A stretch of DNA of 64,000 nucleotides, taken from the NCBI GenBank assembly GCA_947462875.1, contig CANHQJ010000001.1, positions 62,001 through 126,000 on the forward strand, in the 5' to 3' direction. The DNA is from Verrucomicrobiia bacterium. GTDB taxonomy: Bacteria; Verrucomicrobiota; Verrucomicrobiia; Verrucomicrobiales; Akkermansiaceae. The notes under the pieces were generated by a model that worked only from the letters and a program-made list of their open reading frames with translations, did no database searches and was not told the origin of the DNA. The translations under genes were made by a program, and so were the position numbers. Below are positions 1 to 64,000 of this stretch, piece after piece (the first letter of the stretch is position 1; each line of letters opens with the position of its first letter).

Positions 1-1
1 G

Positions 2-928
2 ATCGGGGTGTTGTGCTTGCGCTACTTCTGGCAATCGAGCCATCAGATTCCCGGTCGATTGTGGTGGGATTGTGTGTTTCATGGTATTTCCGCTTTCTGC
101 AATGCGGGATTTTCGACCTATGGCGATGGCTTGATGCATGCCTCTGTCAAAGAGAATTACCCGGTGCATAGCGTGGTGATGGCGCTGATCGTGCTCGGTG
201 GTTTCGGGTTCGCCCTGCTCACAGAGCTGTCGCGTTACACCACAGCCTGGATCCGGCGCAGGATGACAAAGGAACGGAAACAACTGCCGCGTCTGACCGT
301 GCATTGTCGGCTGGCGGCGACTACGACGCTGTGGCTGCTGACTCTCGGGATGCTGGGATACTGGTGGAGCGGGCTGACGCCCTGGGAGTCGTTGTTCAAC
401 TCGGTGAGCACCCGTACGGCGGGCTTCAATATTTCGTTGTTTGGTGAACATGGCACAGCGGCTTTGGTGATCTCCTGTGTGCTGATGGCGATAGGCGGCA
501 ATCCCGGAGGCACGGCGGGTGGTATCAAGACGACCACGATGGCGATCATTGTATTGGAAATGAAACGCATTTTGCTCGGGCAACGGGACTTGCAGCTGTG
601 GGATCGCAGGGCATCGCGCGATGCGGTGGAGCGGAGTCTCGCGACGTTGGCGCTGTGTTTGATCTGGATTGCGGCGGCAACCTATTTGGTGGGTCTGTTC
701 AATCCCCTGGCCTCCGGTGCCGATGTGGTCTTCGAGTGCGTGAGTGCGTTCGGCACGGTGGGCTTGACCCGGGGACTCACAGGCGTGCTGTCAGATCCCT
801 CGAAAATTGTCATCACCCTGACCATGTTTGCCGGGCGTATCGGGATTCTGACCTTTGCCATGAGCTTGGTCGGTCCGAAGAAACCTTCCAAGATCCGCCT
901 GCCGGAAACACGCGTGCCGCTAGGCTAA
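2..928 (+). CDS. TrkH/KtrB-type potassium uptake membrane subunit, 5' truncated by window edge
   Basis: This is the channel-like inner-membrane subunit of a Trk/Ktr potassium uptake system. The reading frame is open to the first bases, so the start lies outside the window; 308 residues are visible. Selectivity-filter-like loops can be read in FCNAGFSTYGDG near the start, STRTAGFN near residue 135 and FGTVGLTRGLT near residue 250, separated by hydrophobic helices. The first of the usual four loops is missing with the N-terminus. It is followed 31 bp later by its regulatory subunit, which is the usual KtrB-KtrA order. The absence of the N-terminal half prevents a firm choice between TrkH and KtrB, but the partner is a short single-RCK protein, which fits Ktr. 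Confidence 0.9.
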   Translation: MGVLCLRYFWQSSHQIPGRLWWDCVFHGISAFCNAGFSTYGDGLMHASVKENYPVHSVVMALIVLGGFGFALLTELSRYTTAWIRRRMTKERKQLPRLTVHCRLAATTTLWLLTLGMLGYWWSGLTPWESLFNSVSTRTAGFNISLFGEHGTAALVISCVLMAIGGNPGGTAGGIKTTTMAIIVLEMKRILLGQRDLQLWDRRASRDAVERSLATLALCLIWIAAATYLVGLFNPLASGADVVFECVSAFGTVGLTRGLTGVLSDPSKIVITLTMFAGRIGILTFAMSLVGPKKPSKIRLPETRVPLG

Positions 929-959
929 CAGAAAATCAATCTCCTACCATCATACGACC

Positions 960-1634
960 ATGAATTTTGTCATTTTAGGATTGGGTGCCTTCGGGACCAG
1001 CATCGCGCGGGAGCTCGCGCATTCGGGCCATCAGGTGATGGTGATTGACAATGACGAGAGCCATCTCGATGCGGTCAAGGAACTGGTGACCATTGCGGTG
1101 CAGGGCGATGCCACGGATCGGGATGTTTTGTTAGAGTTGGGCGTGGCCAGTGCCGATGCCGCGATTGTGGCGGTGGGCGAAAACTTCGAGGCCAGCCTGA
1201 TGATGACCGCGCACTTGAAATCGATCGGTGTGAAACGCATTTACACCCGTGTCTTTCACGAGGTGCAGGAGCAGCTGCTCGACCTGATGGGCGTGAGTGG
1301 CAAAATCCGCGTGGAGGCCCTGGCGGCGGAGATGTTCGCGCGCCATGTGTCCAATCGGGCGTTTTTGCGTCACTTTGTGGTCGATTCCACCCACGCGGTG
1401 GTGGAGCTGGTGTGCCCGGATTTCCTCGTGGGCAAGACGCTCAAGGAATCGGAGTTGCGCGGCAAACACGGCCTCAACCTCGTGACCGTGCGTCGCGCGG
1501 ATTCGCGGGAAATGTTACCGGATGACGTGCCGGTGATCGGCGGGCTCCCCGGGCCGGATTTTGTTTTTCAGGCGGGTGACCGTCTGGTGGTTTATGGTCT
1601 GGAGCTGGATATCCAGAAATTCACGGATCACTGA
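960..1634 (+). CDS. ktrA: KtrA/TrkA-family RCK regulatory subunit of potassium uptake
   Basis: Cytoplasmic nucleotide-binding regulator that gates the adjacent potassium channel subunit. At 224 residues it has the length of KtrA, which carries one RCK_N plus one RCK_C domain, and not of the doubled TrkA. The Rossmann glycine motif GLGAFGTSIAREL is at residues 7-19, and the acidic residue ending strand 2 (VIDND, about Asp30) is where NAD(H) or ATP ribose is bound. A TrkA_C-like region covers about residues 140-220. No Shine-Dalgarno sequence is visible ahead of the ATG. Its last 7 bases overlap the end of the convergent PIN toxin gene, so the two transcripts may collide. Confidence 0.92.
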   Translation: MNFVILGLGAFGTSIARELAHSGHQVMVIDNDESHLDAVKELVTIAVQGDATDRDVLLELGVASADAAIVAVGENFEASLMMTAHLKSIGVKRIYTRVFHEVQEQLLDLMGVSGKIRVEALAAEMFARHVSNRAFLRHFVVDSTHAVVELVCPDFLVGKTLKESELRGKHGLNLVTVRRADSREMLPDDVPVIGGLPGPDFVFQAGDRLVVYGLELDIQKFTDH

Positions 1635-2062
1635 GTGTTTCTCTCTTGCTCTTGTGCCAGAGCGAGAAGAAATTGACTGGGACTGTAGATCATCAGCGAA
1701 GAGTCGCGAAAATCGATTTGATTGCGCGTGACGATGCAATCCGCTCCGGCAAGTAAGGCAGAGTGATGCAAAACGGCATCTTCAAAATCTGTAAAACTGC
1801 TGTTAAGCGTTGAATCGATCACGGAGCGATTGACGGGGGAAACCTGACAAATCGCAGTGAGATCAAACATTTTTTCCAGAGTGGCTTTTGCCCCATAGTG
1901 ACGGCGAACGAGATAATAGACTGTCGTGATCGTAGTCGCGCAGACAGTGGCGACGAATTCTCCACGTTCTGCTTTATCCAAGACGAGGGATGAATGCTCA
2001 TAGTGAGGCGCGCGGCCGGTGAGCACATCCACAATGACATTCGTATCAATCAGCGCGTTCAC
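1628..2062 (-). CDS. PIN-domain ribonuclease toxin (VapC-like, PIN_3 type)
   Basis: Predicted metal-dependent ribonuclease toxin of a type II toxin-antitoxin pair, 144 residues. PIN features are ALIDTNVIVD at the N-terminus (Asp6), the acidic cluster DFEDAV (Glu94/Asp95) and the late TRNQIDF motif (Asp118). The acidic residue often found in strand 2 appears replaced by threonines (ATTITTVYYL), which is common in the PIN_3 branch. The start codon overlaps the stop of the upstream antitoxin gene by 4 bp, which implies translational coupling. The gene is convergent with and slightly overlaps ktrA. The target RNA cannot be inferred. Confidence 0.85.
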   Translation of the reverse strand: MNALIDTNVIVDVLTGRAPHYEHSSLVLDKAERGEFVATVCATTITTVYYLVRRHYGAKATLEKMFDLTAICQVSPVNRSVIDSTLNSSFTDFEDAVLHHSALLAGADCIVTRNQIDFRDSSLMIYSPSQFLLALAQEQERNTQ

Positions 2063-2337
2063 GAATGTTTGCGTTCCAGGTGATCAATGTATTCTTCTCT
2101 CCCGACGTCTTGTTCGGGAATGCATCCCGCAAGCCGTCGGGTGCGAGGAGCCAGTTGGTGGCGCGGAGTGTCATTCGCGGATTTGTGTGCCGCTAGCGTG
2201 GTGAAAAAATCCGACACCAGCTTGGAGACCGAAACATGGCGGTTGGCGGCTTCGATTTTTGCCGTAGCCACCAGTTCTACCGGAATGTGAAGTGTCAATT
2301 TCGGCATGACGTAATGAATCACAAAATCACACGTCAT
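2059..2337 (-). CDS. Antitoxin partner of the PIN toxin (DUF6364-like)
   Basis: Small 92-residue protein upstream of, and overlapping by 4 bp, the PIN toxin. The core KLTLHIPVELVATAKIEA followed by a helical segment (VSKLVSDFF) resembles ribbon-helix-helix-like DUF6364 antitoxins, which bind DNA as dimers and neutralise the toxin with their C-terminus. Two starts are possible. The ATG whose first base is at 2337 has a good Shine-Dalgarno (AAAGAGG at 2343-2349, 5 nt spacing) and was chosen. The family-typical start is ATG at 2307 (MPKLTL), giving 82 residues but no Shine-Dalgarno. A 9-bp inverted repeat spans this start region. Confidence 0.75.
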   Translation of the reverse strand: MTCDFVIHYVMPKLTLHIPVELVATAKIEAANRHVSVSKLVSDFFTTLAAHKSANDTPRHQLAPRTRRLAGCIPEQDVGREEYIDHLERKHS

Positions 2338-2339
2338 GC
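2304..2339. promoter_or_regulatory. Inverted repeat at the antitoxin start, possible autoregulatory operator
   Basis: Perfect 9-bp arms GCATGACGT (2304-2312) and ACGTCATGC (2331-2339) are separated by 18 bp, so equivalent bases lie about 27 bp apart, between two and three helical turns. The repeat covers both candidate start codons of the antitoxin. Many type II toxin-antitoxin operons are repressed by antitoxin binding to such repeats. That role is inferred from position and symmetry only. Confidence 0.45.
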
Positions 2340-2430
2340 AAGCCTCTTTTCCCATGAAGACAAGAAGCTGAGTATTCAGAAATAAAAACAATGATGAGAA
2401 ACTGGGATCCTGAGCCGCGTATGGTTCCTG

Positions 2431-3375
2431 ATGACCCGCGCGCTTACGTTTCTTTCTTTGTGTGTATTTTCCTCCGTTTTGTCGCATGCCGAGCAAACAG
2501 GTCCGCCACGGCGGGTGCTCTGCGCGGATGATTCGAAAAAAATCCTCGCCATCGTCGATACCAAGGGCGCGATCGAGTGGCAGTATCCCGTGGGTCCCAT
2601 CCACGGCGTGCAGGTGCTTCCTAACGGCAACTTGCTGTTTCAGGTCAACTGGACGCGGGTGATCGAGGTGACGCAGGATGAAAAAAAACAGATCGTGTGG
2701 GAATACGATGCGCGCAAGCATGGGAACAATCCCAAACGTCCGGTGGAAATTCACGCGTTTCAGCGCCTGGAGAATGGCGACACCATGATCGCGGAGTCGG
2801 GCACCTGCCGGATTCTGGAAATTTCCCCCACGGGCGAAATCAAGAAGGAGTTGCCGATGAAAGTGAACTCGCCCAGCGCGCACAGCGATACCCGTCAAGT
2901 GGTGAAACTCCCGAACGGTCACTATCTCGCGGCCCACGAGCGCGACGGCATGGTGCGCGAATACGATGAAAAAGGCACCGTCGTTTGGGACTATGCCGTG
3001 CCTTTGTTCGATCACAAGCCGGCCGGCGGTCACGGCGTGGAGGCATACGGCAATGCGGTCTTCGGCGTGCAGCGTCTGCCTAACGGAAATACGCTGCTCG
3101 GCTGCGGCAACGGACACCGCGTGCTGGAGGTGACCCCGGCGAAGGAAATCGTCTGGAAGCTCGAAGCCAGCGATCTACCCGGCATCGAGCTGGCATGGGT
3201 CTGTGGCGTGAAACGCCTGGCCAATGGCAACACGCTGTTCATCAACTGCCATGCGGGTCCGAAAAATCCGCAGATGATCGAGGTGGATGCCCAGAAAAAA
3301 ATCGTCTGGACCATGAAAGACTTCGTGAATTTCGGCAATTCGATGCCGGTGGGTTTGGTGCTGGAGGAGAAATAA
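2431..3375 (+). CDS. Exported beta-propeller protein (PQQ-like / arylsulfotransferase-like repeats)
   Basis: Exported protein of 314 residues with signal peptide MTRALTFLSLCVFSSVLSHA. At least five blades can be followed by a recurring motif of the form LPNGNxL (VLPNGNLLFQ, RLENGDTMIA, KLPNGHYLAA, RLPNGNTLLG, RLANGNTLFI), each preceded by strands ending in IxWxY or VxE. This is the pattern of arylsulfotransferase- or PQQ-type propellers. It lacks an obvious quinoprotein catalytic signature, so enzymatic activity should not be assumed. It starts about 90 bp from the divergent antitoxin gene and precedes the alpha-2-macroglobulin gene by 69 bp on the same strand. Confidence 0.75.
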   Translation: MTRALTFLSLCVFSSVLSHAEQTGPPRRVLCADDSKKILAIVDTKGAIEWQYPVGPIHGVQVLPNGNLLFQVNWTRVIEVTQDEKKQIVWEYDARKHGNNPKRPVEIHAFQRLENGDTMIAESGTCRILEISPTGEIKKELPMKVNSPSAHSDTRQVVKLPNGHYLAAHERDGMVREYDEKGTVVWDYAVPLFDHKPAGGHGVEAYGNAVFGVQRLPNGNTLLGCGNGHRVLEVTPAKEIVWKLEASDLPGIELAWVCGVKRLANGNTLFINCHAGPKNPQMIEVDAQKKIVWTMKDFVNFGNSMPVGLVLEEK

Positions 3376-3444
3376 TCATTTTCTGACAAAAGATTTCTAA
3401 GATTCTCCTGTTTCGCGTGTCTCATGGATGTTATGAGACATGTC

Positions 3445-6400
3445 ATGAAGCACTTTTTGTTATTTCTGCTGGGTATTGGTGTGGCGAGTGCCGCGCCCCG
3501 GGATGATCAATGGAAGAAAGTGGATGAGGATATGGAAAAAGATCTGCCGAAGTCCGCGATCGAGACATTGACGGTCATTGATGCCGCCGCACGTCAGGAA
3601 AAAGCCTGGGCGGAGGCCATCCGCGCGACCGCGCAGCGCATCCGCTTGCAGGGGCGGATCGAGGAGGGGCGCAGTCCCACGGCGGCGATCGAGATGATGC
3701 AAAAGACCATCGCCGATGCCCCTGCCGAAATGAAGCCTATGCTCGGCGTGATCCAGTCGCTGTGGTTGTGGAGTTATTTCCAACAAAACGAATGGCGCTT
3801 CCGCCAGCGTAGTCCGGATGCCGGGCCGGTGAGTGATGACATCAAGACCTGGGACCTGCGCCGCATTCTCAGCGAAGTGGATGCCGGATTTGTGAAGGCG
3901 CTTGGTCAGGCGGATGCCTTGCGCGCGATACCCGTGGCGGACTTCGACAAGCTCTACGACAAAGGCAATCTCGACGATGCCCTGCGTCCCACGCTCTACG
4001 ACCTCGTCGCGCACGAGGTGCTGGGCTACTACCAGGCCGATCAACTCGCCACCGTGCAGGCGGAAGATGCCTTTTCCTTTTCGGCGGACTCGCCCGCCTT
4101 CGGCACCATCGAGGAATTTCTCGCCTGGAAGCCGCAGAGCACGGATGAAAATTCCAGCAAGCGCAAGGCCATCGCTCTCTATCAGGAATTGCTGCGTTTC
4201 CACGAACAGCGGCCCATCGCGCGCATGCATGTGAACCTGGAGCGCCTCGACTGGGCCAAGTCGGCGGTCGAGGGGGGCGAAACGGATGCCATCATGGAAA
4301 AGCGTCTCCGCGAGTGCGTGGATCTCTCCGCAAGCCTCGATCAGCAAGCTTTGGTGCGCTACAAGCTCGGCAGTTTGCTGGTGGGGCAAAAGCGCATGAA
4401 GGAGGCTCTGGAAATCGCACGGTTGGGTGCTGAGACAGGCAAGAGCAAAATCTATCAGAGTCTTTGCGAGCAATTGATCGATCAGATTCTGGCACCCTCC
4501 ATCGCGCTGCGGACAGAGCAGGTTTGGAATGCCGCGCAGCCCGAATTCAAGGTCAACTATCGCAACGTCACCAAACTGTGGTTCCGTCTGTATCCGACGG
4601 ATTGGAAAGAGGGTGAAAACTATCTCGATCACGACGGTTACAAACGCATTCTTGCCCAGAAGTTCGCGCGCGAATGGTCGGTGGATATTCCCGCGACCGA
4701 GGACTATCTGGAACGTGTTCAGGCGCTGACCGCCCAGTGGGATCTGCCCAAAGGTTGCTATCGCCTGGTGGCCAGTGCCAAAGAACAATTCCCCCTCGAG
4801 AAAAACGCACTTTTCCACAGTGTGATATGGATCAGCGATCTGGCTTTGGTGACCTCGGAAGGTTCCGGCCCTCCTCGTGGTGTGGTCATGAATGCCCTCA
4901 GCGGCAAACCCATCAGTGGGGCGACCGTGGAGCGATGGGAGGAAAGAAATGATCGTCCGGTGAAAATCGACGATACCAAAACCAATGCGGAAGGGGTCTT
5001 TGAGATGATTTTGCGCCAGGACCGCAGTTTGCTGTATCGCGTGCTGAGCCAGGGCGATGAGTTGATCAGTGACAGCAATTGGACGTACTCACGTGAAAAA
5101 GACAAGCCGCAGGAAATGATTCATTTCTTCACCGATCGCGCGATCTATCGCCCAGGGCAAACGGTGCGTTTCAAGGGCATAGCAACGTATTATGATCGCC
5201 AGAAAAACGATTATCATACGGTGGCGGATAAGGAATTCACGGTCGAGTTCCGCGATGCGAACAACAAGGAGATCAGCAAGTTGACGCTGCGCAGCAATGC
5301 GTTCGGCTCCTTCCAAGGCAGTTTCACCGCGCCCACCGATCGTGTGCTGGGCCATGCAAACATCAGCTGCGACAACCACATGACGATGATACGCGTGGAG
5401 GAATACAAACGTCCGAAGTTCACGGTGGAAGTCGGTGCGGCCAAAGCTCCTCCGCGCCTGAATGAAAATGTCACCGTGACCGCGAAAGCCATCGCTTACA
5501 CCGGTGCTGCCATCGATGGTGCCAAGGTCAAGTGGTCGGTGACACGCCGAGCACAGTGGCCCGAGTGGTCGCGCTGGTGCTGGTGGTTCGATCCCTCGCT
5601 GAGCAGCCAAAAACAGATCGCCCATGGCACCGCTGTGACCAACAGCAAGGGCGAGGTGGAGGTGACTTTCCTGGCTCAGCCTGACCTCAGCGTAGATCCG
5701 AAAAACGAACCGATTTTTGTCTATGAAGTATCCGTCGATGTCACTGATTCCACCGGTGAGGCCCGCTCGGGCAAGCGCTCTGTGCGCGCGGCGTATGTCG
5801 ATGTGGCGGCGACTCTGAGTGCAGAATCTTGGCTGGATGTCGCCGCCCCGGTGAAAATGATAATCAGCACCCGCAGCATCGATGACGAACCACAATCCTG
5901 CAAGGGTACGATCTCGGTGCATCGCCTGAAGCAACCGGAAAAAGTCTTGCGCAAATCGTTGCAGGGGGTGTCTCCCCGTCGCGGCTTAATTCTTCCTGTG
6001 GATGATTCATCGGCCAAAGACCCCGCCGACCCGAATTCCTGGGAGCTCGATGAGTTGGTGCAAAAAATCGGATTTGTCACCGATGAAAGAGGCCTGGCAG
6101 AGGCGGAATGCAAACTCGAAGCAGGGGAGTATCGTGCGATTTTGGAAACCACGGATCGTGCCGGGAAAAAAGTCACGGCATTGTTGCCCTTGCGCGTTTT
6201 GGATCTGAATGCCAAACGTTTTCCGATCAATATCGCCCACCACTTCGATGTGAAATCCTGGTCACTTGAGCCAGGTCAAGAGTTCATCGCGTTGTGGGGC
6301 ACGGGTTATGACGAAGGGCGTTTCTATTATGAAATCGAGCATCGCGGCATCATCGTGAAAAAAGGTTGGTCGGATGGTTCGTCCACACAGGAGGTCCTGC

Positions 6401-9390
6401 GTTTCCCCATCACGGAGGAACACCGCGGTGGCCTGGCATTGCGCACGATCTTTCAGCACGAGAATCGCACTTTCGTCACCAATGACACCATCGAGGTGCC
6501 ATGGTCGCAAAAAGATCTCACACTGCGCTTCGAGAGCATGCGCGATAAAATCGAGCCTGGTTCGAAAGAAACATGGAAAGTAGTCATCGAGGGCGCGGAA
6601 AAGGATGCCGTCGAGATGCTGGGTGCGATGTATGACGCTTCGTTGGATGCCTTTGCTCCTCATCGTTGGTCCGGAAGTTTGTCCTCCTATCTCTATCAAA
6701 ACGACTCGCGCTACGATTGGAGTGAAAATGGCGGGAATCTGGAGTTATCTCCCTGGGAGTCCGATTGGCATGTGCAACGTGAAGCGACACCGTTGAGCTA
6801 TCGACAACTGCCGTCCTCCCTCGCGCAAGAAGAAATGCGTTTGATGGAGATGGCAGATGGTTTTGGTGGCGGCGGCGGCGGTGTGCGCATGATGCGAAAC
6901 GCCAAGGCAATGGCCGCCCCCGCTGCCGCCATGGAGGAGAGCGCCAGCGTGCTCACCGGCGGCAACCGCTCGGGGGATGCTGCGATCACCCGCGATTCGA
7001 TCGATTCGATTCTCAACAACCCGAATCGTAATTCTACCGACTTGGCGGGCCTTCCTCCCGACCCTGCAGCCGCCGAGGCCCCGCCCGCCGTGCGCAAGAA
7101 TTTGCAGGAAACGGCCTTCTTCGAACCGCAGTTGCTTACGGACGAAAAAGGCATCGTCACCATGAGCTTCACTATGCCCGAGGCGCTGACGAAATGGCGT
7201 TTCATGGGCTTCGCGCACGATAAACAATTGCGCAGCGGCTACCTCGAAGGCACGACGGTCACTGCCAAAGACCTGATGATGCAACCGAACGCCCCACGCT
7301 TCCTGCGCGAGGGCGATGAGATCGAATTCACCGCCAAGGTCTCGAATCAATCGGATGCTGTGCAAACCGGAAAAGCCACTCTCGCCTTTGCCGATGCCAT
7401 CACGCTCGAGTCGCGCAATGCCGCCCTGGGTCTGACACAAATCGAGCAGGAATTTTCCATTCCCGCCCGTGAATCGAAGACCCTTTCCTGGCGCATCAAG
7501 GTGCCCGATGGTGCCGGATTCCTCACTTACACCGCCAAGGCCAGCAGCGGAAAACTCAGCGATGGCGAGGAGGGCATGATCCCCGTGTTGTCGAAACGCC
7601 AGCTCGTCACCGAGTCGGTCACCCTGCCGATCCGCGATGCCGGAAGCCGCGATTTTGCGATGAAAAAGCTCATCGATAGCGGCAACTCAAACACGCTGCA
7701 GCATCAGAGCGTCAGCCTGCAAATCGTCTCGCAACCCGCATGGTATGCGGTCATGGCCTTGCCTTACCTGATGGAGTATCCGCACGAGTGCGCCGAGCAA
7801 ACCTTCAACCGCTACTACGCCAATCATCTCGCCCGCCACATCGCGCAGAGCGATCCGAAGATTCGCCGCGTCTTTGAAGTATGGCGCAATGCACCGAAAA
7901 CGCTCGATAGCCCGCTGCTAAAAAATCAGGACCTCAAGAGCCTGATGATCGAGGAAACCCCATGGCTGCGCGATGCCAATTCGGAAACCGAATCGCGCCG
8001 CAACATCGGCGTGTTGTTTGACGACAACCGACTGAACAGCGAACTGGCGCGCGCCAGCAAGCGCCTCACGGAAATGCAACTGGGCAACGGTGCCTGGCCC
8101 TGGTTCCCCGGAGGTTCGGGCAGTTCCTACATCACTCTCTACATCGTCACGGGGGAAGCGCGATTGAAACACCTCGGCGTGCCCGTGGACACCAAGATGT
8201 CGCTGCGTGCGCTCGATTGGCTGGATGCGGAAGTGCGCGAGATGTATCAGAGAATCGAGGCGAAAGACCGCGAGGAAGATCATTTTTCCTCGTTCATCGC
8301 CATGTATCTCTACGCCCGCACGTTCTATCAGGAAGAGCGCCCCGTCGCGAAACAGAACAAGGAGGCCTTCGATTACTATGTGAAACAAGCCGCGAAATAC
8401 TGGAGCAATCAGAAGTCGCTCATGACCCGTTGCCATACCGCACTGGCCTTGCATCGCCTCGGCCAAAAGGAAGTTCCCGCCACCATCCTCAAGTCGCTGC
8501 GCGAAAACGCGCTCAACACCGACGAACTCGGCATGCACTGGCGCATGAACGAAGGCTACTACTGGCAGGACGCTCCCATCGAAACGCAGGCCATGATCAT
8601 CGAGACTTTCCGCGAGGTCGCGCAGGACATGAAAGCCGTGGACGATTGCCAGGTCTGGCTGCTCAAGCAAAAACAAACGCAGGGCTGGAAGACCACCAAG
8701 TCCACCGCCGATGCCGTTTACGCTCTTCTGTTAGGCGGCGATGTCAAACGCCTCGCCTCCGATGCCCTCGTCACCGCCGAACTTGGTGGCACGGCGGTGA
8801 AGCCGGAAAATGTCGAGGCCGGCACCGGCTACTACGAGAAAAAATTCATGGCCACCGAGGTCAAACCGGCGATGGGGAATGTGAAACTCACCAAGACCGA
8901 CAAAGGCGTTTCCTGGGGCTCGCTGCATTGGCAATACCTGGAAGACGTTTCCAAAATCACCCCGCACGAAGGGAATCCGTTGGAGATCAAGAAGAGTCTG
9001 TTTCTCAAACGCATGACCAAAGCGGGCGAGGAAATCGTGCCAGTCACGGGACCGCTGACACCCGGCGATGAGGTCGTGACCCGCATCGAAATCCGCGTCG
9101 ATCGCGACATGGAATACATCCACCTCAAGAGCCAGCGCGGCAGTGGCCTGGAGCCGGTGAATGTGCTTTCGAGCTACAAGTTCCAAGATGGACTCGGTTA
9201 TTACGAAATGACCAAGGACACCGCGGATCACTTCTTCATCGAGTACCTGCGCCGTGGCACCTACGTCTTCCAGACCAGTGCCCGCGTGCAACTGCGCGGC
9301 AGCTACCCCAGCGGCATCGCTGAAATCCAGTGCATGTATGCCCCCGAATTCAACAGCCACAGCGGCAGCGTGATGATCGAGGTGAAATGA
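3445..9390 (+). CDS. Exported bacterial alpha-2-macroglobulin family protein with intact thioester motif
   Basis: Giant exported protein, 1981 residues. It has the macroglobulin and MG2-like region (FTDRAIYRPGQTVRFKG near residue 565), a bait-like low-complexity stretch rich in Gly, Ala and Met at about 1140-1180 (FGGGGGGV, AMAAPAAAMEES), an A2M domain (FFEPQLLTDEKG, EALTKWRFMGFAHD), and the thioester motif CAEQ with Cys1449 in EYPHECAEQTFNRYY. Bacterial alpha-2-macroglobulins trap proteases in the periplasm or at the surface. The ATG at 3445 was chosen because MKHFLLFLLGIGVASAA is a compact signal peptide; an in-frame ATG at 3424 would add seven residues. The usual partner, penicillin-binding protein 1C, is not adjacent. 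Confidence 0.9.
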   Translation: MKHFLLFLLGIGVASAAPRDDQWKKVDEDMEKDLPKSAIETLTVIDAAARQEKAWAEAIRATAQRIRLQGRIEEGRSPTAAIEMMQKTIADAPAEMKPMLGVIQSLWLWSYFQQNEWRFRQRSPDAGPVSDDIKTWDLRRILSEVDAGFVKALGQADALRAIPVADFDKLYDKGNLDDALRPTLYDLVAHEVLGYYQADQLATVQAEDAFSFSADSPAFGTIEEFLAWKPQSTDENSSKRKAIALYQELLRFHEQRPIARMHVNLERLDWAKSAVEGGETDAIMEKRLRECVDLSASLDQQALVRYKLGSLLVGQKRMKEALEIARLGAETGKSKIYQSLCEQLIDQILAPSIALRTEQVWNAAQPEFKVNYRNVTKLWFRLYPTDWKEGENYLDHDGYKRILAQKFAREWSVDIPATEDYLERVQALTAQWDLPKGCYRLVASAKEQFPLEKNALFHSVIWISDLALVTSEGSGPPRGVVMNALSGKPISGATVERWEERNDRPVKIDDTKTNAEGVFEMILRQDRSLLYRVLSQGDELISDSNWTYSREKDKPQEMIHFFTDRAIYRPGQTVRFKGIATYYDRQKNDYHTVADKEFTVEFRDANNKEISKLTLRSNAFGSFQGSFTAPTDRVLGHANISCDNHMTMIRVEEYKRPKFTVEVGAAKAPPRLNENVTVTAKAIAYTGAAIDGAKVKWSVTRRAQWPEWSRWCWWFDPSLSSQKQIAHGTAVTNSKGEVEVTFLAQPDLSVDPKNEPIFVYEVSVDVTDSTGEARSGKRSVRAAYVDVAATLSAESWLDVAAPVKMIISTRSIDDEPQSCKGTISVHRLKQPEKVLRKSLQGVSPRRGLILPVDDSSAKDPADPNSWELDELVQKIGFVTDERGLAEAECKLEAGEYRAILETTDRAGKKVTALLPLRVLDLNAKRFPINIAHHFDVKSWSLEPGQEFIALWGTGYDEGRFYYEIEHRGIIVKKGWSDGSSTQEVLRFPITEEHRGGLALRTIFQHENRTFVTNDTIEVPWSQKDLTLRFESMRDKIEPGSKETWKVVIEGAEKDAVEMLGAMYDASLDAFAPHRWSGSLSSYLYQNDSRYDWSENGGNLELSPWESDWHVQREATPLSYRQLPSSLAQEEMRLMEMADGFGGGGGGVRMMRNAKAMAAPAAAMEESASVLTGGNRSGDAAITRDSIDSILNNPNRNSTDLAGLPPDPAAAEAPPAVRKNLQETAFFEPQLLTDEKGIVTMSFTMPEALTKWRFMGFAHDKQLRSGYLEGTTVTAKDLMMQPNAPRFLREGDEIEFTAKVSNQSDAVQTGKATLAFADAITLESRNAALGLTQIEQEFSIPARESKTLSWRIKVPDGAGFLTYTAKASSGKLSDGEEGMIPVLSKRQLVTESVTLPIRDAGSRDFAMKKLIDSGNSNTLQHQSVSLQIVSQPAWYAVMALPYLMEYPHECAEQTFNRYYANHLARHIAQSDPKIRRVFEVWRNAPKTLDSPLLKNQDLKSLMIEETPWLRDANSETESRRNIGVLFDDNRLNSELARASKRLTEMQLGNGAWPWFPGGSGSSYITLYIVTGEARLKHLGVPVDTKMSLRALDWLDAEVREMYQRIEAKDREEDHFSSFIAMYLYARTFYQEERPVAKQNKEAFDYYVKQAAKYWSNQKSLMTRCHTALALHRLGQKEVPATILKSLRENALNTDELGMHWRMNEGYYWQDAPIETQAMIIETFREVAQDMKAVDDCQVWLLKQKQTQGWKTTKSTADAVYALLLGGDVKRLASDALVTAELGGTAVKPENVEAGTGYYEKKFMATEVKPAMGNVKLTKTDKGVSWGSLHWQYLEDVSKITPHEGNPLEIKKSLFLKRMTKAGEEIVPVTGPLTPGDEVVTRIEIRVDRDMEYIHLKSQRGSGLEPVNVLSSYKFQDGLGYYEMTKDTADHFFIEYLRRGTYVFQTSARVQLRGSYPSGIAEIQCMYAPEFNSHSGSVMIEVK

Positions 9391-9509
9391 CCGTGGCGGC
9401 GGCATCCTGCCGAGATGCGGTTGTCATTGGTGTGTATGTCAGATTGCGGCAATTTTTTGTTCCTTGTCTTTCTTCTTGATCTCTTATCTGGCCGCGTCTT
9501 TCTTTTCCC

Positions 9510-11450
9510 ATGCGTAAAACCGCATTGTTTTTGACCATCCTGTTGATCGCTCCGCCCGGCTTGCTCCACGCCGTTGACGCTCGCGATCACCTCTCGCCGC
9601 ATCAGCGCGGGATCTTGGAATCGAAGTCGCCTCCGCCGCAGGAATATCGTTTCAGCTTCGATGCTCCTGCCGGGCCGCAGTTCACGGAGGCGGAGAAGGA
9701 GGCGCAACGTGAACGCGGAAAAGGCGTGATGCCGATGGTGATGAAGGCCTTTGCTAGTGGCGCGGGTGAGGTGCGTATCCCGCCGGGGGACTATCGATTC
9801 GGGCAGGAGCGTTGGCAGGGGGCGAAGGTGATTTACCCGCTCGGCTTTGAAAACATGCTGCGCGATGCGGAGCATCCCTTCGTGATCGATGCCACGGGCG
9901 CGTCGTTTTGGTTCGACCTGGATGACAAGCAGATGCCGCCGGGGCATCGCTGCGTGGGCTTTCGGAACTGCCGCAACATCGTCCTGCGCGGTGCCATCAT
10001 CGACCGTGGCACACGCGGCTGCATCGAAGGCCGGATCACGCGCATCGATCGGGAGGGCAATCGTTTCGAAATCCAGCCGTCGCCTGGCATCGTGGTGCCC
10101 ACGACTTACCATGGCGGTGACGAGCAGCGCTTGTTTCCCTTCAAGAGCGACGGCCGCTTCTGCGTGCCGCTCTACGACTTGCAGGCCGGTGTGCGGAAGC
10201 TGCGATACAAAGACATCACGCCTTCCGAGGGCGGCCGTTACTGGGTCAATATGCTTGAGCCGCAGCTTATGGAGCGCCTTCACGATGCGAACTGGGAGCG
10301 TGCCTATGGCGACCTCGGCGTGGTGCGCGTGGGTGACGGTCTTTCCTGCCTCTACACCGGCGCGGGGGCCATCGTGCTGGAAGACTCCGCCAATCTCACG
10401 TTGCACGGCGTCAGCGTTTATGTCGCCAAAGGCGGCCCCAGCGAGAGCGGCGGCGATGGAGCGCATCTGTGGAAGGACTGCTACTTCGGCCCTCGACCCG
10501 GCACCAGCCAGTGGAAAGGCGCGGACGGCTTCCTCTGCCGCTCCACGCGCCATGGCTGCGTGATGGACAACGTCACCATCCGGCACACCGCCGATGATTT
10601 GCAGAACTTCCACGGCATCTGGGGCAAGGTGAAATCCGTGTCCGGAAAACAGGTTACGCTCGAGACGAATGGCGCGCTGCTTCCCACGCTTCGCAACGCC
10701 CGTGCTGGTGACCGGCTGCGCTTCATCCATCGCAAAAACGGCACCCTGCTCGGCGAGGCTAAGCTCATCTCGCACCACGATTACCAACTCACCGTCGATC
10801 AAGACGCCACGCCCTTTGCCGAAGCGCAGGCCGAGTGGCTCGACCACGAATGCGCGGGCTGGGTGGTGCAAAACTGCCGCTGGGAAGACAATTTTCAGCG
10901 CCTGCTCATCATGTCCGGCCCCGGTCTCGTGCGCGGCTGCACCTTCACCCGTATGGGCAGCAACATCAGCCTCAACACCGGCATGGGCCTCGTCGGTGGC
11001 ATCCCCAGCGACATCACCATCACCGACAATACGTTCCTTGATGTCAGCTCACGCCCCCACCAGCCCGCCATCGAGGCGCACGCTCACAATGCGCAAGGCG
11101 GTGCCGGCATCCCGCCCATCGAGCGCCTCGTCATTACTGGCAACACCATCACCCGCAGCGGTGGCCCGGCCATGAGACTCATCGGCATCCGCGACTCCCG
11201 TATTGAGGACAACGTCATCGACTCTCCCGTTCGCGCCACCATCATTGCCAGGCCCAACGAGGAATCCGCACGCCAGGCCATCCTGCTACGCCACTGCACC
11301 CGCGTTTCGCTGAAAAGCAACAGACTTATCGATCCCGAAAACCACACGCAGCCTGATGCCAAAAGCCGCAGTCGCGTTCTGGGGCTCGAAGCGACGAAAG
11401 ATATCACGCTGGATGAGCATAAGCTCGAAGATTCTCCGAACGTGCGGTAA
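9510..11450 (+). CDS. Exported right-handed beta-helix protein
   Basis: Exported protein of 646 residues, signal peptide MRKTALFLTILLIAPPGLLHA. Parallel beta-helix rungs are suggested by repeated short turns such as NLTLHGVSVYV, GCVMDNVTIRHT, GLVRGCTFTRMG, SDITITDNTFLDVSS, RLVITGNTITRSGG and SRIEDNVIDSP, spread over roughly residues 150-620. Such folds serve polysaccharide lyases, hydrolases and adhesins. The N-terminal part resembles the linker of pectate-lyase-like proteins, but no catalytic set can be assigned. It lies between the alpha-2-macroglobulin gene and a relic of a second alpha-2-macroglobulin gene, so it may have been inserted or left there by recombination. Confidence 0.75.
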   Translation: MRKTALFLTILLIAPPGLLHAVDARDHLSPHQRGILESKSPPPQEYRFSFDAPAGPQFTEAEKEAQRERGKGVMPMVMKAFASGAGEVRIPPGDYRFGQERWQGAKVIYPLGFENMLRDAEHPFVIDATGASFWFDLDDKQMPPGHRCVGFRNCRNIVLRGAIIDRGTRGCIEGRITRIDREGNRFEIQPSPGIVVPTTYHGGDEQRLFPFKSDGRFCVPLYDLQAGVRKLRYKDITPSEGGRYWVNMLEPQLMERLHDANWERAYGDLGVVRVGDGLSCLYTGAGAIVLEDSANLTLHGVSVYVAKGGPSESGGDGAHLWKDCYFGPRPGTSQWKGADGFLCRSTRHGCVMDNVTIRHTADDLQNFHGIWGKVKSVSGKQVTLETNGALLPTLRNARAGDRLRFIHRKNGTLLGEAKLISHHDYQLTVDQDATPFAEAQAEWLDHECAGWVVQNCRWEDNFQRLLIMSGPGLVRGCTFTRMGSNISLNTGMGLVGGIPSDITITDNTFLDVSSRPHQPAIEAHAHNAQGGAGIPPIERLVITGNTITRSGGPAMRLIGIRDSRIEDNVIDSPVRATIIARPNEESARQAILLRHCTRVSLKSNRLIDPENHTQPDAKSRSRVLGLEATKDITLDEHKLEDSPNVR

Positions 11451-11482
11451 CAAACTTTTCCCGCTCATCGAGTCTGGCATTC

Positions 11483-11557
11483 ATCGCGGAAATCCAGTGC
11501 ATGCACGTCGCCGAGCTCCAAAGCCACAGCGGCAGCGTGATGATCGAGGTGAAATGA
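11483..11557 (+). pseudogene. Remnant 3' end of a second alpha-2-macroglobulin gene
   Basis: These 75 bp, ending in TGA, match the last 75 bp of the intact alpha-2-macroglobulin gene (9316-9390) at 66 positions by my hand alignment, and the last 36 bp are identical. Read in the same frame they encode IAEIQCMHVAELQSHSGS plus the shared tail VMIEVK, against IAEIQCMYAPEFNSHSGS in the intact gene. Similarity stops sharply upstream of 11483. Some differences are synonymous (GCT/GCG, GAA/GAG), so this looks like the tail of a once-coding, already diverged paralogue and not a fresh duplication. No start or ribosome site belongs to it. Confidence 0.7.
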
Positions 11558-11607
11558 AGTGGCGGGAAAAACCTTGTCGTGTAGAGCATATTCGCTAGGG
11601 TGCTCGT

Positions 11608-13596
11608 ATGCAGTTACTGCTGCAACGATGGGTTTTGTTATCGGTTGCCGGCTTGTTGTGCGGTGGCGGAGTGGGGGCGTGGCGGCATCGGAAGACTGGG
11701 GCATCCAGCGGATCTGAGGCAAGCATCGTTCGATGGGATGAGGCGCAGTTTCGGCAGACGACAGACATCGATGCGGTGCGGATGATTGCTTTGCAACTGC
11801 CTGAAGCCGATGCACAAAAGTGTGCCGCCATCGCTCAGGCGATGTTGAGCAAACGTGTGCGCGTGGCGGTGAGGGGAGATTTTGATGCTGATTCGTCCAC
11901 TGTTCGCTATGAAGAAAGGCCGCTTTCCTCGCACGCGTGGGAGGGGTTGTTCAAACGCTGGATGCAAGTGGCACCGCAGGCGGCATGGGCTTTTGTAGAA
12001 AAGCATCAGAGCGATGAATTGCCGCTGCGCATTGCCGCCTTGAAGCAGTGGGCACTGCTCGATCCGCTGGCGGCCGTGAAAGCCGCTGGAGAAAGCATTT
12101 CATCTGAGGAGAAATGGGCCATCCTCGCGGCATGCTTGGAGGAAAGACCTTTGATCGGGCTGCAACATTGCGTCGAATGGGGAGTTACTATCACTCCGTC
12201 TCACATCAACAATCCCAGCGCTTACACTGGTTCGGATCTTCTGAGAGAATTGCTGCAAAAACTCGCGGAACAATCACCGCGTGAGGCACTGGACTTCTGC
12301 CAAGCTCATTATCCACCACTCGTAGGGGAGGTTTGCGCCGGATGGATGCGCAAGGATGCGGCGGCTTGCTTGAGGTGGATCGGCGGACAGCCCGTCAAAG
12401 CGCAGAGGGAGATGTTGATAACCCTCACGGTGCAACCTGATGTCAGTGCGGATGCTGTGAGGCGATTCGTTGCCTTGAGAGAGCCGGGTGAGGATTGTGA
12501 TGCATTTGAGCCGGGTTTGTCTTCGATCGCCCGACGCAATGTCCCGCTCGCGCAATCATTGATCGATGAGCTGTTCCCCAATCCCATCGACCGGATTCTG
12601 CTGCGGGAGCAAGTCGTCGCTGCTTTTGCATACACGGATCCGCGCAAGGCTTTGGATTTCCTGATGCCATCGCTGCGTGAGTCTTGGCCACTTTATTTGG
12701 GGCCGCAACTGCCGCGGAAAATGGCACCCGGACACGACTATGATGAAGGTCCCAATTATGGCGAAGCTTCTGAATATTTTGAGGAATTCCTCAGTTTGGG
12801 ACCTCAAGCGGGGGTGACAAAAGAGGAGGTGCTTAGGCTCCTCGGTGACATTCATCCCCAGCATCGTCGTTGGATCATTGATAGCAATGGGGACAGCATC
12901 GCGAAACATTTGGGCCGCCCTGCGGAGTGGATGCCACAACTTTGCGAGGGAATTCCGCGCGATGAAGTGAGCGATTTGGTCTACGGATTGGATGTTTCCT
13001 CTTCACGAGAGATGGCGGAGGAAATGCAGGCGACTCCCGCCGGTGCTGTGCGCGATGCCATGGCGGAGTATGCACTCGAAATGATGTTAGATGAAGACCA
13101 GCCTGTGGAGATGGTCGTGGAACGTGCGAAAGAGTGGGGAGGGGATGTGAATTGGTATATGATTTATGACGCCTGGCTAGAAAAGTCTCCCGAGCAGGTT
13201 CTGGATCATTTGATGGGCAGACATGATGCTAGGGCTAGCGAATGGCAAAAAGTCATCTATGGCACATACTCGACACGAGCCGATGTCCTAGAACGTGCGG
13301 TGGAGCGAATGCCGCAGGGGGAATTGCGGGAGTCGGCTGTGGATTCGTTATCGGGTGCTGCGCTCAGCCGGAACAATGACGTGGTGACTGCGATCTACTG
13401 GGCCACCGAGATCAGAAATCGCGATCAGCGCAAGCGGGTGATGCAGACTTTGTGGCAAAATTGGCAGAGTGAGGAATCGTCTGCGAGGGATCCCAAAATC
13501 ATCGAAGGCGTGCGACAAAACATCGAAAACTCGCCGCTCGATGCCGCCGAGAAACGGCGTTGGCTGGAGCGTCTGGAAAGAGAGGTGCTGCGGTGA
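11608..13596 (+). CDS. Membrane-anchored or exported alpha-helical repeat protein, function unknown
   Basis: I do not recognise a named family. The 662-residue protein begins with a hydrophobic segment (WVLLSVAGLLCGGGVGAW), then carries degenerate helical repeats built around DPxAAxxAA or PxxALDFC-like turns (LDPLAAVKAAGES, SPREALDFCQAHYPP, DPRKALDFLMP, SPEQVLDHLMG). Such HEAT- or TPR-like proteins are frequent in Verrucomicrobiota. The ATG at 11608 has a fair Shine-Dalgarno (AGGGTG, about 5-6 nt away). It overlaps the next gene by 4 bp, so the two form an operon of related proteins. Confidence 0.7.
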   Translation: MQLLLQRWVLLSVAGLLCGGGVGAWRHRKTGASSGSEASIVRWDEAQFRQTTDIDAVRMIALQLPEADAQKCAAIAQAMLSKRVRVAVRGDFDADSSTVRYEERPLSSHAWEGLFKRWMQVAPQAAWAFVEKHQSDELPLRIAALKQWALLDPLAAVKAAGESISSEEKWAILAACLEERPLIGLQHCVEWGVTITPSHINNPSAYTGSDLLRELLQKLAEQSPREALDFCQAHYPPLVGEVCAGWMRKDAAACLRWIGGQPVKAQREMLITLTVQPDVSADAVRRFVALREPGEDCDAFEPGLSSIARRNVPLAQSLIDELFPNPIDRILLREQVVAAFAYTDPRKALDFLMPSLRESWPLYLGPQLPRKMAPGHDYDEGPNYGEASEYFEEFLSLGPQAGVTKEEVLRLLGDIHPQHRRWIIDSNGDSIAKHLGRPAEWMPQLCEGIPRDEVSDLVYGLDVSSSREMAEEMQATPAGAVRDAMAEYALEMMLDEDQPVEMVVERAKEWGGDVNWYMIYDAWLEKSPEQVLDHLMGRHDARASEWQKVIYGTYSTRADVLERAVERMPQGELRESAVDSLSGAALSRNNDVVTAIYWATEIRNRDQRKRVMQTLWQNWQSEESSARDPKIIEGVRQNIENSPLDAAEKRRWLERLEREVLR

Positions 13597-14987
13597 AAAA
13601 GTCTTTGATGGGATGTATCATTTCATTCATCGCAGGCTATGCCTTTTTTGCGATGCGTGATGATGATTCGTCATCGTCGAGTCGACAAACAGAGGATTTT
13701 CTATCCGGGCGTGAAGCAAGCGCGCGCACCACAGACATGGTGGATGCCTACCACGATCTGATGATGGACGATGAGCAGAAATTCCAAATGGCTCTGGATC
13801 AAGCGAATCGTCTCTCTGATTTGTTAGGACTGGTGGAAAAGGTATGCGATCAGTCTGTCAAAGGGATTGCCATCACTCAATCATCGTTCAAGTTGATCAT
13901 TGATAAAATCGCTCGATTGTTTCCGAAAGAAGCATTGGATTACTACGAATCCTGCCCCACGGACGCCATAATGAATATGGATGTCTATCGCGACATCTTG
14001 TCAAAATGGGCTGAACTGGATTTCACAGCGTGCATGGCGTATCTGCAGAACAAGCCGGATATTTTCGATTGGGATTTTGCCCGCAATTGGGGCACATTTG
14101 CTGATCGACGATTCAAGACCAACCCTCAGGATTGTATCGATGTGTTTCAGGGCTTCAGCGAGGACATGCAGAGATGGCTGATCACTGAATCTAATATGGA
14201 GGCTGATCTGCAAAAAGCGCTGCTTCCTCTGATCAAAGATCAGGTTTTGATGGCAAAGATCAAAGATGACTTGGCGAAAAACAAGGCTGTTGTTGAGCTA
14301 ACGCACAAAAAAATGTTAGATGAGGTCGATGCCGCATGGCAGAAGGAGGCTGTGGCGAGAGAGCCTTCGCAAATCGAACAGTGGAAAAAGGCATGGCATA
14401 AGGAGTGCCCTGCACCAGAAGTCATGGTGAGTGCCATTCGGTCTTTGCCCGAGCGTGAAGATCGCCTTTACCTGTTGAAATGGATTACCAAAGCGAGGCG
14501 GGTTTCGCTCGACTCTGAATATGAGGCCCCTGAAGCATGGATGGAGCGGGTTTCCACGGTGTTGCGGGAATCGGGGGAGATTCCTGATTCTTTGCCTGAA
14601 TTGCCTGATGGCGATGATCAACCGTATCGCAAGCTCTTGGCGGAATGGTTGCCGCAGCAGTCTCCTGCGATGCAGCGGGCATGGTCCGAGGCAGTGGTGC
14701 GATTTCAGGAACCTGCGCAGTCATTGGCATGGGCGGAAACGTTGGCCACGGAGTCCTTGCGGCATGACATGCGCGATCTGGCATGGGAGCGCTGGGTGGC
14801 GACCAGTGCGAGGGAAGCAGCCCCAGCGCTCATGAAGCAAGCGACACCTGATGAGCTGGAAATCCATTTGCCCGATGCCGTTTATGGCTGGGCGGTGTGG
14901 GACTATGCAGCGGCCAAACAATGGCTCGATGCCCAGCCGGATTCCCCAGCCAAAACGCAGGCGCTGGAGAAGATCCGTGGTCAGTGA
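13593..14987 (+). CDS. Second membrane-anchored helical repeat protein, function unknown
   Basis: Hypothetical protein of 464 residues. GTG at 13593 was chosen as the start: it overlaps the stop of the upstream gene (GTGA), has AGAGAGG at about 7 nt, and gives an N-terminal hydrophobic anchor (MGCIISFIAGYAFFAM) followed by an acidic/serine linker (DDDSSSSS). The rest is alpha-helical with the same kind of repeats as its upstream neighbour (FPKEALDYYESCP, DYAAAKQWLDAQPDS). The two are probably diverged paralogues translated together. No catalytic motif is visible. Confidence 0.7.
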   Translation: MKKSLMGCIISFIAGYAFFAMRDDDSSSSSRQTEDFLSGREASARTTDMVDAYHDLMMDDEQKFQMALDQANRLSDLLGLVEKVCDQSVKGIAITQSSFKLIIDKIARLFPKEALDYYESCPTDAIMNMDVYRDILSKWAELDFTACMAYLQNKPDIFDWDFARNWGTFADRRFKTNPQDCIDVFQGFSEDMQRWLITESNMEADLQKALLPLIKDQVLMAKIKDDLAKNKAVVELTHKKMLDEVDAAWQKEAVAREPSQIEQWKKAWHKECPAPEVMVSAIRSLPEREDRLYLLKWITKARRVSLDSEYEAPEAWMERVSTVLRESGEIPDSLPELPDGDDQPYRKLLAEWLPQQSPAMQRAWSEAVVRFQEPAQSLAWAETLATESLRHDMRDLAWERWVATSAREAAPALMKQATPDELEIHLPDAVYGWAVWDYAAAKQWLDAQPDSPAKTQALEKIRGQ

Positions 14988-14993
14988 CCGTGG

Positions 14994-15626
14994 CTATTGA
15001 AATTTTTTCTTATCCTCTGCCACCGGCCAGACGCGCTTCAGCTCTGTTGCTTGTGCGAGATCGCGCGGGGTGATGATTTCGCGTGTCAGGGGAATTTCCT
15101 CCGTGCCTTCCAGTGCGACGATGACTTTGCGATACGGCTGCCAGTTCAATTCTTTCAGTTGAACCGTTTTTCCCAGTCCCGTGCCGGTAGCGGATTTCCA
15201 GCCGCGATAAATCAGTTCCGAACAATAAATCGCCTGATCGTCGAACCGATAGCGGGCGTCATAGGGCTTGCCGAGATCGCGCTTCATCGCGGTGATGGCA
15301 GCGGCGATGTGTTTTTGCGATGGCTCCTGCAAGCGGTAGGCCCAGATTTTTTTTCCGCGTCCGCGCTCGCGCCACGTGCTGAGAGGGATGATGGTCACGG
15401 GGCCGATCGCCTCGATCACATGCCATTCCTTATCCTGCCAGAGCACCATGCCGCAATGAGAATACGGTGAGCCCGTTGCGCCCTCGATGGTATCGACCAA
15501 ATCCAGCCCCCACGGATTCGGCAGCGACTGGAAAACCACATCCCCTTGCTGCGGTAGATACGTTTCCGGATTACCCCAGGCCAACGAGGCACTGACGCAC
15601 AAGCTGAGAAAGATGTTTTTTACCAT
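14994..15626 (-). CDS. YiiX/YebB-like permuted papain-fold amidase, exported
   Basis: Exported protein of 210 residues with signal peptide MVKNIFLSLCVSASLAWG. It matches the permuted NlpC/P60 (YiiX/YaeF) family: the N-terminal QQGDVVFQ, SPYSHCGMVLW carrying the catalytic histidine, and a late YCSELIYRGW that supplies the cysteine nucleophile in this permuted arrangement. Family members are thought to hydrolyse amide bonds in peptidoglycan, lipids or small molecules; the substrate here is unknown. It converges with the helical repeat gene across 6 bp. Confidence 0.8.
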   Translation of the reverse strand: MVKNIFLSLCVSASLAWGNPETYLPQQGDVVFQSLPNPWGLDLVDTIEGATGSPYSHCGMVLWQDKEWHVIEAIGPVTIIPLSTWRERGRGKKIWAYRLQEPSQKHIAAAITAMKRDLGKPYDARYRFDDQAIYCSELIYRGWKSATGTGLGKTVQLKELNWQPYRKVIVALEGTEEIPLTREIITPRDLAQATELKRVWPVAEDKKKFQ

Positions 15627-15689
15627 GGGAAAAATATAGCGAATTTCTCCCCGCAGGTCAATACGCTCGCGATTCTTGGATCGGAAGGA

Positions 15690-16685
15690 TCAGCAACAAG
15701 AGGGTGAGGCTTCCTTGGAGAGATCGCAGGAGGGGGCGGTCATGTCGGGATTCGGCAGCTGGGTGCCGAGGCCGAGTTTGGTCAGGAGCGTGCGGTCTTT
15801 TTCCACGGCGGGGTTTTTCGCCGTGAGCAGTTTGTCACCGTAAAAGATCGAGTTCGCACCGGCGTAGAAGCAGAGTGTTTGCGCTTCCTCCGTGAGCATG
15901 GTGCGGCCGGCGGAGAGGCGGACTTTTGCCTTCGGCACGGCGATGCGGGTGACGGCGATCATGCGTGCCAGATCGAGCGGATCGACCTGCGGATTTTCCG
16001 CGAGCGGGGTGCCGGGCATGGGCATGAGGGCATTGATGGGAATGGACTCGGGTTGGGGATTGAACTCCGAGATCACCTCTAACATTTTCAGTCGATCCTC
16101 GATGGTTTCACCCAGTCCGAGAATGCCGCCGCAGCAGACCGACATGCCGGCATCCTGCGCGTGGCGGATGGTGCGCAGGCGGTCCTCAAAGGTGTGCGTG
16201 CTGACGATGTTCGGGTAGTGTTCCGGTGAGGTATCGACGTTGTGATTGTAGGCGGTGACGCCCGCCTGTTTCAGCGCGGCGGCTTCTTCCGCGCCCAGCT
16301 CGCCGAGAGTGACGCAGACTTCCATGCCGAGCTTGGCGACATCGTTGACGATATCGAGCACCTGCTCGAAGCGCTGCGTACCCATGCGCACACCGCGCCA
16401 GGCGGCACCCATGCAGAAGCGGGTGGATCCTGTGGCACGGGCTTGCAGGGCGCGCTCCATCACGGATTCTTTCGACATCAGGCGCTCCACTTCCACACCC
16501 GACTTGTAGCGGGCCGACTGCGCGCAATACGAACAATCCTCCGAGCAGCCGCCCGTCTTGATCGATAGCAGTGTGCAAAGCTGCACCTCCTGTGCGGGCC
16601 AGTTTTCCTTGTGAACAGCGCGGGATTGATCGATGAGTTCGAACAGCGGCAATTGATAGAGAGCGGTGAGTTGATCGTAGGTCAT
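15690..16685 (-). CDS. bioB: Biotin synthase
   Basis: Radical SAM enzyme that inserts sulfur into dethiobiotin, the last step of biotin synthesis; 331 residues, close to the usual length. The [4Fe-4S] motif CxxxCxxC is seen in GGCSEDCSYCAQSARY (about residues 47-62). Further family signatures are YNHNVDTSPEHYPNI, GGILGLGETIEDR and the late SAGRTMLTEEAQTLCFYAGANS. The C-terminus ends in a Cys-Cys pair. No other biotin genes are adjacent; the next gene on the same strand, upstream, encodes an exported protein 18 bp away. The upstream sequence is pyrimidine-rich with no Shine-Dalgarno. Confidence 0.96.
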   Translation of the reverse strand: MTYDQLTALYQLPLFELIDQSRAVHKENWPAQEVQLCTLLSIKTGGCSEDCSYCAQSARYKSGVEVERLMSKESVMERALQARATGSTRFCMGAAWRGVRMGTQRFEQVLDIVNDVAKLGMEVCVTLGELGAEEAAALKQAGVTAYNHNVDTSPEHYPNIVSTHTFEDRLRTIRHAQDAGMSVCCGGILGLGETIEDRLKMLEVISEFNPQPESIPINALMPMPGTPLAENPQVDPLDLARMIAVTRIAVPKAKVRLSAGRTMLTEEAQTLCFYAGANSIFYGDKLLTAKNPAVEKDRTLLTKLGLGTQLPNPDMTAPSCDLSKEASPSCC

Positions 16686-16703
16686 GAGAAAAGGAGAAAA
16701 AGG

Positions 16704-17384
16704 TTAGCGCACCCAGCCACCGGATACGGCGGGGAATTTGCCTTGGGAAAGCGAGCGGTAGTCGGTCTTGCCGCGCGCGCCTTCGAGAGGCACGCCGAGC
16801 TTGGATTTCCAGATGGCGGACATGCTCTCACCGGTGTGGCAGCCCCAGGATTTGCAGTAGGCATTGCGGGCGAAAACCGAGGAACTGATGCGCCCGAGCT
16901 CGCTCTCATGCAGCCACTGCGTGCAAGTGGCGATGATTTCCGTGCCGTAATCAAGGCAGAAGCAGTGCTTGTTCGAGTGGCCGAAGTAGTCGAAGGTTTG
17001 AATTTTCCCGCGTCCACGGGAATTCATCGCGCGAATCAGATCAGAGCCGGAATTGATCCACACAATCGATGCGCCGCGTTTGCTGGCCTGCTGATTGATC
17101 ATGCCGATGTAATTTTGTCGGTCCTCACGACCGCGCATTTCGTAGCCGGGGCGATAGACGATCCAGACGATGGGAGCTTGTTTGCCATAGACCTGGCGAA
17201 TTTCATCCATGCGCATGGTGCCGCCGCGGATGAAATTCGCCCACCAGCGGTCGTGTTGGTCTTCCGGCACACGGTATTGTTCCCAGCGCTTCAAGGAAGG
17301 ACCACCGGAGACGATGACGTGGTCGGCCATGCTGAAGAGGGGGAAAAGGCAGCAAATGAGCGTGAGTAAAAGGCGATGGATCAT
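16704..17384 (-). CDS. Exported protein of unknown function with possible caspase-like His/Cys dyad
   Basis: Exported protein of 226 residues, signal peptide MIHRLLLTLICCLFPLFSMA. I do not recognise a named family. Two motifs resemble the catalytic elements of clan CD (caspase/CHAT-like) peptidases: FDYFGHSN with His136 after a hydrophobic strand, and KSWGCHTGES with Cys182, the form CxTG seen in CHAT proteins. The 46-residue spacing is plausible for that fold. The mature protein has several further cysteines (141, 143, 154, 177). GTG at 17387 is an alternative start one codon upstream. It lies 18 bp upstream of bioB but need not be functionally related. Confidence 0.6.
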   Translation of the reverse strand: MIHRLLLTLICCLFPLFSMADHVIVSGGPSLKRWEQYRVPEDQHDRWWANFIRGGTMRMDEIRQVYGKQAPIVWIVYRPGYEMRGREDRQNYIGMINQQASKRGASIVWINSGSDLIRAMNSRGRGKIQTFDYFGHSNKHCFCLDYGTEIIATCTQWLHESELGRISSSVFARNAYCKSWGCHTGESMSAIWKSKLGVPLEGARGKTDYRSLSQGKFPAVSGGWVR

Positions 17385-17515
17385 CACGCAGGGAGACTAG
17401 GGGATTTCCGGAGCTTTGCCAAACAAAAACAGGAGGGGAAAGGACAGCGGCGACGGGATGCGCATTCTCGTGAGCGAAGGATTGCATTTTTCCGAAACCG
17501 TGGCATGGACAGGGC

Positions 17516-18409
17516 ATGAAAAAGCGCATCGGGGTGATCGGGGTAACGGGCTTTGTCGGGCGGTATCTGGCGGCGGCGCTCGCAGGTCGCGGCGATGAGG
17601 TGGTGGGATTCAGCCGCAGCGGGGCGGGGGAGGTGCCGGGGGTGCTGGAGTGGCGGCGCTCGGGCGACTGGGATCTTTCCGGGCTGGATGGCATCATCAA
17701 CCTGGCAGGGGAGCGCGTGGATCAACGCTGGACGGCATCGAACCGAAAAAAATTCGAGCAGAGCCGGGTGGGGGTGGCTGGAGATATTGTGGCGGCTCTC
17801 GGGGCGATGGATTTTCCCGCGCGTCCCAAGGTATGGGTGAATGCCTCGGCGGTGGGGTTTTACGGTGATCGCGGGGATGAGGTGCTAGACGAAGGATCGC
17901 CGCGGGGCGAGGGCTATCTGGCGCAGTTGTGTGTGGACTGGGAGGCGGCGACGAGCGGTGTGGCGGCGTTGGGCGTGCGCTGTGTGATGGTGCGCATCGG
18001 CATGGTGCTGGGGCGCGGCGGGATGGCATGGGACAGGCTGCGTATGGTCTTCAAGCTGGGCGCGGGAGCGCGGCTCGGATCGGGAAAGCAGTGGATGCCG
18101 TGGATTCACGTGGAGGATCTGGTGGCGGGGATATTGTTTTCGTTAGACAATCAGACGATCCTCGGTCCGGTGAATGGCGTTTCGCCCGCGCCCGAAACCA
18201 ATCGCGATTTCACGAAAAAACTGGCGCTTGCCCTGCGCAGGCCGGCGCCATGGGTGGCTCCGGCGTTTGTGTTGCGGGCGATTTTCGGCGAGTTCGGCGA
18301 TTTTCTGTTAGGAGGGCAGCGCGTGATGCCGCGGGTATGGCAAGAGGCGGGTTTTGTTTTCAGGTATCCGACCCTGGAGCAGGCGCTGGAAGAACTTTGT
18401 CGGAAATAG
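17516..18409 (+). CDS. TIGR01777-family (YfcH-like) NAD(P)-dependent epimerase
   Basis: Short-chain dehydrogenase/reductase-like protein of 297 residues. The nucleotide-binding motif GVTGFVGRYL is at residues 9-18, NLAGE follows near residue 62, and SAVGFYGDRGDE holds the YxxxK-region equivalent of this subfamily. The C-terminus (PAPWVAPAFVLRAIFGEFGDFLLGGQRVMP) matches the DUF1731 tail typical of TIGR01777 proteins. The biological substrate of this family is not established. It precedes the uvrA-type gene by 45 bp on the same strand. Confidence 0.88.
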   Translation: MKKRIGVIGVTGFVGRYLAAALAGRGDEVVGFSRSGAGEVPGVLEWRRSGDWDLSGLDGIINLAGERVDQRWTASNRKKFEQSRVGVAGDIVAALGAMDFPARPKVWVNASAVGFYGDRGDEVLDEGSPRGEGYLAQLCVDWEAATSGVAALGVRCVMVRIGMVLGRGGMAWDRLRMVFKLGAGARLGSGKQWMPWIHVEDLVAGILFSLDNQTILGPVNGVSPAPETNRDFTKKLALALRRPAPWVAPAFVLRAIFGEFGDFLLGGQRVMPRVWQEAGFVFRYPTLEQALEELCRK

Positions 18410-18454
18410 TGGATTGCAGGAAAGGGCAATCGGCGTTTGAATGGCGCTGTGGAA

Positions 18455-21277
<2,823 letters not shown>

Positions 21278-21298
21278 GAATTTCAAACAAAACCGCTC

Positions 21299-21904
21299 AT
21301 GGACACCGCTACCCCAGTGAACCCTGAAGATTCGATGAGTGCCGCCGTAAGTTTATCTCCTTCTGCCTCTGCCTGGCGCGACTGGCTTGTCGCGAACGGC
21401 CCGCGTCTGCTGTTGTTTGCGAAAAACCAGACACGCAACGCGCAGGATGCCGAGGATGTGCTCCAGGATGCGCTGGTGAAACTTGTCGAAAAAATCAACA
21501 CGTCCTCCTTCGATGGCGGTCAGGAAATGTGGATGGCCTATCTGTATACCACCATCCGCCGCCTCGCCATCGATCTGGGACGCAAGGATGACCGCCGTCG
21601 CAAGCGGGAAGATTACGTGTCCGACGAAATGGAATCCGAGGCCGCGCAGAAATTCGATCCCTGGTTTGAAAGCGAGGCATCCGATGAGGAAACGCGCACG
21701 CAACTCGAACGCGGGCTCAAGGACCTGCCGAGCAAATTTTCCGAAGTCATCGTGCTCAAAATCTGGGGTGACAAAACGTTCGCCGAAATTGGCGAAATGC
21801 TCAACATTTCCCAAAACACCGCCGCTTCCCGCTATCGCTACGGGCTTGAGATTCTCAAACGCAAGTTGATCGAATCCAAGAGCAAAGGCGACCTCTCTCT
21901 CTAA
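21299..21904 (+). CDS. ECF-type RNA polymerase sigma factor
   Basis: Sigma-70 family factor of 201 residues. Region 2 is seen at about residues 35-100 (NAQDAEDVLQDALVKLVEK, then MAYLYTTIRRLAIDLGRKDDRRRK), and region 4 at about 135-190 (DLPSKFSEVIVLKIWGDKTFAEIGEMLNISQNTAASRYR is its helix-turn-helix span, key turn GEMLNISQNTAASR). It starts 21 bp after uvrA and is followed 26 bp later by a one-pass membrane protein and then a PDZ protein, the layout expected of a sigma factor with its regulator. No promoter of its own is recognisable. Confidence 0.9.
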   Translation: MDTATPVNPEDSMSAAVSLSPSASAWRDWLVANGPRLLLFAKNQTRNAQDAEDVLQDALVKLVEKINTSSFDGGQEMWMAYLYTTIRRLAIDLGRKDDRRRKREDYVSDEMESEAAQKFDPWFESEASDEETRTQLERGLKDLPSKFSEVIVLKIWGDKTFAEIGEMLNISQNTAASRYRYGLEILKRKLIESKSKGDLSL

Positions 21905-21930
21905 CACACATTACCGACGACTCACACATT

Positions 21931-22572
21931 ATGGAACCGAATCGCAAAGAACTGGAACTCCTGCTCCGCTCACTCGAACCCGCGGGGTTGAGCGAGCAGA
22001 CGATCGCTCGTCTGGAGCAGGCGGTGAGCGGATCATTTGCCCTTGATCCCGCGCTCGCTGATATCGAAACACAGTTGCAGAAACAAGCGCCTCGCGCTCT
22101 CCCGGAGGCCACCTTGGCCCAGATGATGAACACCGTGCGCGACGTGCCCTTTGCCGTGGATCGCAAGGTGCTGTTGTTCCCGGGTGCGCACAAAGAAGCC
22201 GAGGTGGCACCCCGGAAGTCCGGCGTGCGCCGTCTGCTGGCCGTGGCCGCTGTGGCGACTCTCGGTGGGCTCGCGGCCTTGTGGACTCCTGCGGGGCAGC
22301 CACCGCGGACGGTGGCCGGTGGCAACGGAACGGCCCCTGTGATCACTCAGCCCGGCGCCACTCCCGCCAATGGCATCGTAGCCACCAGCTATGGTACTGG
22401 CATCGAGCGCGCCGCGGATGAAGGCGTGATCTGGACACAGGATCATCAGCCGAAACGCGTGCTGCGTTTCCAATACCAGGACCGCGTGCTGGTGCGTGAC
22501 AAAAATGGCGTGGATCGCATGCTGCTGATCCCACGCGAAGAGCTTTTTGTAGTCCCTGAAAAAGTGGACTAA
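21931..22572 (+). CDS. Single-pass membrane protein, likely regulator (anti-sigma) of the upstream ECF factor
   Basis: Hypothetical protein of 213 residues. The N-terminal 85 residues are cytoplasmic and helical (ELELLLRSLEPAGLSEQ), followed by a basic stretch and one membrane segment at about 93-112 (LLAVAAVATLGGLAALW), then an outside domain. This topology, and its place between an ECF sigma factor and a PDZ protein, suggest an anti-sigma factor. No zinc-binding HxxxCxxC motif is present, so it is not of the ZAS type. The role is inferred from context and topology only. Confidence 0.65.
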   Translation: MEPNRKELELLLRSLEPAGLSEQTIARLEQAVSGSFALDPALADIETQLQKQAPRALPEATLAQMMNTVRDVPFAVDRKVLLFPGAHKEAEVAPRKSGVRRLLAVAAVATLGGLAALWTPAGQPPRTVAGGNGTAPVITQPGATPANGIVATSYGTGIERAADEGVIWTQDHQPKRVLRFQYQDRVLVRDKNGVDRMLLIPREELFVVPEKVD

Positions 22573-22613
22573 CACAACGATGTAAAAATCCCTCTCATCG
22601 AACCGACACCACT

Positions 22614-23606
22614 ATGAAACTGAAATTGATTCCATTCCTGACACTGGGCTTCACCTCGCTGACGCTCGTCGCTCTGGAGGCCCCGCAAAAGATCGAACCT
22701 CTCGCGCCGAATGAGGCACCTTCCGTCCAAGCGCAGGCAGAGGTCGCTGAAGAGGCCGCTCCGGCGGAGGAAGCGAAAAAGCCCGTCGAGGCAATGCCGC
22801 AGGTCGCCAAGGCCAAGGCCTATCTCGGACTCGGCATCGACCCGCTCCCCGAAGCTCTCGCCAATCACCTCGGACTGAATGTCGACGAGTGCGCCTTGGT
22901 CCGCATCCTCGATCCCAATGGTCCGGCCGCCGCTGCCGGCTTGAAAGAGTTCGATATCATTGTCGGTGTGGATGGCGCCAAAATCAAAAGCCAACCCTGC
23001 CTGAGCAAGCTGATGGACAAACATCAGTCCGGTGACGAAGTCAAGATTTCCTACCTCCATCGCGGTCAGCCACAGGAAAAATCCGTCAAGCTCGCGGCAC
23101 GTCCCGATGATGGCATCGCTGCGGCGGGTGGCGCGGCGGAAGAGGGTATGGCCTTGCCCAAAGAAATGCTCAACGGAATGCCGAAGGAGATGCGCGATGC
23201 GATTGAAAAAAATCTCAAAGCCCTCGGTGCCAACGGTGCGTTGGGCGGCGCGCAGGCGCAGATCGTACCGATGGATGCGAATGGGTTGCCAGACTTGCAG
23301 AAGCGCGTGGAAAAAATGATGCAGGGCATGCAGATGCAAATCCAGCCCGGCGCTCCCGGCGTGCAGGCGCAGATGAAGAGCACGCTCAAGATGATGGACA
23401 AGGAAGGCAACATCGAGATCAGCCGCGATGGCGAATCTTGTGAAGCGAAAGTGTTCGACAAACAAGGCGAACTGCTCTGGTCCGGTCCTTACCAAACGCC
23501 TCAGGACAAAGCCGCCGTGCCGCCTCCCGTGCGCGAGCGTCTGGATGCCCTGAATCTCGACACCACCGGCAACGGCATTCAGTTGCGCATGATGCCGAGA
23601 CGCTAA
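22614..23606 (+). CDS. Exported PDZ-domain protein in the sigma-factor operon
   Basis: Exported protein of 330 residues. A signal peptide (MKLKLIPFLTLGFTSLTLVA) is followed by an Ala/Glu-rich linker, and one PDZ domain at about residues 63-165 (YLGLGIDPLPEALANHLG, DPNGPAAAAGLKEFDIIVGV, GDEVKISYLHRG). No serine-protease triad accompanies the PDZ, unlike DegP or RseP. The C-terminal half is Met/Gln-rich and then forms a small beta domain. Third in the sigma / membrane protein / PDZ cluster, it could sense envelope peptides or regulate release of the sigma factor, which is inference. Confidence 0.75.
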   Translation: MKLKLIPFLTLGFTSLTLVALEAPQKIEPLAPNEAPSVQAQAEVAEEAAPAEEAKKPVEAMPQVAKAKAYLGLGIDPLPEALANHLGLNVDECALVRILDPNGPAAAAGLKEFDIIVGVDGAKIKSQPCLSKLMDKHQSGDEVKISYLHRGQPQEKSVKLAARPDDGIAAAGGAAEEGMALPKEMLNGMPKEMRDAIEKNLKALGANGALGGAQAQIVPMDANGLPDLQKRVEKMMQGMQMQIQPGAPGVQAQMKSTLKMMDKEGNIEISRDGESCEAKVFDKQGELLWSGPYQTPQDKAAVPPPVRERLDALNLDTTGNGIQLRMMPRR

Positions 23607-23678
23607 GTGACGATAATTTTTCTCGAAAATGACTCGTCGGGCGAGGTGCGTCGTGATAATTTCCATGGCGCACCCCTC

Positions 23679-24449
23679 ATGAACCGAAGCATATTCATCC
23701 GACTGCTGCTACTCGTGGGTAGCAGCCTGTTTTTTTTCCCGTCCTGTGCCGTGCGCATGCCCAGTCCTGCCGCACCGCCGCCCGTTGCGAATGAGCGTAC
23801 GATGGCGATGGAATCGACCGCTCAGGGAAAAGTCGCCGTCTATCTGATCGCCGATAGCCTGCACACCTCACTGGCAGTGCCCTACGACTGGTTGCTCGAT
23901 CATGGCTATAAACCACCGCGCGGCATGAAATTTCCCCAGGGCCCCATGCGCTATGTTGTCATGAGTTGGGGCGACCGCGTGGCGTATGTGCAGCGTCGTT
24001 GGCTGCGTCCCGGAGAGGTGTTTCACGCGCTCTGCATGCCTTCGGATTCAGTGACGGAAATCATCCCGATTTCGTGGAAAGTGGAAGAAGTTTGTTTCCA
24101 GCAGCGCATCTACCGCAAGGAAATCTCCCGCCATCAAGGGCGTGCGCTCGCCTCGTTCCTCAACTCCAGCAATCGCATGGATGAAAGCGGTTCGCCGCGC
24201 ATCATCGGCAGCTCCACTTGGGGGCAGGGGTATCTGCTCGATTGCCACTATTCTTACTATTTCCCGCGGATCTGCAATGTGTGGACCGGTCAAAGTCTCG
24301 AGGCGTGCGGGTTGAATATTTCCATGAAATCGGCGATCAGCGCCAATGGCTTGATTCGCCAGGCGGAAAAACAAGGGTTTGTTCTCATCCATGAGGGCGA
24401 GAAATCCTCGCGCTTCGGTCGCAATGCCGCCAAGCCGGCGAACCCATGA
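23679..24449 (+). CDS. DUF2459 (TIGR02117)-family lipoprotein of unknown function
   Basis: Protein of 256 residues. The motifs SLHTSLAVPYDWLLDHG, VVMSWGDRVAYVQ and CNVWTGQSLEACGL are those of the DUF2459/TIGR02117 family, whose function is not known. The N-terminus MNRSIFIRLLLLVGSSLFFF ends in PSC, a weak lipobox, so it is probably lipid-anchored. ATG at 23679 was chosen because it opens directly onto this signal sequence; upstream in-frame codons back to 23607 give a hydrophilic extension. It overlaps the next gene by 4 bp. Confidence 0.75.
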   Translation: MNRSIFIRLLLLVGSSLFFFPSCAVRMPSPAAPPPVANERTMAMESTAQGKVAVYLIADSLHTSLAVPYDWLLDHGYKPPRGMKFPQGPMRYVVMSWGDRVAYVQRRWLRPGEVFHALCMPSDSVTEIIPISWKVEEVCFQQRIYRKEISRHQGRALASFLNSSNRMDESGSPRIIGSSTWGQGYLLDCHYSYYFPRICNVWTGQSLEACGLNISMKSAISANGLIRQAEKQGFVLIHEGEKSSRFGRNAAKPANP

Positions 24450-25351
24450 GCGCGAGGTCCTCATGGCCGGGCCGGGAAATCGATGATTTCCTGCTCTACG
24501 TCGCCACCGAGCGCGGACTCTCGACGGCCTACCAACTCTCCATACGCCAGACCCTGGACGCCTTGTGCGACTGGAGCAACCGACTCCAGCGCGGCTTGCA
24601 GGATCTGGGCACGGATGAGCTATCGCAATTTCTCACCACACGGAAGGACGAGTCGTTAGGTGCCTCCTCATTGCGCATCGCGGCGGTGCATTTGAAAATT
24701 TTCTTTCGCTGGCTGGCAGGAAAGGGGCGTCTGCCCATGGATCCCGCGGAGCCGTTGCATGCGCCCAAACCGGAAAAAATCCTCCCGGAAACCCTGCACG
24801 CGGCCGACTGCCGCCAGCTGCTCGAAAGCATCGATACCACGACCCCGCTCGGAGCCCGTGATCGGGCGATTCTCGATTTGTTCTATTCCTCCGGCCTGCG
24901 ACTTTCGGAGCTCTGCGGGGCGCGATTGGAGCATCTCGATCGCGAGGAAAAATTTCTCCGCGTCACGGGAAAGGGGAATAAAACGCGCATCGTGCCGCTG
25001 GGGGAAATGGCGTGTCAGGCGATCGATCACTATCTCGCCATCTCCCGCCCGACCTTGGTCAAGAGGCGCACCAACTCGCATGTGTTTCTTTCGGTGCGCG
25101 GAGGCGCCTTGTCTCCGGATCGGGTACGTGAGATTGTCAAGGAGCGTGCCGCACAAGCGGGCTTGGAGCAAAATGTCTACCCTCACTTGCTGCGTCACTC
25201 GTTTGCCACCCACTTGTTGGAGGGCGGGGCCGACTTGCGGGTGATTCAGGAGCTGTTGGGTCACGCCGATATCTCGACGACGCAAATTTACACCCACGTC
25301 GATCAAAAACGGTTGAAAAGCATTCACAAAACCTTTCATCCGCGCGGATAG
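24446..25351 (+). CDS. xerD: XerC/XerD-type tyrosine recombinase
   Basis: Site-specific tyrosine recombinase of 301 residues, the size of chromosome-dimer-resolving Xer proteins. It has the N-terminal SAM-like core-binding domain (IDDFLLYVATERGLS) and the catalytic set: Arg in SSGLRLSELCGARL (about residue 151), Lys in TGKGNKTR, HxxR in HLLRHSFATHLLEGG, a second His in LLGHADISTTQIYTHV, and the nucleophilic Tyr in that last motif (about 282). The ATG overlaps the stop of the lipoprotein gene. No attachment sites, phage genes or integron parts are nearby, so a housekeeping Xer role is the simplest reading. Confidence 0.9.
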   Translation: MSARSSWPGREIDDFLLYVATERGLSTAYQLSIRQTLDALCDWSNRLQRGLQDLGTDELSQFLTTRKDESLGASSLRIAAVHLKIFFRWLAGKGRLPMDPAEPLHAPKPEKILPETLHAADCRQLLESIDTTTPLGARDRAILDLFYSSGLRLSELCGARLEHLDREEKFLRVTGKGNKTRIVPLGEMACQAIDHYLAISRPTLVKRRTNSHVFLSVRGGALSPDRVREIVKERAAQAGLEQNVYPHLLRHSFATHLLEGGADLRVIQELLGHADISTTQIYTHVDQKRLKSIHKTFHPRG

Positions 25352-25472
25352 GGGCGTTTTTTGCATTTTTTCAGGTTTTTTGATTTTTTTACTGGAAATC
25401 TGTCATACTGATGGTATATACATCGTTGTTCCACCCCAAAACCCCTTACCCAATCTTTAACCCATTATCTCT

Positions 25473-28400
25473 ATGATAAGATACGTTTCTTTGCGACGCA
25501 TGTGTCTATCCCGTCACCGCGGTTTCACGTTGGTCATCACGATCAGCCTGCTGGTGCTGCTGACATTGGTGGCGATTGGAATGCTATCGCTGTCGACCTT
25601 GCAATTGCGTTCCTCCGCGCAGGGTGACGCGATGGCACGCGCTCGTAGCCATGCCCGCATGGCGATGATGATGGCGTTGGGGGATTTGCAGAAAAGCATG
25701 GGACCGGATGGTCGCGTGTGTGCTCCGGCGGAGCAAATGGGGGTGACGGGTCCACACGCAAACTGGATCGGCGTATACGATGCTTGGGATGCGAGCCGTG
25801 GCGTCACCACGCGCCCCGCGCCTGCCTTTGTGCAATGGATGGCCGGATCACCGAGTCAGGCTACGCAAAGACTGCGCGATTCGGTACGCACCCCTCAAGG
25901 CAATGAAGTGACGCTCGTGGGTGCTGGCAGTGTGGGTGCGCAGAATGCAGTGGATTTTGTCACAGTCCCGCGCGTGCCGATCGCTCAGACCAACGGCTCC
26001 GGACAAGTGGCGTGGTGGATTGCGGATGAGTCGATGAAGGCAAATGTCACTTCCGGTTCGACACGCAATCCTTTGCTGAATCGCAGCGAAGATCTGATCG
26101 CCGCGAATGCCGGCATCACGGCGAATGCGGGAGTCTTGGACAATCTCGGCGAGATGGCGGTGAATGCTCCTGAACGTGCGTCTTACATCACGCACTCGCA
26201 ATTGGCTCTGAAAAATGTGCAATCACGCGCTTTGTTTCACGATGTCACAACGGAAAGTCTCGGTCTTCCCGTGGATGTGACGCGACGCCGTTTCAAGAAT
26301 GACTTTTCGCTATTCTCGCACTTGCCACGCCTGCAAGTGCAGAACCTTCCTCTCTATCGGGCGGATGGACGCATCAATAATTTCATCAATGCTGGCGGGA
26401 CGATGACGAACGATGCCGACTTCCGTAGTCTTGCCAGCAACCCGATCGGAAACTTCGGTAATACTTCCACGCAACCGGGCATCAACATGGAGGAGCTGTG
26501 GATTCACGCGAATCTTTATCGGAATATCCAGTGGAGTGGAAATACCCCCACGCTCACGGCGATGACGGGAGCGGAAAATCCATCGGCTACCGATTTCCGC
26601 CGTCGTGCACTCTCCGATCCCTGGTTTAACTACGGCAAACCGGTATTCGCTTCGGTGCAATTCGTTCTCTCTTTCGTCTCGCGTCCAGAGGTCAATGACC
26701 CGACGAAGTTCCGCTTGCTGGTGCAAATGGACGCCCTGGTGAAAGTCTGGAACCCGAACAACGTGCGCGTGGTCGTCCCGCCCGGTGCCAGCTACTCGGT
26801 GCAGTTGCTTTCGGTGCCTTTCAAGGTCCAGTGGTCGATCACCAGCACCGCACCCACCCCTACTACCTTGGCACAGTCGCGTTTGGGCAATAATACCTAC
26901 TCTCTGAATCGTGGTGAATGGTCCGGTTCACGCGCTAACACCACAGGATCGATTACCTTTGGTCATCCGGATTTCCAGTGGCTGCGTGGCAACATCGGCG
27001 GACTCGCGCAGTCGGGCACCAGTAATGGCTACACACTGGAACCAGGGGAGTGCAAAATTTTCGGCTATGACCGTGAGATTACGAATCGCGGTTCGGGAGA
27101 CCCGAATGTGAATTTGGCGCCGGGCTGGGGACCGGGTCGCCAGTACTTGGCGGACTCCAATTATGGCGCGCGCAATCTCAACCCAGGCGATATGATCGAG
27201 TTCATCGTCACACCGGATGTGGATTCCATACCCGCCACGGGTAATCGCTCTTATTGTAACAAATGGATTGGACTTCGTGCCGCAGGTTCACAGGCATCCG
27301 GAGGCAATGGCGGCCTTGCCATCGGCTCTAGCAATTTGCCTACGAGCATTAATTTTGCCACACCGGATCCGAATTATTTTCCGATGATCCGTTCGAGTCA
27401 GCGCCTCAGCGTGGCACAGTATGCGACTCCCAAGCCGTTCATGATTTTCGGCCACTACATGAATGTGGAACAAGCCACTTCCGGCACGCGTGATTCTTTT
27501 CCCAGCGCGCCGCGGTTGTTGACAAATTCGACGATGAGTTTGCGCTCGTTCAGCGGCACGAACCCGGCGTTAATGACCACTAACCAGGAATTCTGGCGCG
27601 CGGATTCCATGCCCTTGGCGTATGATTCGCCTCTCATCGACATCAATTCCCGTGACCAGGGGCGTTTCGGCGGCAGCCATTCGGTTTCACTCGGGGTGAC
27701 GCGCTGTGCGACGCGCCAACTGGATGTGGCACCGCCGCTCTCGCTGATGTCGCTGACCCATGCCCCGGCGAATGGGGCCGCGGATCGCTATGGACAAGCC
27801 GCCGAACGGGTCGCCGCTGGGTTGAATGTCATGCAGTCCGATGGTCTGGATGGGAATTTTAAATTCGAGCCCGGTGACATCGCATTCTCTAACGTATCCT
27901 ATGCCGCGCCGCAGATGGAGCGGGCGATTGGCAATTCCTACGCGCTGCCGTTTCTCAGTCCGAACCAAGTAGTGGGATCGGGTCCCTATTATGCCGGAAG
28001 CGGGAGGAATGTTCCGGTGTTCGACCATTCCTACCTCTCGAACGCCGCGCTCTTTGATAGTTGGTTTTGCTCCAGCGTGCATGATGGCAATCTGATTCCC
28101 CGCACGGCTCCGTATTCCGATACCCGCCGCCCTGTCACGGTCCTGACGGACTTTTTCAGCAAGTCGCAGAGTGATCCGCGGTCTCTGTTGTTTAACAATC
28201 GTGTCGTGCCGGCATCCACTTGGGATGTGGCGCGCGCGCGTTTGCTCAACGGCTCCACCTTGCATCCGGAGGCGATTTCCCGCCTGGCAGCTCACGTGTT
28301 TCTCGATGGTTCTTTCAATGTGAACTCGACCCGCAAACAAGCGTGGATGGCGGTTCTCGCCACGGCGCGCAATACCGCCAAGCGGGCCTCGAATGGCAGC

Positions 28401-29075
28401 AGTGTTTCGATGACCGACCGCACCCCGGTGGGGGCCTCGGGCCTCGTCAGCGATGGCATGGCGACCCCCATGGGCACTGCCTCGGAATCGCAGCAGTGGT
28501 CGGGCTTCCGCGCGCTGACCGATCAGGAAATCGAGACGCTGGCGGAAAACATCGTGACGGAAGTGAAAGCTCGCGGTCCGTTTTTGTCGCTGGCGGATTT
28601 CCTCAATCGCCGACCTTCTGCCTCCGGCAATACGGCCTTGATGGGAACAGTGCAGGCGGCGATCGAACTGGCGGGATTGAATCGTGCCATGAAATCCGGC
28701 AACCGCACCGTCACCGCCGGTGACTTCAGCGGCTTACCCGGTGCGAGTGTCGCCACGGCAGGCGGCGGGCTTTCCCGTTCCACTGGTATTCCCGGAACCA
28801 TCATGCAATCGGATGTGCTGGCTCCCTTTGCCAATGAACTGACGGCGCGCGGCGATACGTTCCGCATCCGCGCCTATGGTGCCGCTCTGGATGCCAATCA
28901 ACGCGTCACAGCGGAGGCTTGGTGCGAAGTGGTGGTGCAACGCGTCGCTTCCTATGTGGACCGTGCCGATGCCGCCGAGGTGCCTTTTGCCTCGTTGACC
29001 CGTCCGATCAATCGCTTGTTCGGCCGCCGTTTTCAAATTGTGTCGTTCCAATGGTTGCCACGCGGTGCCGTCTGA
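25473..29075 (+). CDS. Verru_Chthon cassette protein A (prepilin-like N-terminus)
   Basis: Protein of 1200 residues matching the look of the Verru_Chthon cassette protein A family, known from Verrucomicrobium and Chthoniobacter relatives. The N-terminus is a type IV prepilin-like signal: RHRGFTLVITISLLVLLTLV, with predicted cleavage after Gly17 and a long hydrophobic helix, though without the usual Glu5. The rest is a large Asn/Ser/Gly-rich domain. In described cassettes A is joined by smaller prepilin-like proteins B, C and D; none is adjacent here. It is preceded by about 120 bp of T-rich DNA. Confidence 0.8.
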   Translation: MIRYVSLRRMCLSRHRGFTLVITISLLVLLTLVAIGMLSLSTLQLRSSAQGDAMARARSHARMAMMMALGDLQKSMGPDGRVCAPAEQMGVTGPHANWIGVYDAWDASRGVTTRPAPAFVQWMAGSPSQATQRLRDSVRTPQGNEVTLVGAGSVGAQNAVDFVTVPRVPIAQTNGSGQVAWWIADESMKANVTSGSTRNPLLNRSEDLIAANAGITANAGVLDNLGEMAVNAPERASYITHSQLALKNVQSRALFHDVTTESLGLPVDVTRRRFKNDFSLFSHLPRLQVQNLPLYRADGRINNFINAGGTMTNDADFRSLASNPIGNFGNTSTQPGINMEELWIHANLYRNIQWSGNTPTLTAMTGAENPSATDFRRRALSDPWFNYGKPVFASVQFVLSFVSRPEVNDPTKFRLLVQMDALVKVWNPNNVRVVVPPGASYSVQLLSVPFKVQWSITSTAPTPTTLAQSRLGNNTYSLNRGEWSGSRANTTGSITFGHPDFQWLRGNIGGLAQSGTSNGYTLEPGECKIFGYDREITNRGSGDPNVNLAPGWGPGRQYLADSNYGARNLNPGDMIEFIVTPDVDSIPATGNRSYCNKWIGLRAAGSQASGGNGGLAIGSSNLPTSINFATPDPNYFPMIRSSQRLSVAQYATPKPFMIFGHYMNVEQATSGTRDSFPSAPRLLTNSTMSLRSFSGTNPALMTTNQEFWRADSMPLAYDSPLIDINSRDQGRFGGSHSVSLGVTRCATRQLDVAPPLSLMSLTHAPANGAADRYGQAAERVAAGLNVMQSDGLDGNFKFEPGDIAFSNVSYAAPQMERAIGNSYALPFLSPNQVVGSGPYYAGSGRNVPVFDHSYLSNAALFDSWFCSSVHDGNLIPRTAPYSDTRRPVTVLTDFFSKSQSDPRSLLFNNRVVPASTWDVARARLLNGSTLHPEAISRLAAHVFLDGSFNVNSTRKQAWMAVLATARNTAKRASNGSSVSMTDRTPVGASGLVSDGMATPMGTASESQQWSGFRALTDQEIETLAENIVTEVKARGPFLSLADFLNRRPSASGNTALMGTVQAAIELAGLNRAMKSGNRTVTAGDFSGLPGASVATAGGGLSRSTGIPGTIMQSDVLAPFANELTARGDTFRIRAYGAALDANQRVTAEAWCEVVVQRVASYVDRADAAEVPFASLTRPINRLFGRRFQIVSFQWLPRGAV

Positions 29076-29098
29076 TCTATGACTTTTTTTCTGATCTT

Positions 29099-29860
29099 AT
29101 GAAATGGATAGTATGTTTTACGATGACTGCGCTGTGTCCGATCTCGGCGCAAACCCCAGCTCCCGCACCCGCTGCTCCTGCCGCCGCAGCGCCCAAAAAG
29201 GCTCCGCACAGCCTGCGACTCCTTTGCGTGGAAGCCGCGGAAAAGGCCTCGCAGTTGGTGATCGCGGAAAAGACCGATAAGGGCTGGCAGGCGCGCTGGC
29301 GGCTTTCGGTTTCCTCATCGTTCATGACGGACGCCATGGGCTTCGGTTCGCGCAAGCTGGCACTGGCGATCGATCCCGCTCCTCCGAAGCCACAAGGAGG
29401 CTTCAATGGTCCCGCAGTTCTGGTGAAGGAGGAACTCCTCGTCCAGCCCATCAGTGAATTTGAATTGCCTGCGTCCGATACCGCCACCGCGATTCTGGTG
29501 ACGAACAGTGACCCGAAAGCCTCTCCCTATCGGGTCATTCTCATTGATGCCCAAACCCAGCGTTTTGGCGACGGAAAAATTCTCGTGCAAAATTTCACCA
29601 CACACACCGTGGCCGGTTTGTTTGGTGGAAAGTCGGCGAAACTGGCATCGGGGCAATCGACTATCATCGAGCCGGGCATCGACCAAGAGGCTGACATGTC
29701 CCAGATCACCTTGGCCAAACAAGTGGGCGACCAATGGGAACCCTTCTGCGACACCCGCTGGCCCGGCAAAACCGAATACCGCCGCTACCTCCTCCTCATC
29801 CCCCGCGCCGACGGCAGCATTCACCCGTTCGTCATGCCGGAATATCCGCCGTACCGGTGA
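29099..29860 (+). CDS. Exported protein of unknown function
   Basis: Hypothetical exported protein of 253 residues. The signal peptide MKWIVCFTMTALCPISAQ is followed by an Ala/Pro linker (TPAPAPAAPAAAAPKKAP), then a beta-rich domain (LRLLCVEAAEKASQLVIA, ILVTNSDPKASPYRVILID, GLFGGKSAKLASGQSTIIE, YRRYLLLIPRADGSIHPF). No family is recognised. ATG at 29099 was chosen because it opens on the signal sequence. It follows Verru_Chthon protein A by 23 bp and may be its partner, since small exported companions are common there. The stop lies 4 bp from the convergent folK gene. Confidence 0.6.
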   Translation: MKWIVCFTMTALCPISAQTPAPAPAAPAAAAPKKAPHSLRLLCVEAAEKASQLVIAEKTDKGWQARWRLSVSSSFMTDAMGFGSRKLALAIDPAPPKPQGGFNGPAVLVKEELLVQPISEFELPASDTATAILVTNSDPKASPYRVILIDAQTQRFGDGKILVQNFTTHTVAGLFGGKSAKLASGQSTIIEPGIDQEADMSQITLAKQVGDQWEPFCDTRWPGKTEYRRYLLLIPRADGSIHPFVMPEYPPYR

Positions 29861-29864
29861 CCTG

Positions 29865-30368
29865 TTACCACATTCCTTCGATGCGCTCCAGCGGCGGCTC
29901 GGGGGAATCGAGTGCGGCGAGTTGTTGGGAGACAGACAGGTTCAGGCCGGGGAGAACCAGGTCTGGGAGGATCTCGGTCAGAGGTTGCAGCACGAAGCGC
30001 CGTAGGTGCAGGCGGGGGTGGGGGATTTGCAGGTCGGGGGTATGAATCATTTCACCGCCGAAGAGCAGAAGATCGATGTCGATGGTGCGCGGCGCGTTGA
30101 TGACGCTGCGTTCGCGGCCCAGCGCTTTCTCGATGGCTCGCGTGTGAGTATGGAGTTCCGCGGCGGTGCCATCGAAGGAGAAAGAGAACACGGCATTGTA
30201 AAAATCCGGCGAGTCATCGGGGCAATGCACCGGCTCGGTTTGGTAGATGCTGGAGCTGACAAGCGATTCCGGCACTGCCACGGCTCGCAGTGCCTCGCGT
30301 GCCTGTCGCAAGTGGGCGAGGCGGTCTCCCAGATTCGAGCCGAGGGCGATGACGACAAGCGAGGCCAT
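29865..30368 (-). CDS. folK: 2-amino-4-hydroxy-6-hydroxymethyldihydropteridine pyrophosphokinase
   Basis: Folate-pathway enzyme that transfers pyrophosphate from ATP to hydroxymethyldihydropterin; 167 residues, a normal length. Signatures: ALGSNLGDRLAHL at the N-terminus, ALGRERSVINAPRTIDIDLL with the PROSITE-like RxxDxD core that binds magnesium and ATP, and IPHPRLHLRRFVLQPLTEI. It begins 4 bp after the upstream topoisomerase gene stops, on the same strand, so the two are probably co-transcribed. Confidence 0.95.
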   Translation of the reverse strand: MASLVVIALGSNLGDRLAHLRQAREALRAVAVPESLVSSSIYQTEPVHCPDDSPDFYNAVFSFSFDGTAAELHTHTRAIEKALGRERSVINAPRTIDIDLLLFGGEMIHTPDLQIPHPRLHLRRFVLQPLTEILPDLVLPGLNLSVSQQLAALDSPEPPLERIEGMW

Positions 30369-30372
30369 GGGC

Positions 30373-32229
30373 TCAGGCGGTGACGGCGATCTGGCGGTCC
30401 ACGTCTTCGCGCAGGTTTTCGATGATGTATTCCTGACGATCCGGCGTGTTTTTCCCCATATAAAAAGTCAACAGTTCTTTCACGCCTTTGCCCTCGATGT
30501 AACTTACAGGATCGAGGCGCATGTTGGCATCGATCATATACTTGAACTCATCAGGAGAAATTTCGCCCAAGCCCTTGAAGCGGGTGATCTCGGGGTTCTT
30601 GCCTAGCTTGGCAATCGCCTTGACGCGCTCGTCCTCGCTGTAGCAGTAGATCGTTTCCTTCTTGTTGCGGACGCGGAAGAGCGGCGTTTGCAAGATGTAG
30701 ACGTGGCCGTCGCGGATGAGCTCGGGGAAAAATTGCAGGAAAAACGTCAGCAGCAGCAGGCGGATGTGCATGCCATCGACGTCGGCATCGGTGGCGACGA
30801 CAACGCGGTTGTAGCGCAGCTCCTCGATGCCTTCCTCGACGTTGAGAGCCGCCTGCAACAGGGCGAACTCCTCGTTTTCATAGACGATCTTGCGGGCGAG
30901 GCCGAAGGTGTTGAGCGGCTTGCCGCGCAGCGAAAAGACCGCCTGCGTCTCGACATCGCGCGATTTCGTGATCGAGCCGGAGGCGGAGTCGCCCTCGGTG
31001 ATGAAGATGGTTGATTCCTCGCGGCGTTTGTGTTTGGTATCGAAGTGGATGCGGCAATCGCGCAGTTTTTTGTTGTGGACCTTGGCCTGGCGGGAACGCT
31101 CGCGGGCGAGCTTCTGGATGCCCTTCATGTCCTTGCGCTCGCGCTCGGCCGTGAGGATGCGTTTCTGGATCGCCTCGGCCGATTGGGGGTTCTTGTGGAG
31201 GTAGTTGTCGAGGTGTTCCTTGAGGAAATTGCCGATGAACGTTCGCAGTGATTCGCCGCCGTTCGGCTTGGTGGTCGCGGAGCCGAGTTTGGTTTTCGTT
31301 TGCGATTCGAAGACGGGTTCCTCGATGCGCACGCAGATGGCGGCCTCGATGCCGGCGCGGATGTCGGCGGGCTCCCATTGTTTTTTGAAGAAACCGCGCA
31401 CCACGTTGACGATGGCCTCGCGGAATGCCTGCAAGTGCGTGCCGCCCTGGGAAGTGTTCTGGCCGTTGACGAAGGAGTAGTATTCCTCGGCGGTTTCCTC
31501 GCTGTGGGTGAAGGCGATTTCGATGTCCTTGCCGACAAGATGGATGGGCGGATAGAGCGGTGCTTTTTCCATTTCCTCGCGCAGGAGGTCGAGCAAACCG
31601 TCCTTCGAGCGGAATTTTTTGCCGTTGAACACCAGCGTGAGATTCGGGTTCAGGTAGGAATAGTAGCGGCACATTTTTTCCACGATGGCCTCGCGGAATT
31701 TTGTCTTCGCGGGGAAGATGGTGCGGTCGATGTCAAAGCTCAGGCGCGTGCCGTTCGGCGCTTCTTCGGCACGCGGGTTTTTCATGTCCTGCGTGACCTT
31801 GCCCTGGGAAAACTCGATGGCCTTGGTCTGTCCCTCGCGCCAGGCCTGGATTTCGAAGAAGGTGGAAAGCGCGTTCACCGCCTTGATGCCGACGCCGTTG
31901 AGACCGACGGATTTCTTGAACGCCTCGCTGTCATACTTCGCACCGGTGTTGATCTGCGCGGCGCAGTCGTAGAGTTTGCCCAAGGGAATGCCGCGTCCGA
32001 AGTCGCGCACTTCCACGCGGCCCTCGTCATCGATGTCGATGCGGATCTCCTTGCCGAAGCCCATGATGTGCTCGTCGATCGAGTTGTCGATGGCTTCCTT
32101 GAGCAGGATGTAGATGCCATCATCGGGGGAGGAGCCGTCGGCGAGTTTGCCAATATACATGCCCGGGCGCATGCGGATGTGCTCGCGCCAGTCGAGGCTC
32201 TTGATGTCGTCTTCGGTGTAGGAGGCCAT
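30373..32229 (-). CDS. parE: Type IIA topoisomerase ATPase subunit (ParE/GyrB type)
   Basis: ATP-driven subunit of a type IIA topoisomerase, 618 residues. The GHKL ATPase site is seen in [28 protein letters not shown] and [15 protein letters not shown], and the TOPRIM metal site in [17 protein letters not shown] and the later [10 protein letters not shown]. The length lacks the insertion of enterobacterial GyrB and fits ParE or the short GyrB-like subunits. The cognate ParC/GyrA gene is not in the window, so the exact name is uncertain. Confidence 0.88.
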
Positions 32230-32344
32230 AGTTAGGAAAAGTTAAGCAATGGATACGGCAGGAAGCGCGCCAGTGCAAGCGCGGAATGCGGGGGAATCGC
32301 ATGCCGCGCCCGTTCGTGACCATGGTATGCCTGGGCAGGGCAAG

Positions 32345-34330
32345 TTACCAGAAGATCACATACATCACCAGCATCGCCACGATCACTCCTACGCCCGCGA
32401 TCTTGGCGGTTTTCGAAGACTCCAGAGCGACCACATCCGAGACCGGCAAGGTGGCAGGTGTTTTCAGCGGATTGGCGAAGTTCAGGACGATGCCGATGAG
32501 GATCACGGTCAGGAAGCAAAGGCTCATGCGGTCGAGGAATGAAATTTCATTCGAGAACCACAGTCCTTGCGCGCAGAGCATAGGGCCGACCCACCACTTG
32601 ATGCTGCCATAGAGGACGATATTGACCAGGATGCCGACCCAGCCGAAGTAGCGGGGCGTGCGCGGTGCGAGGAAGCCGAAGAGGAACACCGCCAGAATGC
32701 CGGGGCTGATGAAGCCCTGGAACTCCTGGATCACCGTGAAAATGCCACCGAAGGCCGGATTTCCCAGAAACGGCGCGATCACGCAGGCGATCAGCACGAA
32801 GAGCACCGTGAATGCCTTGCCGGCCTTGACCAACTGCGCGTCCGACGCGCCCTTGTTCATTTTCTGATAGATGTCCATCGTCGCGATGGTGGCGGCGGAA
32901 TTGAGCATCGATGCGAGAGACGACACCACGGCACCGAAAATGGCGGCGAGCACGAACCAGGTGATGCCGGGTTTCATGAGGTTGCGCAGAAGAATCGGAA
33001 AAGCGGCATCGTAGTCGTAGCCGATCAGTTTGCTGCCGACCGCCGCCTTGGTGGAGGCGAGAATGGTGCGGTTCGCTTCACTCAGTGCCGCGGCGGACGC
33101 GTCGGAGGGCAGGTCCGCCGTCACACCGGCGACTTTGGCATTGTGCGCATGGACCTGTCGTGCCTGCTCCGGAGAGGTTTTGGCGAAGTCTTCCGCGAAG
33201 GGATACACCGTCTGCGTTCCGGCGGCGATCGCCTCGATGGCGGCGGAGTTTTTCTTGATAGCCTCGGCAGCAAGGTCATGGCGATAGAGATTGAAACAGA
33301 GTACGCCGGGGATCACCACGATGAACGGAATGATCAGCTTCAGTGCCGCCGCAAAGACAATGCCCTTTTGTCCCTCCGCCAGGGATTTCGATCCCAGTGT
33401 GCGCTGGACGATGTATTGGTTCAGACCCCAGTAGAAAAAGTTCGGAATCCACAAGCCGAGCATCAGTGCCGTCCAGGGGATTTCCGGATCGGTGATGGGG
33501 CGTTTCATGTGCAGCTTGCCACCGGAAAGGTTTTCGCCGGCCACGGCTTCTGCCTCCCCGTCCTTGCCGTCGTTCAGGAGCACGAAGCGCTCGTAGGCAC
33601 CGGCGTCTTTCAGGTCGGCGACGGTGGCGGTGGAGTTTTCGACCTTCGTCAGAATCAGATCATCGGGATTGGCATTCTTCATCGCACCGAATGCGAGGAA
33701 CATCACCACGGCACCACCGGCAATGAGCGCCGCGCCCCAGATCAGGTCGGTCCATGCGCAGGCCTTGAGTCCGCCGACGAACACATACACTGCGGCGCAG
33801 ATGCCGATGACCCAGCAGCCTACCGTGATCGAACCGAAGTCCAAGCCCATCAGCGAGAGGTCGTGGAAAAACACCGAGACCACCTTGGCTCCCGAGTAAA
33901 TCACCGATGCCGTGGGCACGCCCACGAGAATCACCAGAGTGCTCACCGCCATCACCGAGCGAGAGAGCACACCGTAGCGGTATTCCAGAAATTCGGGAAT
34001 CGTGTAGATGCCGCAGCGCAGCAATTTGGGCAGGAACACGAATGCCGTCACCACCAGTGTCACCGCGGCCATCCATTCATAGGAGGCGATCGCCATGCCC
34101 AGCCAGTCGGCGGCCTTGCCTGACATGCCGACAAACTGCTCGGTAGAAATGTTGGCTGCGATCAACGAAAAGCCCACCAACCACCAGGTCAGTCCCCGGC
34201 CGGCGAGGAAGTAGGAACTGGCGCCGTCGGATTGCGGTGCATCGGCGTTTTCCTTGTTCCCCTGGCGAATGCCGAAAGCGATGACGCCGACGACCGCGAC
34301 GAGGAAAAGAATGATATCCAACGTGCTCAT
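32345..34330 (-). CDS. Sodium:solute symporter (SSS/SLC5 family), probably for a sugar
   Basis: Inner-membrane sodium-coupled transporter of 661 residues with about 14 hydrophobic segments, starting MSTLDIILFLVAVVGVIAFG. SSS features include FFLAGRGLTWWLVGFSL-like YFLAGRGLTWWLVGFSLIAA, GMSGKAADWLG and ILVGVPTASVIYSG. A long soluble insertion of about 100 residues sits mid-protein (around AVAGENLSGGKLHMKRPI and TQTVYPFAEDF). ATG at 34330 has AGGAAACC upstream and a proper first helix; the open frame runs 17 codons further. It follows galM on the same strand, pointing to a hexose such as galactose or glucose. Confidence 0.9.
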   Translation of the reverse strand: MSTLDIILFLVAVVGVIAFGIRQGNKENADAPQSDGASSYFLAGRGLTWWLVGFSLIAANISTEQFVGMSGKAADWLGMAIASYEWMAAVTLVVTAFVFLPKLLRCGIYTIPEFLEYRYGVLSRSVMAVSTLVILVGVPTASVIYSGAKVVSVFFHDLSLMGLDFGSITVGCWVIGICAAVYVFVGGLKACAWTDLIWGAALIAGGAVVMFLAFGAMKNANPDDLILTKVENSTATVADLKDAGAYERFVLLNDGKDGEAEAVAGENLSGGKLHMKRPITDPEIPWTALMLGLWIPNFFYWGLNQYIVQRTLGSKSLAEGQKGIVFAAALKLIIPFIVVIPGVLCFNLYRHDLAAEAIKKNSAAIEAIAAGTQTVYPFAEDFAKTSPEQARQVHAHNAKVAGVTADLPSDASAAALSEANRTILASTKAAVGSKLIGYDYDAAFPILLRNLMKPGITWFVLAAIFGAVVSSLASMLNSAATIATMDIYQKMNKGASDAQLVKAGKAFTVLFVLIACVIAPFLGNPAFGGIFTVIQEFQGFISPGILAVFLFGFLAPRTPRYFGWVGILVNIVLYGSIKWWVGPMLCAQGLWFSNEISFLDRMSLCFLTVILIGIVLNFANPLKTPATLPVSDVVALESSKTAKIAGVGVIVAMLVMYVIFW

Positions 34331-34390
34331 GGTCTGGTTTCCTGAGTCCGTGGCGGCGAGTAGATTGAACGGTAGATGCATGGTGGTGGA

Positions 34391-35452
34391 TTAGGCTGTG
34401 GGTTCGGTGGTGAAACGATGGATCATTTTGTGTTGATAGACTTCTCCCGGACCCAGTGTGGCGCTGGGAAACGATGGCTGATTCGGCGCATCGGGAAAAT
34501 TTTCCGTCTCCAGGCACAGGCCGGTGCGATGGGCATACGGGTGGCCGTGTTTGCCCATGATGGACCCATCGAGGAAATTTCCGCCGTAGAATTGCATGGC
34601 GGGCTGGTCGGTGAAGACTTCCATTTTCCGTCCCGAGGGAGGATGAAACAGGGAAGCGGCGGGTCGCATGCCTTCGGCAGGGCGCAGGACCCAGCAGTGA
34701 TCGTAGCCGCCGGCGAGATGCAGGGCCTCGAAGTCCTCGCCGACCCGCTCGCCGATGATGCGGGGACGGGTGAAGTCCAGGGGCGTGCCGATGACGCTCG
34801 CGCGTTCTCCCGTGGGGATGAGGCCCGCATCGGTAGGCAGGTAGTGATCGGCATGAATCTGCAAATGGTGATCGTTGATCGACTGACGCGGATCACCCGA
34901 CAGATTCCAGTAGGTGTGATGCACCAGGTTGATGATCGTGGGCGCATCGGTCATGGCGCTTGCCTCCCAGAGCAGCTCATTTTCCTCGGTGAGAGTGTAG
35001 GTGACCGTCACTTCGAGATTTCCCGGATAGCCTTCCTCGCCATCGGGGGAGAGGTAGCGGAAAATGACGGAATTTCCCCGCGTTTCTCCTTTCCACAACA
35101 CCTTGTCGAATCCCTTCACGCCGCCATGCAAGTGGCAGGGAATGCCGCCGGGCGTGTTGTTGGTGGCCAGTTGATAGGTCTTGCCATCGAGCGAAAATCT
35201 CCCGTCCCTGATGCGATTGCCGAAGCGTCCGACCGTCGCGCCGAGATACGCGCTATTGCCCAGCCAGCCCTCCAGGGAATCGTAGCCGAGAGTGAGATCG
35301 GCAATTTGCCCGTTACGATCCGGCATTTCCAAGGAAACCAATACGGCACCGAACTCGCACACCGTAGCTGTCATGCCGTGCGCATTGCGGAGCGTGAAAA
35401 TGCTCACATCACGGCCGTCGGGCATGGTCCCGTATGATTGTTTGGTTGCCAT
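34391..35452 (-). CDS. galM: Aldose 1-epimerase (mutarotase)
   Basis: Interconverts alpha and beta anomers of hexoses; 353 residues, typical length. Signatures: GATVGRFGNRIRDGRF, NNTPGGIPCHLHGGVKGFDK with the first catalytic histidine region, NLVHHTYWNLSGD with the general-acid histidine, and GLCLETENFPDAPNQPSFP with the catalytic glutamate. It lies 60 bp upstream of the sodium-sugar symporter, on the same strand, so import and mutarotation are probably co-expressed. No signal peptide is visible, so it should be cytoplasmic. Confidence 0.95.
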   Translation of the reverse strand: MATKQSYGTMPDGRDVSIFTLRNAHGMTATVCEFGAVLVSLEMPDRNGQIADLTLGYDSLEGWLGNSAYLGATVGRFGNRIRDGRFSLDGKTYQLATNNTPGGIPCHLHGGVKGFDKVLWKGETRGNSVIFRYLSPDGEEGYPGNLEVTVTYTLTEENELLWEASAMTDAPTIINLVHHTYWNLSGDPRQSINDHHLQIHADHYLPTDAGLIPTGERASVIGTPLDFTRPRIIGERVGEDFEALHLAGGYDHCWVLRPAEGMRPAASLFHPPSGRKMEVFTDQPAMQFYGGNFLDGSIMGKHGHPYAHRTGLCLETENFPDAPNQPSFPSATLGPGEVYQHKMIHRFTTEPTA

Positions 35453-35657
35453 TCTGAATGCGGGTTGAGGCGGTGAGATTTCTGCTTCCTGTTAGGCAAA
35501 GGGCTGCCCCGACAGGGAAGATGAGTGTGTGCTCACGCCGCGGAAGTGTGACAGGTGAAGGAGTCTTGCCAAGAAAATTCCCTCCGCATGGCGCGCTGCG
35601 ATGACGCGTCTGCCAGCGAAAATTCGTTTGCTTGCACGGGCATCCTGTGAATGATGG

Positions 35658-36674
35658 ATGGCGATGAAAGCATGGGGAATTCGGAAATTTCGGCCGGTGA
35701 CGGAGGAGCATTGTTTTAGCGAGTTTTCCTGCGAGGTGCCGGAGCCGAGGCCGCATGATGTGTTGGTGAAAATCCGTGCGGTGGGTGTCAATCCGGTGGA
35801 TACCAAAGTGCGGGCGATGCAGACGGAAGCGCTGGAGACGCCACGCATTCTCGGCTGGGATGCCAGCGGTGAAATCGTGGCGGTGGGGGAGGCGGTGTCG
35901 CGATTCCGTGAGGGCGACATGGTCTATTATGCCGGAGATATCACCCGTCCGGGCTGTAATGCCCAGTTCCAGTGTGTGGATGCCCGTTTGGTCGCGCACA
36001 AGCCGCAGCGGCTGAGTTTCGAAGAAGCGGCGGCCATGCCTCTCACCACGCTCACGGCATGGGAGGGATTTGAGCGCATGAATTTGCAGGAAGGTCGATC
36101 GCTGCTGATCATCGGCGGCGCCGGTGGCGTGGGCTCCATTGCCATTCAACTCGCCAAACAGGCCGGCTGTTTCGTCATCGCCACGGCTTCACGTCCCGAG
36201 ACAGCGCAGTGGTGCCGCGATCTCGGTGCCGATGCCGTCATCGATCACCGCGGCGACATCATCGCGCAATGCAAGGAACTGGGTTTTGTCACCGTCGATG
36301 CCATCGCGAATTTCGTGAATACGGAATCGTATTGGGATGTGATGGGCGAATTGATCGCACCCTTTGGTGAGTTTTTCCTGATTGTGGAGCCGAAAACGAA
36401 CCTGCGGCTGGGCGATCCGCTCAAGGCCAAGTGCGTGTCGATCCATTGGGAGTTCATGTTTGCCCGTGCGAAATTTCAGACGCCCGATATGGCGCGGCAG
36501 GGGGAAATCCTGCGGCAGGCGGGCGAGTGGTTCGATGCCGGAATCCTTCGCAATACCATGACCACTTACCTGGGAGAGCTGTCCTGCGGGAGTTTGCGAA
36601 AAGCGCATGAATTGTTAGAGTCGGGGCGCACCGTGGGGAAAATCGTCATGAGCGTGAGCGGACATGAAGATTGA
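35658..36674 (+). CDS. Zinc-type alcohol dehydrogenase / quinone oxidoreductase family protein (TIGR02817-like)
   Basis: Medium-chain dehydrogenase/reductase of 338 residues. The N-terminal GroES-like half shows VLVKIRAVGVNPVDTKVR and GWDASGEIVAVGEAV; the Rossmann half shows IIGGAGGVGSIAIQLAKQAG (about residues 151-170). The segment YYAGDITRPGCNAQFQCVD is typical of the zinc-binding alcohol dehydrogenase family TIGR02817. The zinc-ligand pattern of classical ADH is absent, so it is probably an NADPH-dependent quinone or enone reductase. ATG at 35664 is an equally possible start. It overlaps the next gene by 11 bp. Confidence 0.85.
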   Translation: MAMKAWGIRKFRPVTEEHCFSEFSCEVPEPRPHDVLVKIRAVGVNPVDTKVRAMQTEALETPRILGWDASGEIVAVGEAVSRFREGDMVYYAGDITRPGCNAQFQCVDARLVAHKPQRLSFEEAAAMPLTTLTAWEGFERMNLQEGRSLLIIGGAGGVGSIAIQLAKQAGCFVIATASRPETAQWCRDLGADAVIDHRGDIIAQCKELGFVTVDAIANFVNTESYWDVMGELIAPFGEFFLIVEPKTNLRLGDPLKAKCVSIHWEFMFARAKFQTPDMARQGEILRQAGEWFDAGILRNTMTTYLGELSCGSLRKAHELLESGRTVGKIVMSVSGHED

Positions 36675-37083
36675 GAACCACCGCATCGAGGTCGCCACGC
36701 GCGGCAAGGGGACGTATGAACTCACCGCCCAGGTTGCGGCGCTGGTCGCACGCAGCGGCGTCCGCGAGGGGCAGGTGACCGTGATGGTGCGGCACACCAG
36801 TGCCAGTCTGGTCATCATGGAAAATGCCGATCCCGAGGCGCGGCATGACCTGGAGGAATTTTTCGAGAGATTGGTGCCGGAAAACACACCCTGGTTCACG
36901 CACACCTACGAAGGCCCCGACGACATGCCCAGTCACATCCGCATGGCTCTCACCCGCACGAGCGAAGTCATTCCGATCATGCAAGGGCGCATGACCCTCG
37001 GCACATGGCAAGGGCTTTTCCTTTTCGAGCACCGCCGCGCGGCTCATGTGCGGCAAATCGTGGTGTCGATTCTGGGCGAGTGA
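36664..37083 (+). CDS. yjbQ: YjbQ/UPF0047 family protein
   Basis: Small cytoplasmic protein of 139 residues, full length for the YjbQ/UPF0047 family. The conserved pieces are VMVRHTSASLVIMENADP, RHDLEEFFERLVPE, DDMPSHIRMALT and QGRMTLGTWQGLFLFEHR, which form the family's metal/ligand pocket. Some members show weak thiamine-phosphate synthase activity; the physiological role is unsettled. It overlaps the upstream oxidoreductase gene by 11 bp and converges with trpC across 8 bp. Confidence 0.93.
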   Translation: MKIENHRIEVATRGKGTYELTAQVAALVARSGVREGQVTVMVRHTSASLVIMENADPEARHDLEEFFERLVPENTPWFTHTYEGPDDMPSHIRMALTRTSEVIPIMQGRMTLGTWQGLFLFEHRRAAHVRQIVVSILGE

Positions 37084-37091
37084 AATGACGA

Positions 37092-37892
37092 TCACTCCTC
37101 CCCACCACGGGCCACCAGTTCGAGGTAGGCGGCAATCTCCGCTGCCGGATCGTGGGCTCGCATCAGCGATTCGCCGATGAGCACGGCATTGGCACCCGCA
37201 TCGAGCACACGCTGGGCATCGGTGAGCGTCTTGATGCCGGATTCGGAGACTAACAGAACGTCCTCCGGCACTTCATCGGCGAGGGCCTCGGTGGTGGCGA
37301 GATCGATGGCGAAGGTTTTCAAATTGCGGTTGTTGATGCCGATCAGGTCGGCACCCAGTTCCAGCGCGCGTTCCATTTCCGGCAGGTCGTGCACCTCGAC
37401 GAGCACATCGAGCCCGAGATCCTTGGCGGTGTGATAGAGGCGGTGGAGTTGTTCGTCATCGAGCGCGGCGACGATGAGCAAAATGGCATCCGCCCCGGCG
37501 ACGATGGCCTCGTGGATTTGCACCTCGTGGATGGTGAAGTCCTTGCGCAGCAGGGGTGCTTGGGAGAACTCGGAGATTTTTGTCAGATAGGCGAGCGAGC
37601 CCTGGAAGTATTCCTCATCGGTCAGAATCGACATGCAGGAGGCTCCGCCTTGCAGATAGATCTGCGCTTGTTTGACGGGATCGAACGAAGGATCGATGAT
37701 GCCCACCGAAGGAGACGCCTTCTTCACTTCCGCGATGACACCGAGCTGGAACGGACCGCGATCGAGAGCGGCGCGGAAGCCGCGAAACTCATTGCGCTGC
37801 AAGGCGGCGGCTTTCAGGAGCGCGGCGCGTGGCAGGAGAGCTTCCACTTCGCGGTGTTTGGTGGCGATGATTTGCGCGAGTTTATCGGACAT
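37092..37892 (-). CDS. trpC: Indole-3-glycerol-phosphate synthase
   Basis: Tryptophan-pathway enzyme closing the indole ring; 266 residues, a TIM barrel without fused TrpF. Signatures: VIAEVKKASPSVGIIDPSFD with the catalytic lysine, SILTDEEYFQGS, LLRKDFTIHEVQIHEA, LIGINNRNLKTF and SESGIKTLTDAQRV, then the phosphate-binding VLIGESLMR. It stands alone here: no other trp genes are in the window, so the pathway genes are scattered or elsewhere. The 5' side faces the tRNA-Gly gene. Confidence 0.96.
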   Translation of the reverse strand: MSDKLAQIIATKHREVEALLPRAALLKAAALQRNEFRGFRAALDRGPFQLGVIAEVKKASPSVGIIDPSFDPVKQAQIYLQGGASCMSILTDEEYFQGSLAYLTKISEFSQAPLLRKDFTIHEVQIHEAIVAGADAILLIVAALDDEQLHRLYHTAKDLGLDVLVEVHDLPEMERALELGADLIGINNRNLKTFAIDLATTEALADEVPEDVLLVSESGIKTLTDAQRVLDAGANAVLIGESLMRAHDPAAEIAAYLELVARGGEE

Positions 37893-38028
37893 GGTGCGCG
37901 GACAAGTAAGCGTGAAAACGCAGCAAGAGCAAGGAATCAGAAAAAAAGTTCATTTTTTCTCCTCTTTTTGCTTGCGTAATTCTGAGAAATCACTATTTTT
38001 CTCGCACGCAATTTTGCGTAACGCGAAA

Positions 38029-38103
38029 GCGGGCGTAGCTCAGTGGTAGAGCGCCACCTTGCCAAGGTGGATGTCGTGAGTTCGAATCTCATCGCCCGCT
38101 CCA
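38029..38103 (+). tRNA. tRNA-Gly (anticodon GCC)
   Basis: Complete cloverleaf of 75 nt with an encoded CCA end. The acceptor arms GCGGGCG (38029-38035) and CGCCCGC (38093-38099) pair perfectly; the anticodon stem-loop reads CACCTTGCCAAGGTG with GCC in the loop; and the T-loop carries GTTCGAATC. Discriminator base T at 38100 fits tRNA-Gly. A strong intrinsic terminator follows at 38114. The gene is divergent from trpC across about 136 bp. Confidence 0.97.
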
Positions 38104-38113
38104 TTTTTTTTGG

Positions 38114-38139
38114 AGCACCCATGGTTGGGTGCTTTTTTT
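38114..38139 (+). terminator. Rho-independent terminator after tRNA-Gly
   Basis: Perfect 8-bp stem AGCACCCA (38114-38121) with TGGGTGCT (38126-38133), 4-nt loop TGGT, followed by a run of T to 38139. It starts 11 bp after the tRNA CCA end. Confidence 0.92.
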
Positions 38140-38156
38140 GTGGGTGGATTACTTGC

Positions 38157-38248
38157 CTTCCGTCCCATGGGGACGAATCATAGCGGCCCACGCCGAAACC
38201 GTGGCACGCGTACTCCCTGAAGCTTTTTGCGTCCCGTTGGGACGGAAG
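38157..38248. repeat. REP/BIME-like pair of inverted small palindromes
   Basis: Two 19-bp units, 38157-38175 and 38230-38248, are inverted copies of each other (17 of 19 positions match). Each contains a perfect 6-bp hairpin CGTCCC/GGGACG with a 3-nt loop (ATG or GTT). The 54-bp spacer holds no gene. The layout, two hairpins in opposite orientation between genes, is that of bacterial interspersed mosaic elements. It lies between the tRNA terminator and the 3' end of lepA, where it could also help end transcription. Confidence 0.6.
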
Positions 38249-38311
38249 CCAAAAGAACCCAGTAGTTGATCGAATCCTCAAAGGCAGCGAACTAAAGCCC
38301 GCGCTCCGTGG

Positions 38312-40111
<1,800 letters not shown>

Positions 40112-40412
40112 GGCGTGGCGATGAACGGGTGGGCAGGGAAGACGCGGAGATAAAAAGCACGAAACGGCGGCTTGGTCTATCTTTCAATTGGCGAAAATGT
40201 AAAAAATCCGCAAATCTGCGGTTGCATTCGGATGATCAGTATTATTCGGAACCGCGGCGTTGAATCCGCTGTCAGCCCCGAGTCGAAAACGAACGGTTGA
40301 GACAAGTCTGTGGCACGCTACCAGCGAGTAGATGATCAGATACGGCCAAATGCCAGAAATTTTCAATCATTTTACTACTTCCAAGGATCATTTCTGATAT
40401 AGTAACGGTGCT
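40112..40412. other. Gene-free stretch upstream of lepA
   Basis: About 300 bp between the divergent lepA and a small exported-protein gene; I see no convincing gene. On the minus strand, about 90 nt before the lepA start, there is a 5-bp stem (CCGCA/TGCGG, 40208-40221) followed by a T-rich run (40201-40207), which looks like a weak terminator or attenuator in the lepA leader. A TATAGT hexamer at 40398-40403 could be a -10 element for the plus-strand gene, but no good -35 is seen. The stretch is AT-richer than its surroundings. Confidence 0.35.
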
Positions 40413-40982
40413 ATGAATAACAGCAGATGGTTAAAATTCGTCGTTTCAACCTGCCTCACGATTGGTATTTTAGTAAGTATCTCCATCGCCCAGGAATCCG
40501 AACTTGAGGATAAAAAAAGAGCACTCACAGCACCTAAGGGAGTGGCCCCACTCACCGGGATGGCAATCGCCTTGTCGCAAGACGCCGCCGAGTCCGCAAA
40601 TCACGAATGGTCGCTACGATTGACTCTGCCCAAAGTTATGTGGGAAATTGTCGGAATAGAGCGGCCCAAATCGGAATGGACCAAGATCAAGGCGGACGTC
40701 GAAATGCGTACCTTGGAATTGCCTATGGCTTACCCCATGGCGACTCAAATGGCGGAAGTGAGCCAAAACCGACTGGTGGACCTGAGAGGTAAGAGGCTCG
40801 ACCGTGCTGAGGCACTCAAACGTCTTGGGGAGAATGCACCGATACTGGTGTCTGTTTCGGGGGAGATGCCCGATCCTTTTTACCTGCAGTGCGTCAAACC
40901 GGAAACACTGATCGTGCTCATCGGCCTTCCTTCGGCAAGAGAGTATGAGTTGCTTCCCAGGTCACGGAATGATCGCCAGTAA
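40413..40982 (+). CDS. Small exported protein of unknown function
   Basis: Protein of 189 residues with a signal peptide (WLKFVVSTCLTIGILVSISIA, cleavage near AQES). The mature part is mixed alpha/beta; the C-terminal half has ALKRLGENAPILVSVSGEMP and the strand ETLIVLIGLP. Similar short exported proteins ending in VSVSGxxP are, as I recall, common in planctomycetes and verrucomicrobia and have no assigned function. Base composition is lower in GC than that of the neighbouring housekeeping genes. Confidence 0.6.
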   Translation: MNNSRWLKFVVSTCLTIGILVSISIAQESELEDKKRALTAPKGVAPLTGMAIALSQDAAESANHEWSLRLTLPKVMWEIVGIERPKSEWTKIKADVEMRTLELPMAYPMATQMAEVSQNRLVDLRGKRLDRAEALKRLGENAPILVSVSGEMPDPFYLQCVKPETLIVLIGLPSAREYELLPRSRNDRQ

Positions 40983-41141
40983 ATCAAGCCACTTGCGGTG
41001 GGAAAATGGTTGTAAGTTCCCTGGGAAATACCTTTATTCGAACAAGATATGGTCCAAGGCCTTCTGTCGGCTATCACCAGTGACTTTCTTGAGTTCGGGC
41101 TTGCATGCCTGCCGTGGATGAGCTAGAGAGTCGCTTCAGAA

Positions 41142-41558
41142 ATGAAAAAACTGCTCCCTTGGATTCTGGGTATGATTTTAGGAATCATCGTTACCGTGGC
41201 GTCTCTCGGTATTTTAGCAATCAATCGTTTGGACGAGGTGAGATCCGAGGATCCGGCCTATCGACTGGTTGCGGTTTCCTGGGGCCATCCGATGAAGAGC
41301 AGCGAAAACTGGCTCTACCAGGTGCAGGTCGTCTCTTCGCCCCCCGATGCCAATGGTGTCATGGAAATCTCTGGAAGGGTTTGCATAGGTCGCAGCAATC
41401 ATTATCACACGATGGGTTACCTTGGAAACGCCACCACGATGGGCGAAGCGATGAGCAAATATGGTTCCATCATCTGGCATGAGGATCGAATTACCATCGG
41501 GGGAGTGGAAGGAGAGAAGGCCAGCTTGCTGAGAAGCAAGCTTGAGAAGCACAGATAA
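41142..41558 (+). CDS. Small membrane-anchored protein of unknown function
   Basis: Protein of 138 residues with an N-terminal membrane segment (LLPWILGMILGIIVTVASLG, about residues 4-23) and a soluble remainder that should be outside the cytoplasm (VAVSWGHPMKSSENWLYQVQ, RVCIGRSNHYHTMGYLG). No family is recognised. It follows the previous small exported gene by 159 bp and shares its lower GC content. Frame, length and clear anchor support a real gene, but the start lacks a strong Shine-Dalgarno. Confidence 0.5.
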   Translation: MKKLLPWILGMILGIIVTVASLGILAINRLDEVRSEDPAYRLVAVSWGHPMKSSENWLYQVQVVSSPPDANGVMEISGRVCIGRSNHYHTMGYLGNATTMGEAMSKYGSIIWHEDRITIGGVEGEKASLLRSKLEKHR

Positions 41559-41601
41559 GGAGAACTAGGCGGAAATTTGTGTGTTCAAAAATAGTCCGAT
41601 G

Positions 41602-41639
41602 CAAAAAAAATCCGGCGCGGGGTGAGCCGTGCCGGATTT
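41602..41639 (-). terminator. Rho-independent terminator of the transaldolase gene
   Basis: On the minus strand a stem (AAATCCGGC with GCCGGATTT, perfect 9 bp, 14-nt loop) is followed by a run of eight T. It sits 18 bp downstream of the tal stop codon, in the right orientation for that gene. Confidence 0.9.
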
Positions 41640-41657
41640 GGGTGAGACGGGGATCGC

Positions 41658-42617
41658 TCAGATCAGCGAGGCCACGAGTTTCTCCAGCTTGATGATGTCG
41701 GCGGAGAACTTGCGGATGCCATCGGCGGTTTTTTCGACGGCCATGGCGTCCTCGTTGTAGAGGAAACGGAAGGCTTTTTCGTCGAGCGAGATTTTTTCCA
41801 CGGGATCGCTGGCGGCGGCGGCGGGGTCGAGGCGGCGGGCGAGCGGCTCGGTGGAAGCTTGCAGTTCCTTGAGCAGGCCCGGGCTGATGGTCAGCAGGTC
41901 GCAGCCGGCGAGGGCTTGGATTTCGCCGACGTTGCGGAACGAGGCACCCATGACTTCGGTTTTGTAGCCGAATTTTTTGTAGTAGTTGTAGATGGCTTTC
42001 ACCGAGATCACGCCGGGATCTTCGTCGCCCTGGTAGTCCTTGCCGGTGCTGGCTTTATACCAATCGAGGATGCGGCCGACGAAGGGGGAGATGAGCTGGA
42101 CCTTGGCTTCGGCGCAGGCGACGGCCTGGGCGAAGGAGAAAAGCAGCGTCAGGTTGCAGCGGATGCCGTCTTTTTCGAGGATCTCGGCGGCCTTGATGCC
42201 TTCCCAGGTCGAAGCGATCTTGATGAGGATGCGCTCGCGGGTGTGGCCTTCTTTTTCGTAGGCGGCGATGAGTTCGCGGGCCTTCGCGACGGTGGCCTCG
42301 GTATCGAAAGAGAGGCGGGCATCCACTTCCGTCGAAACGCGGCCTGGCACGATTTTGAGGATTTCCAGACCGAAGAGGATGAGGATGCGGTCGAGGATGG
42401 CGGAGAGTTGCGCTTGGCCGGTGAGACCGGAATTGCGGAATTCGTCCACGGCTTTTTTCACCAGCGGCAGGTATTCGGGTTTTTCCGCGGCTTGCAGGAT
42501 CAGCGAGGGATTGGTCGTGGCGTCCTGCGGTTGGTAGGATTTCATCGATTCGAAATCGCCGGTGTCTGCCACCACCACGGTGAACTGCTTCAGTTGGTCA
42601 AGTTGCGTAAGGCTCAT
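41658..42617 (-). CDS. tal: Transaldolase
   Basis: Pentose-phosphate-pathway enzyme of 319 residues, the classical TalA/TalB length. Signatures are the N-terminal [12 protein letters not shown], the Schiff-base lysine in [45 protein letters not shown] and [19 protein letters not shown] at 42617 starts the family N-terminus [13 protein letters not shown]. The open frame runs on upstream only because it lies opposite the cytochrome gene. It is divergent from the multiheme operon across about 206 bp. Confidence 0.96.
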
Positions 42618-42823
42618 ATCGGCGGTGTCAATAGCGGGTGAACGCGCCGTAGGGAAGAGCAAACTGTGACATTTGTTCTGACTTGCCGATGATTGGCGTG
42701 ATAGATCGTTTTTTCCAGAAAATCGCCACCCACGGACTTGTGGATTTCGCAGCATGGAACCCGCGTGTTCATCGAGATTTCGCTTGACGCATCGATGTGA
42801 TTTCCGCAAAACATACCATAGTA
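42618..42823. promoter_or_regulatory. Divergent intergenic region between tal and the cytochrome operon
   Basis: About 206 bp with no gene, which must hold the promoters of both tal and the multiheme operon. A TTGACG at about 42784 resembles a -35 element facing the cytochrome gene, but no matching -10 at normal distance is seen. No clear operator or riboswitch was recognised. Confidence 0.3.
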
Positions 42824-43951
42824 ATGCTCCATTTACCACGATTGTCCCAGGCTGCGTTTTTCTTTTGCTTGTCGCAGATTTGTTGTGGCGATCCGGCAGT
42901 TGAGTCGCGGGTGCTGGGCTCGGATTCATGTGCGACGAGCGGGTGTCACGGCGGGGCGGGACTGAATCGGGGGGCTGCCAGCATTTGGAAGCGGTCGGAT
43001 CCGCATTTCCATGCGGCGGCCACCTTGACGAATGGGCAATCGACCGCCATGGCGCAGAAAATGGGCATCGAGAGCGCGCCGGATTCGGTGAGTTGCACGG
43101 CGTGCCATGCGCCGATGAAAAATGTGCAGCCGGCTTTGTTGATGCCGTCGTTTGATGCCAAGGCAGCCGATAAGGATTTTTCCTGCGCGAATTGCCACGG
43201 TGGGGCGGAACAGTGGATCCTTTCCCATACCCGTCCGGAATACCCTCGCGCGGCGCTGGAAAAGCTGGGCATGCGGCCGCTGGGCACGGCTTATCAGCGG
43301 GCGAATGCCTGTGTCGCCTGTCATCAGAACTTGAGCGATGAGTTGGTGAAGGCGAATCATCCGCCGCTGATTTTTGAGCTGGATGGACTGCTGCTTGAGC
43401 AACCGAAGCATTGGCGGGAGGATGCGGATTTTTCCCATGCGAAAACCTGGCTGGTGGGGCAGGCGGTGGCGTTGCGTGAAACGGCGGCGCAGGCACAGAA
43501 GCAACCGGGTGAGGCGCGGGTGGCGGAGATTGAGGCGATTCAGGAAGTGCTGCTCGCGTCCGAGACGGGTTGGGAGCGGAAAAGTCCCGCTGATCTGGTA
43601 AAAGCGGCGGACGACTTTGCGAAAAAAATCTCGTCGGCACCGATGAGCGCGGCTCAGACACGCGCGGCGCTCGGCAAACTGATGCTTTATCGCAAGCCTT
43701 TCGAGCTCAGTGCCTTTGCCAACGTGGCGGCGGAGCAGCGGATGCGGGCGGTGGGGCATTATGCTGAACGTGTGGCACTGGCGATCGATCGGCTGAATCA
43801 GTCGCTTATCGCCGCGGGCGAAAAGGCGGCATTTGCCGAGGAGTCGCTCGACGAGCTGTTCAAAGCCGCGCCACCACCGAAAAGTTTTGATGCGGATGTT
43901 GCGGAAAATTTTGTGAGGAAACTCGATGCGCTGTCTGTCGATCGCAAGTGA
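42824..43951 (+). CDS. Exported tetraheme cytochrome c
   Basis: Protein of 375 residues with signal peptide [21 protein letters not shown]. Four covalent haem sites are visible: an unusual CX4CH (CATSGCH, Cys36) and three CXXCH (CTACH Cys91, CANCH Cys121, CVACH Cys163). The first 180 residues hold all haems; the rest is alpha-helical ([16 protein letters not shown]), resembling multiheme cytochromes of the c-554 kind seen in planctomycetes and verrucomicrobia. ATG at 42824 gives the clean signal peptide; GTG at 42797 is an alternative. First gene of a four-gene operon, it is probably the periplasmic electron carrier that feeds the conduit. Confidence 0.85.
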
Positions 43952-43974
43952 AATGAGAGCAGGGAATTGATCTG

Positions 43975-46434
43975 ATGTTGAATCAACGGTCCAGAATGAG
44001 AGAGCGACTCGCCATTTGTTGTGCGAGTGCTCTTCTTGTGACCTGTTACCACCCGCCGCACCGCAGGACGCCGGAGTGGGATCTTGCGCCCGACGAAGAG
44101 CGGCCGGATCGTCTGACGGAACACCAAATCCCCGCAGAGGCGATGCCGCAAGATCCGCGTTCTTTTTCGCCGGATGCGGGCGTGGAGATTCTGCCCACGC
44201 CGCTGCCGCCGGAGGTGAAGGTTCGTGAAAATAGAATCATTTCCAAGGAGCCGCCGCTGCCGCCCGCGCGGTTCAACCCCGATCCCGGGATGGGCGACGT
44301 GTCGGGACAGGAGGGCAGCTTGTTGCCCGCGATCGAGCCGGAGAAACCGCAGGGCTTCGGGCGATTTTTCCGCGACGGTCTCGGTCCTGACAACCAGCGC
44401 TTTTTCGAGCGCGATGCGGGCGTGGCTCAGGCGCCGTTTCCGAAATTCACTGCCGATATCCCGAAAAATTTGTTTCTGCCACGAGAGGGGGTGGCGCGTC
44501 GCGAAATCGTGATCGAGCCTGTCGAGCGGGTCGAGGATTTGTATGAACCGGAAATCCCCGGCGCGTTGCTGGTGCCGCGCAAGGGCGTGCGCTACGAGGA
44601 ACGCATTTACGAGCACTGGCATGCCGGGCATCGCGAGCATGTCGAGTATCCGGATCACACCGAGCCTGTCGATAACCGCTACCTCATCCCGACAGGTCGG
44701 TGGAATAGGTATGAGGATCCCGATCTGGCAGAAACTCCGTATGAGGAAAAAACGCCGTATCTGTGGCATCCGTACTACCAGAGCAAATTGAAAGGGGACA
44801 TCCCGATCATCGGCCAGGAATACTTCGCCTCGCTGACTTTCCAGAATATCACGGACATTGAGTTTCGCGAGCTGCCCGTGCCATCAGGCGCGAGCGCGGC
44901 ACGACCGAACAGTTCGGAGTTTTACGGCGATGGCAGGCAGGAGGTGATCGTCACGAACACCAGCTTTACGCTCGATATCTTTCGCGGGGAAACGTCGTTC
45001 AAGCCGGTGGAGTGGTTGTTTCGCATTCAGCCGGTGTTCAATACCAACTACATTTCGGGATACGAAACGGGTGTCGTTTCGCCGGATCCGCGCGGACTCG
45101 GTGCGAACACGAGTCCTTCGCCGGGCTTCAACTTCGGAACCAACCCCGGCGGCGTGAATCCGGGGGACATCGACTTTTTCCTGGATCCCTTGCTTCGCCC
45201 TGCCGACTCGAATTTTTACAACACCCGCGCGACCGAACGCTTCGAGAATCAACTCGCGCTGCAGCAGTTTTTCTTCGAGACGCACTTGTTCGATCTTTCC
45301 GATAACTACGATTTCGCCGCCGTGCGCGTCGGCACGCAGGTGTTCAATGCAGACTTTCGCGGTCATGTGTTTTCCGATGCGAACTGGGGCTATCGCCTTT
45401 TCGGCAACTACCTGAAAAATCGGCTGCAATACAACATCGCGCTCTTCGATCTCTTCGAGAAGGAATCCTTTTCCGAGCTCAATACCTGGGATGACCGCAA
45501 TCAGAATGTCTTCGTGGCGAATCTCTATTACCAGGATTTTCTCTTCGAAGGCTACAACGCGCAGTTGGCCTTTCTCGCGAATTGGGACAGCGGCAGTGAC
45601 AGCGGATTGGTATATGATAGCGCGGGAAACATTGTCAGACCCTCGCCGATCGGCAGCATCACACCGCACGATGTGCATGCCTACTACATCGGCTTCAGCG
45701 GCGAGGGGCACATCGGCCGTCTGAATCTCAGTCATTCGCTCTATCATGCGTTTGGGGAAGATGAACTCAATGGCGTGGCCGGTCGTTCGGTGACGATCAG
45801 CGCCTGGATGGCGGCGCTGGAACTATCGGTGGATACCGACTGGATGCGTCACAAGATATCGTTTTTCTATGGCTCGGGCGATGACAATGCCACCGACGGC
45901 ACGGCCACGGGGTGGGATGCGATCGTGGACAATCCGAACTTCATCGGTGGTCCGTTCAGTTACTGGAATCGGCAGGGCATGAATCTTGGTGGCACCGCTG
46001 TTTCTCTCAAACAGCGGCTGAGTCTGATCCCCGACCTGAGTTCTAACAAATTTCTCGGTCAGTCGAATTTCGTCAACCCCGGCATCTTCATCGCAGGGAT
46101 CGGCGAGGAGTGGACGCTCACACCGAAGGTGAAATTTCTGGCCAATCTGAACTACCTGATGTTCATGAATACCGACTCGATCAAAACGGCGCTGGTCACG
46201 GAAAACATCGACCGTGAGATCGGCTGGGACCTGAGTTTCGGCATGGAATACCGACCTCTGCTCACGGATAACATTCGCCTCTCCGCTGGCATCGGGTTAC
46301 TTTTTCCCGGCCAGGGCTACAAAGATATCTATCGCACTTCTTCACCCGGCGTGCCCGGTTTCACACCGGTCTCCGCCAGGGACACTCCGGGCATGCTCAC
46401 CAGCGGATTCATCGGCGCAACTCTCACTTTCTGA
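43975..46434 (+). CDS. Lipoprotein with proline-rich N-terminus and outer-membrane beta-barrel
   Basis: Protein of 819 residues, 23 bp after the tetraheme gene. The N-terminus has a lipobox-like ALLVTC followed by about 250 residues of Pro/Glu/Arg-rich sequence (ILPTPLPPEVKVREN, FLPREGVARREIV). From about residue 320 alternating strands with aromatic ends suggest a beta-barrel (FFFETHLFDLSDNYDFAAVR, SYWNRQGMNLGG-like turns), and the chain ends in Phe (GATLTF), the usual outer-membrane barrel signal. Position between two multiheme cytochromes fits the porin of a porin-cytochrome conduit. No haem motif is present. An in-frame ATG at 43996 is an alternative start. Confidence 0.75.
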   Translation: MLNQRSRMRERLAICCASALLVTCYHPPHRRTPEWDLAPDEERPDRLTEHQIPAEAMPQDPRSFSPDAGVEILPTPLPPEVKVRENRIISKEPPLPPARFNPDPGMGDVSGQEGSLLPAIEPEKPQGFGRFFRDGLGPDNQRFFERDAGVAQAPFPKFTADIPKNLFLPREGVARREIVIEPVERVEDLYEPEIPGALLVPRKGVRYEERIYEHWHAGHREHVEYPDHTEPVDNRYLIPTGRWNRYEDPDLAETPYEEKTPYLWHPYYQSKLKGDIPIIGQEYFASLTFQNITDIEFRELPVPSGASAARPNSSEFYGDGRQEVIVTNTSFTLDIFRGETSFKPVEWLFRIQPVFNTNYISGYETGVVSPDPRGLGANTSPSPGFNFGTNPGGVNPGDIDFFLDPLLRPADSNFYNTRATERFENQLALQQFFFETHLFDLSDNYDFAAVRVGTQVFNADFRGHVFSDANWGYRLFGNYLKNRLQYNIALFDLFEKESFSELNTWDDRNQNVFVANLYYQDFLFEGYNAQLAFLANWDSGSDSGLVYDSAGNIVRPSPIGSITPHDVHAYYIGFSGEGHIGRLNLSHSLYHAFGEDELNGVAGRSVTISAWMAALELSVDTDWMRHKISFFYGSGDDNATDGTATGWDAIVDNPNFIGGPFSYWNRQGMNLGGTAVSLKQRLSLIPDLSSNKFLGQSNFVNPGIFIAGIGEEWTLTPKVKFLANLNYLMFMNTDSIKTALVTENIDREIGWDLSFGMEYRPLLTDNIRLSAGIGLLFPGQGYKDIYRTSSPGVPGFTPVSARDTPGMLTSGFIGATLTF

Positions 46435-46436
46435 TC

Positions 46437-49400
46437 ATGTTTTTTTCTTATCATCATCGGTATCTCGTCGCGGCACTTGCTGCTTGCCTGGCGCTTGGGA
46501 ACGCGGGCGCCCAGGAGTCTTCGGAGGCTGTGATGAAGTGGCTTTTCGGGCCGCAGACGGCAGCGCCTGCCGAGCGGAAACCGGACGTCGCGATTCCGAA
46601 GCCGAATGTGGTCGATCAATCGCTCGCCACCATGCAGGCGAAAAGCCGCGGCTGCGTGGAGTGCCACGAAAAGGCTCACGATCCTCATGGCAGCCCGAAC
46701 GTGCGTCTCGGTTGCACCGACTGCCACGGCGGCAATCCCACCGTCGGTCTCACCATGCGGCAAGCTCACCCGGCCCCGCGCAATCCTGTGTTTTTCGAAA
46801 GCTCTGCCAACCCGAGTGACAGCACGGTATTGCTGAATCACGAGTCGCCCGAGTTCATCAAGTTCGTCAACCCCGGCGACCTCCGCGTCGCGAAGGAAAC
46901 GTGCGGCACGTGTCACGCGCAGTCGGTCGATCACGTCAATCACAGCATGATGCGCCACGGTGCGATGCTCTGGGGCGCGGCCGCTTACAACAACGGTGCC
47001 TACCCCGCGAAGGATTCGATTTTTGGCCAGGCCTACGGCGCCAATGGCACGCCTCTCGCTCTGCAAAGCCCCGTGAAAGTCACTCCGGAAATGCAGAAGC
47101 ACATGGGCATCGTGCAAAATATCTACCCGCTGCCACGCTTCAATATCACCCAGCCGGGCAACATTTTCCGCATCTTCGAAAAAGGCGGCACGCGTCTCGC
47201 GGAGATCGGCAACCCCGATCCTTTCGATCCTCCGGGCAAACCGTTGCGTCGTCTCGGAGAACGCGGACTCGGCACTTTTTCGCGTGTCGATCCCGTGATT
47301 ATCGGCGCGCACAAAACCCGTCTTCATGATCCGTTGTTGGATTTTTTCGGTTCGAACGACAGACCCGGCGACTACCGCTCCAGCGGTTGCACTGCCTGCC
47401 ACGTGGTCTATGCGAACGACCGTTCGCCCTCGAACTCCGGTTGGTACAGCGCCTACGGCAATCAGGGCCTTTCGTTCAATCCGGATCCGATGATTTCCAA
47501 AAAGGAAAAAGGTCACCCCATCGCGCACAAGTTCACCCGCAGCATCCCTTCCAGCCAGTGCATGACCTGCCACATGCACCAGGGCAATCTTTTTGTGAAT
47601 CCGTATCTCGGCTACATTTGGTGGGACCAGGAATCCGATGCCGAGCACATGTATCCCAAGCAGCAAAAGTATCCGACCGATGAGGAAATGGCGCAGTCGC
47701 TGCGTCGCAATCCCGAGGCCGCCGCCGCACGCGGACTGTGGGGCAATGTCGATTTCCTCGAAAAATCCGCCGAACTCAATCCGAAGCTGAAGGACACGCA
47801 GTTTGCCGATTACCACGGCCACGGCTGGATGTTCCGCGCGGTGTTCAAAAAGGATCGCGAGGGCAATCTTCTCACGCTCAAGGGCGACAAGATCGATCAC
47901 AGCGACAAAGATAAATTCCGCAAGGCCGTGCACCTGAAGGATGTCCACCTGGCGCTTGGCATGCAGTGCGTCGATTGCCATTTCCTCAACGATACCCACG
48001 GCAATGGCTTGCTCCACGTCGAACCCCGCGCGGCTACGGCGATCATGTGCATCGATTGCCACGGCACTGTCAGCGCGCGCACCAATCTTCTCACCTCCGG
48101 CAAAGGCGGCACGCTCTCGAAAGACGGCACCGTGAAACCCATCGACCTGCGCGAAAGCAACACGCCCTTCGGCCCGCGCTTTACCTGGAGTGCCGATGGC
48201 AAACGACTCTATCAACAATCGTCCATGGACCCTAACCGGAAATGGGAAGTGCCGCAGACGATGGACACGGTTGATCCCCAATCGGATCACTACAACATCA
48301 TGAGCGCCTATGCGAAGACCCTGAAGCGCGATGGCAAGACATGGGGTGGCGTGCCGAACGATCCGAAATCCTGCGCGAAACAACTCGCCCATAGCGATGC
48401 AAACATGGATTGCCAGACCTGCCACACCTCCTGGGCGACGAGTTGTTTCGGCTGCCACATTCCGATGGAGGCGAACTACAAAATGGCGGCGAACAAATTC
48501 GAAGGAACGACATCGCGCAACTTCAGTTCCTACAATCCGCAGGTCGTGCGCGACGACGTTTTCATGCTTGGCAAGGACAGCACCGCGAAAGGCAATCGTT
48601 TGTCCGTGATCCGTTCCTCGAGCGCGATGGTCGTCGGCTCCCAAGGCGCGAACCGCGAGTGGTTCTACACCCAGCAGCAAACGGTATCCGCCGAAGGCTA
48701 TTCCGGTCAGGCCTTCAATCCGCACTTCGCTCACACCACCAGCGGCGTGGGCACCACGAAAAATTGCACCGACTGCCACCTTTCCGAGGACAAGGACAAC
48801 AACGCCATCATGACCCAGCTCCTCGGCTTCGGCACGGGCACGGTGAACTTTTTCGGACGGTTTGCTTACGTCGGCACGGAAGATCATGGTCTCAACGCCG
48901 TGGTCTGGACCGAGCGCACGGAGCCGCAGGCCGCCATCGGCAGTCACCTCCATAAATACGCGTATCCCGATTTTTACGAGCAACACCAGAAGCATCAGCA
49001 GAACCTGCAAACCGCCCATCACCACTCGGCCAAGGGTGGCGGAGTGCTCGATCTTCAATTGCGCGGCGAATACCTCTACGCGGCACTCGGGAAAAATGGA
49101 TTCGGCGTGTTCGATGTCGCTGATGTGGACAACAAGAATTTTTCCGAGCGCATCGTGACTTCGCCGACATCCGCTCTGGGTCAAAAAACCTTCATCAAAT
49201 CCTATTGCGCGACTTCTATCACCCTGCCCAGCACGCTTATCAATGATCCGAAACGCAAGCGACTGCCGGAAAACGAAGAGCAGCCCATCGCCAGTTATCA
49301 TGGCTACGCTTTTGTCACCGACCTGCGCGAGGGTCTTATCGTCGCCGATGTCGCCATGCTGCTCGATGGCAACCCGGCGAACAATTTCATCCGCAAGGCC

Positions 49401-50315
49401 GCCTCGTTCAATCCCGAGGGCATTCTCGATGGCGCAAAACATGCCTGGATGGCGGGGCAATGGCTCTACATCACCACCAGCCGCGGTCTCGCTGTGGTGG
49501 ATGTGAAAAATCCCGAGGCCCCCGTGTTGGCAGGCAGTTATGGTGGTTCGTTCCTGAAGGAGACGCGCCAAGTCACGATCCAGTGGCAGTATTGCTTTGT
49601 CACCGATGCGGAGGGTCTGAAGGTGTTCGATGTTTCCCATCCCGCCAATCCACAACCCATCAGCGGCGGCGCTGTTCTGTTAGGAAATGCGAACGGCCTC
49701 TACGCCGCCCGCACCTATCTTTACGTCGCCAACGGGACGCAGGGTCTCGCGATCATTGACATCAAAAATCCCGGCAAACCGCGCAAGCTTTCCGACTTCA
49801 CCGCAGGCGGAAAGATCAACGACGCCCGCGATGTGCAAATCGGTTCCGTGAACGCCTCGATGTATGCCCACATCGCCGATGGCAAAAACGGCCTGCGCAT
49901 CGTGCAAATGATTTCGCCCGAGAACGTGCCGGGCCACATGGGCTTCTCGCCGAACCCCGAACCCAAACTCATTGCCACCTATCCTACCAAAGGCCCTGCC
50001 GTCAGTGTCTCGCGCGGCCTCGATCGCGACCGTGTGGTGGACGAGAGCGGCAATCAAACGGTGGTCTTCGGTCGTCGTGGATCACGTCCGTTCCACCTCG
50101 ATGAAATGGAGGCGTTTTTCAAAAAACCGACTGGAGAAACCTACCGTGTCGCCGATGTGAAGAAGACCGATGACGGCACCCTTACCAACCTCCACGGCAA
50201 GCCTTACGAACCTAACGAAAAATTTGCCGTTCCCGCCTCCGCCGGCGAGGAAGAACCCTTCTCCAACACCGGTCGTTTGAGAAAACGCAGAGCCCCGAAA
50301 GAAGTCGGACGATGA
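46437..50315 (+). CDS. Decaheme cytochrome c fused to a LVIVD beta-propeller
   Basis: Exported protein of 1292 residues, signal peptide ending near GNAGAQ. Ten CXXCH haem motifs are visible, at Cys73, 93, 156, 318, 375, 511, 538, 659, 670 and 777. From about residue 860 to 1160 come LVIVD-type propeller blades with the repeating form GLxVxDVxxPxxP (GFGVFDVADVD, GLAVVDVKNPEAPVLAG, GLKVFDVSHPANPQPIS, GLAIIDIKNPGKPRKLS). No lipobox is seen. The gene starts 2 bp after the barrel gene and overlaps the NHL gene by 4 bp. It is probably the outer-face or barrel-embedded electron-transfer subunit; the propeller may bind a partner or matrix. Confidence 0.9.
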   Translation: MFFSYHHRYLVAALAACLALGNAGAQESSEAVMKWLFGPQTAAPAERKPDVAIPKPNVVDQSLATMQAKSRGCVECHEKAHDPHGSPNVRLGCTDCHGGNPTVGLTMRQAHPAPRNPVFFESSANPSDSTVLLNHESPEFIKFVNPGDLRVAKETCGTCHAQSVDHVNHSMMRHGAMLWGAAAYNNGAYPAKDSIFGQAYGANGTPLALQSPVKVTPEMQKHMGIVQNIYPLPRFNITQPGNIFRIFEKGGTRLAEIGNPDPFDPPGKPLRRLGERGLGTFSRVDPVIIGAHKTRLHDPLLDFFGSNDRPGDYRSSGCTACHVVYANDRSPSNSGWYSAYGNQGLSFNPDPMISKKEKGHPIAHKFTRSIPSSQCMTCHMHQGNLFVNPYLGYIWWDQESDAEHMYPKQQKYPTDEEMAQSLRRNPEAAAARGLWGNVDFLEKSAELNPKLKDTQFADYHGHGWMFRAVFKKDREGNLLTLKGDKIDHSDKDKFRKAVHLKDVHLALGMQCVDCHFLNDTHGNGLLHVEPRAATAIMCIDCHGTVSARTNLLTSGKGGTLSKDGTVKPIDLRESNTPFGPRFTWSADGKRLYQQSSMDPNRKWEVPQTMDTVDPQSDHYNIMSAYAKTLKRDGKTWGGVPNDPKSCAKQLAHSDANMDCQTCHTSWATSCFGCHIPMEANYKMAANKFEGTTSRNFSSYNPQVVRDDVFMLGKDSTAKGNRLSVIRSSSAMVVGSQGANREWFYTQQQTVSAEGYSGQAFNPHFAHTTSGVGTTKNCTDCHLSEDKDNNAIMTQLLGFGTGTVNFFGRFAYVGTEDHGLNAVVWTERTEPQAAIGSHLHKYAYPDFYEQHQKHQQNLQTAHHHSAKGGGVLDLQLRGEYLYAALGKNGFGVFDVADVDNKNFSERIVTSPTSALGQKTFIKSYCATSITLPSTLINDPKRKRLPENEEQPIASYHGYAFVTDLREGLIVADVAMLLDGNPANNFIRKAASFNPEGILDGAKHAWMAGQWLYITTSRGLAVVDVKNPEAPVLAGSYGGSFLKETRQVTIQWQYCFVTDAEGLKVFDVSHPANPQPISGGAVLLGNANGLYAARTYLYVANGTQGLAIIDIKNPGKPRKLSDFTAGGKINDARDVQIGSVNASMYAHIADGKNGLRIVQMISPENVPGHMGFSPNPEPKLIATYPTKGPAVSVSRGLDRDRVVDESGNQTVVFGRRGSRPFHLDEMEAFFKKPTGETYRVADVKKTDDGTLTNLHGKPYEPNEKFAVPASAGEEEPFSNTGRLRKRRAPKEVGR

Positions 50316-51598
50316 AAGCCTACGCATTAGTAACCATCGCACTACTTGCTGCCCATTCCTTTTGCGGAGCGGAAGCCATCGCACCCGTCTCCGGCTTTCA
50401 AGATGAAGCCGGACATCTGGATGCCACCGGCACCGCCGCACGTTTCAGCGATCCCACAGGCCTGGCCCGCGATTCGCAGGGCAATCTCTACGTGTGCGAT
50501 GCGCGCAATCACGTCATCCGTAAAATCGCTCCCGGTGGCATTGTTACCACCATCGCCGGCCAAGCGGGCGTTTCCGGTGCCGTCAATGGCACTGGCTCCG
50601 CCGCGCGATTCTGTTTCCCCTCTGACATCGCCGTTGCGCCGAATGGCACGCTCTACGTCGCGGATACCGGAAACCACTGCATTCGCAGGATCACCACCGC
50701 TGGCGTCGTTTCCACGCTCGCCGGTGATCTCGGCAGTGCCGATGACATTGATGTTTCCTATGGTTCCACTTATACGACGGTCGCCGCCGATCTCGATGGC
50801 ACAGGTGCAAATGCGCGTTTCAATAGCCCTAGTGGCATTACCCTTGCTGACAATTTTCTCTACGTCAGTGACACCGGCAATCAACTCATCCGCAAAATCA
50901 CCCTTGCTGGCGCAGTGACCACCGTCGCGGGCAAGGCGGGCGAGTGGGGGACAACCGATGGCGCAGGCACCAATGCCCGTTTTTCCGCTCCGATGGGACT
51001 CTGTATCGGTGCCGATGGCAACCTCTACATCGCGGATTCCATGAACCACACCATCCGCTGCATGACGCCGCAATTCGCGGTCTCCACCTATGCCGGAAAT
51101 GCGCTCGAAGCCGCTTGCAAACCAGGCCCGCGCCTCAGCGCGCGTTTTTCCGAACCCACCGACATCACACCGCATCCGGGCGGGGGATTCATCATTTGCG
51201 ACTCATTCGGCAACGCGATGTTCCGTCTTACAGCAGAGGGAAATGTTTCCATTCTCAGCCAACACGAAGATTCCTCGCCCAACGCTCTCGCCCATCCGAA
51301 CTCCGCCGTCTGTGATGCATACGGTAATGTCTATGTGTCCGATACCTTCCACCAGCAAGTGCGGCTCATCATCGAAAAATTCGACATCACCATCCAAAAA
51401 GCCAACGGCTCGAATCAACTCACGATTACTTGGGACAGCATCATCGGCCGTAGTTATCAACTCCAGCAGCTCACCAACCAAACCTGGGGCAACACGAACA
51501 TCGCTCCCATCACAGCCACCCAAGCCCAAACTTCCGTGAGCTTCCCGATGCCCCAACAGAAATCCGGCATCTATCGCATCATGCTGCTGGGTTTCTGA
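50312..51598 (+). CDS. Exported NHL-repeat beta-propeller protein
   Basis: Exported protein of 428 residues, signal peptide MKAYALVTIALLAAHSFCGA. NHL repeats recur as SDPTGLARDSQGNLYVCDAR, FPSDIAVAPNGTLYVADTGN, NSPSGITLADNFLYVSDTGN and SAPMGLCIGADGNLYIADS, each followed by HxIRxI or QLIRKI. The C-terminal ~70 residues (TITWDSIIGRSYQLQQLTN) look like a small beta-sandwich seen at the end of many verrucomicrobial secreted proteins. The ATG overlaps the decaheme stop (ATGA), making it the fourth gene of the operon. Likely a protein- or ligand-binding partner of the cytochrome. Confidence 0.85.
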   Translation: MKAYALVTIALLAAHSFCGAEAIAPVSGFQDEAGHLDATGTAARFSDPTGLARDSQGNLYVCDARNHVIRKIAPGGIVTTIAGQAGVSGAVNGTGSAARFCFPSDIAVAPNGTLYVADTGNHCIRRITTAGVVSTLAGDLGSADDIDVSYGSTYTTVAADLDGTGANARFNSPSGITLADNFLYVSDTGNQLIRKITLAGAVTTVAGKAGEWGTTDGAGTNARFSAPMGLCIGADGNLYIADSMNHTIRCMTPQFAVSTYAGNALEAACKPGPRLSARFSEPTDITPHPGGGFIICDSFGNAMFRLTAEGNVSILSQHEDSSPNALAHPNSAVCDAYGNVYVSDTFHQQVRLIIEKFDITIQKANGSNQLTITWDSIIGRSYQLQQLTNQTWGNTNIAPITATQAQTSVSFPMPQQKSGIYRIMLLGF

Positions 51599-51706
51599 CG
51601 TGGCGGAGGCGTCTCGCCTCCCAGCCTATTTTTCATACGATCTCAATCTGCTATCGCTTTAATTGATTTGAATCAAAGGGTTGGGAGGCGAGACGCCTCC
51701 GCCACG
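51599..51706. repeat. 28-bp inverted repeat whose arms are themselves hairpins
   Basis: The arms 51599-51626 and 51679-51706 are inverted copies matching at 27 of 28 positions, separated by 52 bp. Within each arm a 7-bp stem GGAGGCG/CGCCTCC closes a 3-nt loop. The element fills the gap between the convergent NHL and haem-binding genes, beginning right after the NHL stop, and could act as a bidirectional terminator as well as being a dispersed element. The design resembles the smaller pair near 38.2 kb, but the sequences differ. Confidence 0.7.
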
Positions 51707-51709
51707 GAT

Positions 51710-53368
51710 TCAAAAACTCGAAGAAGCGCGCGGGAATTTCGCATACGGCAAGCGTGCGTTCTGATACGCGAAGTTGTCGGCCTTAGCCGTCGGCGGGGCG
51801 AGGAAATCACGCGCGCCACTGGCACCGACAATATCGTCTTGTTCGATGCCATCTCCTGAAACGCCGATTGCGCCAATGAGCACGCCATTTCGATAGAGCG
51901 GGAAGCCGCCGGGGAAAATCGTGATGCCGTTCGGCACGTTCGGGTTGATTGGCGTCGCGGGAATTTCTCCGCTGACCAGCGAGAGAAGTCCCTGAAAACC
52001 GAAGAAGGGTCCCGGAGCTGTGTCCTTGATGCCCGGTGGATACGAATCCTGGGAAAGAAATCCGACACTGCGCGAGGAAAAAGCCCGCGGCGCTCCGCGT
52101 TCGAGTCCGCGCGAAAAAAACAATGCCGTGCGTGCTTTTTGCACCGCCACATCCCAACTGAACATCGTCGCCTCCGGCGTGCGGTAGGTGCCTAAGACAG
52201 CGGGTTCCACGCCATCGATGGCGGGATTGTTCACCACCGAAATCCACACGCGGGCGATCTGCCCGCGCGGCAATCGGATGCCCGCGCGCGTGATCATCGC
52301 CCGTTCCGCCGCGAGCCGCAGAATGTTTTGCACCTCGGCGGCACTGAGTCGCGCGGCACCGCTGATCGTGCCCGGCAGAGGATCGGCGCGGATCGCGGAG
52401 CGCAACTCTCCAGGCACACCACCGGGGCCGGTGAAACCAAAGGGATTCGGATAGACGACCGAGGGAGGGGATGCTTTCGGCGAATAATCCACCGCGCCAT
52501 CGTCCGCGGAACCCGCCACACCGTCGATGTCCGCAAACGTGACCGCACTGCCATTCGCTGCGAGAAACGCGGCCGGGTTCGCCACGATATTGTTCGACCC
52601 TGAACCCACCACATAGGCGAGTCGCACGCCATCGATCGCGACGTTGTTGCCGCCCAGAGCGGTGGCAGGTCGGTAGCCCGCCTGCGCTGCCAGCGCGATG
52701 CGCTCATTAATGTTGGAGAGGAAAAAAATGTCAAAATCGGCCACCGGCGTATCCGCAAAACCCATCACGCCCACGCCGCCGACGAGGATGCCATTTTTGA
52801 ACAGCGGCACACCACCCGGACTGGACGTGGCGGCGGGGAGAGTGAGCAGCGAAGTGAATGGCACGCTGCGGAACGTATCGGCTGGCGTCGCGCTGGCCAG
52901 GTCATTGATGCCCGGGATCGGCGGGGTAGGGAAGGCGCCCAGCGGGGAAGGCGCTTTGTATTTGTTCGTGTCCGAAAACGCCATGTTCGAAAAATTCACT
53001 CCGATCAACGGACCGTTCGGACGATTTTCCACAGCCGGCGGAAAATGATTTTGCACGATGAATGCCGCCGTGCGCGAGGTGAATGCGTGTTGATTGCTGC
53101 TCAGATACGCCGCAGTACCCGCCTTGGAAATCGCATCGGCAACCAATGATGGTGTCGGGTTCGGAGAAGCCGCGCCATTCACATCCCACACCGCCAGCAC
53201 ATAGCCCTCACGGTCGGTGATCGCGATGACCCGGTTTGCACCTAACGAAAGATTCTGCGCCTCCTGCACTCCCTGCGCCAGCACTTGCTGCACATCCGCC
53301 AGCTCCATCCGCTGGGCAAGCAGCGGTGAAACGGAAGCAAGCAGGAGTAAGGAAATTCGCCAACTCAT
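51710..53368 (-). CDS. Exported two-domain HbpS/GlcG-type haem-binding protein
   Basis: Exported protein of 552 residues, signal peptide MSWRISLLLLASVSPLLA. Two halves each look like the HbpS/GlcG (DUF336) domain: MELADVQQVLAQGVQEAQNL with ANRVIAITDREGYVLAVW and GGVPLFKNGILVGGVGVMGF in the first, and LSAAEVQNILRLAAERAMIT, IARVWISVVNNPAI and GFPLYRNGVLIGAIGVSGDG in the second. Family members bind or degrade haem, or act as sensors. The start at 53368 gives a clean signal peptide. Its place between two cytochrome-related operons suggests a role in haem handling, which is inference. Confidence 0.78.
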   Translation of the reverse strand: MSWRISLLLLASVSPLLAQRMELADVQQVLAQGVQEAQNLSLGANRVIAITDREGYVLAVWDVNGAASPNPTPSLVADAISKAGTAAYLSSNQHAFTSRTAAFIVQNHFPPAVENRPNGPLIGVNFSNMAFSDTNKYKAPSPLGAFPTPPIPGINDLASATPADTFRSVPFTSLLTLPAATSSPGGVPLFKNGILVGGVGVMGFADTPVADFDIFFLSNINERIALAAQAGYRPATALGGNNVAIDGVRLAYVVGSGSNNIVANPAAFLAANGSAVTFADIDGVAGSADDGAVDYSPKASPPSVVYPNPFGFTGPGGVPGELRSAIRADPLPGTISGAARLSAAEVQNILRLAAERAMITRAGIRLPRGQIARVWISVVNNPAIDGVEPAVLGTYRTPEATMFSWDVAVQKARTALFFSRGLERGAPRAFSSRSVGFLSQDSYPPGIKDTAPGPFFGFQGLLSLVSGEIPATPINPNVPNGITIFPGGFPLYRNGVLIGAIGVSGDGIEQDDIVGASGARDFLAPPTAKADNFAYQNARLPYAKFPRASSSF

Positions 53369-53503
53369 CACTGATGGTTTTTTACGCAAATGGCGGCGGG
53401 ATGACAAGGGAATACGACGTCGCGAGAGCGTTTTGGAGCGCGGAATTCATTTTGGTGATCTTCGCTTGCTCTTGTGGGTTGGCTGTGGCTTTATGATGAC
53501 GCT

Positions 53504-54532
53504 ATGAGTCAAACTTCTCTCTATTTGCTGCTGCCCTGTCTGTTCTTCGTTGGCTGCAAGGAACCAGTGCGGACGTATCGGGTGGCGGAGGAGCCGGAGG
53601 CTGCGCCGCAGGTGCAGAGCGAGGTGCCGCGTGAAGCGGAGAAGAGCGATGCGTTGGTGACGTGGAATGCTTCGTCGGACTGGACGGAGGAAAAGGCGGG
53701 GCAATTCCTGACGGCTGCCTATGCGATTCCTGACTTGGGCCGTCTCACGGTCTCACAACTGGGCGGCGATGGCGGCGGCTTGGCGGCGAATGTGAACCGC
53801 TGGCGCGGGCAGGTGAATCTGGCGCCATTGACGGAAGAAAAGATCATCGGGCAGCCGATGCCGGTGCCGGGCAGCAAGCAACCGATGTTGTTGTTCAATC
53901 TCACGTCCGATACCGCCGCAGCGGATGCCGATGGGATCTTTGCCGCGGTGCTGCCGCTCGAGTCGGAGACCTGGTATTTCAAACTCACCGCACCCTCGGC
54001 GAAGCTGCGCGAGAAGGGAGCGGCGGTGTTCACGCAATTTCTCGGCACGGTAAAAGTCGGTGGTGAAGAAGCGGCACCCAGTCCGCCGCCTGCACCCAGA
54101 ATGCCGAACATCAAGGTGGTCGCACCGGAAGGTTGGGAAGAAGGGGCACCAAGCTCGATGCGTGTCGCGAGTTTTGCAATCAAGGGTGCGGATGGTGCCA
54201 CGGCGGATGTTTCGGTGATTCCCTTGCCCGGCCATTCCGGCAGCGTGCTCGATAACGTGAATCGCTGGCGCGGCCAGATCCAGCTTCCGCCGCTGAGCTC
54301 CGCAGACGATCCGGCTCTCGGCAAGGAGATGGACGGGAAAGCGGGCAAGCTCATCGTCACGCACATGGTCAGCGAGAGTGCGGTTCTCGATGGCAAAAAG
54401 GCCGCGATTTCCGCCGCGATTCTGAAGGCGAATGGTATCACGTGGTTTTTCAAAATGACGGGTGAAGCGGCGTTGGTGACGGCGCAGCGCGAAGCTTTCG
54501 AAGAATTTGTGAGATCGGCCACTTTCCCTTGA
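53504..54532 (+). CDS. Lipoprotein with an internally duplicated domain, upstream of resB
   Basis: Lipoprotein of 342 residues with a lipobox (FFVGC) after MSQTSLYLLLPCL. Two copies of one domain follow: each contains NVNRWRGQ followed by L(A/P)PL, at about residues 88-98 and 240-250, and each ends with a strand WYFKLT or WFFKMT and a helix. The domain is not recognised by name. ATG at 53504 was chosen for the lipobox. A TATGAT hexamer at 53492-53497 lies so close to the ATG that a leaderless transcript is possible. The stop overlaps the resB start, so it is the first gene of the cytochrome maturation operon. Confidence 0.65.
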   Translation: MSQTSLYLLLPCLFFVGCKEPVRTYRVAEEPEAAPQVQSEVPREAEKSDALVTWNASSDWTEEKAGQFLTAAYAIPDLGRLTVSQLGGDGGGLAANVNRWRGQVNLAPLTEEKIIGQPMPVPGSKQPMLLFNLTSDTAAADADGIFAAVLPLESETWYFKLTAPSAKLREKGAAVFTQFLGTVKVGGEEAAPSPPPAPRMPNIKVVAPEGWEEGAPSSMRVASFAIKGADGATADVSVIPLPGHSGSVLDNVNRWRGQIQLPPLSSADDPALGKEMDGKAGKLIVTHMVSESAVLDGKKAAISAAILKANGITWFFKMTGEAALVTAQREAFEEFVRSATFP

Positions 54533-55692
54533 TGATTCGCACCGTCGGAAAATTTCTCAGCTCGCTTCGTCTAACGGTTTTTTTGTTGGGCTACTCGATG
54601 GTGTTGATTTTTATCGCCACCGTGTCGCAAGTGCATCTCGGCATCCATGAAGTGGTGGAGCAATTTTTCCGTTCGTGGATCGCGTGGTGGGATGTGGGGC
54701 CGGGGGATCTCGTGTTTTCGATTCCGTTGCCGGGCGGTATGATGCTGGGCTCTTTATTGATCGTGAATCTGTTAGCCGCCCATGGTGCGCGGTTTCGATG
54801 GAACAAGGGCAAGGCGGGGATGATGCTGATTCACTCGGGTATCTTGCTGATGCTTATCAGTGAAATCGCCACGGGCCTGCTGGGGAAAGAGGCGCAAATG
54901 ACGGTGAACGAGGGCCAGATCATGAACTACTCGACGTTTCCGCGTGAGGTGGAGTTGGTGGTGATCGAGTCCGCAGGCGATGGGATGGACACCGTTCACG
55001 CGATCCCCCAAAGCCGACTCAAGGATGGTGCGGAATTTCCTTTCCCCGGATTCATGTTGCGGATCGATAAGCATTTTGAAAATGCGGACATTGTCGCGGA
55101 GGAAGAGGCAGGCGCGGATGCGGACCCGATGCGCGCCACGGACGGATCGGCGGTCGGTCTCGCCGTGCGCCGAAAGCCGCGAGAAACGGCGATGGATCGT
55201 CGCGATCTCGCAACTGGCTTTGTGAGCATCATGCCGGATGGCGGTGAGGCGTTGCGCCGATTGCTTCTCTCGAATGCGATGCCCGGCACGCAGGCCTTTA
55301 CCGTGGCGGGTAAAAGCTGGAAAGTCGCGATACGCCAGGCGCGCCTGTATCATCCGTTTTCCATCAAACTGCTCGACTTCAGTCACGACCGCTACCTCGG
55401 CACGAACGTTCCGAAAAATTTCTCCAGCAAGATTCGTTTGTTGAATCCCGAATCGGGGGAAGATCGCGAGGACCTCATCTACATGAATCATCCGTTGCGC
55501 TATCAGGGGTTCACGTTTTATCAGGCGGGTTTCGCAAACAACGATACGACCACCATTTTTCAGGTGGTGAAAAACCCTGCGTGGACGCTGCCCTACATTT
55601 CCTGCGCGATGGTCTCCGCAGGATTGTTATGGGTGTTTTCCTCCCATCTCCGCAAGGCGATCTCCCGCCGCAAACCGAACGCCGTGCCATGA
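54532..55692 (+). CDS. resB: ResB-like cytochrome c biogenesis protein
   Basis: Inner-membrane component of the System II cytochrome c maturation machinery, 386 residues. N-terminal helices (LRLTVFLLGYSMVLIFIATV, LLIVNLLAAHG, GMMLIHSGILLMLIS), a periplasmic domain of about 200 residues, and a last helix near residue 355 (WTLPYISCAMVSAGLLWVF) match ResB; the conserved NHPLRYQGFTFYQAGF motif is present. The ATG shares one base with the stop of the lipoprotein gene, and the stop overlaps the ccsA start. Together with CcsA it exports haem and ligates it to CXXCH motifs. Confidence 0.88.
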   Translation: MIRTVGKFLSSLRLTVFLLGYSMVLIFIATVSQVHLGIHEVVEQFFRSWIAWWDVGPGDLVFSIPLPGGMMLGSLLIVNLLAAHGARFRWNKGKAGMMLIHSGILLMLISEIATGLLGKEAQMTVNEGQIMNYSTFPREVELVVIESAGDGMDTVHAIPQSRLKDGAEFPFPGFMLRIDKHFENADIVAEEEAGADADPMRATDGSAVGLAVRRKPRETAMDRRDLATGFVSIMPDGGEALRRLLLSNAMPGTQAFTVAGKSWKVAIRQARLYHPFSIKLLDFSHDRYLGTNVPKNFSSKIRLLNPESGEDREDLIYMNHPLRYQGFTFYQAGFANNDTTTIFQVVKNPAWTLPYISCAMVSAGLLWVFSSHLRKAISRRKPNAVP

Positions 55693-57524
55693 ACTCCAAG
55701 ATTCAGACATCTTTCGCATGGGCGCTTCCCGCTCTCTGTTTGCTCTATCTCGCGCTGCATGCGTTTCGTGTGACGCGTGCGGTGGATGGATTTGATTTTC
55801 AGAATTTCGGCACATTGCCCGTGGTGTCGAACGGTCGTGTGCAGCCGCTCGATTCGCTGGCGCGCAATCACTTGCTGGCGATTCATGCGAAACAATCGGT
55901 GCCCGGCGATGACGCCCCCGCCACGCCCTCCGCATGGCTGGTGGAGCTCGCTTTCAAGCCGGCTGTGGCGGACACACGGAAAATTTTTCTCATCCATCAC
56001 GATGACATCCTCGGCCTCACGGGGCTGACTCGTGGCAGTGAAAAAAGTTTTTCTTTTGATCAACTCCAGCCCGCCTTTCCGGCACTGCAACGCGAGGCGG
56101 CGAGGATCGAACCCATCGATGCGCAGGCGCGCAGCGCGTACGAGAAAGCGCTGATCCGATTGACGCGCAATCTTTTTGCCTACAACCAACTCAAGCACGC
56201 CCTCGCGTTACCGCGAAAGGAAAACATGGAAGCGGAGTTCGGGCTCTTCTTGGAAAAAGTCACTGCCGCGCTCGCTGCTGCGGACAACAAGGATGTGCCA
56301 CTCGATCAGGCATTGAAAGTGGACGCCTCCGCGCGCATGCGTGAGATGCTGGACTGGGCTCCCTACACTCAGGTGTTCACTTCTCCCACGGGCAAGAATC
56401 AGGATGACTGGCGCATCCTTCCCGATTCCGTGATCGACTCTGCGGAAACCGGAAAACTCCATCCCGCCGCGCTCGCCTACGCCCGGCACGGCGATGCCTA
56501 TCGAGCGGGCGATGTCGCTGCTTTCAACAAGGCCGTGGCAGAGTATCGGACATGGCTTTCCGCGAATCGCCCGAAAGAGCTACGCAAAAGCTCGGCGGAA
56601 ACGTTGTTCAATCGACTGGCGCCGTTTTATCAATCGATGGCGCTTTACGTTGTGGTGTTTCTTTGCGCGGCATTCTCCTGGCTGCGACCGGGATCGGTGT
56701 TGCGCAGTTCTGCCTTTCGGATCTTGCTGCTTGGTTTTGCCGTGCATACCGCCGGCCTCATCACGCGGATGGTGCTGGAAGGTAGGCCACCGGTGACAAA
56801 TCTTTATTCTTCCGCCGTGTTCATCGGCTGGGGGGTGATCGTGCTGAGTATTCTGTTAGAAATGTATCATCGCAATGCCATCGGCACGGCGGTCGCCGCA
56901 GTGATCGGTTTCGGCACCTTGCTCATCGCGCACCATCTTTCACTCTCGGGCGACACGCTGGAAATGATGCGTGCCGTGCTGGATACCAATTTCTGGCTCG
57001 CCACGCATGTGGTCATCATCACGCTGGGGTATTCCTCGTGCTTCCTCGCGGGATTCCTGGCGATTGCGTGGATCCTGTGGCGTGCCTGCGGTGGCACATC
57101 GCCGACCGTCTCGAACTCGTTGCGCGGCATGGTGTATGGCGTCATTTGTTTCGCGACGCTCGCGAGCTTCGTCGGCACCGTGCTGGGGGGAATCTGGGCG
57201 GATCAGTCGTGGGGTCGGTTCTGGGGCTGGGATCCGAAGGAAAACGGCGCTCTCCTGATCGTGATCTGGAACGCGATCATCCTTCACGCGCGCTGGGGCG
57301 GCCTGGTCAAGGAGCGCGGGATGATGGTGATGACGGTGTTTGGAAACGTTGTCACTTCCTGGTCGTGGTTCGGCACGAACATGCTCGGCATCGGCCTGCA
57401 CTCGTATGGTTTTACGGATGCCGCATTTCTCTGGTTGAGCGGCTTCATCGCCACGCAACTGGCCATCATCATGCTCGCGTGGTATCGACCCAAGCAGCAT
57501 CAATCATTCGTCAGGGAACGATAA
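55689..57524 (+). CDS. ccsA: CcsA/ResC-type haem exporter and ligase subunit
   Basis: Multi-helix inner-membrane protein of 611 residues. The tryptophan-rich haem motif is WGRFWGWDPKENGAL (about residues 515-530), with conserved histidines in LIAHHLSLSG, WLATHVVIITLGYSS and GIGLHSYGF. An N-terminal extension of about 300 residues (one helix, then FGTLPVVSNGRVQPLDSLAR) distinguishes it from short CcsA and is seen in larger variants. ATG at 55689 overlaps the resB stop by 4 bp. With ResB it should mature the many c-type haems encoded close by. Confidence 0.92.
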   Translation: MNSKIQTSFAWALPALCLLYLALHAFRVTRAVDGFDFQNFGTLPVVSNGRVQPLDSLARNHLLAIHAKQSVPGDDAPATPSAWLVELAFKPAVADTRKIFLIHHDDILGLTGLTRGSEKSFSFDQLQPAFPALQREAARIEPIDAQARSAYEKALIRLTRNLFAYNQLKHALALPRKENMEAEFGLFLEKVTAALAAADNKDVPLDQALKVDASARMREMLDWAPYTQVFTSPTGKNQDDWRILPDSVIDSAETGKLHPAALAYARHGDAYRAGDVAAFNKAVAEYRTWLSANRPKELRKSSAETLFNRLAPFYQSMALYVVVFLCAAFSWLRPGSVLRSSAFRILLLGFAVHTAGLITRMVLEGRPPVTNLYSSAVFIGWGVIVLSILLEMYHRNAIGTAVAAVIGFGTLLIAHHLSLSGDTLEMMRAVLDTNFWLATHVVIITLGYSSCFLAGFLAIAWILWRACGGTSPTVSNSLRGMVYGVICFATLASFVGTVLGGIWADQSWGRFWGWDPKENGALLIVIWNAIILHARWGGLVKERGMMVMTVFGNVVTSWSWFGTNMLGIGLHSYGFTDAAFLWLSGFIATQLAIIMLAWYRPKQHQSFVRER

Positions 57525-58326
57525 CGGTGAAAGGGGTGCCTTGTGCGTTTACTGGAAAGATAGTTATAGGACTTGTGCCGCCGCCCAAGACCGATGAGGC
57601 CTGTTGAGCAGCCGTGCGAGCACCGGGGCCGGTGACGAGTTGGTTGGTGGGTTGTAACAGACCTTGGCGCTTGGCGACGGTTTGTTTGTGAACGGTGTCG
57701 TTGATGAGAGCAAGGGCAGATGCAGGCAATGGGGCAAAACCGCCGTTTTGAATGAGTTGCGATGTCTTGATGAGCTTGGCAATATCGATGTCCACGGGAG
57801 CGGGAATGACTTTGGCATCCGGGTGCATGATGATCATTTTCCCCGCGGGCAGAAGCACGCTGACTTTGGAGCCATTGATGGTGAGCTTTTGTGTGCCCTC
57901 CAGCGTGATGAGTTTGATCCAATTTTTGGGATTGTATTCAAACATGCTGGTCGTTCCCGTGATGGCGCAGGTCACGGTAGCCGTTCGGATGGTAGCACCA
58001 CCTGCCGTTTTGGGAACCTGCATGAGAACCGAGCCTTGCTTGAGCTCGACATTGCGTCCGCCTTCGCGAAAGCTGAAGACGGAGTTTTGGCCCAGTCGCG
58101 TGAGAGTATTGTCTGTAAATGTAAGCTCCGCACGCGATTTGCGCCCCGTTTGAAGGGATGAGGGCAACGTGAGCTTTTCGCCTATGCTTGCTTTGTGCGC
58201 TGAGTTGTTGCCAGCATAGATTTGTACGTCCTGAATGGCCGCCGTGACTGTGGCCGAGCGAAGCGATTCCGCAGCGAGTGGCAGAACGAGTAAGGTAAGC
58301 GATGCGATGCAAAATAAGTTTTTCAT
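57511..58326 (-). CDS. Exported FecR-domain protein
   Basis: Exported protein of 271 residues, signal peptide MKNLFCIASLTLLVLPLAA. A FecR-like core is seen at about residues 45-150: LTLPSSLQTGRKSRAELTF, TRLGQNSVFSF, VELKQGSVLMQVP, TVTCAITGTTSMFEY. Unlike enteric FecR it has no N-terminal cytoplasmic or membrane segment, so it is periplasmic or surface-exposed. Its gene is 5 bp downstream of the barrel gene on the same strand. A role as periplasmic sensor partner is inferred. Its 3' end overlaps that of ccsA by 14 bp. Confidence 0.8.
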   Translation of the reverse strand: MKNLFCIASLTLLVLPLAAESLRSATVTAAIQDVQIYAGNNSAHKASIGEKLTLPSSLQTGRKSRAELTFTDNTLTRLGQNSVFSFREGGRNVELKQGSVLMQVPKTAGGATIRTATVTCAITGTTSMFEYNPKNWIKLITLEGTQKLTINGSKVSVLLPAGKMIIMHPDAKVIPAPVDIDIAKLIKTSQLIQNGGFAPLPASALALINDTVHKQTVAKRQGLLQPTNQLVTGPGARTAAQQASSVLGGGTSPITIFPVNAQGTPFTVIVP

Positions 58327-58331
58327 AGTGG

Positions 58332-59273
58332 TTAGAAAGAGTAGTTGATGCCGATTCCAAGACCGGCTTGCAGGGCCTCAAAGTCATTGAATCCTAAAAT
58401 CGTATTGGAGTCATGATGCGTGTAAGTGATGTTAGTAAAAACTGTGAGATTTTCCGTGGGTTGCCACAAGAGTTCGCAGCCGACGAGGTGATTCCAGTCC
58501 TCGCGATAGGTGTTGCGGAAATTCCAGTAAGAGCCGTTCCAAAACAGAGAAAGACTGGTTTTATCCGTGAGTAGATAGGAGTATTTCAAATCCGCCGTGT
58601 AGAAATCGCGTTCGCGGCGATCTACCTCGGCGGTGATGTCAAATGCGGCATCGATCCCCGCTGAGAGCTGGTAGCGTGGTGCGAGTAGTAACGTCTTGCG
58701 AAAGCCTGTGCGGATGCGGCTGGCGGAATAGTTGCTCTCCGAGATTTGGTCCGAGGTCAGGCGTTGGTATTCATAGCGTATGAAAAATTGCAGATCGTCG
58801 AGATCGGGAAATGACTTAACAAGTCCGAGACGGGCCTCGAAATTTTCGAAATCCGATGGGTTGTTGCCTTCGTAGCGGAAGACCGACTGGCTCAGGCCGG
58901 CATCGACATACCAGCCTTGAGTCAGCAAGGGCATCCAGCTCACGTCGGCCTGACCCGACCAGAGCCATCCGGAATCCGAGGTTCTTGGGTCAAAGTCCGG
59001 TGCGTTATCGGTGTAGTTGATACTGTTGAGAAAATGAAACTGTACGGGTGGCAACCCATCGTAGCTGCTGAGGATTTGCTGTACGCCGAGATCCGAGTCA
59101 GCAGGTGAGAAAGGGGCATACTGGGGAGCCATCTGTGACGTGTCATTTTTGAAGACGGAAGGATCATAGTCCGGCCGTGAAAAGCTGAGATAAGGACTGA
59201 AGTTGGATAGTATGTCCGCATGGAGTCCCAATAGAGAGAAAATCCACAGGCTCAAACATATTGTGCTTTTCAT
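58332..59273 (-). CDS. Outer-membrane beta-barrel protein
   Basis: Exported protein of 313 residues, signal peptide MKSTICLSLWIFSLLGLHA. The mature chain shows many alternating strands with aromatic girdles (QFFIRYEYQRLT, DLKYSYLLTDKTSLSLFWNG, NLTVFTNITYTHHDS) and ends in Phe (GLGIGINYSF), as outer-membrane barrels do. ATG at 59273 opens the signal peptide; further upstream the frame is only the complement of the cyclase gene. It is first in a two-gene operon with the FecR-domain gene and divergent from the cyclase across 37 bp. The ligand is unknown. Confidence 0.75.
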   Translation of the reverse strand: MKSTICLSLWIFSLLGLHADILSNFSPYLSFSRPDYDPSVFKNDTSQMAPQYAPFSPADSDLGVQQILSSYDGLPPVQFHFLNSINYTDNAPDFDPRTSDSGWLWSGQADVSWMPLLTQGWYVDAGLSQSVFRYEGNNPSDFENFEARLGLVKSFPDLDDLQFFIRYEYQRLTSDQISESNYSASRIRTGFRKTLLLAPRYQLSAGIDAAFDITAEVDRRERDFYTADLKYSYLLTDKTSLSLFWNGSYWNFRNTYREDWNHLVGCELLWQPTENLTVFTNITYTHHDSNTILGFNDFEALQAGLGIGINYSF

Positions 59274-59310
59274 GATTGAAGAAAGTAGATGGAATCCATT
59301 GATCATAGCA

Positions 59311-61263
59311 ATGAAAAAATTCGGCATCCTAAAAAATTGGCGCAAAGGCATGGCGTGCTTCGTTGGCGTGGTGATCGTGTTGTTGGCCTGTGGAGTGTTT
59401 CCTTTCCGTCCGGCCATCGATGGGATGGATCGGAAGCTCGGGGATTTCATCATCCGCGTCACGGGAGGTCCGCCGGAGAAGAAGGAATTGGTGCTATTAG
59501 GCATCGATGAACCAAGTATGTCTCTGGATGCGTTAGATCCGGACGAAGTGGACGCCAACCCTACGTTGAAGAGAATGAGTGAGGGGTTTCCCTGGGATCG
59601 CAGGGTATGGGCGGATGCGATTGATCGCTTGATGGGTGCGGGAGTGAAAGTTTTGGTTTTTGACCTGATTTTTACCAATGAGACGAATCTGGAAGCCGAT
59701 GCCGCATTGGCGGATGCGGTGCAAAAATATCCGGGACGCATTGTACTAGTGTCTGTGTTCAGTGATGCCGGCCAAGCAGGGGAGGGAAATCAATACAACC
59801 TGGTGGAACCCATTGATGTGTTCTATGATGGCGATACCGAACCTCGTGTGGGGTTTTGCAATTTTAATGTCGATGCAACCGACGGCTTGATGCGCAGTGC
59901 CCGCTATACCACCACGAAGAACATCATGAATGAAGGCTTTCGACGTGCGGGTGAGCCGGAGTATTTATCGCTCGCCGCACAAGTGATCGCGGCCATGGGT
60001 CACACTCCGCCCGAGGGTGACAAGGAATTGCGCTTTAGCGGCCGTACCGAGACGGGGCCGCTGGACGTTTACAAACCCACCAGTATTTATAAAATTTTTT
60101 CCGAGAAGGAGTGGAAAAATAATTATCAGAACGGAGAGTTTTTTCGCGATAAAATTGTCATGATTGGTCCGGTGGCGCCACGATTCCAGGATATGCACCT
60201 GACCTCCATGGGGATGATCACCGGTCCGCAAATGCACATGCAGGCGATTGCCTGTGGGCTGGATGGAGCATTCATTCATCGCGTGGGCAATCCCATCCCG
60301 ATCATGTCGCTGATGGGACTCCTCGCTTTGCTATGGTCGATGCTTATCACACGCCCCATGATTTCCGTCTTCGGCGTTTTATTGATGATCGCGGGTGTGT
60401 TGCTGCTCACGGTTCAGCTTGGCGCGAGTCGATCCATTTTACTCCCGATATCCGGCGGGCTGCTGACATTGATGGTCGGCTGGGCGGTGGCGCAGTCGTA
60501 TGAAATCGTGACCGAGCGGCTGGCGAAGAGTCGTCTGCGCAAGGACTTCCGGCGTTTTGTTTCCCGCGATGTGGCGGATGCGATGATCGATGCGGAGGAT
60601 GACTGGAAAGTGACAGCATCCGGTGTGAAGCGCCGGGTTGTGGTGCTGTTCTCCGATGTGCGAGGCTTCACCGAGCGCTCCGAGCAAACGGATCCCGGTG
60701 ACCTAGTGAAACAACTCAACGAGTATCTTACGGCCATGGTCGAGGTGATTTTCCGTCACGGCGGGACGCTCGATAAATTCATCGGCGATGCCGTGATGGC
60801 GCATTGGGGAGCTCTGGGAATGGGCGATGAACAGGACAATGCTCGTCGAGCGATTCTCGCGGGCAAGGAAATGATCACGGTGCTGGAATCGATGAACGCC
60901 CGATGGAAAGCGGCGGGGAAATCGCCGTTCAAGATCGGCGTCGGCCTACATTTGGGTGAGGCGATTGCCGGTGAAATCGGATCTCCCGACCGCACGGAAT
61001 TCGGCGTCATCGGCGATACCGTGAATCTGGCGTCGCGCTTGGAAGGTCTGACGAAAGAATTCCACTGCGAGGTGATTTATTCCGAAGAAGTAAAAAGTGC
61101 TGCCGGTCTGGACGAAGGCGCGATCGACCTAGGTCGCGTCCGAGTGAAGGGCCGCAGGAATCCTGTCAGGCTTTTCGGCATCGGCGATGAAGCGGAGGTG
61201 AAAGAACGTCTCAAGTCCTTCGAACGGGATGAAGAGGATTGTATCGTGATGACGGTGAAGTGA
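59311..61263 (+). CDS. CHASE2-domain class III adenylate/guanylate cyclase
   Basis: Transmembrane sensor of 650 residues. After one membrane helix (GMACFVGVVIVLLACGVF) a CHASE2 sensor domain occupies about residues 35-330 in the periplasm (ELVLLGIDEPSMSLDAL, VLVFDLIFTNETN), then helices near residues 330-400, then a class III cyclase domain (about 440-600): VVLFSDVRGFTERSE with the first metal Asp, LDKFIGDAVMAHWG with the second, and FGVIGDTVNLASRLEG with the transition-state Asn/Arg region. Lys in LDKF and Glu before FGV favour ATP over GTP. ATG at 59311 gives a normal short N-terminus. Its divergent neighbours encode a FecR-domain protein and a barrel. Confidence 0.9.
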   Translation: MKKFGILKNWRKGMACFVGVVIVLLACGVFPFRPAIDGMDRKLGDFIIRVTGGPPEKKELVLLGIDEPSMSLDALDPDEVDANPTLKRMSEGFPWDRRVWADAIDRLMGAGVKVLVFDLIFTNETNLEADAALADAVQKYPGRIVLVSVFSDAGQAGEGNQYNLVEPIDVFYDGDTEPRVGFCNFNVDATDGLMRSARYTTTKNIMNEGFRRAGEPEYLSLAAQVIAAMGHTPPEGDKELRFSGRTETGPLDVYKPTSIYKIFSEKEWKNNYQNGEFFRDKIVMIGPVAPRFQDMHLTSMGMITGPQMHMQAIACGLDGAFIHRVGNPIPIMSLMGLLALLWSMLITRPMISVFGVLLMIAGVLLLTVQLGASRSILLPISGGLLTLMVGWAVAQSYEIVTERLAKSRLRKDFRRFVSRDVADAMIDAEDDWKVTASGVKRRVVVLFSDVRGFTERSEQTDPGDLVKQLNEYLTAMVEVIFRHGGTLDKFIGDAVMAHWGALGMGDEQDNARRAILAGKEMITVLESMNARWKAAGKSPFKIGVGLHLGEAIAGEIGSPDRTEFGVIGDTVNLASRLEGLTKEFHCEVIYSEEVKSAAGLDEGAIDLGRVRVKGRRNPVRLFGIGDEAEVKERLKSFERDEEDCIVMTVK

Positions 61264-61365
61264 GGTTCAGATGGTTGCCTGGCATACGGTAACCGCTCAC
61301 CAGCGTCTTTTGTTTCAGACTATAAATGGCTTGGCGGCAGCAAGAGTTGTGTGGTAGATACGGTT

Positions 61366-62580
61366 ATGCACGATGCAGCCCCCATTTCTGATTTGTTGCA
61401 GCTGCTTGTGGATTCGTTGCGGGAGGTTCGTGGGGCAGAGGCTGATTCTCTGCCGTTGGCGGAGGTGGAAGCGACGGGGTATTTGGTGTATCGGGCGATG
61501 ACCCATCGGGCGCGCTGCTATCATGATCTTTCGCATCTTTTGGCCGTGGCTAGCGAGTTGCCCGCGTTGGCGAAATTGGCGGCTGTGTATCATGATGTGG
61601 TCTATCCATCGGTGGATGGGGGGATTTCGCCGGAAATTTCCGAGCGGATCGGTGATGTCGTGCTGTGGAAAGAGGGGCGCATTTTTCCAAGTGATGTTGC
61701 GGACGAAATGGTGTCTGGAGTGGCGACGATTTTCGGATACACGGCGGGGCAGGAGTTGTCGCAGGAGGGTGGGCTGAGTGAGTTTTTGAGTGCGGTGCTG
61801 GCGGTGCGGGAGTTGCGTCCGTTTTTGGATGATCACGATCTGTGGGCCGTAGCGGCTTGCATCGAGGCGACGATTCCGTTCCGTGGGTTGGTCGATGGCA
61901 AGTCGCCTGATGAATGGTTGGGTGATCGTTTGCGTTCGCTGGGCATGACCGGTGAGAAAATCGAATCGATCCAGGTGCTGGCGGTGCGGATGGCGAATGC
62001 GGATGTGCAGAGTTTTGGTAAACCGGATTTCAGGCAATTCATCGATAACACGTGGGAGATTCTCGCTGAGACGAATGGGGACTTTCAGGAGGCGGGGAAT
62101 TATTCAATTCGGACCTATCGCGAGGCACTGTGTCGCATGGAGAGGTTTTTTTGTGAGCTCGATCCTGACGTGATTTGGCGTCGTCATGGGGATGAGCCTG
62201 ACGATGAGGCCTTCCGGGAGATGGATGCATGCAGTCGCGAGAATTTGCGGGGTGCGCTGGAGTATTTGAAGAAATACATTGCGGTGCTTTCGGTCATGGA
62301 GGCGCTTACGGGCGGCGATGCCCCTGTGGCCGCTTTTGTGGGAGATGGGGGCGTGATGGCGACGCAGGATGTTTCGGCATGGCATGGGAGCGGGCGTCGA
62401 TTCGATTGGGCGCTCTTGCCTTTGGTGGCATCGGTGAATGAGATGTTAGGCAGTGAGGGCGCGGCGGAATTGAGGGCAATCGCGCATGAGGTGCATGCGG
62501 GGCATCGGGATTGGCGCTGGTTTTTGGAGGGTGTGCCGAAAGAGGTGGTATGCCATGTGGAGAAGGTGATGGCGCGTTGA
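61366..62580 (+). CDS. HD-superfamily-like phosphohydrolase, function unknown
   Basis: Cytoplasmic protein of 404 residues. The N-terminal part has RCYHDLSHLLAVASELP and LAAVYHDVVYPS, the histidine/His-Asp pattern of predicted metal-dependent HD-superfamily phosphohydrolases (COG4339-like). The C-terminal 150 residues are helical with no recognised motif (AGHRDWRWFLEGVPKEV). It has no signal peptide. GTG at 61351 is an alternative start. The sequence ahead contains a TATAAA but no clear promoter. It converges with the multiheme gene across about 60 bp. Confidence 0.6.
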   Translation: MHDAAPISDLLQLLVDSLREVRGAEADSLPLAEVEATGYLVYRAMTHRARCYHDLSHLLAVASELPALAKLAAVYHDVVYPSVDGGISPEISERIGDVVLWKEGRIFPSDVADEMVSGVATIFGYTAGQELSQEGGLSEFLSAVLAVRELRPFLDDHDLWAVAACIEATIPFRGLVDGKSPDEWLGDRLRSLGMTGEKIESIQVLAVRMANADVQSFGKPDFRQFIDNTWEILAETNGDFQEAGNYSIRTYREALCRMERFFCELDPDVIWRRHGDEPDDEAFREMDACSRENLRGALEYLKKYIAVLSVMEALTGGDAPVAAFVGDGGVMATQDVSAWHGSGRRFDWALLPLVASVNEMLGSEGAAELRAIAHEVHAGHRDWRWFLEGVPKEVVCHVEKVMAR

Positions 62581-62641
62581 TGCGCTAGGAACGCATCGAA
62601 GAGTTGGTTCGCTGGCGAGTGTTTGCAGCGTCGAGCCGCGA

Positions 62642-64000
62642 TCACTCCGCAGTCTTTTTCGGCGCTGGCGTCAGTGGCTCAAAGGCACTGCTCTTGTGGT
62701 AGCTGTGGCAGGTGGTGCAGTCGTGGCGGATGCCGCCTTTCGGGCTGTGGCAGTCGATGCACGACTTGATCGAGGGGAGATTGAGGTCGCTGGTGCGCTC
62801 GCTGTCCATGACCTTGTGGCAGTCGATGCAAGAGAGGCCTTTTTGGTGGAGCGAGTGATCGAATTTTCCGAGCGTCATCCAGCGGGTGGGGACGCCCACG
62901 TTTTTGATCAAGGGCGTGGCATTGGCGGCTTCGGCAGGCTTCACTTCGTGGCAGACGGCGCATCCCGTGAAGGCGGCGCGTTGGCCATCGGCGAACTTGG
63001 TGCCTTTGTCGGAAAAGAACACCATGTGCTCGAGGTCTTCGCCGGTTTTGTATTGGCTCTCGATGCTGGTGCGTTTGTCGGTGATGTAGCGGATGAGGTC
63101 ATCGCGGCGGGTGATGCCCTCGACATCGCGACCGAATTCTTCATATTGGATGTTGAGGCTGCGGAGAAAGGCGCGGACGTAGTAGGGGTCGCCGTGCGGC
63201 AGGGCGAGGCCGGGCGTTTTTTCATCGAACTGGAGCGTGTGGCATTCCTTGCAGTGCTCGGCGTAGGTGATGGGCAACTGGTATTCGCCGCGGGAGTCCT
63301 GCTTGTGGCATTCGATGCAATCCATTTTGCGCGGGATGTTTCCTTTGCCCATGTGGACGGCGTGATTGAACTTGAGGGTGTTGGTGTCCTTGATGCCGTC
63401 GCGGATCTGGCGGAACTCGGGATGGTCTTGATAAAACGAGGTAATGACATCGGTGTATCCTTCGGCGGGGCGCTGACGCGGTTGGATTTTTGCGGTGTTT
63501 CGCTGCGTGGCATCGATGGGCGGATGGGGATGCGGGCTGGTGCCGAGCTGGCGGGATTTTGCCATCAGTTCGGCCGAGCCGTGGCAGGCGATGCAGTAGG
63601 CATTGTCGGCGGGTGGCATGACGCCGGCGTGTTCCTTGTGGCATTCGTGACAGGCGAAATGCAAAGGCATGTTTTGCTGGTGCAGGTCTTTGCCTTGATG
63701 GCAGGTCAGGCATTTCTGATCCATGGCACCGGATGCGATCGGATCGCGACGGAGGAGTTCCGCGGGCGATAGACCTTTTTGCGAAGCGGCAAAGGCCTTG
63801 CTGTGCCAGGAGTCGGCGCCGTCCTTCGCGCCATCGTGGCAGGCGGCGCAGTGGCTGGCTTCGCCGGACAGTTGATGGTGAACGCGGGCGAAATGTTCGC
63901 TGGCGTGGATGTTGGATACGGGGCCGGGGTTGATGAAGTCATCGCGCAGGCTTTGGCTGATGCCGACGAAAAGCAGCAGCATGGTGGCGATGCAAGTGAA
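62642..64000 (-). CDS. Membrane-anchored decaheme cytochrome c, 5' truncated by window edge
   Basis: The frame is open to the last base, so the true start lies outside; 452 residues are visible. A hydrophobic segment (IATMLLLFVGISQSL) at the visible N-terminus is probably the end of a membrane anchor. Ten CXXCH haem motifs follow: CAACH, CLTCH, CHECH, CIACH, CIECH, CKECH, CAVCH, CIDCH, CIDCH, CTTCH. Free histidines such as FNHAVHMGK and FDHSLHQK before haem motifs are likely distal ligands. It is probably periplasmic and membrane-tethered, a quinol- or cytochrome-linked electron carrier. Neighbours to the right cannot be seen. Confidence 0.9.
   Translation of the reverse strand, partial: FTCIATMLLLFVGISQSLRDDFINPGPVSNIHASEHFARVHHQLSGEASHCAACHDGAKDGADSWHSKAFAASQKGLSPAELLRRDPIASGAMDQKCLTCHQGKDLHQQNMPLHFACHECHKEHAGVMPPADNAYCIACHGSAELMAKSRQLGTSPHPHPPIDATQRNTAKIQPRQRPAEGYTDVITSFYQDHPEFRQIRDGIKDTNTLKFNHAVHMGKGNIPRKMDCIECHKQDSRGEYQLPITYAEHCKECHTLQFDEKTPGLALPHGDPYYVRAFLRSLNIQYEEFGRDVEGITRRDDLIRYITDKRTSIESQYKTGEDLEHMVFFSDKGTKFADGQRAAFTGCAVCHEVKPAEAANATPLIKNVGVPTRWMTLGKFDHSLHQKGLSCIDCHKVMDSERTSDLNLPSIKSCIDCHSPKGGIRHDCTTCHSYHKSSAFEPLTPAPKKTAE

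Follow-up and report, generated by a model that had tools for sequence, protein, structure and literature searches.

A verrucomicrobial locus pairing a predicted 18-strand barrel with a decahaem-propeller protein as part of a putative trans-envelope electron conduit

Do four neighbouring genes of a Verrucomicrobiia bacterium, encoding multihaem cytochromes, a barrel-like protein and propellers, form a route for electrons across the outer membrane? An earlier note on the 64,000-nucleotide stretch analysed here (the window) had proposed a conduit analogous to the known porin-cytochrome complexes, with a different domain make-up. That idea is well supported by the barrel prediction, the near-invariant pairing of barrel and decahaem genes, histidines that are conserved and may ligate the haems, and the joint presence of a transmembrane module leading from NAD(P)H to a decahaem cytochrome. 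The system extends beyond these four genes, and PCC4, already described, has a similar inner half. We suggest, with a probability of about 0.6, that the four form the outer half of a trans-envelope conduit that is driven by NAD(P)H and exports electrons.

The four-gene set and its neighbours

The four genes are co-directional, with gaps of 23 bp and 2 bp and a final overlap of 4 bp, exactly as first described. The first (42824..43951, +; open frame from GTG 42797) encodes a tetrahaem c-type cytochrome with three CXXCH sites and one CX4CH. The second (43975..46434, +) encodes the barrel. The third (46437..50315, +) encodes a decahaem c-type cytochrome with ten CXXCH sites fused to an LVIVD propeller (PF08309, 7e-24), and the proposed count of four plus ten haem sites thus holds. 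The fourth, which overlaps it (50312..51598, +), encodes an exported NHL-repeat propeller (PF01436, 2e-34), the other of the two propellers expected. The tetrahaem cytochrome is cytochrome c554/c7-like (PF13435, PF14522) and carries a signal peptide; its CX4CH site is kept in 30 of 30 relatives.

The barrel-like region is modelled by AlphaFold as 18 long strands (residues 283 to 818), mostly with pLDDT >90, in a domain of about residues 273-819 preceded by a long, low-confidence N-terminal extension. The terminal Phe pointed out before is present, and F or Y ends all 82 family members. The best PDB match is AlgE (Z 27.7, rmsd 2.7 over 358 residues); the nearest folds, AlgE, OprD-type and chitoporin, are polysaccharide or substrate channels. 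No Pfam family matched the barrel at E 0.01. Neither MtrB nor any multihaem structure was among the matches listed by VIA-align and Foldseek, which is not evidence of absence, and PDB sequence searches gave nothing useful for the barrel or the decahaem-propeller protein. That the barrel is a lipoprotein, as had been supposed, is doubtful: its putative lipobox, LVTC, is non-canonical and the Cys is not conserved. A lipoprotein barrel was rejected as a family feature, with a canonical lipobox in just 6 of 82 barrels. As modelled, an 18-strand barrel would be narrow for sheathing a haem chain, which counts against the reading we prefer.

The decahaem part of the fusion protein spans about residues 70-785 and the LVIVD propeller about 807-1197. 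The composition of the whole protein predicts about 0.02 CXXCH motifs, against the ten observed. Ten haem sites were found in 37 of 37 relatives, along with at least ten further invariant His. In relatives from Acidobacteriota and Planctomycetota one haem seemed to be missing; this was rejected, since site 3 there is CX3CH, and ten haem sites are therefore present throughout the family. The conserved non-motif His equal the haems in number and are candidate haem ligands, which suggests that all ten haems are six-coordinate, with no obvious catalytic haem. The haem-binding part of the model has modest confidence, so haem-to-haem distances lie beyond it. The predicted propeller gave a structure match of Z 30, and its matches include a NirN-like one. 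The protein has a Sec signal and no lipobox, and the canonical lipobox pattern occurs in just 7 of 93 decahaem-propeller hits; its exposure at the surface is therefore no more than presumed, a further point against the preferred reading.

Convergent to the four-gene set lies a gene for an exported double HbpS/GlcG-like protein (51710..53368, -; PF03928), 33-35% identical to a Sphingobium homologue whose gene sits between the tetrahaem-type and barrel genes. HbpS-like genes are present in 49 of 83 loci and the NHL gene in 18 of 83, nearly all Verrucomicrobiota. Next come a putative lipoprotein (53474..54532, +), conserved in the nearest relatives and included by association only, and the cytochrome-maturation pair that it precedes: a ResB-like System II cytochrome c maturation protein (54529..55692, +; PF05140) and a CcsA-like cytochrome c assembly protein (55581..57524, +; PF01578), the latter in the same neighbourhood in L018, L054 and L056. 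A further gene (59203..61263, +) encodes a CHASE2 sensor with a class III nucleotide cyclase; searches of the 3.95-Mb assembly found no other PF00211 gene, and genome-wide statements on this genome rest on such searches. Speculatively, the cyclase might supply the ligand of the cNMP-binding subunit described below. A nucleotide cyclase close to the cluster, seen in this genome, G013 and G167 and absent in family f5, is no more than a lead. A phage origin of the locus was rejected, as there was no matching phage record.

The inner module and its co-occurrence with the barrel pair

A second decahaem cytochrome, overlooked in the earlier note, belongs to the system. Its gene (62642..64000, -, continuing to window position 64324) encodes a c3-type protein with a cytosolic Cys-rich N-terminus and one TM helix. 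A relative of this protein scored far below the cut-off of TIGR03508 (DmsE/MtrA family), at 24 vs 192 bits. Beyond the window, the c3 gene is followed by genes for a dihaem-b membrane protein (IMP), a cNMP/4Fe-4S protein and a flavoprotein with NAD(P)H and FAD domains (G000:C1:126321-130163). The IMP carries two WX3HX13H motifs as well as SGXXG, and the residues W110/H114/H128, S152-G153-G156 and W283/H287/H301 are conserved among 44 sequences. The SGXXG serine is replaced in 4 of the 44, including that of the window's own genome (T). In this genome the protein directly upstream of the IMP matches PF13247 at 4.7e-10.

In 69 of 73 loci, which span at least eight phyla, the barrel gene lies next to the decahaem-propeller gene. 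All 22 genomes with a decahaem-propeller gene (11 Verrucomicrobiota, 11 Pseudomonadota) carry inner-module genes, sometimes unlinked. Among 398 Pseudomonadota genomes, the 11 with a decahaem-propeller all fall among the 29 with a dihaem-b protein (P = 4e-14, relatedness not corrected), and in 3 of these 11 the two halves are far apart. The 11 Verrucomicrobiota genomes all have decahaem c3, cNMP/4Fe-4S and tetrahaem genes. The parts, their conservation, their pairing and their co-occurrence can be read at the sequence level.

Cultured hosts include Sphingobium strains, heterotrophs with the genes on megaplasmids, and IMCC26134. Haem-copper oxidases occur in 11 of 11 hosts, and electron export therefore need not be the sole respiration. 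In the literature searched, we found no experimental test of any family member, no paper on LVIVD with multiheme, and nothing on Sphingobium multiheme cytochromes and extracellular electron transfer. The LVIVD-repeat and cytochrome literature that was found concerns Methanosarcina.

Relation to described porin-cytochrome systems

In the broad sense of a predicted outer-membrane barrel gene adjoining multihaem cytochrome genes, the locus would encode a putative porin-cytochrome conduit. Like MtrCAB, PioAB and MtoAB, it pairs a barrel with a decahaem cytochrome for proposed electron flow across the outer membrane. Unlike in these systems, the barrel is predicted to be 18-stranded and AlgE/OprD-like rather than MtrB-like, and has no Pfam match; no DmsE/MtrA-family score exceeded the cut-off, TIGR03508 not being listed for the decahaem-propeller; and an NAD(P)H-linked dihaem-b input replaces CymA. 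No OmcA/MtrC family match was listed for the decahaem-propeller either. By haem count, the octahaem OmaB and dodecahaem OmcB that accompany the OmbB barrel of Geobacter differ from the 4, 10 and 10 haems found here.

An octahaem porin-cytochrome cluster is known from freshwater Verrucomicrobia (He et al. mSphere 2017, PMC5615132). It shares the phylum and the idea, and both systems are present in IMCC26134, but its porin adjoins an eight-haem periplasmic cytochrome, and our cluster has no octahaem protein. Identity of the two was rejected: the fitting cluster in IMCC26134 is a separate locus (L141), with a hexahaem NapC-like protein, an approximately octahaem cytochrome and a 763-aa putative porin. 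Elsewhere in the genome of the window, searches for closely spaced CXXCH pairs gave just a probable alternative complex III locus and a frame that contains a stop. As far as the available description goes, Uet of Tenderiales (PMC10734462) likewise combines a tetrahaem cytochrome, a barrel and NHL proteins, and differs in undecahaem UetJ, three trihaem cytochromes (UetDEG) and a peptidylprolyl isomerase.

The putative porin-cytochrome cluster PCC4 has been described from Alpha-, Gamma- and Zetaproteobacteria and from Planctomycetes, but not from Verrucomicrobiota (He et al. 2017, PMC5566968). Our inner module matches it motif for motif, whereas the outer module does not. Shared are an IMP that bears two WX3HX13H motifs and, on TM4, SGXXG, a PF13247 Fe-S protein upstream of it (subgroup II), tetrahaem and decahaem cytochromes, and a flavoprotein. 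By profile, the inner module is homologous to those of L160, L165 and L171, loci that fit the published PCC4 description (4-, 5- and 10-haem proteins) and stand in for it here. Their putative porins gave no match to the barrel profile, and they encode no decahaem-LVIVD protein. PCC4 thus has 4, 5 and 10 haems versus 4, 10 and 10 here, with no separate pentahaem protein in our cluster, which adds an AlgE-like barrel, the decahaem-propeller, HbpS and often NHL.

Compared by description, the system is very probably the 'group 1' PCC, unnamed there, of a ghost-rock karst survey (June 2026, PMC13264449). The available part of that text describes a large decahaem cytochrome (4-5 kb gene) adjoining a porin of about 20 strands, with a ferredoxin-NADP reductase nearby in 7 of 11. 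It gives Acidobacteriota and Gammaproteobacteria as 21 of 36 PCC hosts, mentions no Verrucomicrobiota among them, and describes no propeller or inner module.

Direction and purpose of electron flow

In the proposed conduit, electrons from cytosolic NAD(P)H would enter the FNR-type flavoprotein (FAD, 2Fe-2S) and pass to the cyclic-nucleotide-binding 4Fe-4S protein. The dihaem-b protein, similar in build to the membrane domain of NADPH oxidase or ferric reductase, would carry them across the inner membrane to the membrane-anchored decahaem c3-type cytochrome. The tetrahaem cytochrome may then act as periplasmic shuttle to the decahaem-propeller, docked on or in the 18-strand barrel. The final acceptor would be extracellular or large; humic quinones and Fe(III)/Mn(IV) are candidates. 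Polymers or metals may be the partners in electron exchange, as first proposed. The propellers may keep the parts of the complex in place or serve to bind the acceptor, and HbpS may handle haem or iron. We infer this order of transfer, its outward direction, the acceptor or substrate, the surface exposure and the cNMP gate.

Flow could instead be inward, with Fe(II), Mn(II) or another extracellular donor oxidised at the surface and electrons reaching the quinone pool or respiratory chain via dihaem-b. PCC4, which has the inner module in common with our system, occurs in marine Zetaproteobacteria that oxidise Fe(II) and in drinking-water-filter bacteria, and He et al. drew it inward from an extracellular donor (PMC5566968). 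The haem-copper oxidases of the hosts would fit, but the NAD(P)H flavoprotein and NOX-like split suit outward flow. Heterotrophs such as Sphingobium are also among the hosts. At neutral pH, moreover, reducing NAD(P)+ with electrons from Fe(II) requires energy input. The available part of the karst survey gives carbon fixation in just 3 of 36 PCC-bearing MAGs (PMC13264449). We consider inward flow unlikely.

Less probable still is a barrel that serves as a channel for a soluble substrate, which the decahaem-propeller would reduce or oxidise in the periplasm, with no electrons crossing the outer membrane. The nearest folds of the barrel, the lack of a canonical surface anchor on the decahaem protein and the occurrence of propellers in haem enzymes (compare the NirN-like match) would agree with this, but the invariant His suggest no obvious catalytic haem, and it would be unusual for a simple porin to be paired almost without exception with one cytochrome. 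Equally improbable is a conduit feeding surface enzymes, for example priming oxidative polymer-degrading ones, or reductive iron acquisition rather than respiration: the hosts have oxidases, HbpS-like proteins belong to a haem/iron-binding family and Verrucomicrobiota are often polysaccharide degraders (PMC5615132), but the neighbourhoods examined showed no conspicuous conserved gene for polymer degradation or iron uptake. The route overlaps that of the export conduit, and its purpose differs.

Our best reading is a system of the porin-cytochrome kind with a different outer module; it is not the octahaem PCC described before from Verrucomicrobia. More tentatively, the system may be widespread, shared by mostly aerobic bacteria of soil and fresh water across at least eight phyla: an exporter still without a name, driven by NAD(P)H and gated by a cyclic nucleotide, that acts through an AlgE-like barrel of 18 strands in a role other than classical metal respiration. 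If export is true, a complete route from NAD(P)H to the outside would exist in Acidobacteriota, Verrucomicrobiota, Planctomycetota and some Pseudomonadota, groups that abound in soils and lakes and for the most part are not known for extracellular electron transfer. The cultured hosts, Sphingobium strains and IMCC26134, make the function directly testable. Such a route would also mean that conduits swap whole modules, one for input at the inner membrane and one for output at the outer membrane.

The four-gene cluster and its proteins

The earlier note proposed an outer-membrane electron conduit, a reading that was right in kind but incomplete in extent, as it missed the inner half; the function is a prediction. 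The four genes lie in the region it gave, on the forward strand, at 42824-43951 (tetrahaem cytochrome), 43975-46434 (barrel), 46437-50315 (decahaem-propeller) and 50312-51598 (NHL propeller), with gaps of 23 bp and 2 bp and a 4-bp overlap. The counts of four and ten haem sites also held: CXXCH occurs three times in the first protein, beside one CX4CH, and ten times in the third, where composition predicts ~0.02. Pfam confirmed two propellers, with LVIVD repeats towards the C-terminus of the third protein and NHL repeats in the fourth, and found no match for the barrel protein. The window lies on a single contig of the host genome (3.95 Mb, 97.7% complete), in which the barrel and decahaem-propeller genes each occur once. 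Window 3424-9390 encodes a large alpha-2-macroglobulin-like protein (1988 aa; PF00207 and PF17973).

AlphaFold, run with 50 relatives, predicted 18 long strands in barrel residues 283-818, mostly at pLDDT > 90; the N-terminal 270 residues had low confidence. The top solved-structure match was the alginate exporter AlgE, an 18-stranded barrel (Z 27.7, rmsd 2.7 A, 358 residues), followed by OprD-type Occ channels and chitoporin. The last residue is Phe or Tyr in all 82 barrel relatives, and the one two positions earlier is mostly hydrophobic, which is the usual outer-membrane barrel signal. Across these relatives, the suggestion that the barrel is a lipoprotein failed as a family feature. The barrel could either sheathe haems or only dock the cytochrome.

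The ten haem sites are present in 37/37 aligned decahaem-propeller sequences; site 3 takes the form CX3CH in many sequences from Acidobacteriota and Planctomycetota. Ten non-motif histidines are invariant in this alignment and three nearly so, which would fit bis-histidine electron-transfer haems. The propeller was predicted confidently and matched YVTN and phosphogluconolactonase-type folds (Z ~30) over model residues 767-1156 (protein residues 807-1196), while the haem part had modest confidence. We found no canonical surface anchor in this protein.

An inner module accompanies the cluster

In relatives, adjoining genes encode a decahaem c3-type cytochrome, a b561-like (dihaem-b) membrane protein, a cNMP-binding 4Fe-4S protein and an FNR-type NAD(P)H flavoprotein. 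This input module and the output module (the barrel and decahaem-propeller side) are contiguous and divergently oriented in the close relative L054. They lie ~12 kb apart in the host genome, where the c3 gene (62642-64324) straddles the window's right end and the remaining inner-module genes fall outside.

The decahaem-propeller is patchy in Verrucomicrobiota (11/388 genomes). All 11 genomes also contain the c3, a cNMP/4Fe-4S match and the tetrahaem gene, with the halves on separate contigs in three (G013, G167, G258). Among 398 Pseudomonadota genomes, 29 encode the inner-module membrane protein, and the 11 that encode the decahaem-propeller all belong to these 29 (P = 4e-14, a statistic ignoring relatedness); three of the 11 have the halves far apart or on different contigs. 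Thus, we found no genome that had the output module but lacked the input module, and the input module does occur by itself.

The c3 N-terminus is Cys-rich in Verrucomicrobiota, in contrast to a cytosolic FHA-like domain in Alphaproteobacteria (loci L002 20850-22649 and L121 3959-5665). A 10-haem 'Forkhead-associated protein' was reported in 27/87 iron oxidisers, without a link to a conduit there (PMC10734462). At L170 6850-10203, the pyridine-nucleotide oxidoreductase, cNMP-binding, 4Fe-4S and dihaem-b parts of the inner module are fused in one 1118-aa protein.

Relation to porin-cytochrome clusters and distribution

The inner-membrane protein shares the motifs (two WX3HX13H and one SGXXG) that He et al. 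(PMC5566968) described for its counterparts in porin-cytochrome clusters PCC3 and PCC4; they compared those counterparts with ferric reductase and NAD(P)H oxidase. PF13247, the family of the Fe-S protein in PCC4 subgroup II, is also matched by the Fe-S protein here. Three loci with haem counts of 4, 5 and 10 agree with the description of PCC4 by He et al.; L160 and L165 matched our inner-module profiles in whole and L171 in part. Profile searches of these loci found neither this barrel nor the decahaem-propeller. The system thus combines an input module of the PCC4 type with an output module of another make-up.

A June 2026 karst survey (PMC13264449) describes 11 PCCs that form a group without a name, in which a large decahaem cytochrome (4-5 kb) adjoins a porin of ~20 strands, often with a ferredoxin-NADP reductase. 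By its description, this group is very probably the family of our cluster. Identity with the octahaem PCC of freshwater Verrucomicrobia was ruled out, as that is a separate locus and IMCC26134 carries both. In IMCC26134, L141 8423-13271 encodes a hexahaem and an about octahaem cytochrome and a 763-aa putative porin, fitting the published verrucomicrobial octahaem PCC.

Among the matches listed, the nearest decahaem relatives are Akkermansiaceae MAGs; two other searched genomes of the host's genus lacked the decahaem-propeller. The best 80 loci listed in a genome-contig scan carry submitters' labels of Verrucomicrobiota, Acidobacteriota, Planctomycetota, Pseudomonadota, Binatota, Rokuibacteriota, Chlorobiota/Ignavibacteriota and Myxococcota, and their decahaem-propeller tree broadly agrees with phyla. 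In 69 of the 73 listed loci with at least 1 kb of upstream sequence, the barrel gene directly precedes the decahaem-propeller in the same orientation, usually no more than 20 bp away. On Sphingobium megaplasmids, a full-length homologue of the decahaem-propeller (46% identity at 93% coverage) closes a series that starts with a five-haem relative of the tetrahaem cytochrome and continues through HbpS and the barrel. Ahead of the Sphingobium cluster (L002 1-9650) lie a CHASE2 protein and a two-partner-secretion pair, made up of an FhaC-type transporter and a protein of 2092 aa.

Proposed electron path

The flavoprotein and the dihaem-b protein are arranged like a split NADPH oxidase or ferric reductase, types in which electrons move outward. 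Together with the probable topology of c3, with its N-terminal domain in the cytosol and a single membrane helix, this likeness favours outward flow. Electrons from NAD(P)H would pass to c3, then to the tetrahaem cytochrome, the decahaem-propeller and barrel, and finally an acceptor outside the cell. Haem-copper oxidases are present in 11/11 Verrucomicrobiota hosts, so the conduit would not be their sole respiration. Other closely spaced CXXCH pairs in the host genome were limited to one further locus, presumably alternative complex III, and one frame with a stop.

A FecR-domain protein, a BBP2-like barrel and a CHASE2-nucleotide cyclase lie together between the halves (window 57511-61263); no PF00211 gene other than this cyclase was found in the host genome. 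The cNMP-binding domain and the position of this sole detected class III cyclase suggest, as a lead, cNMP gating of the conduit. The family's breadth, its completeness and its cultured hosts make the conduit testable.
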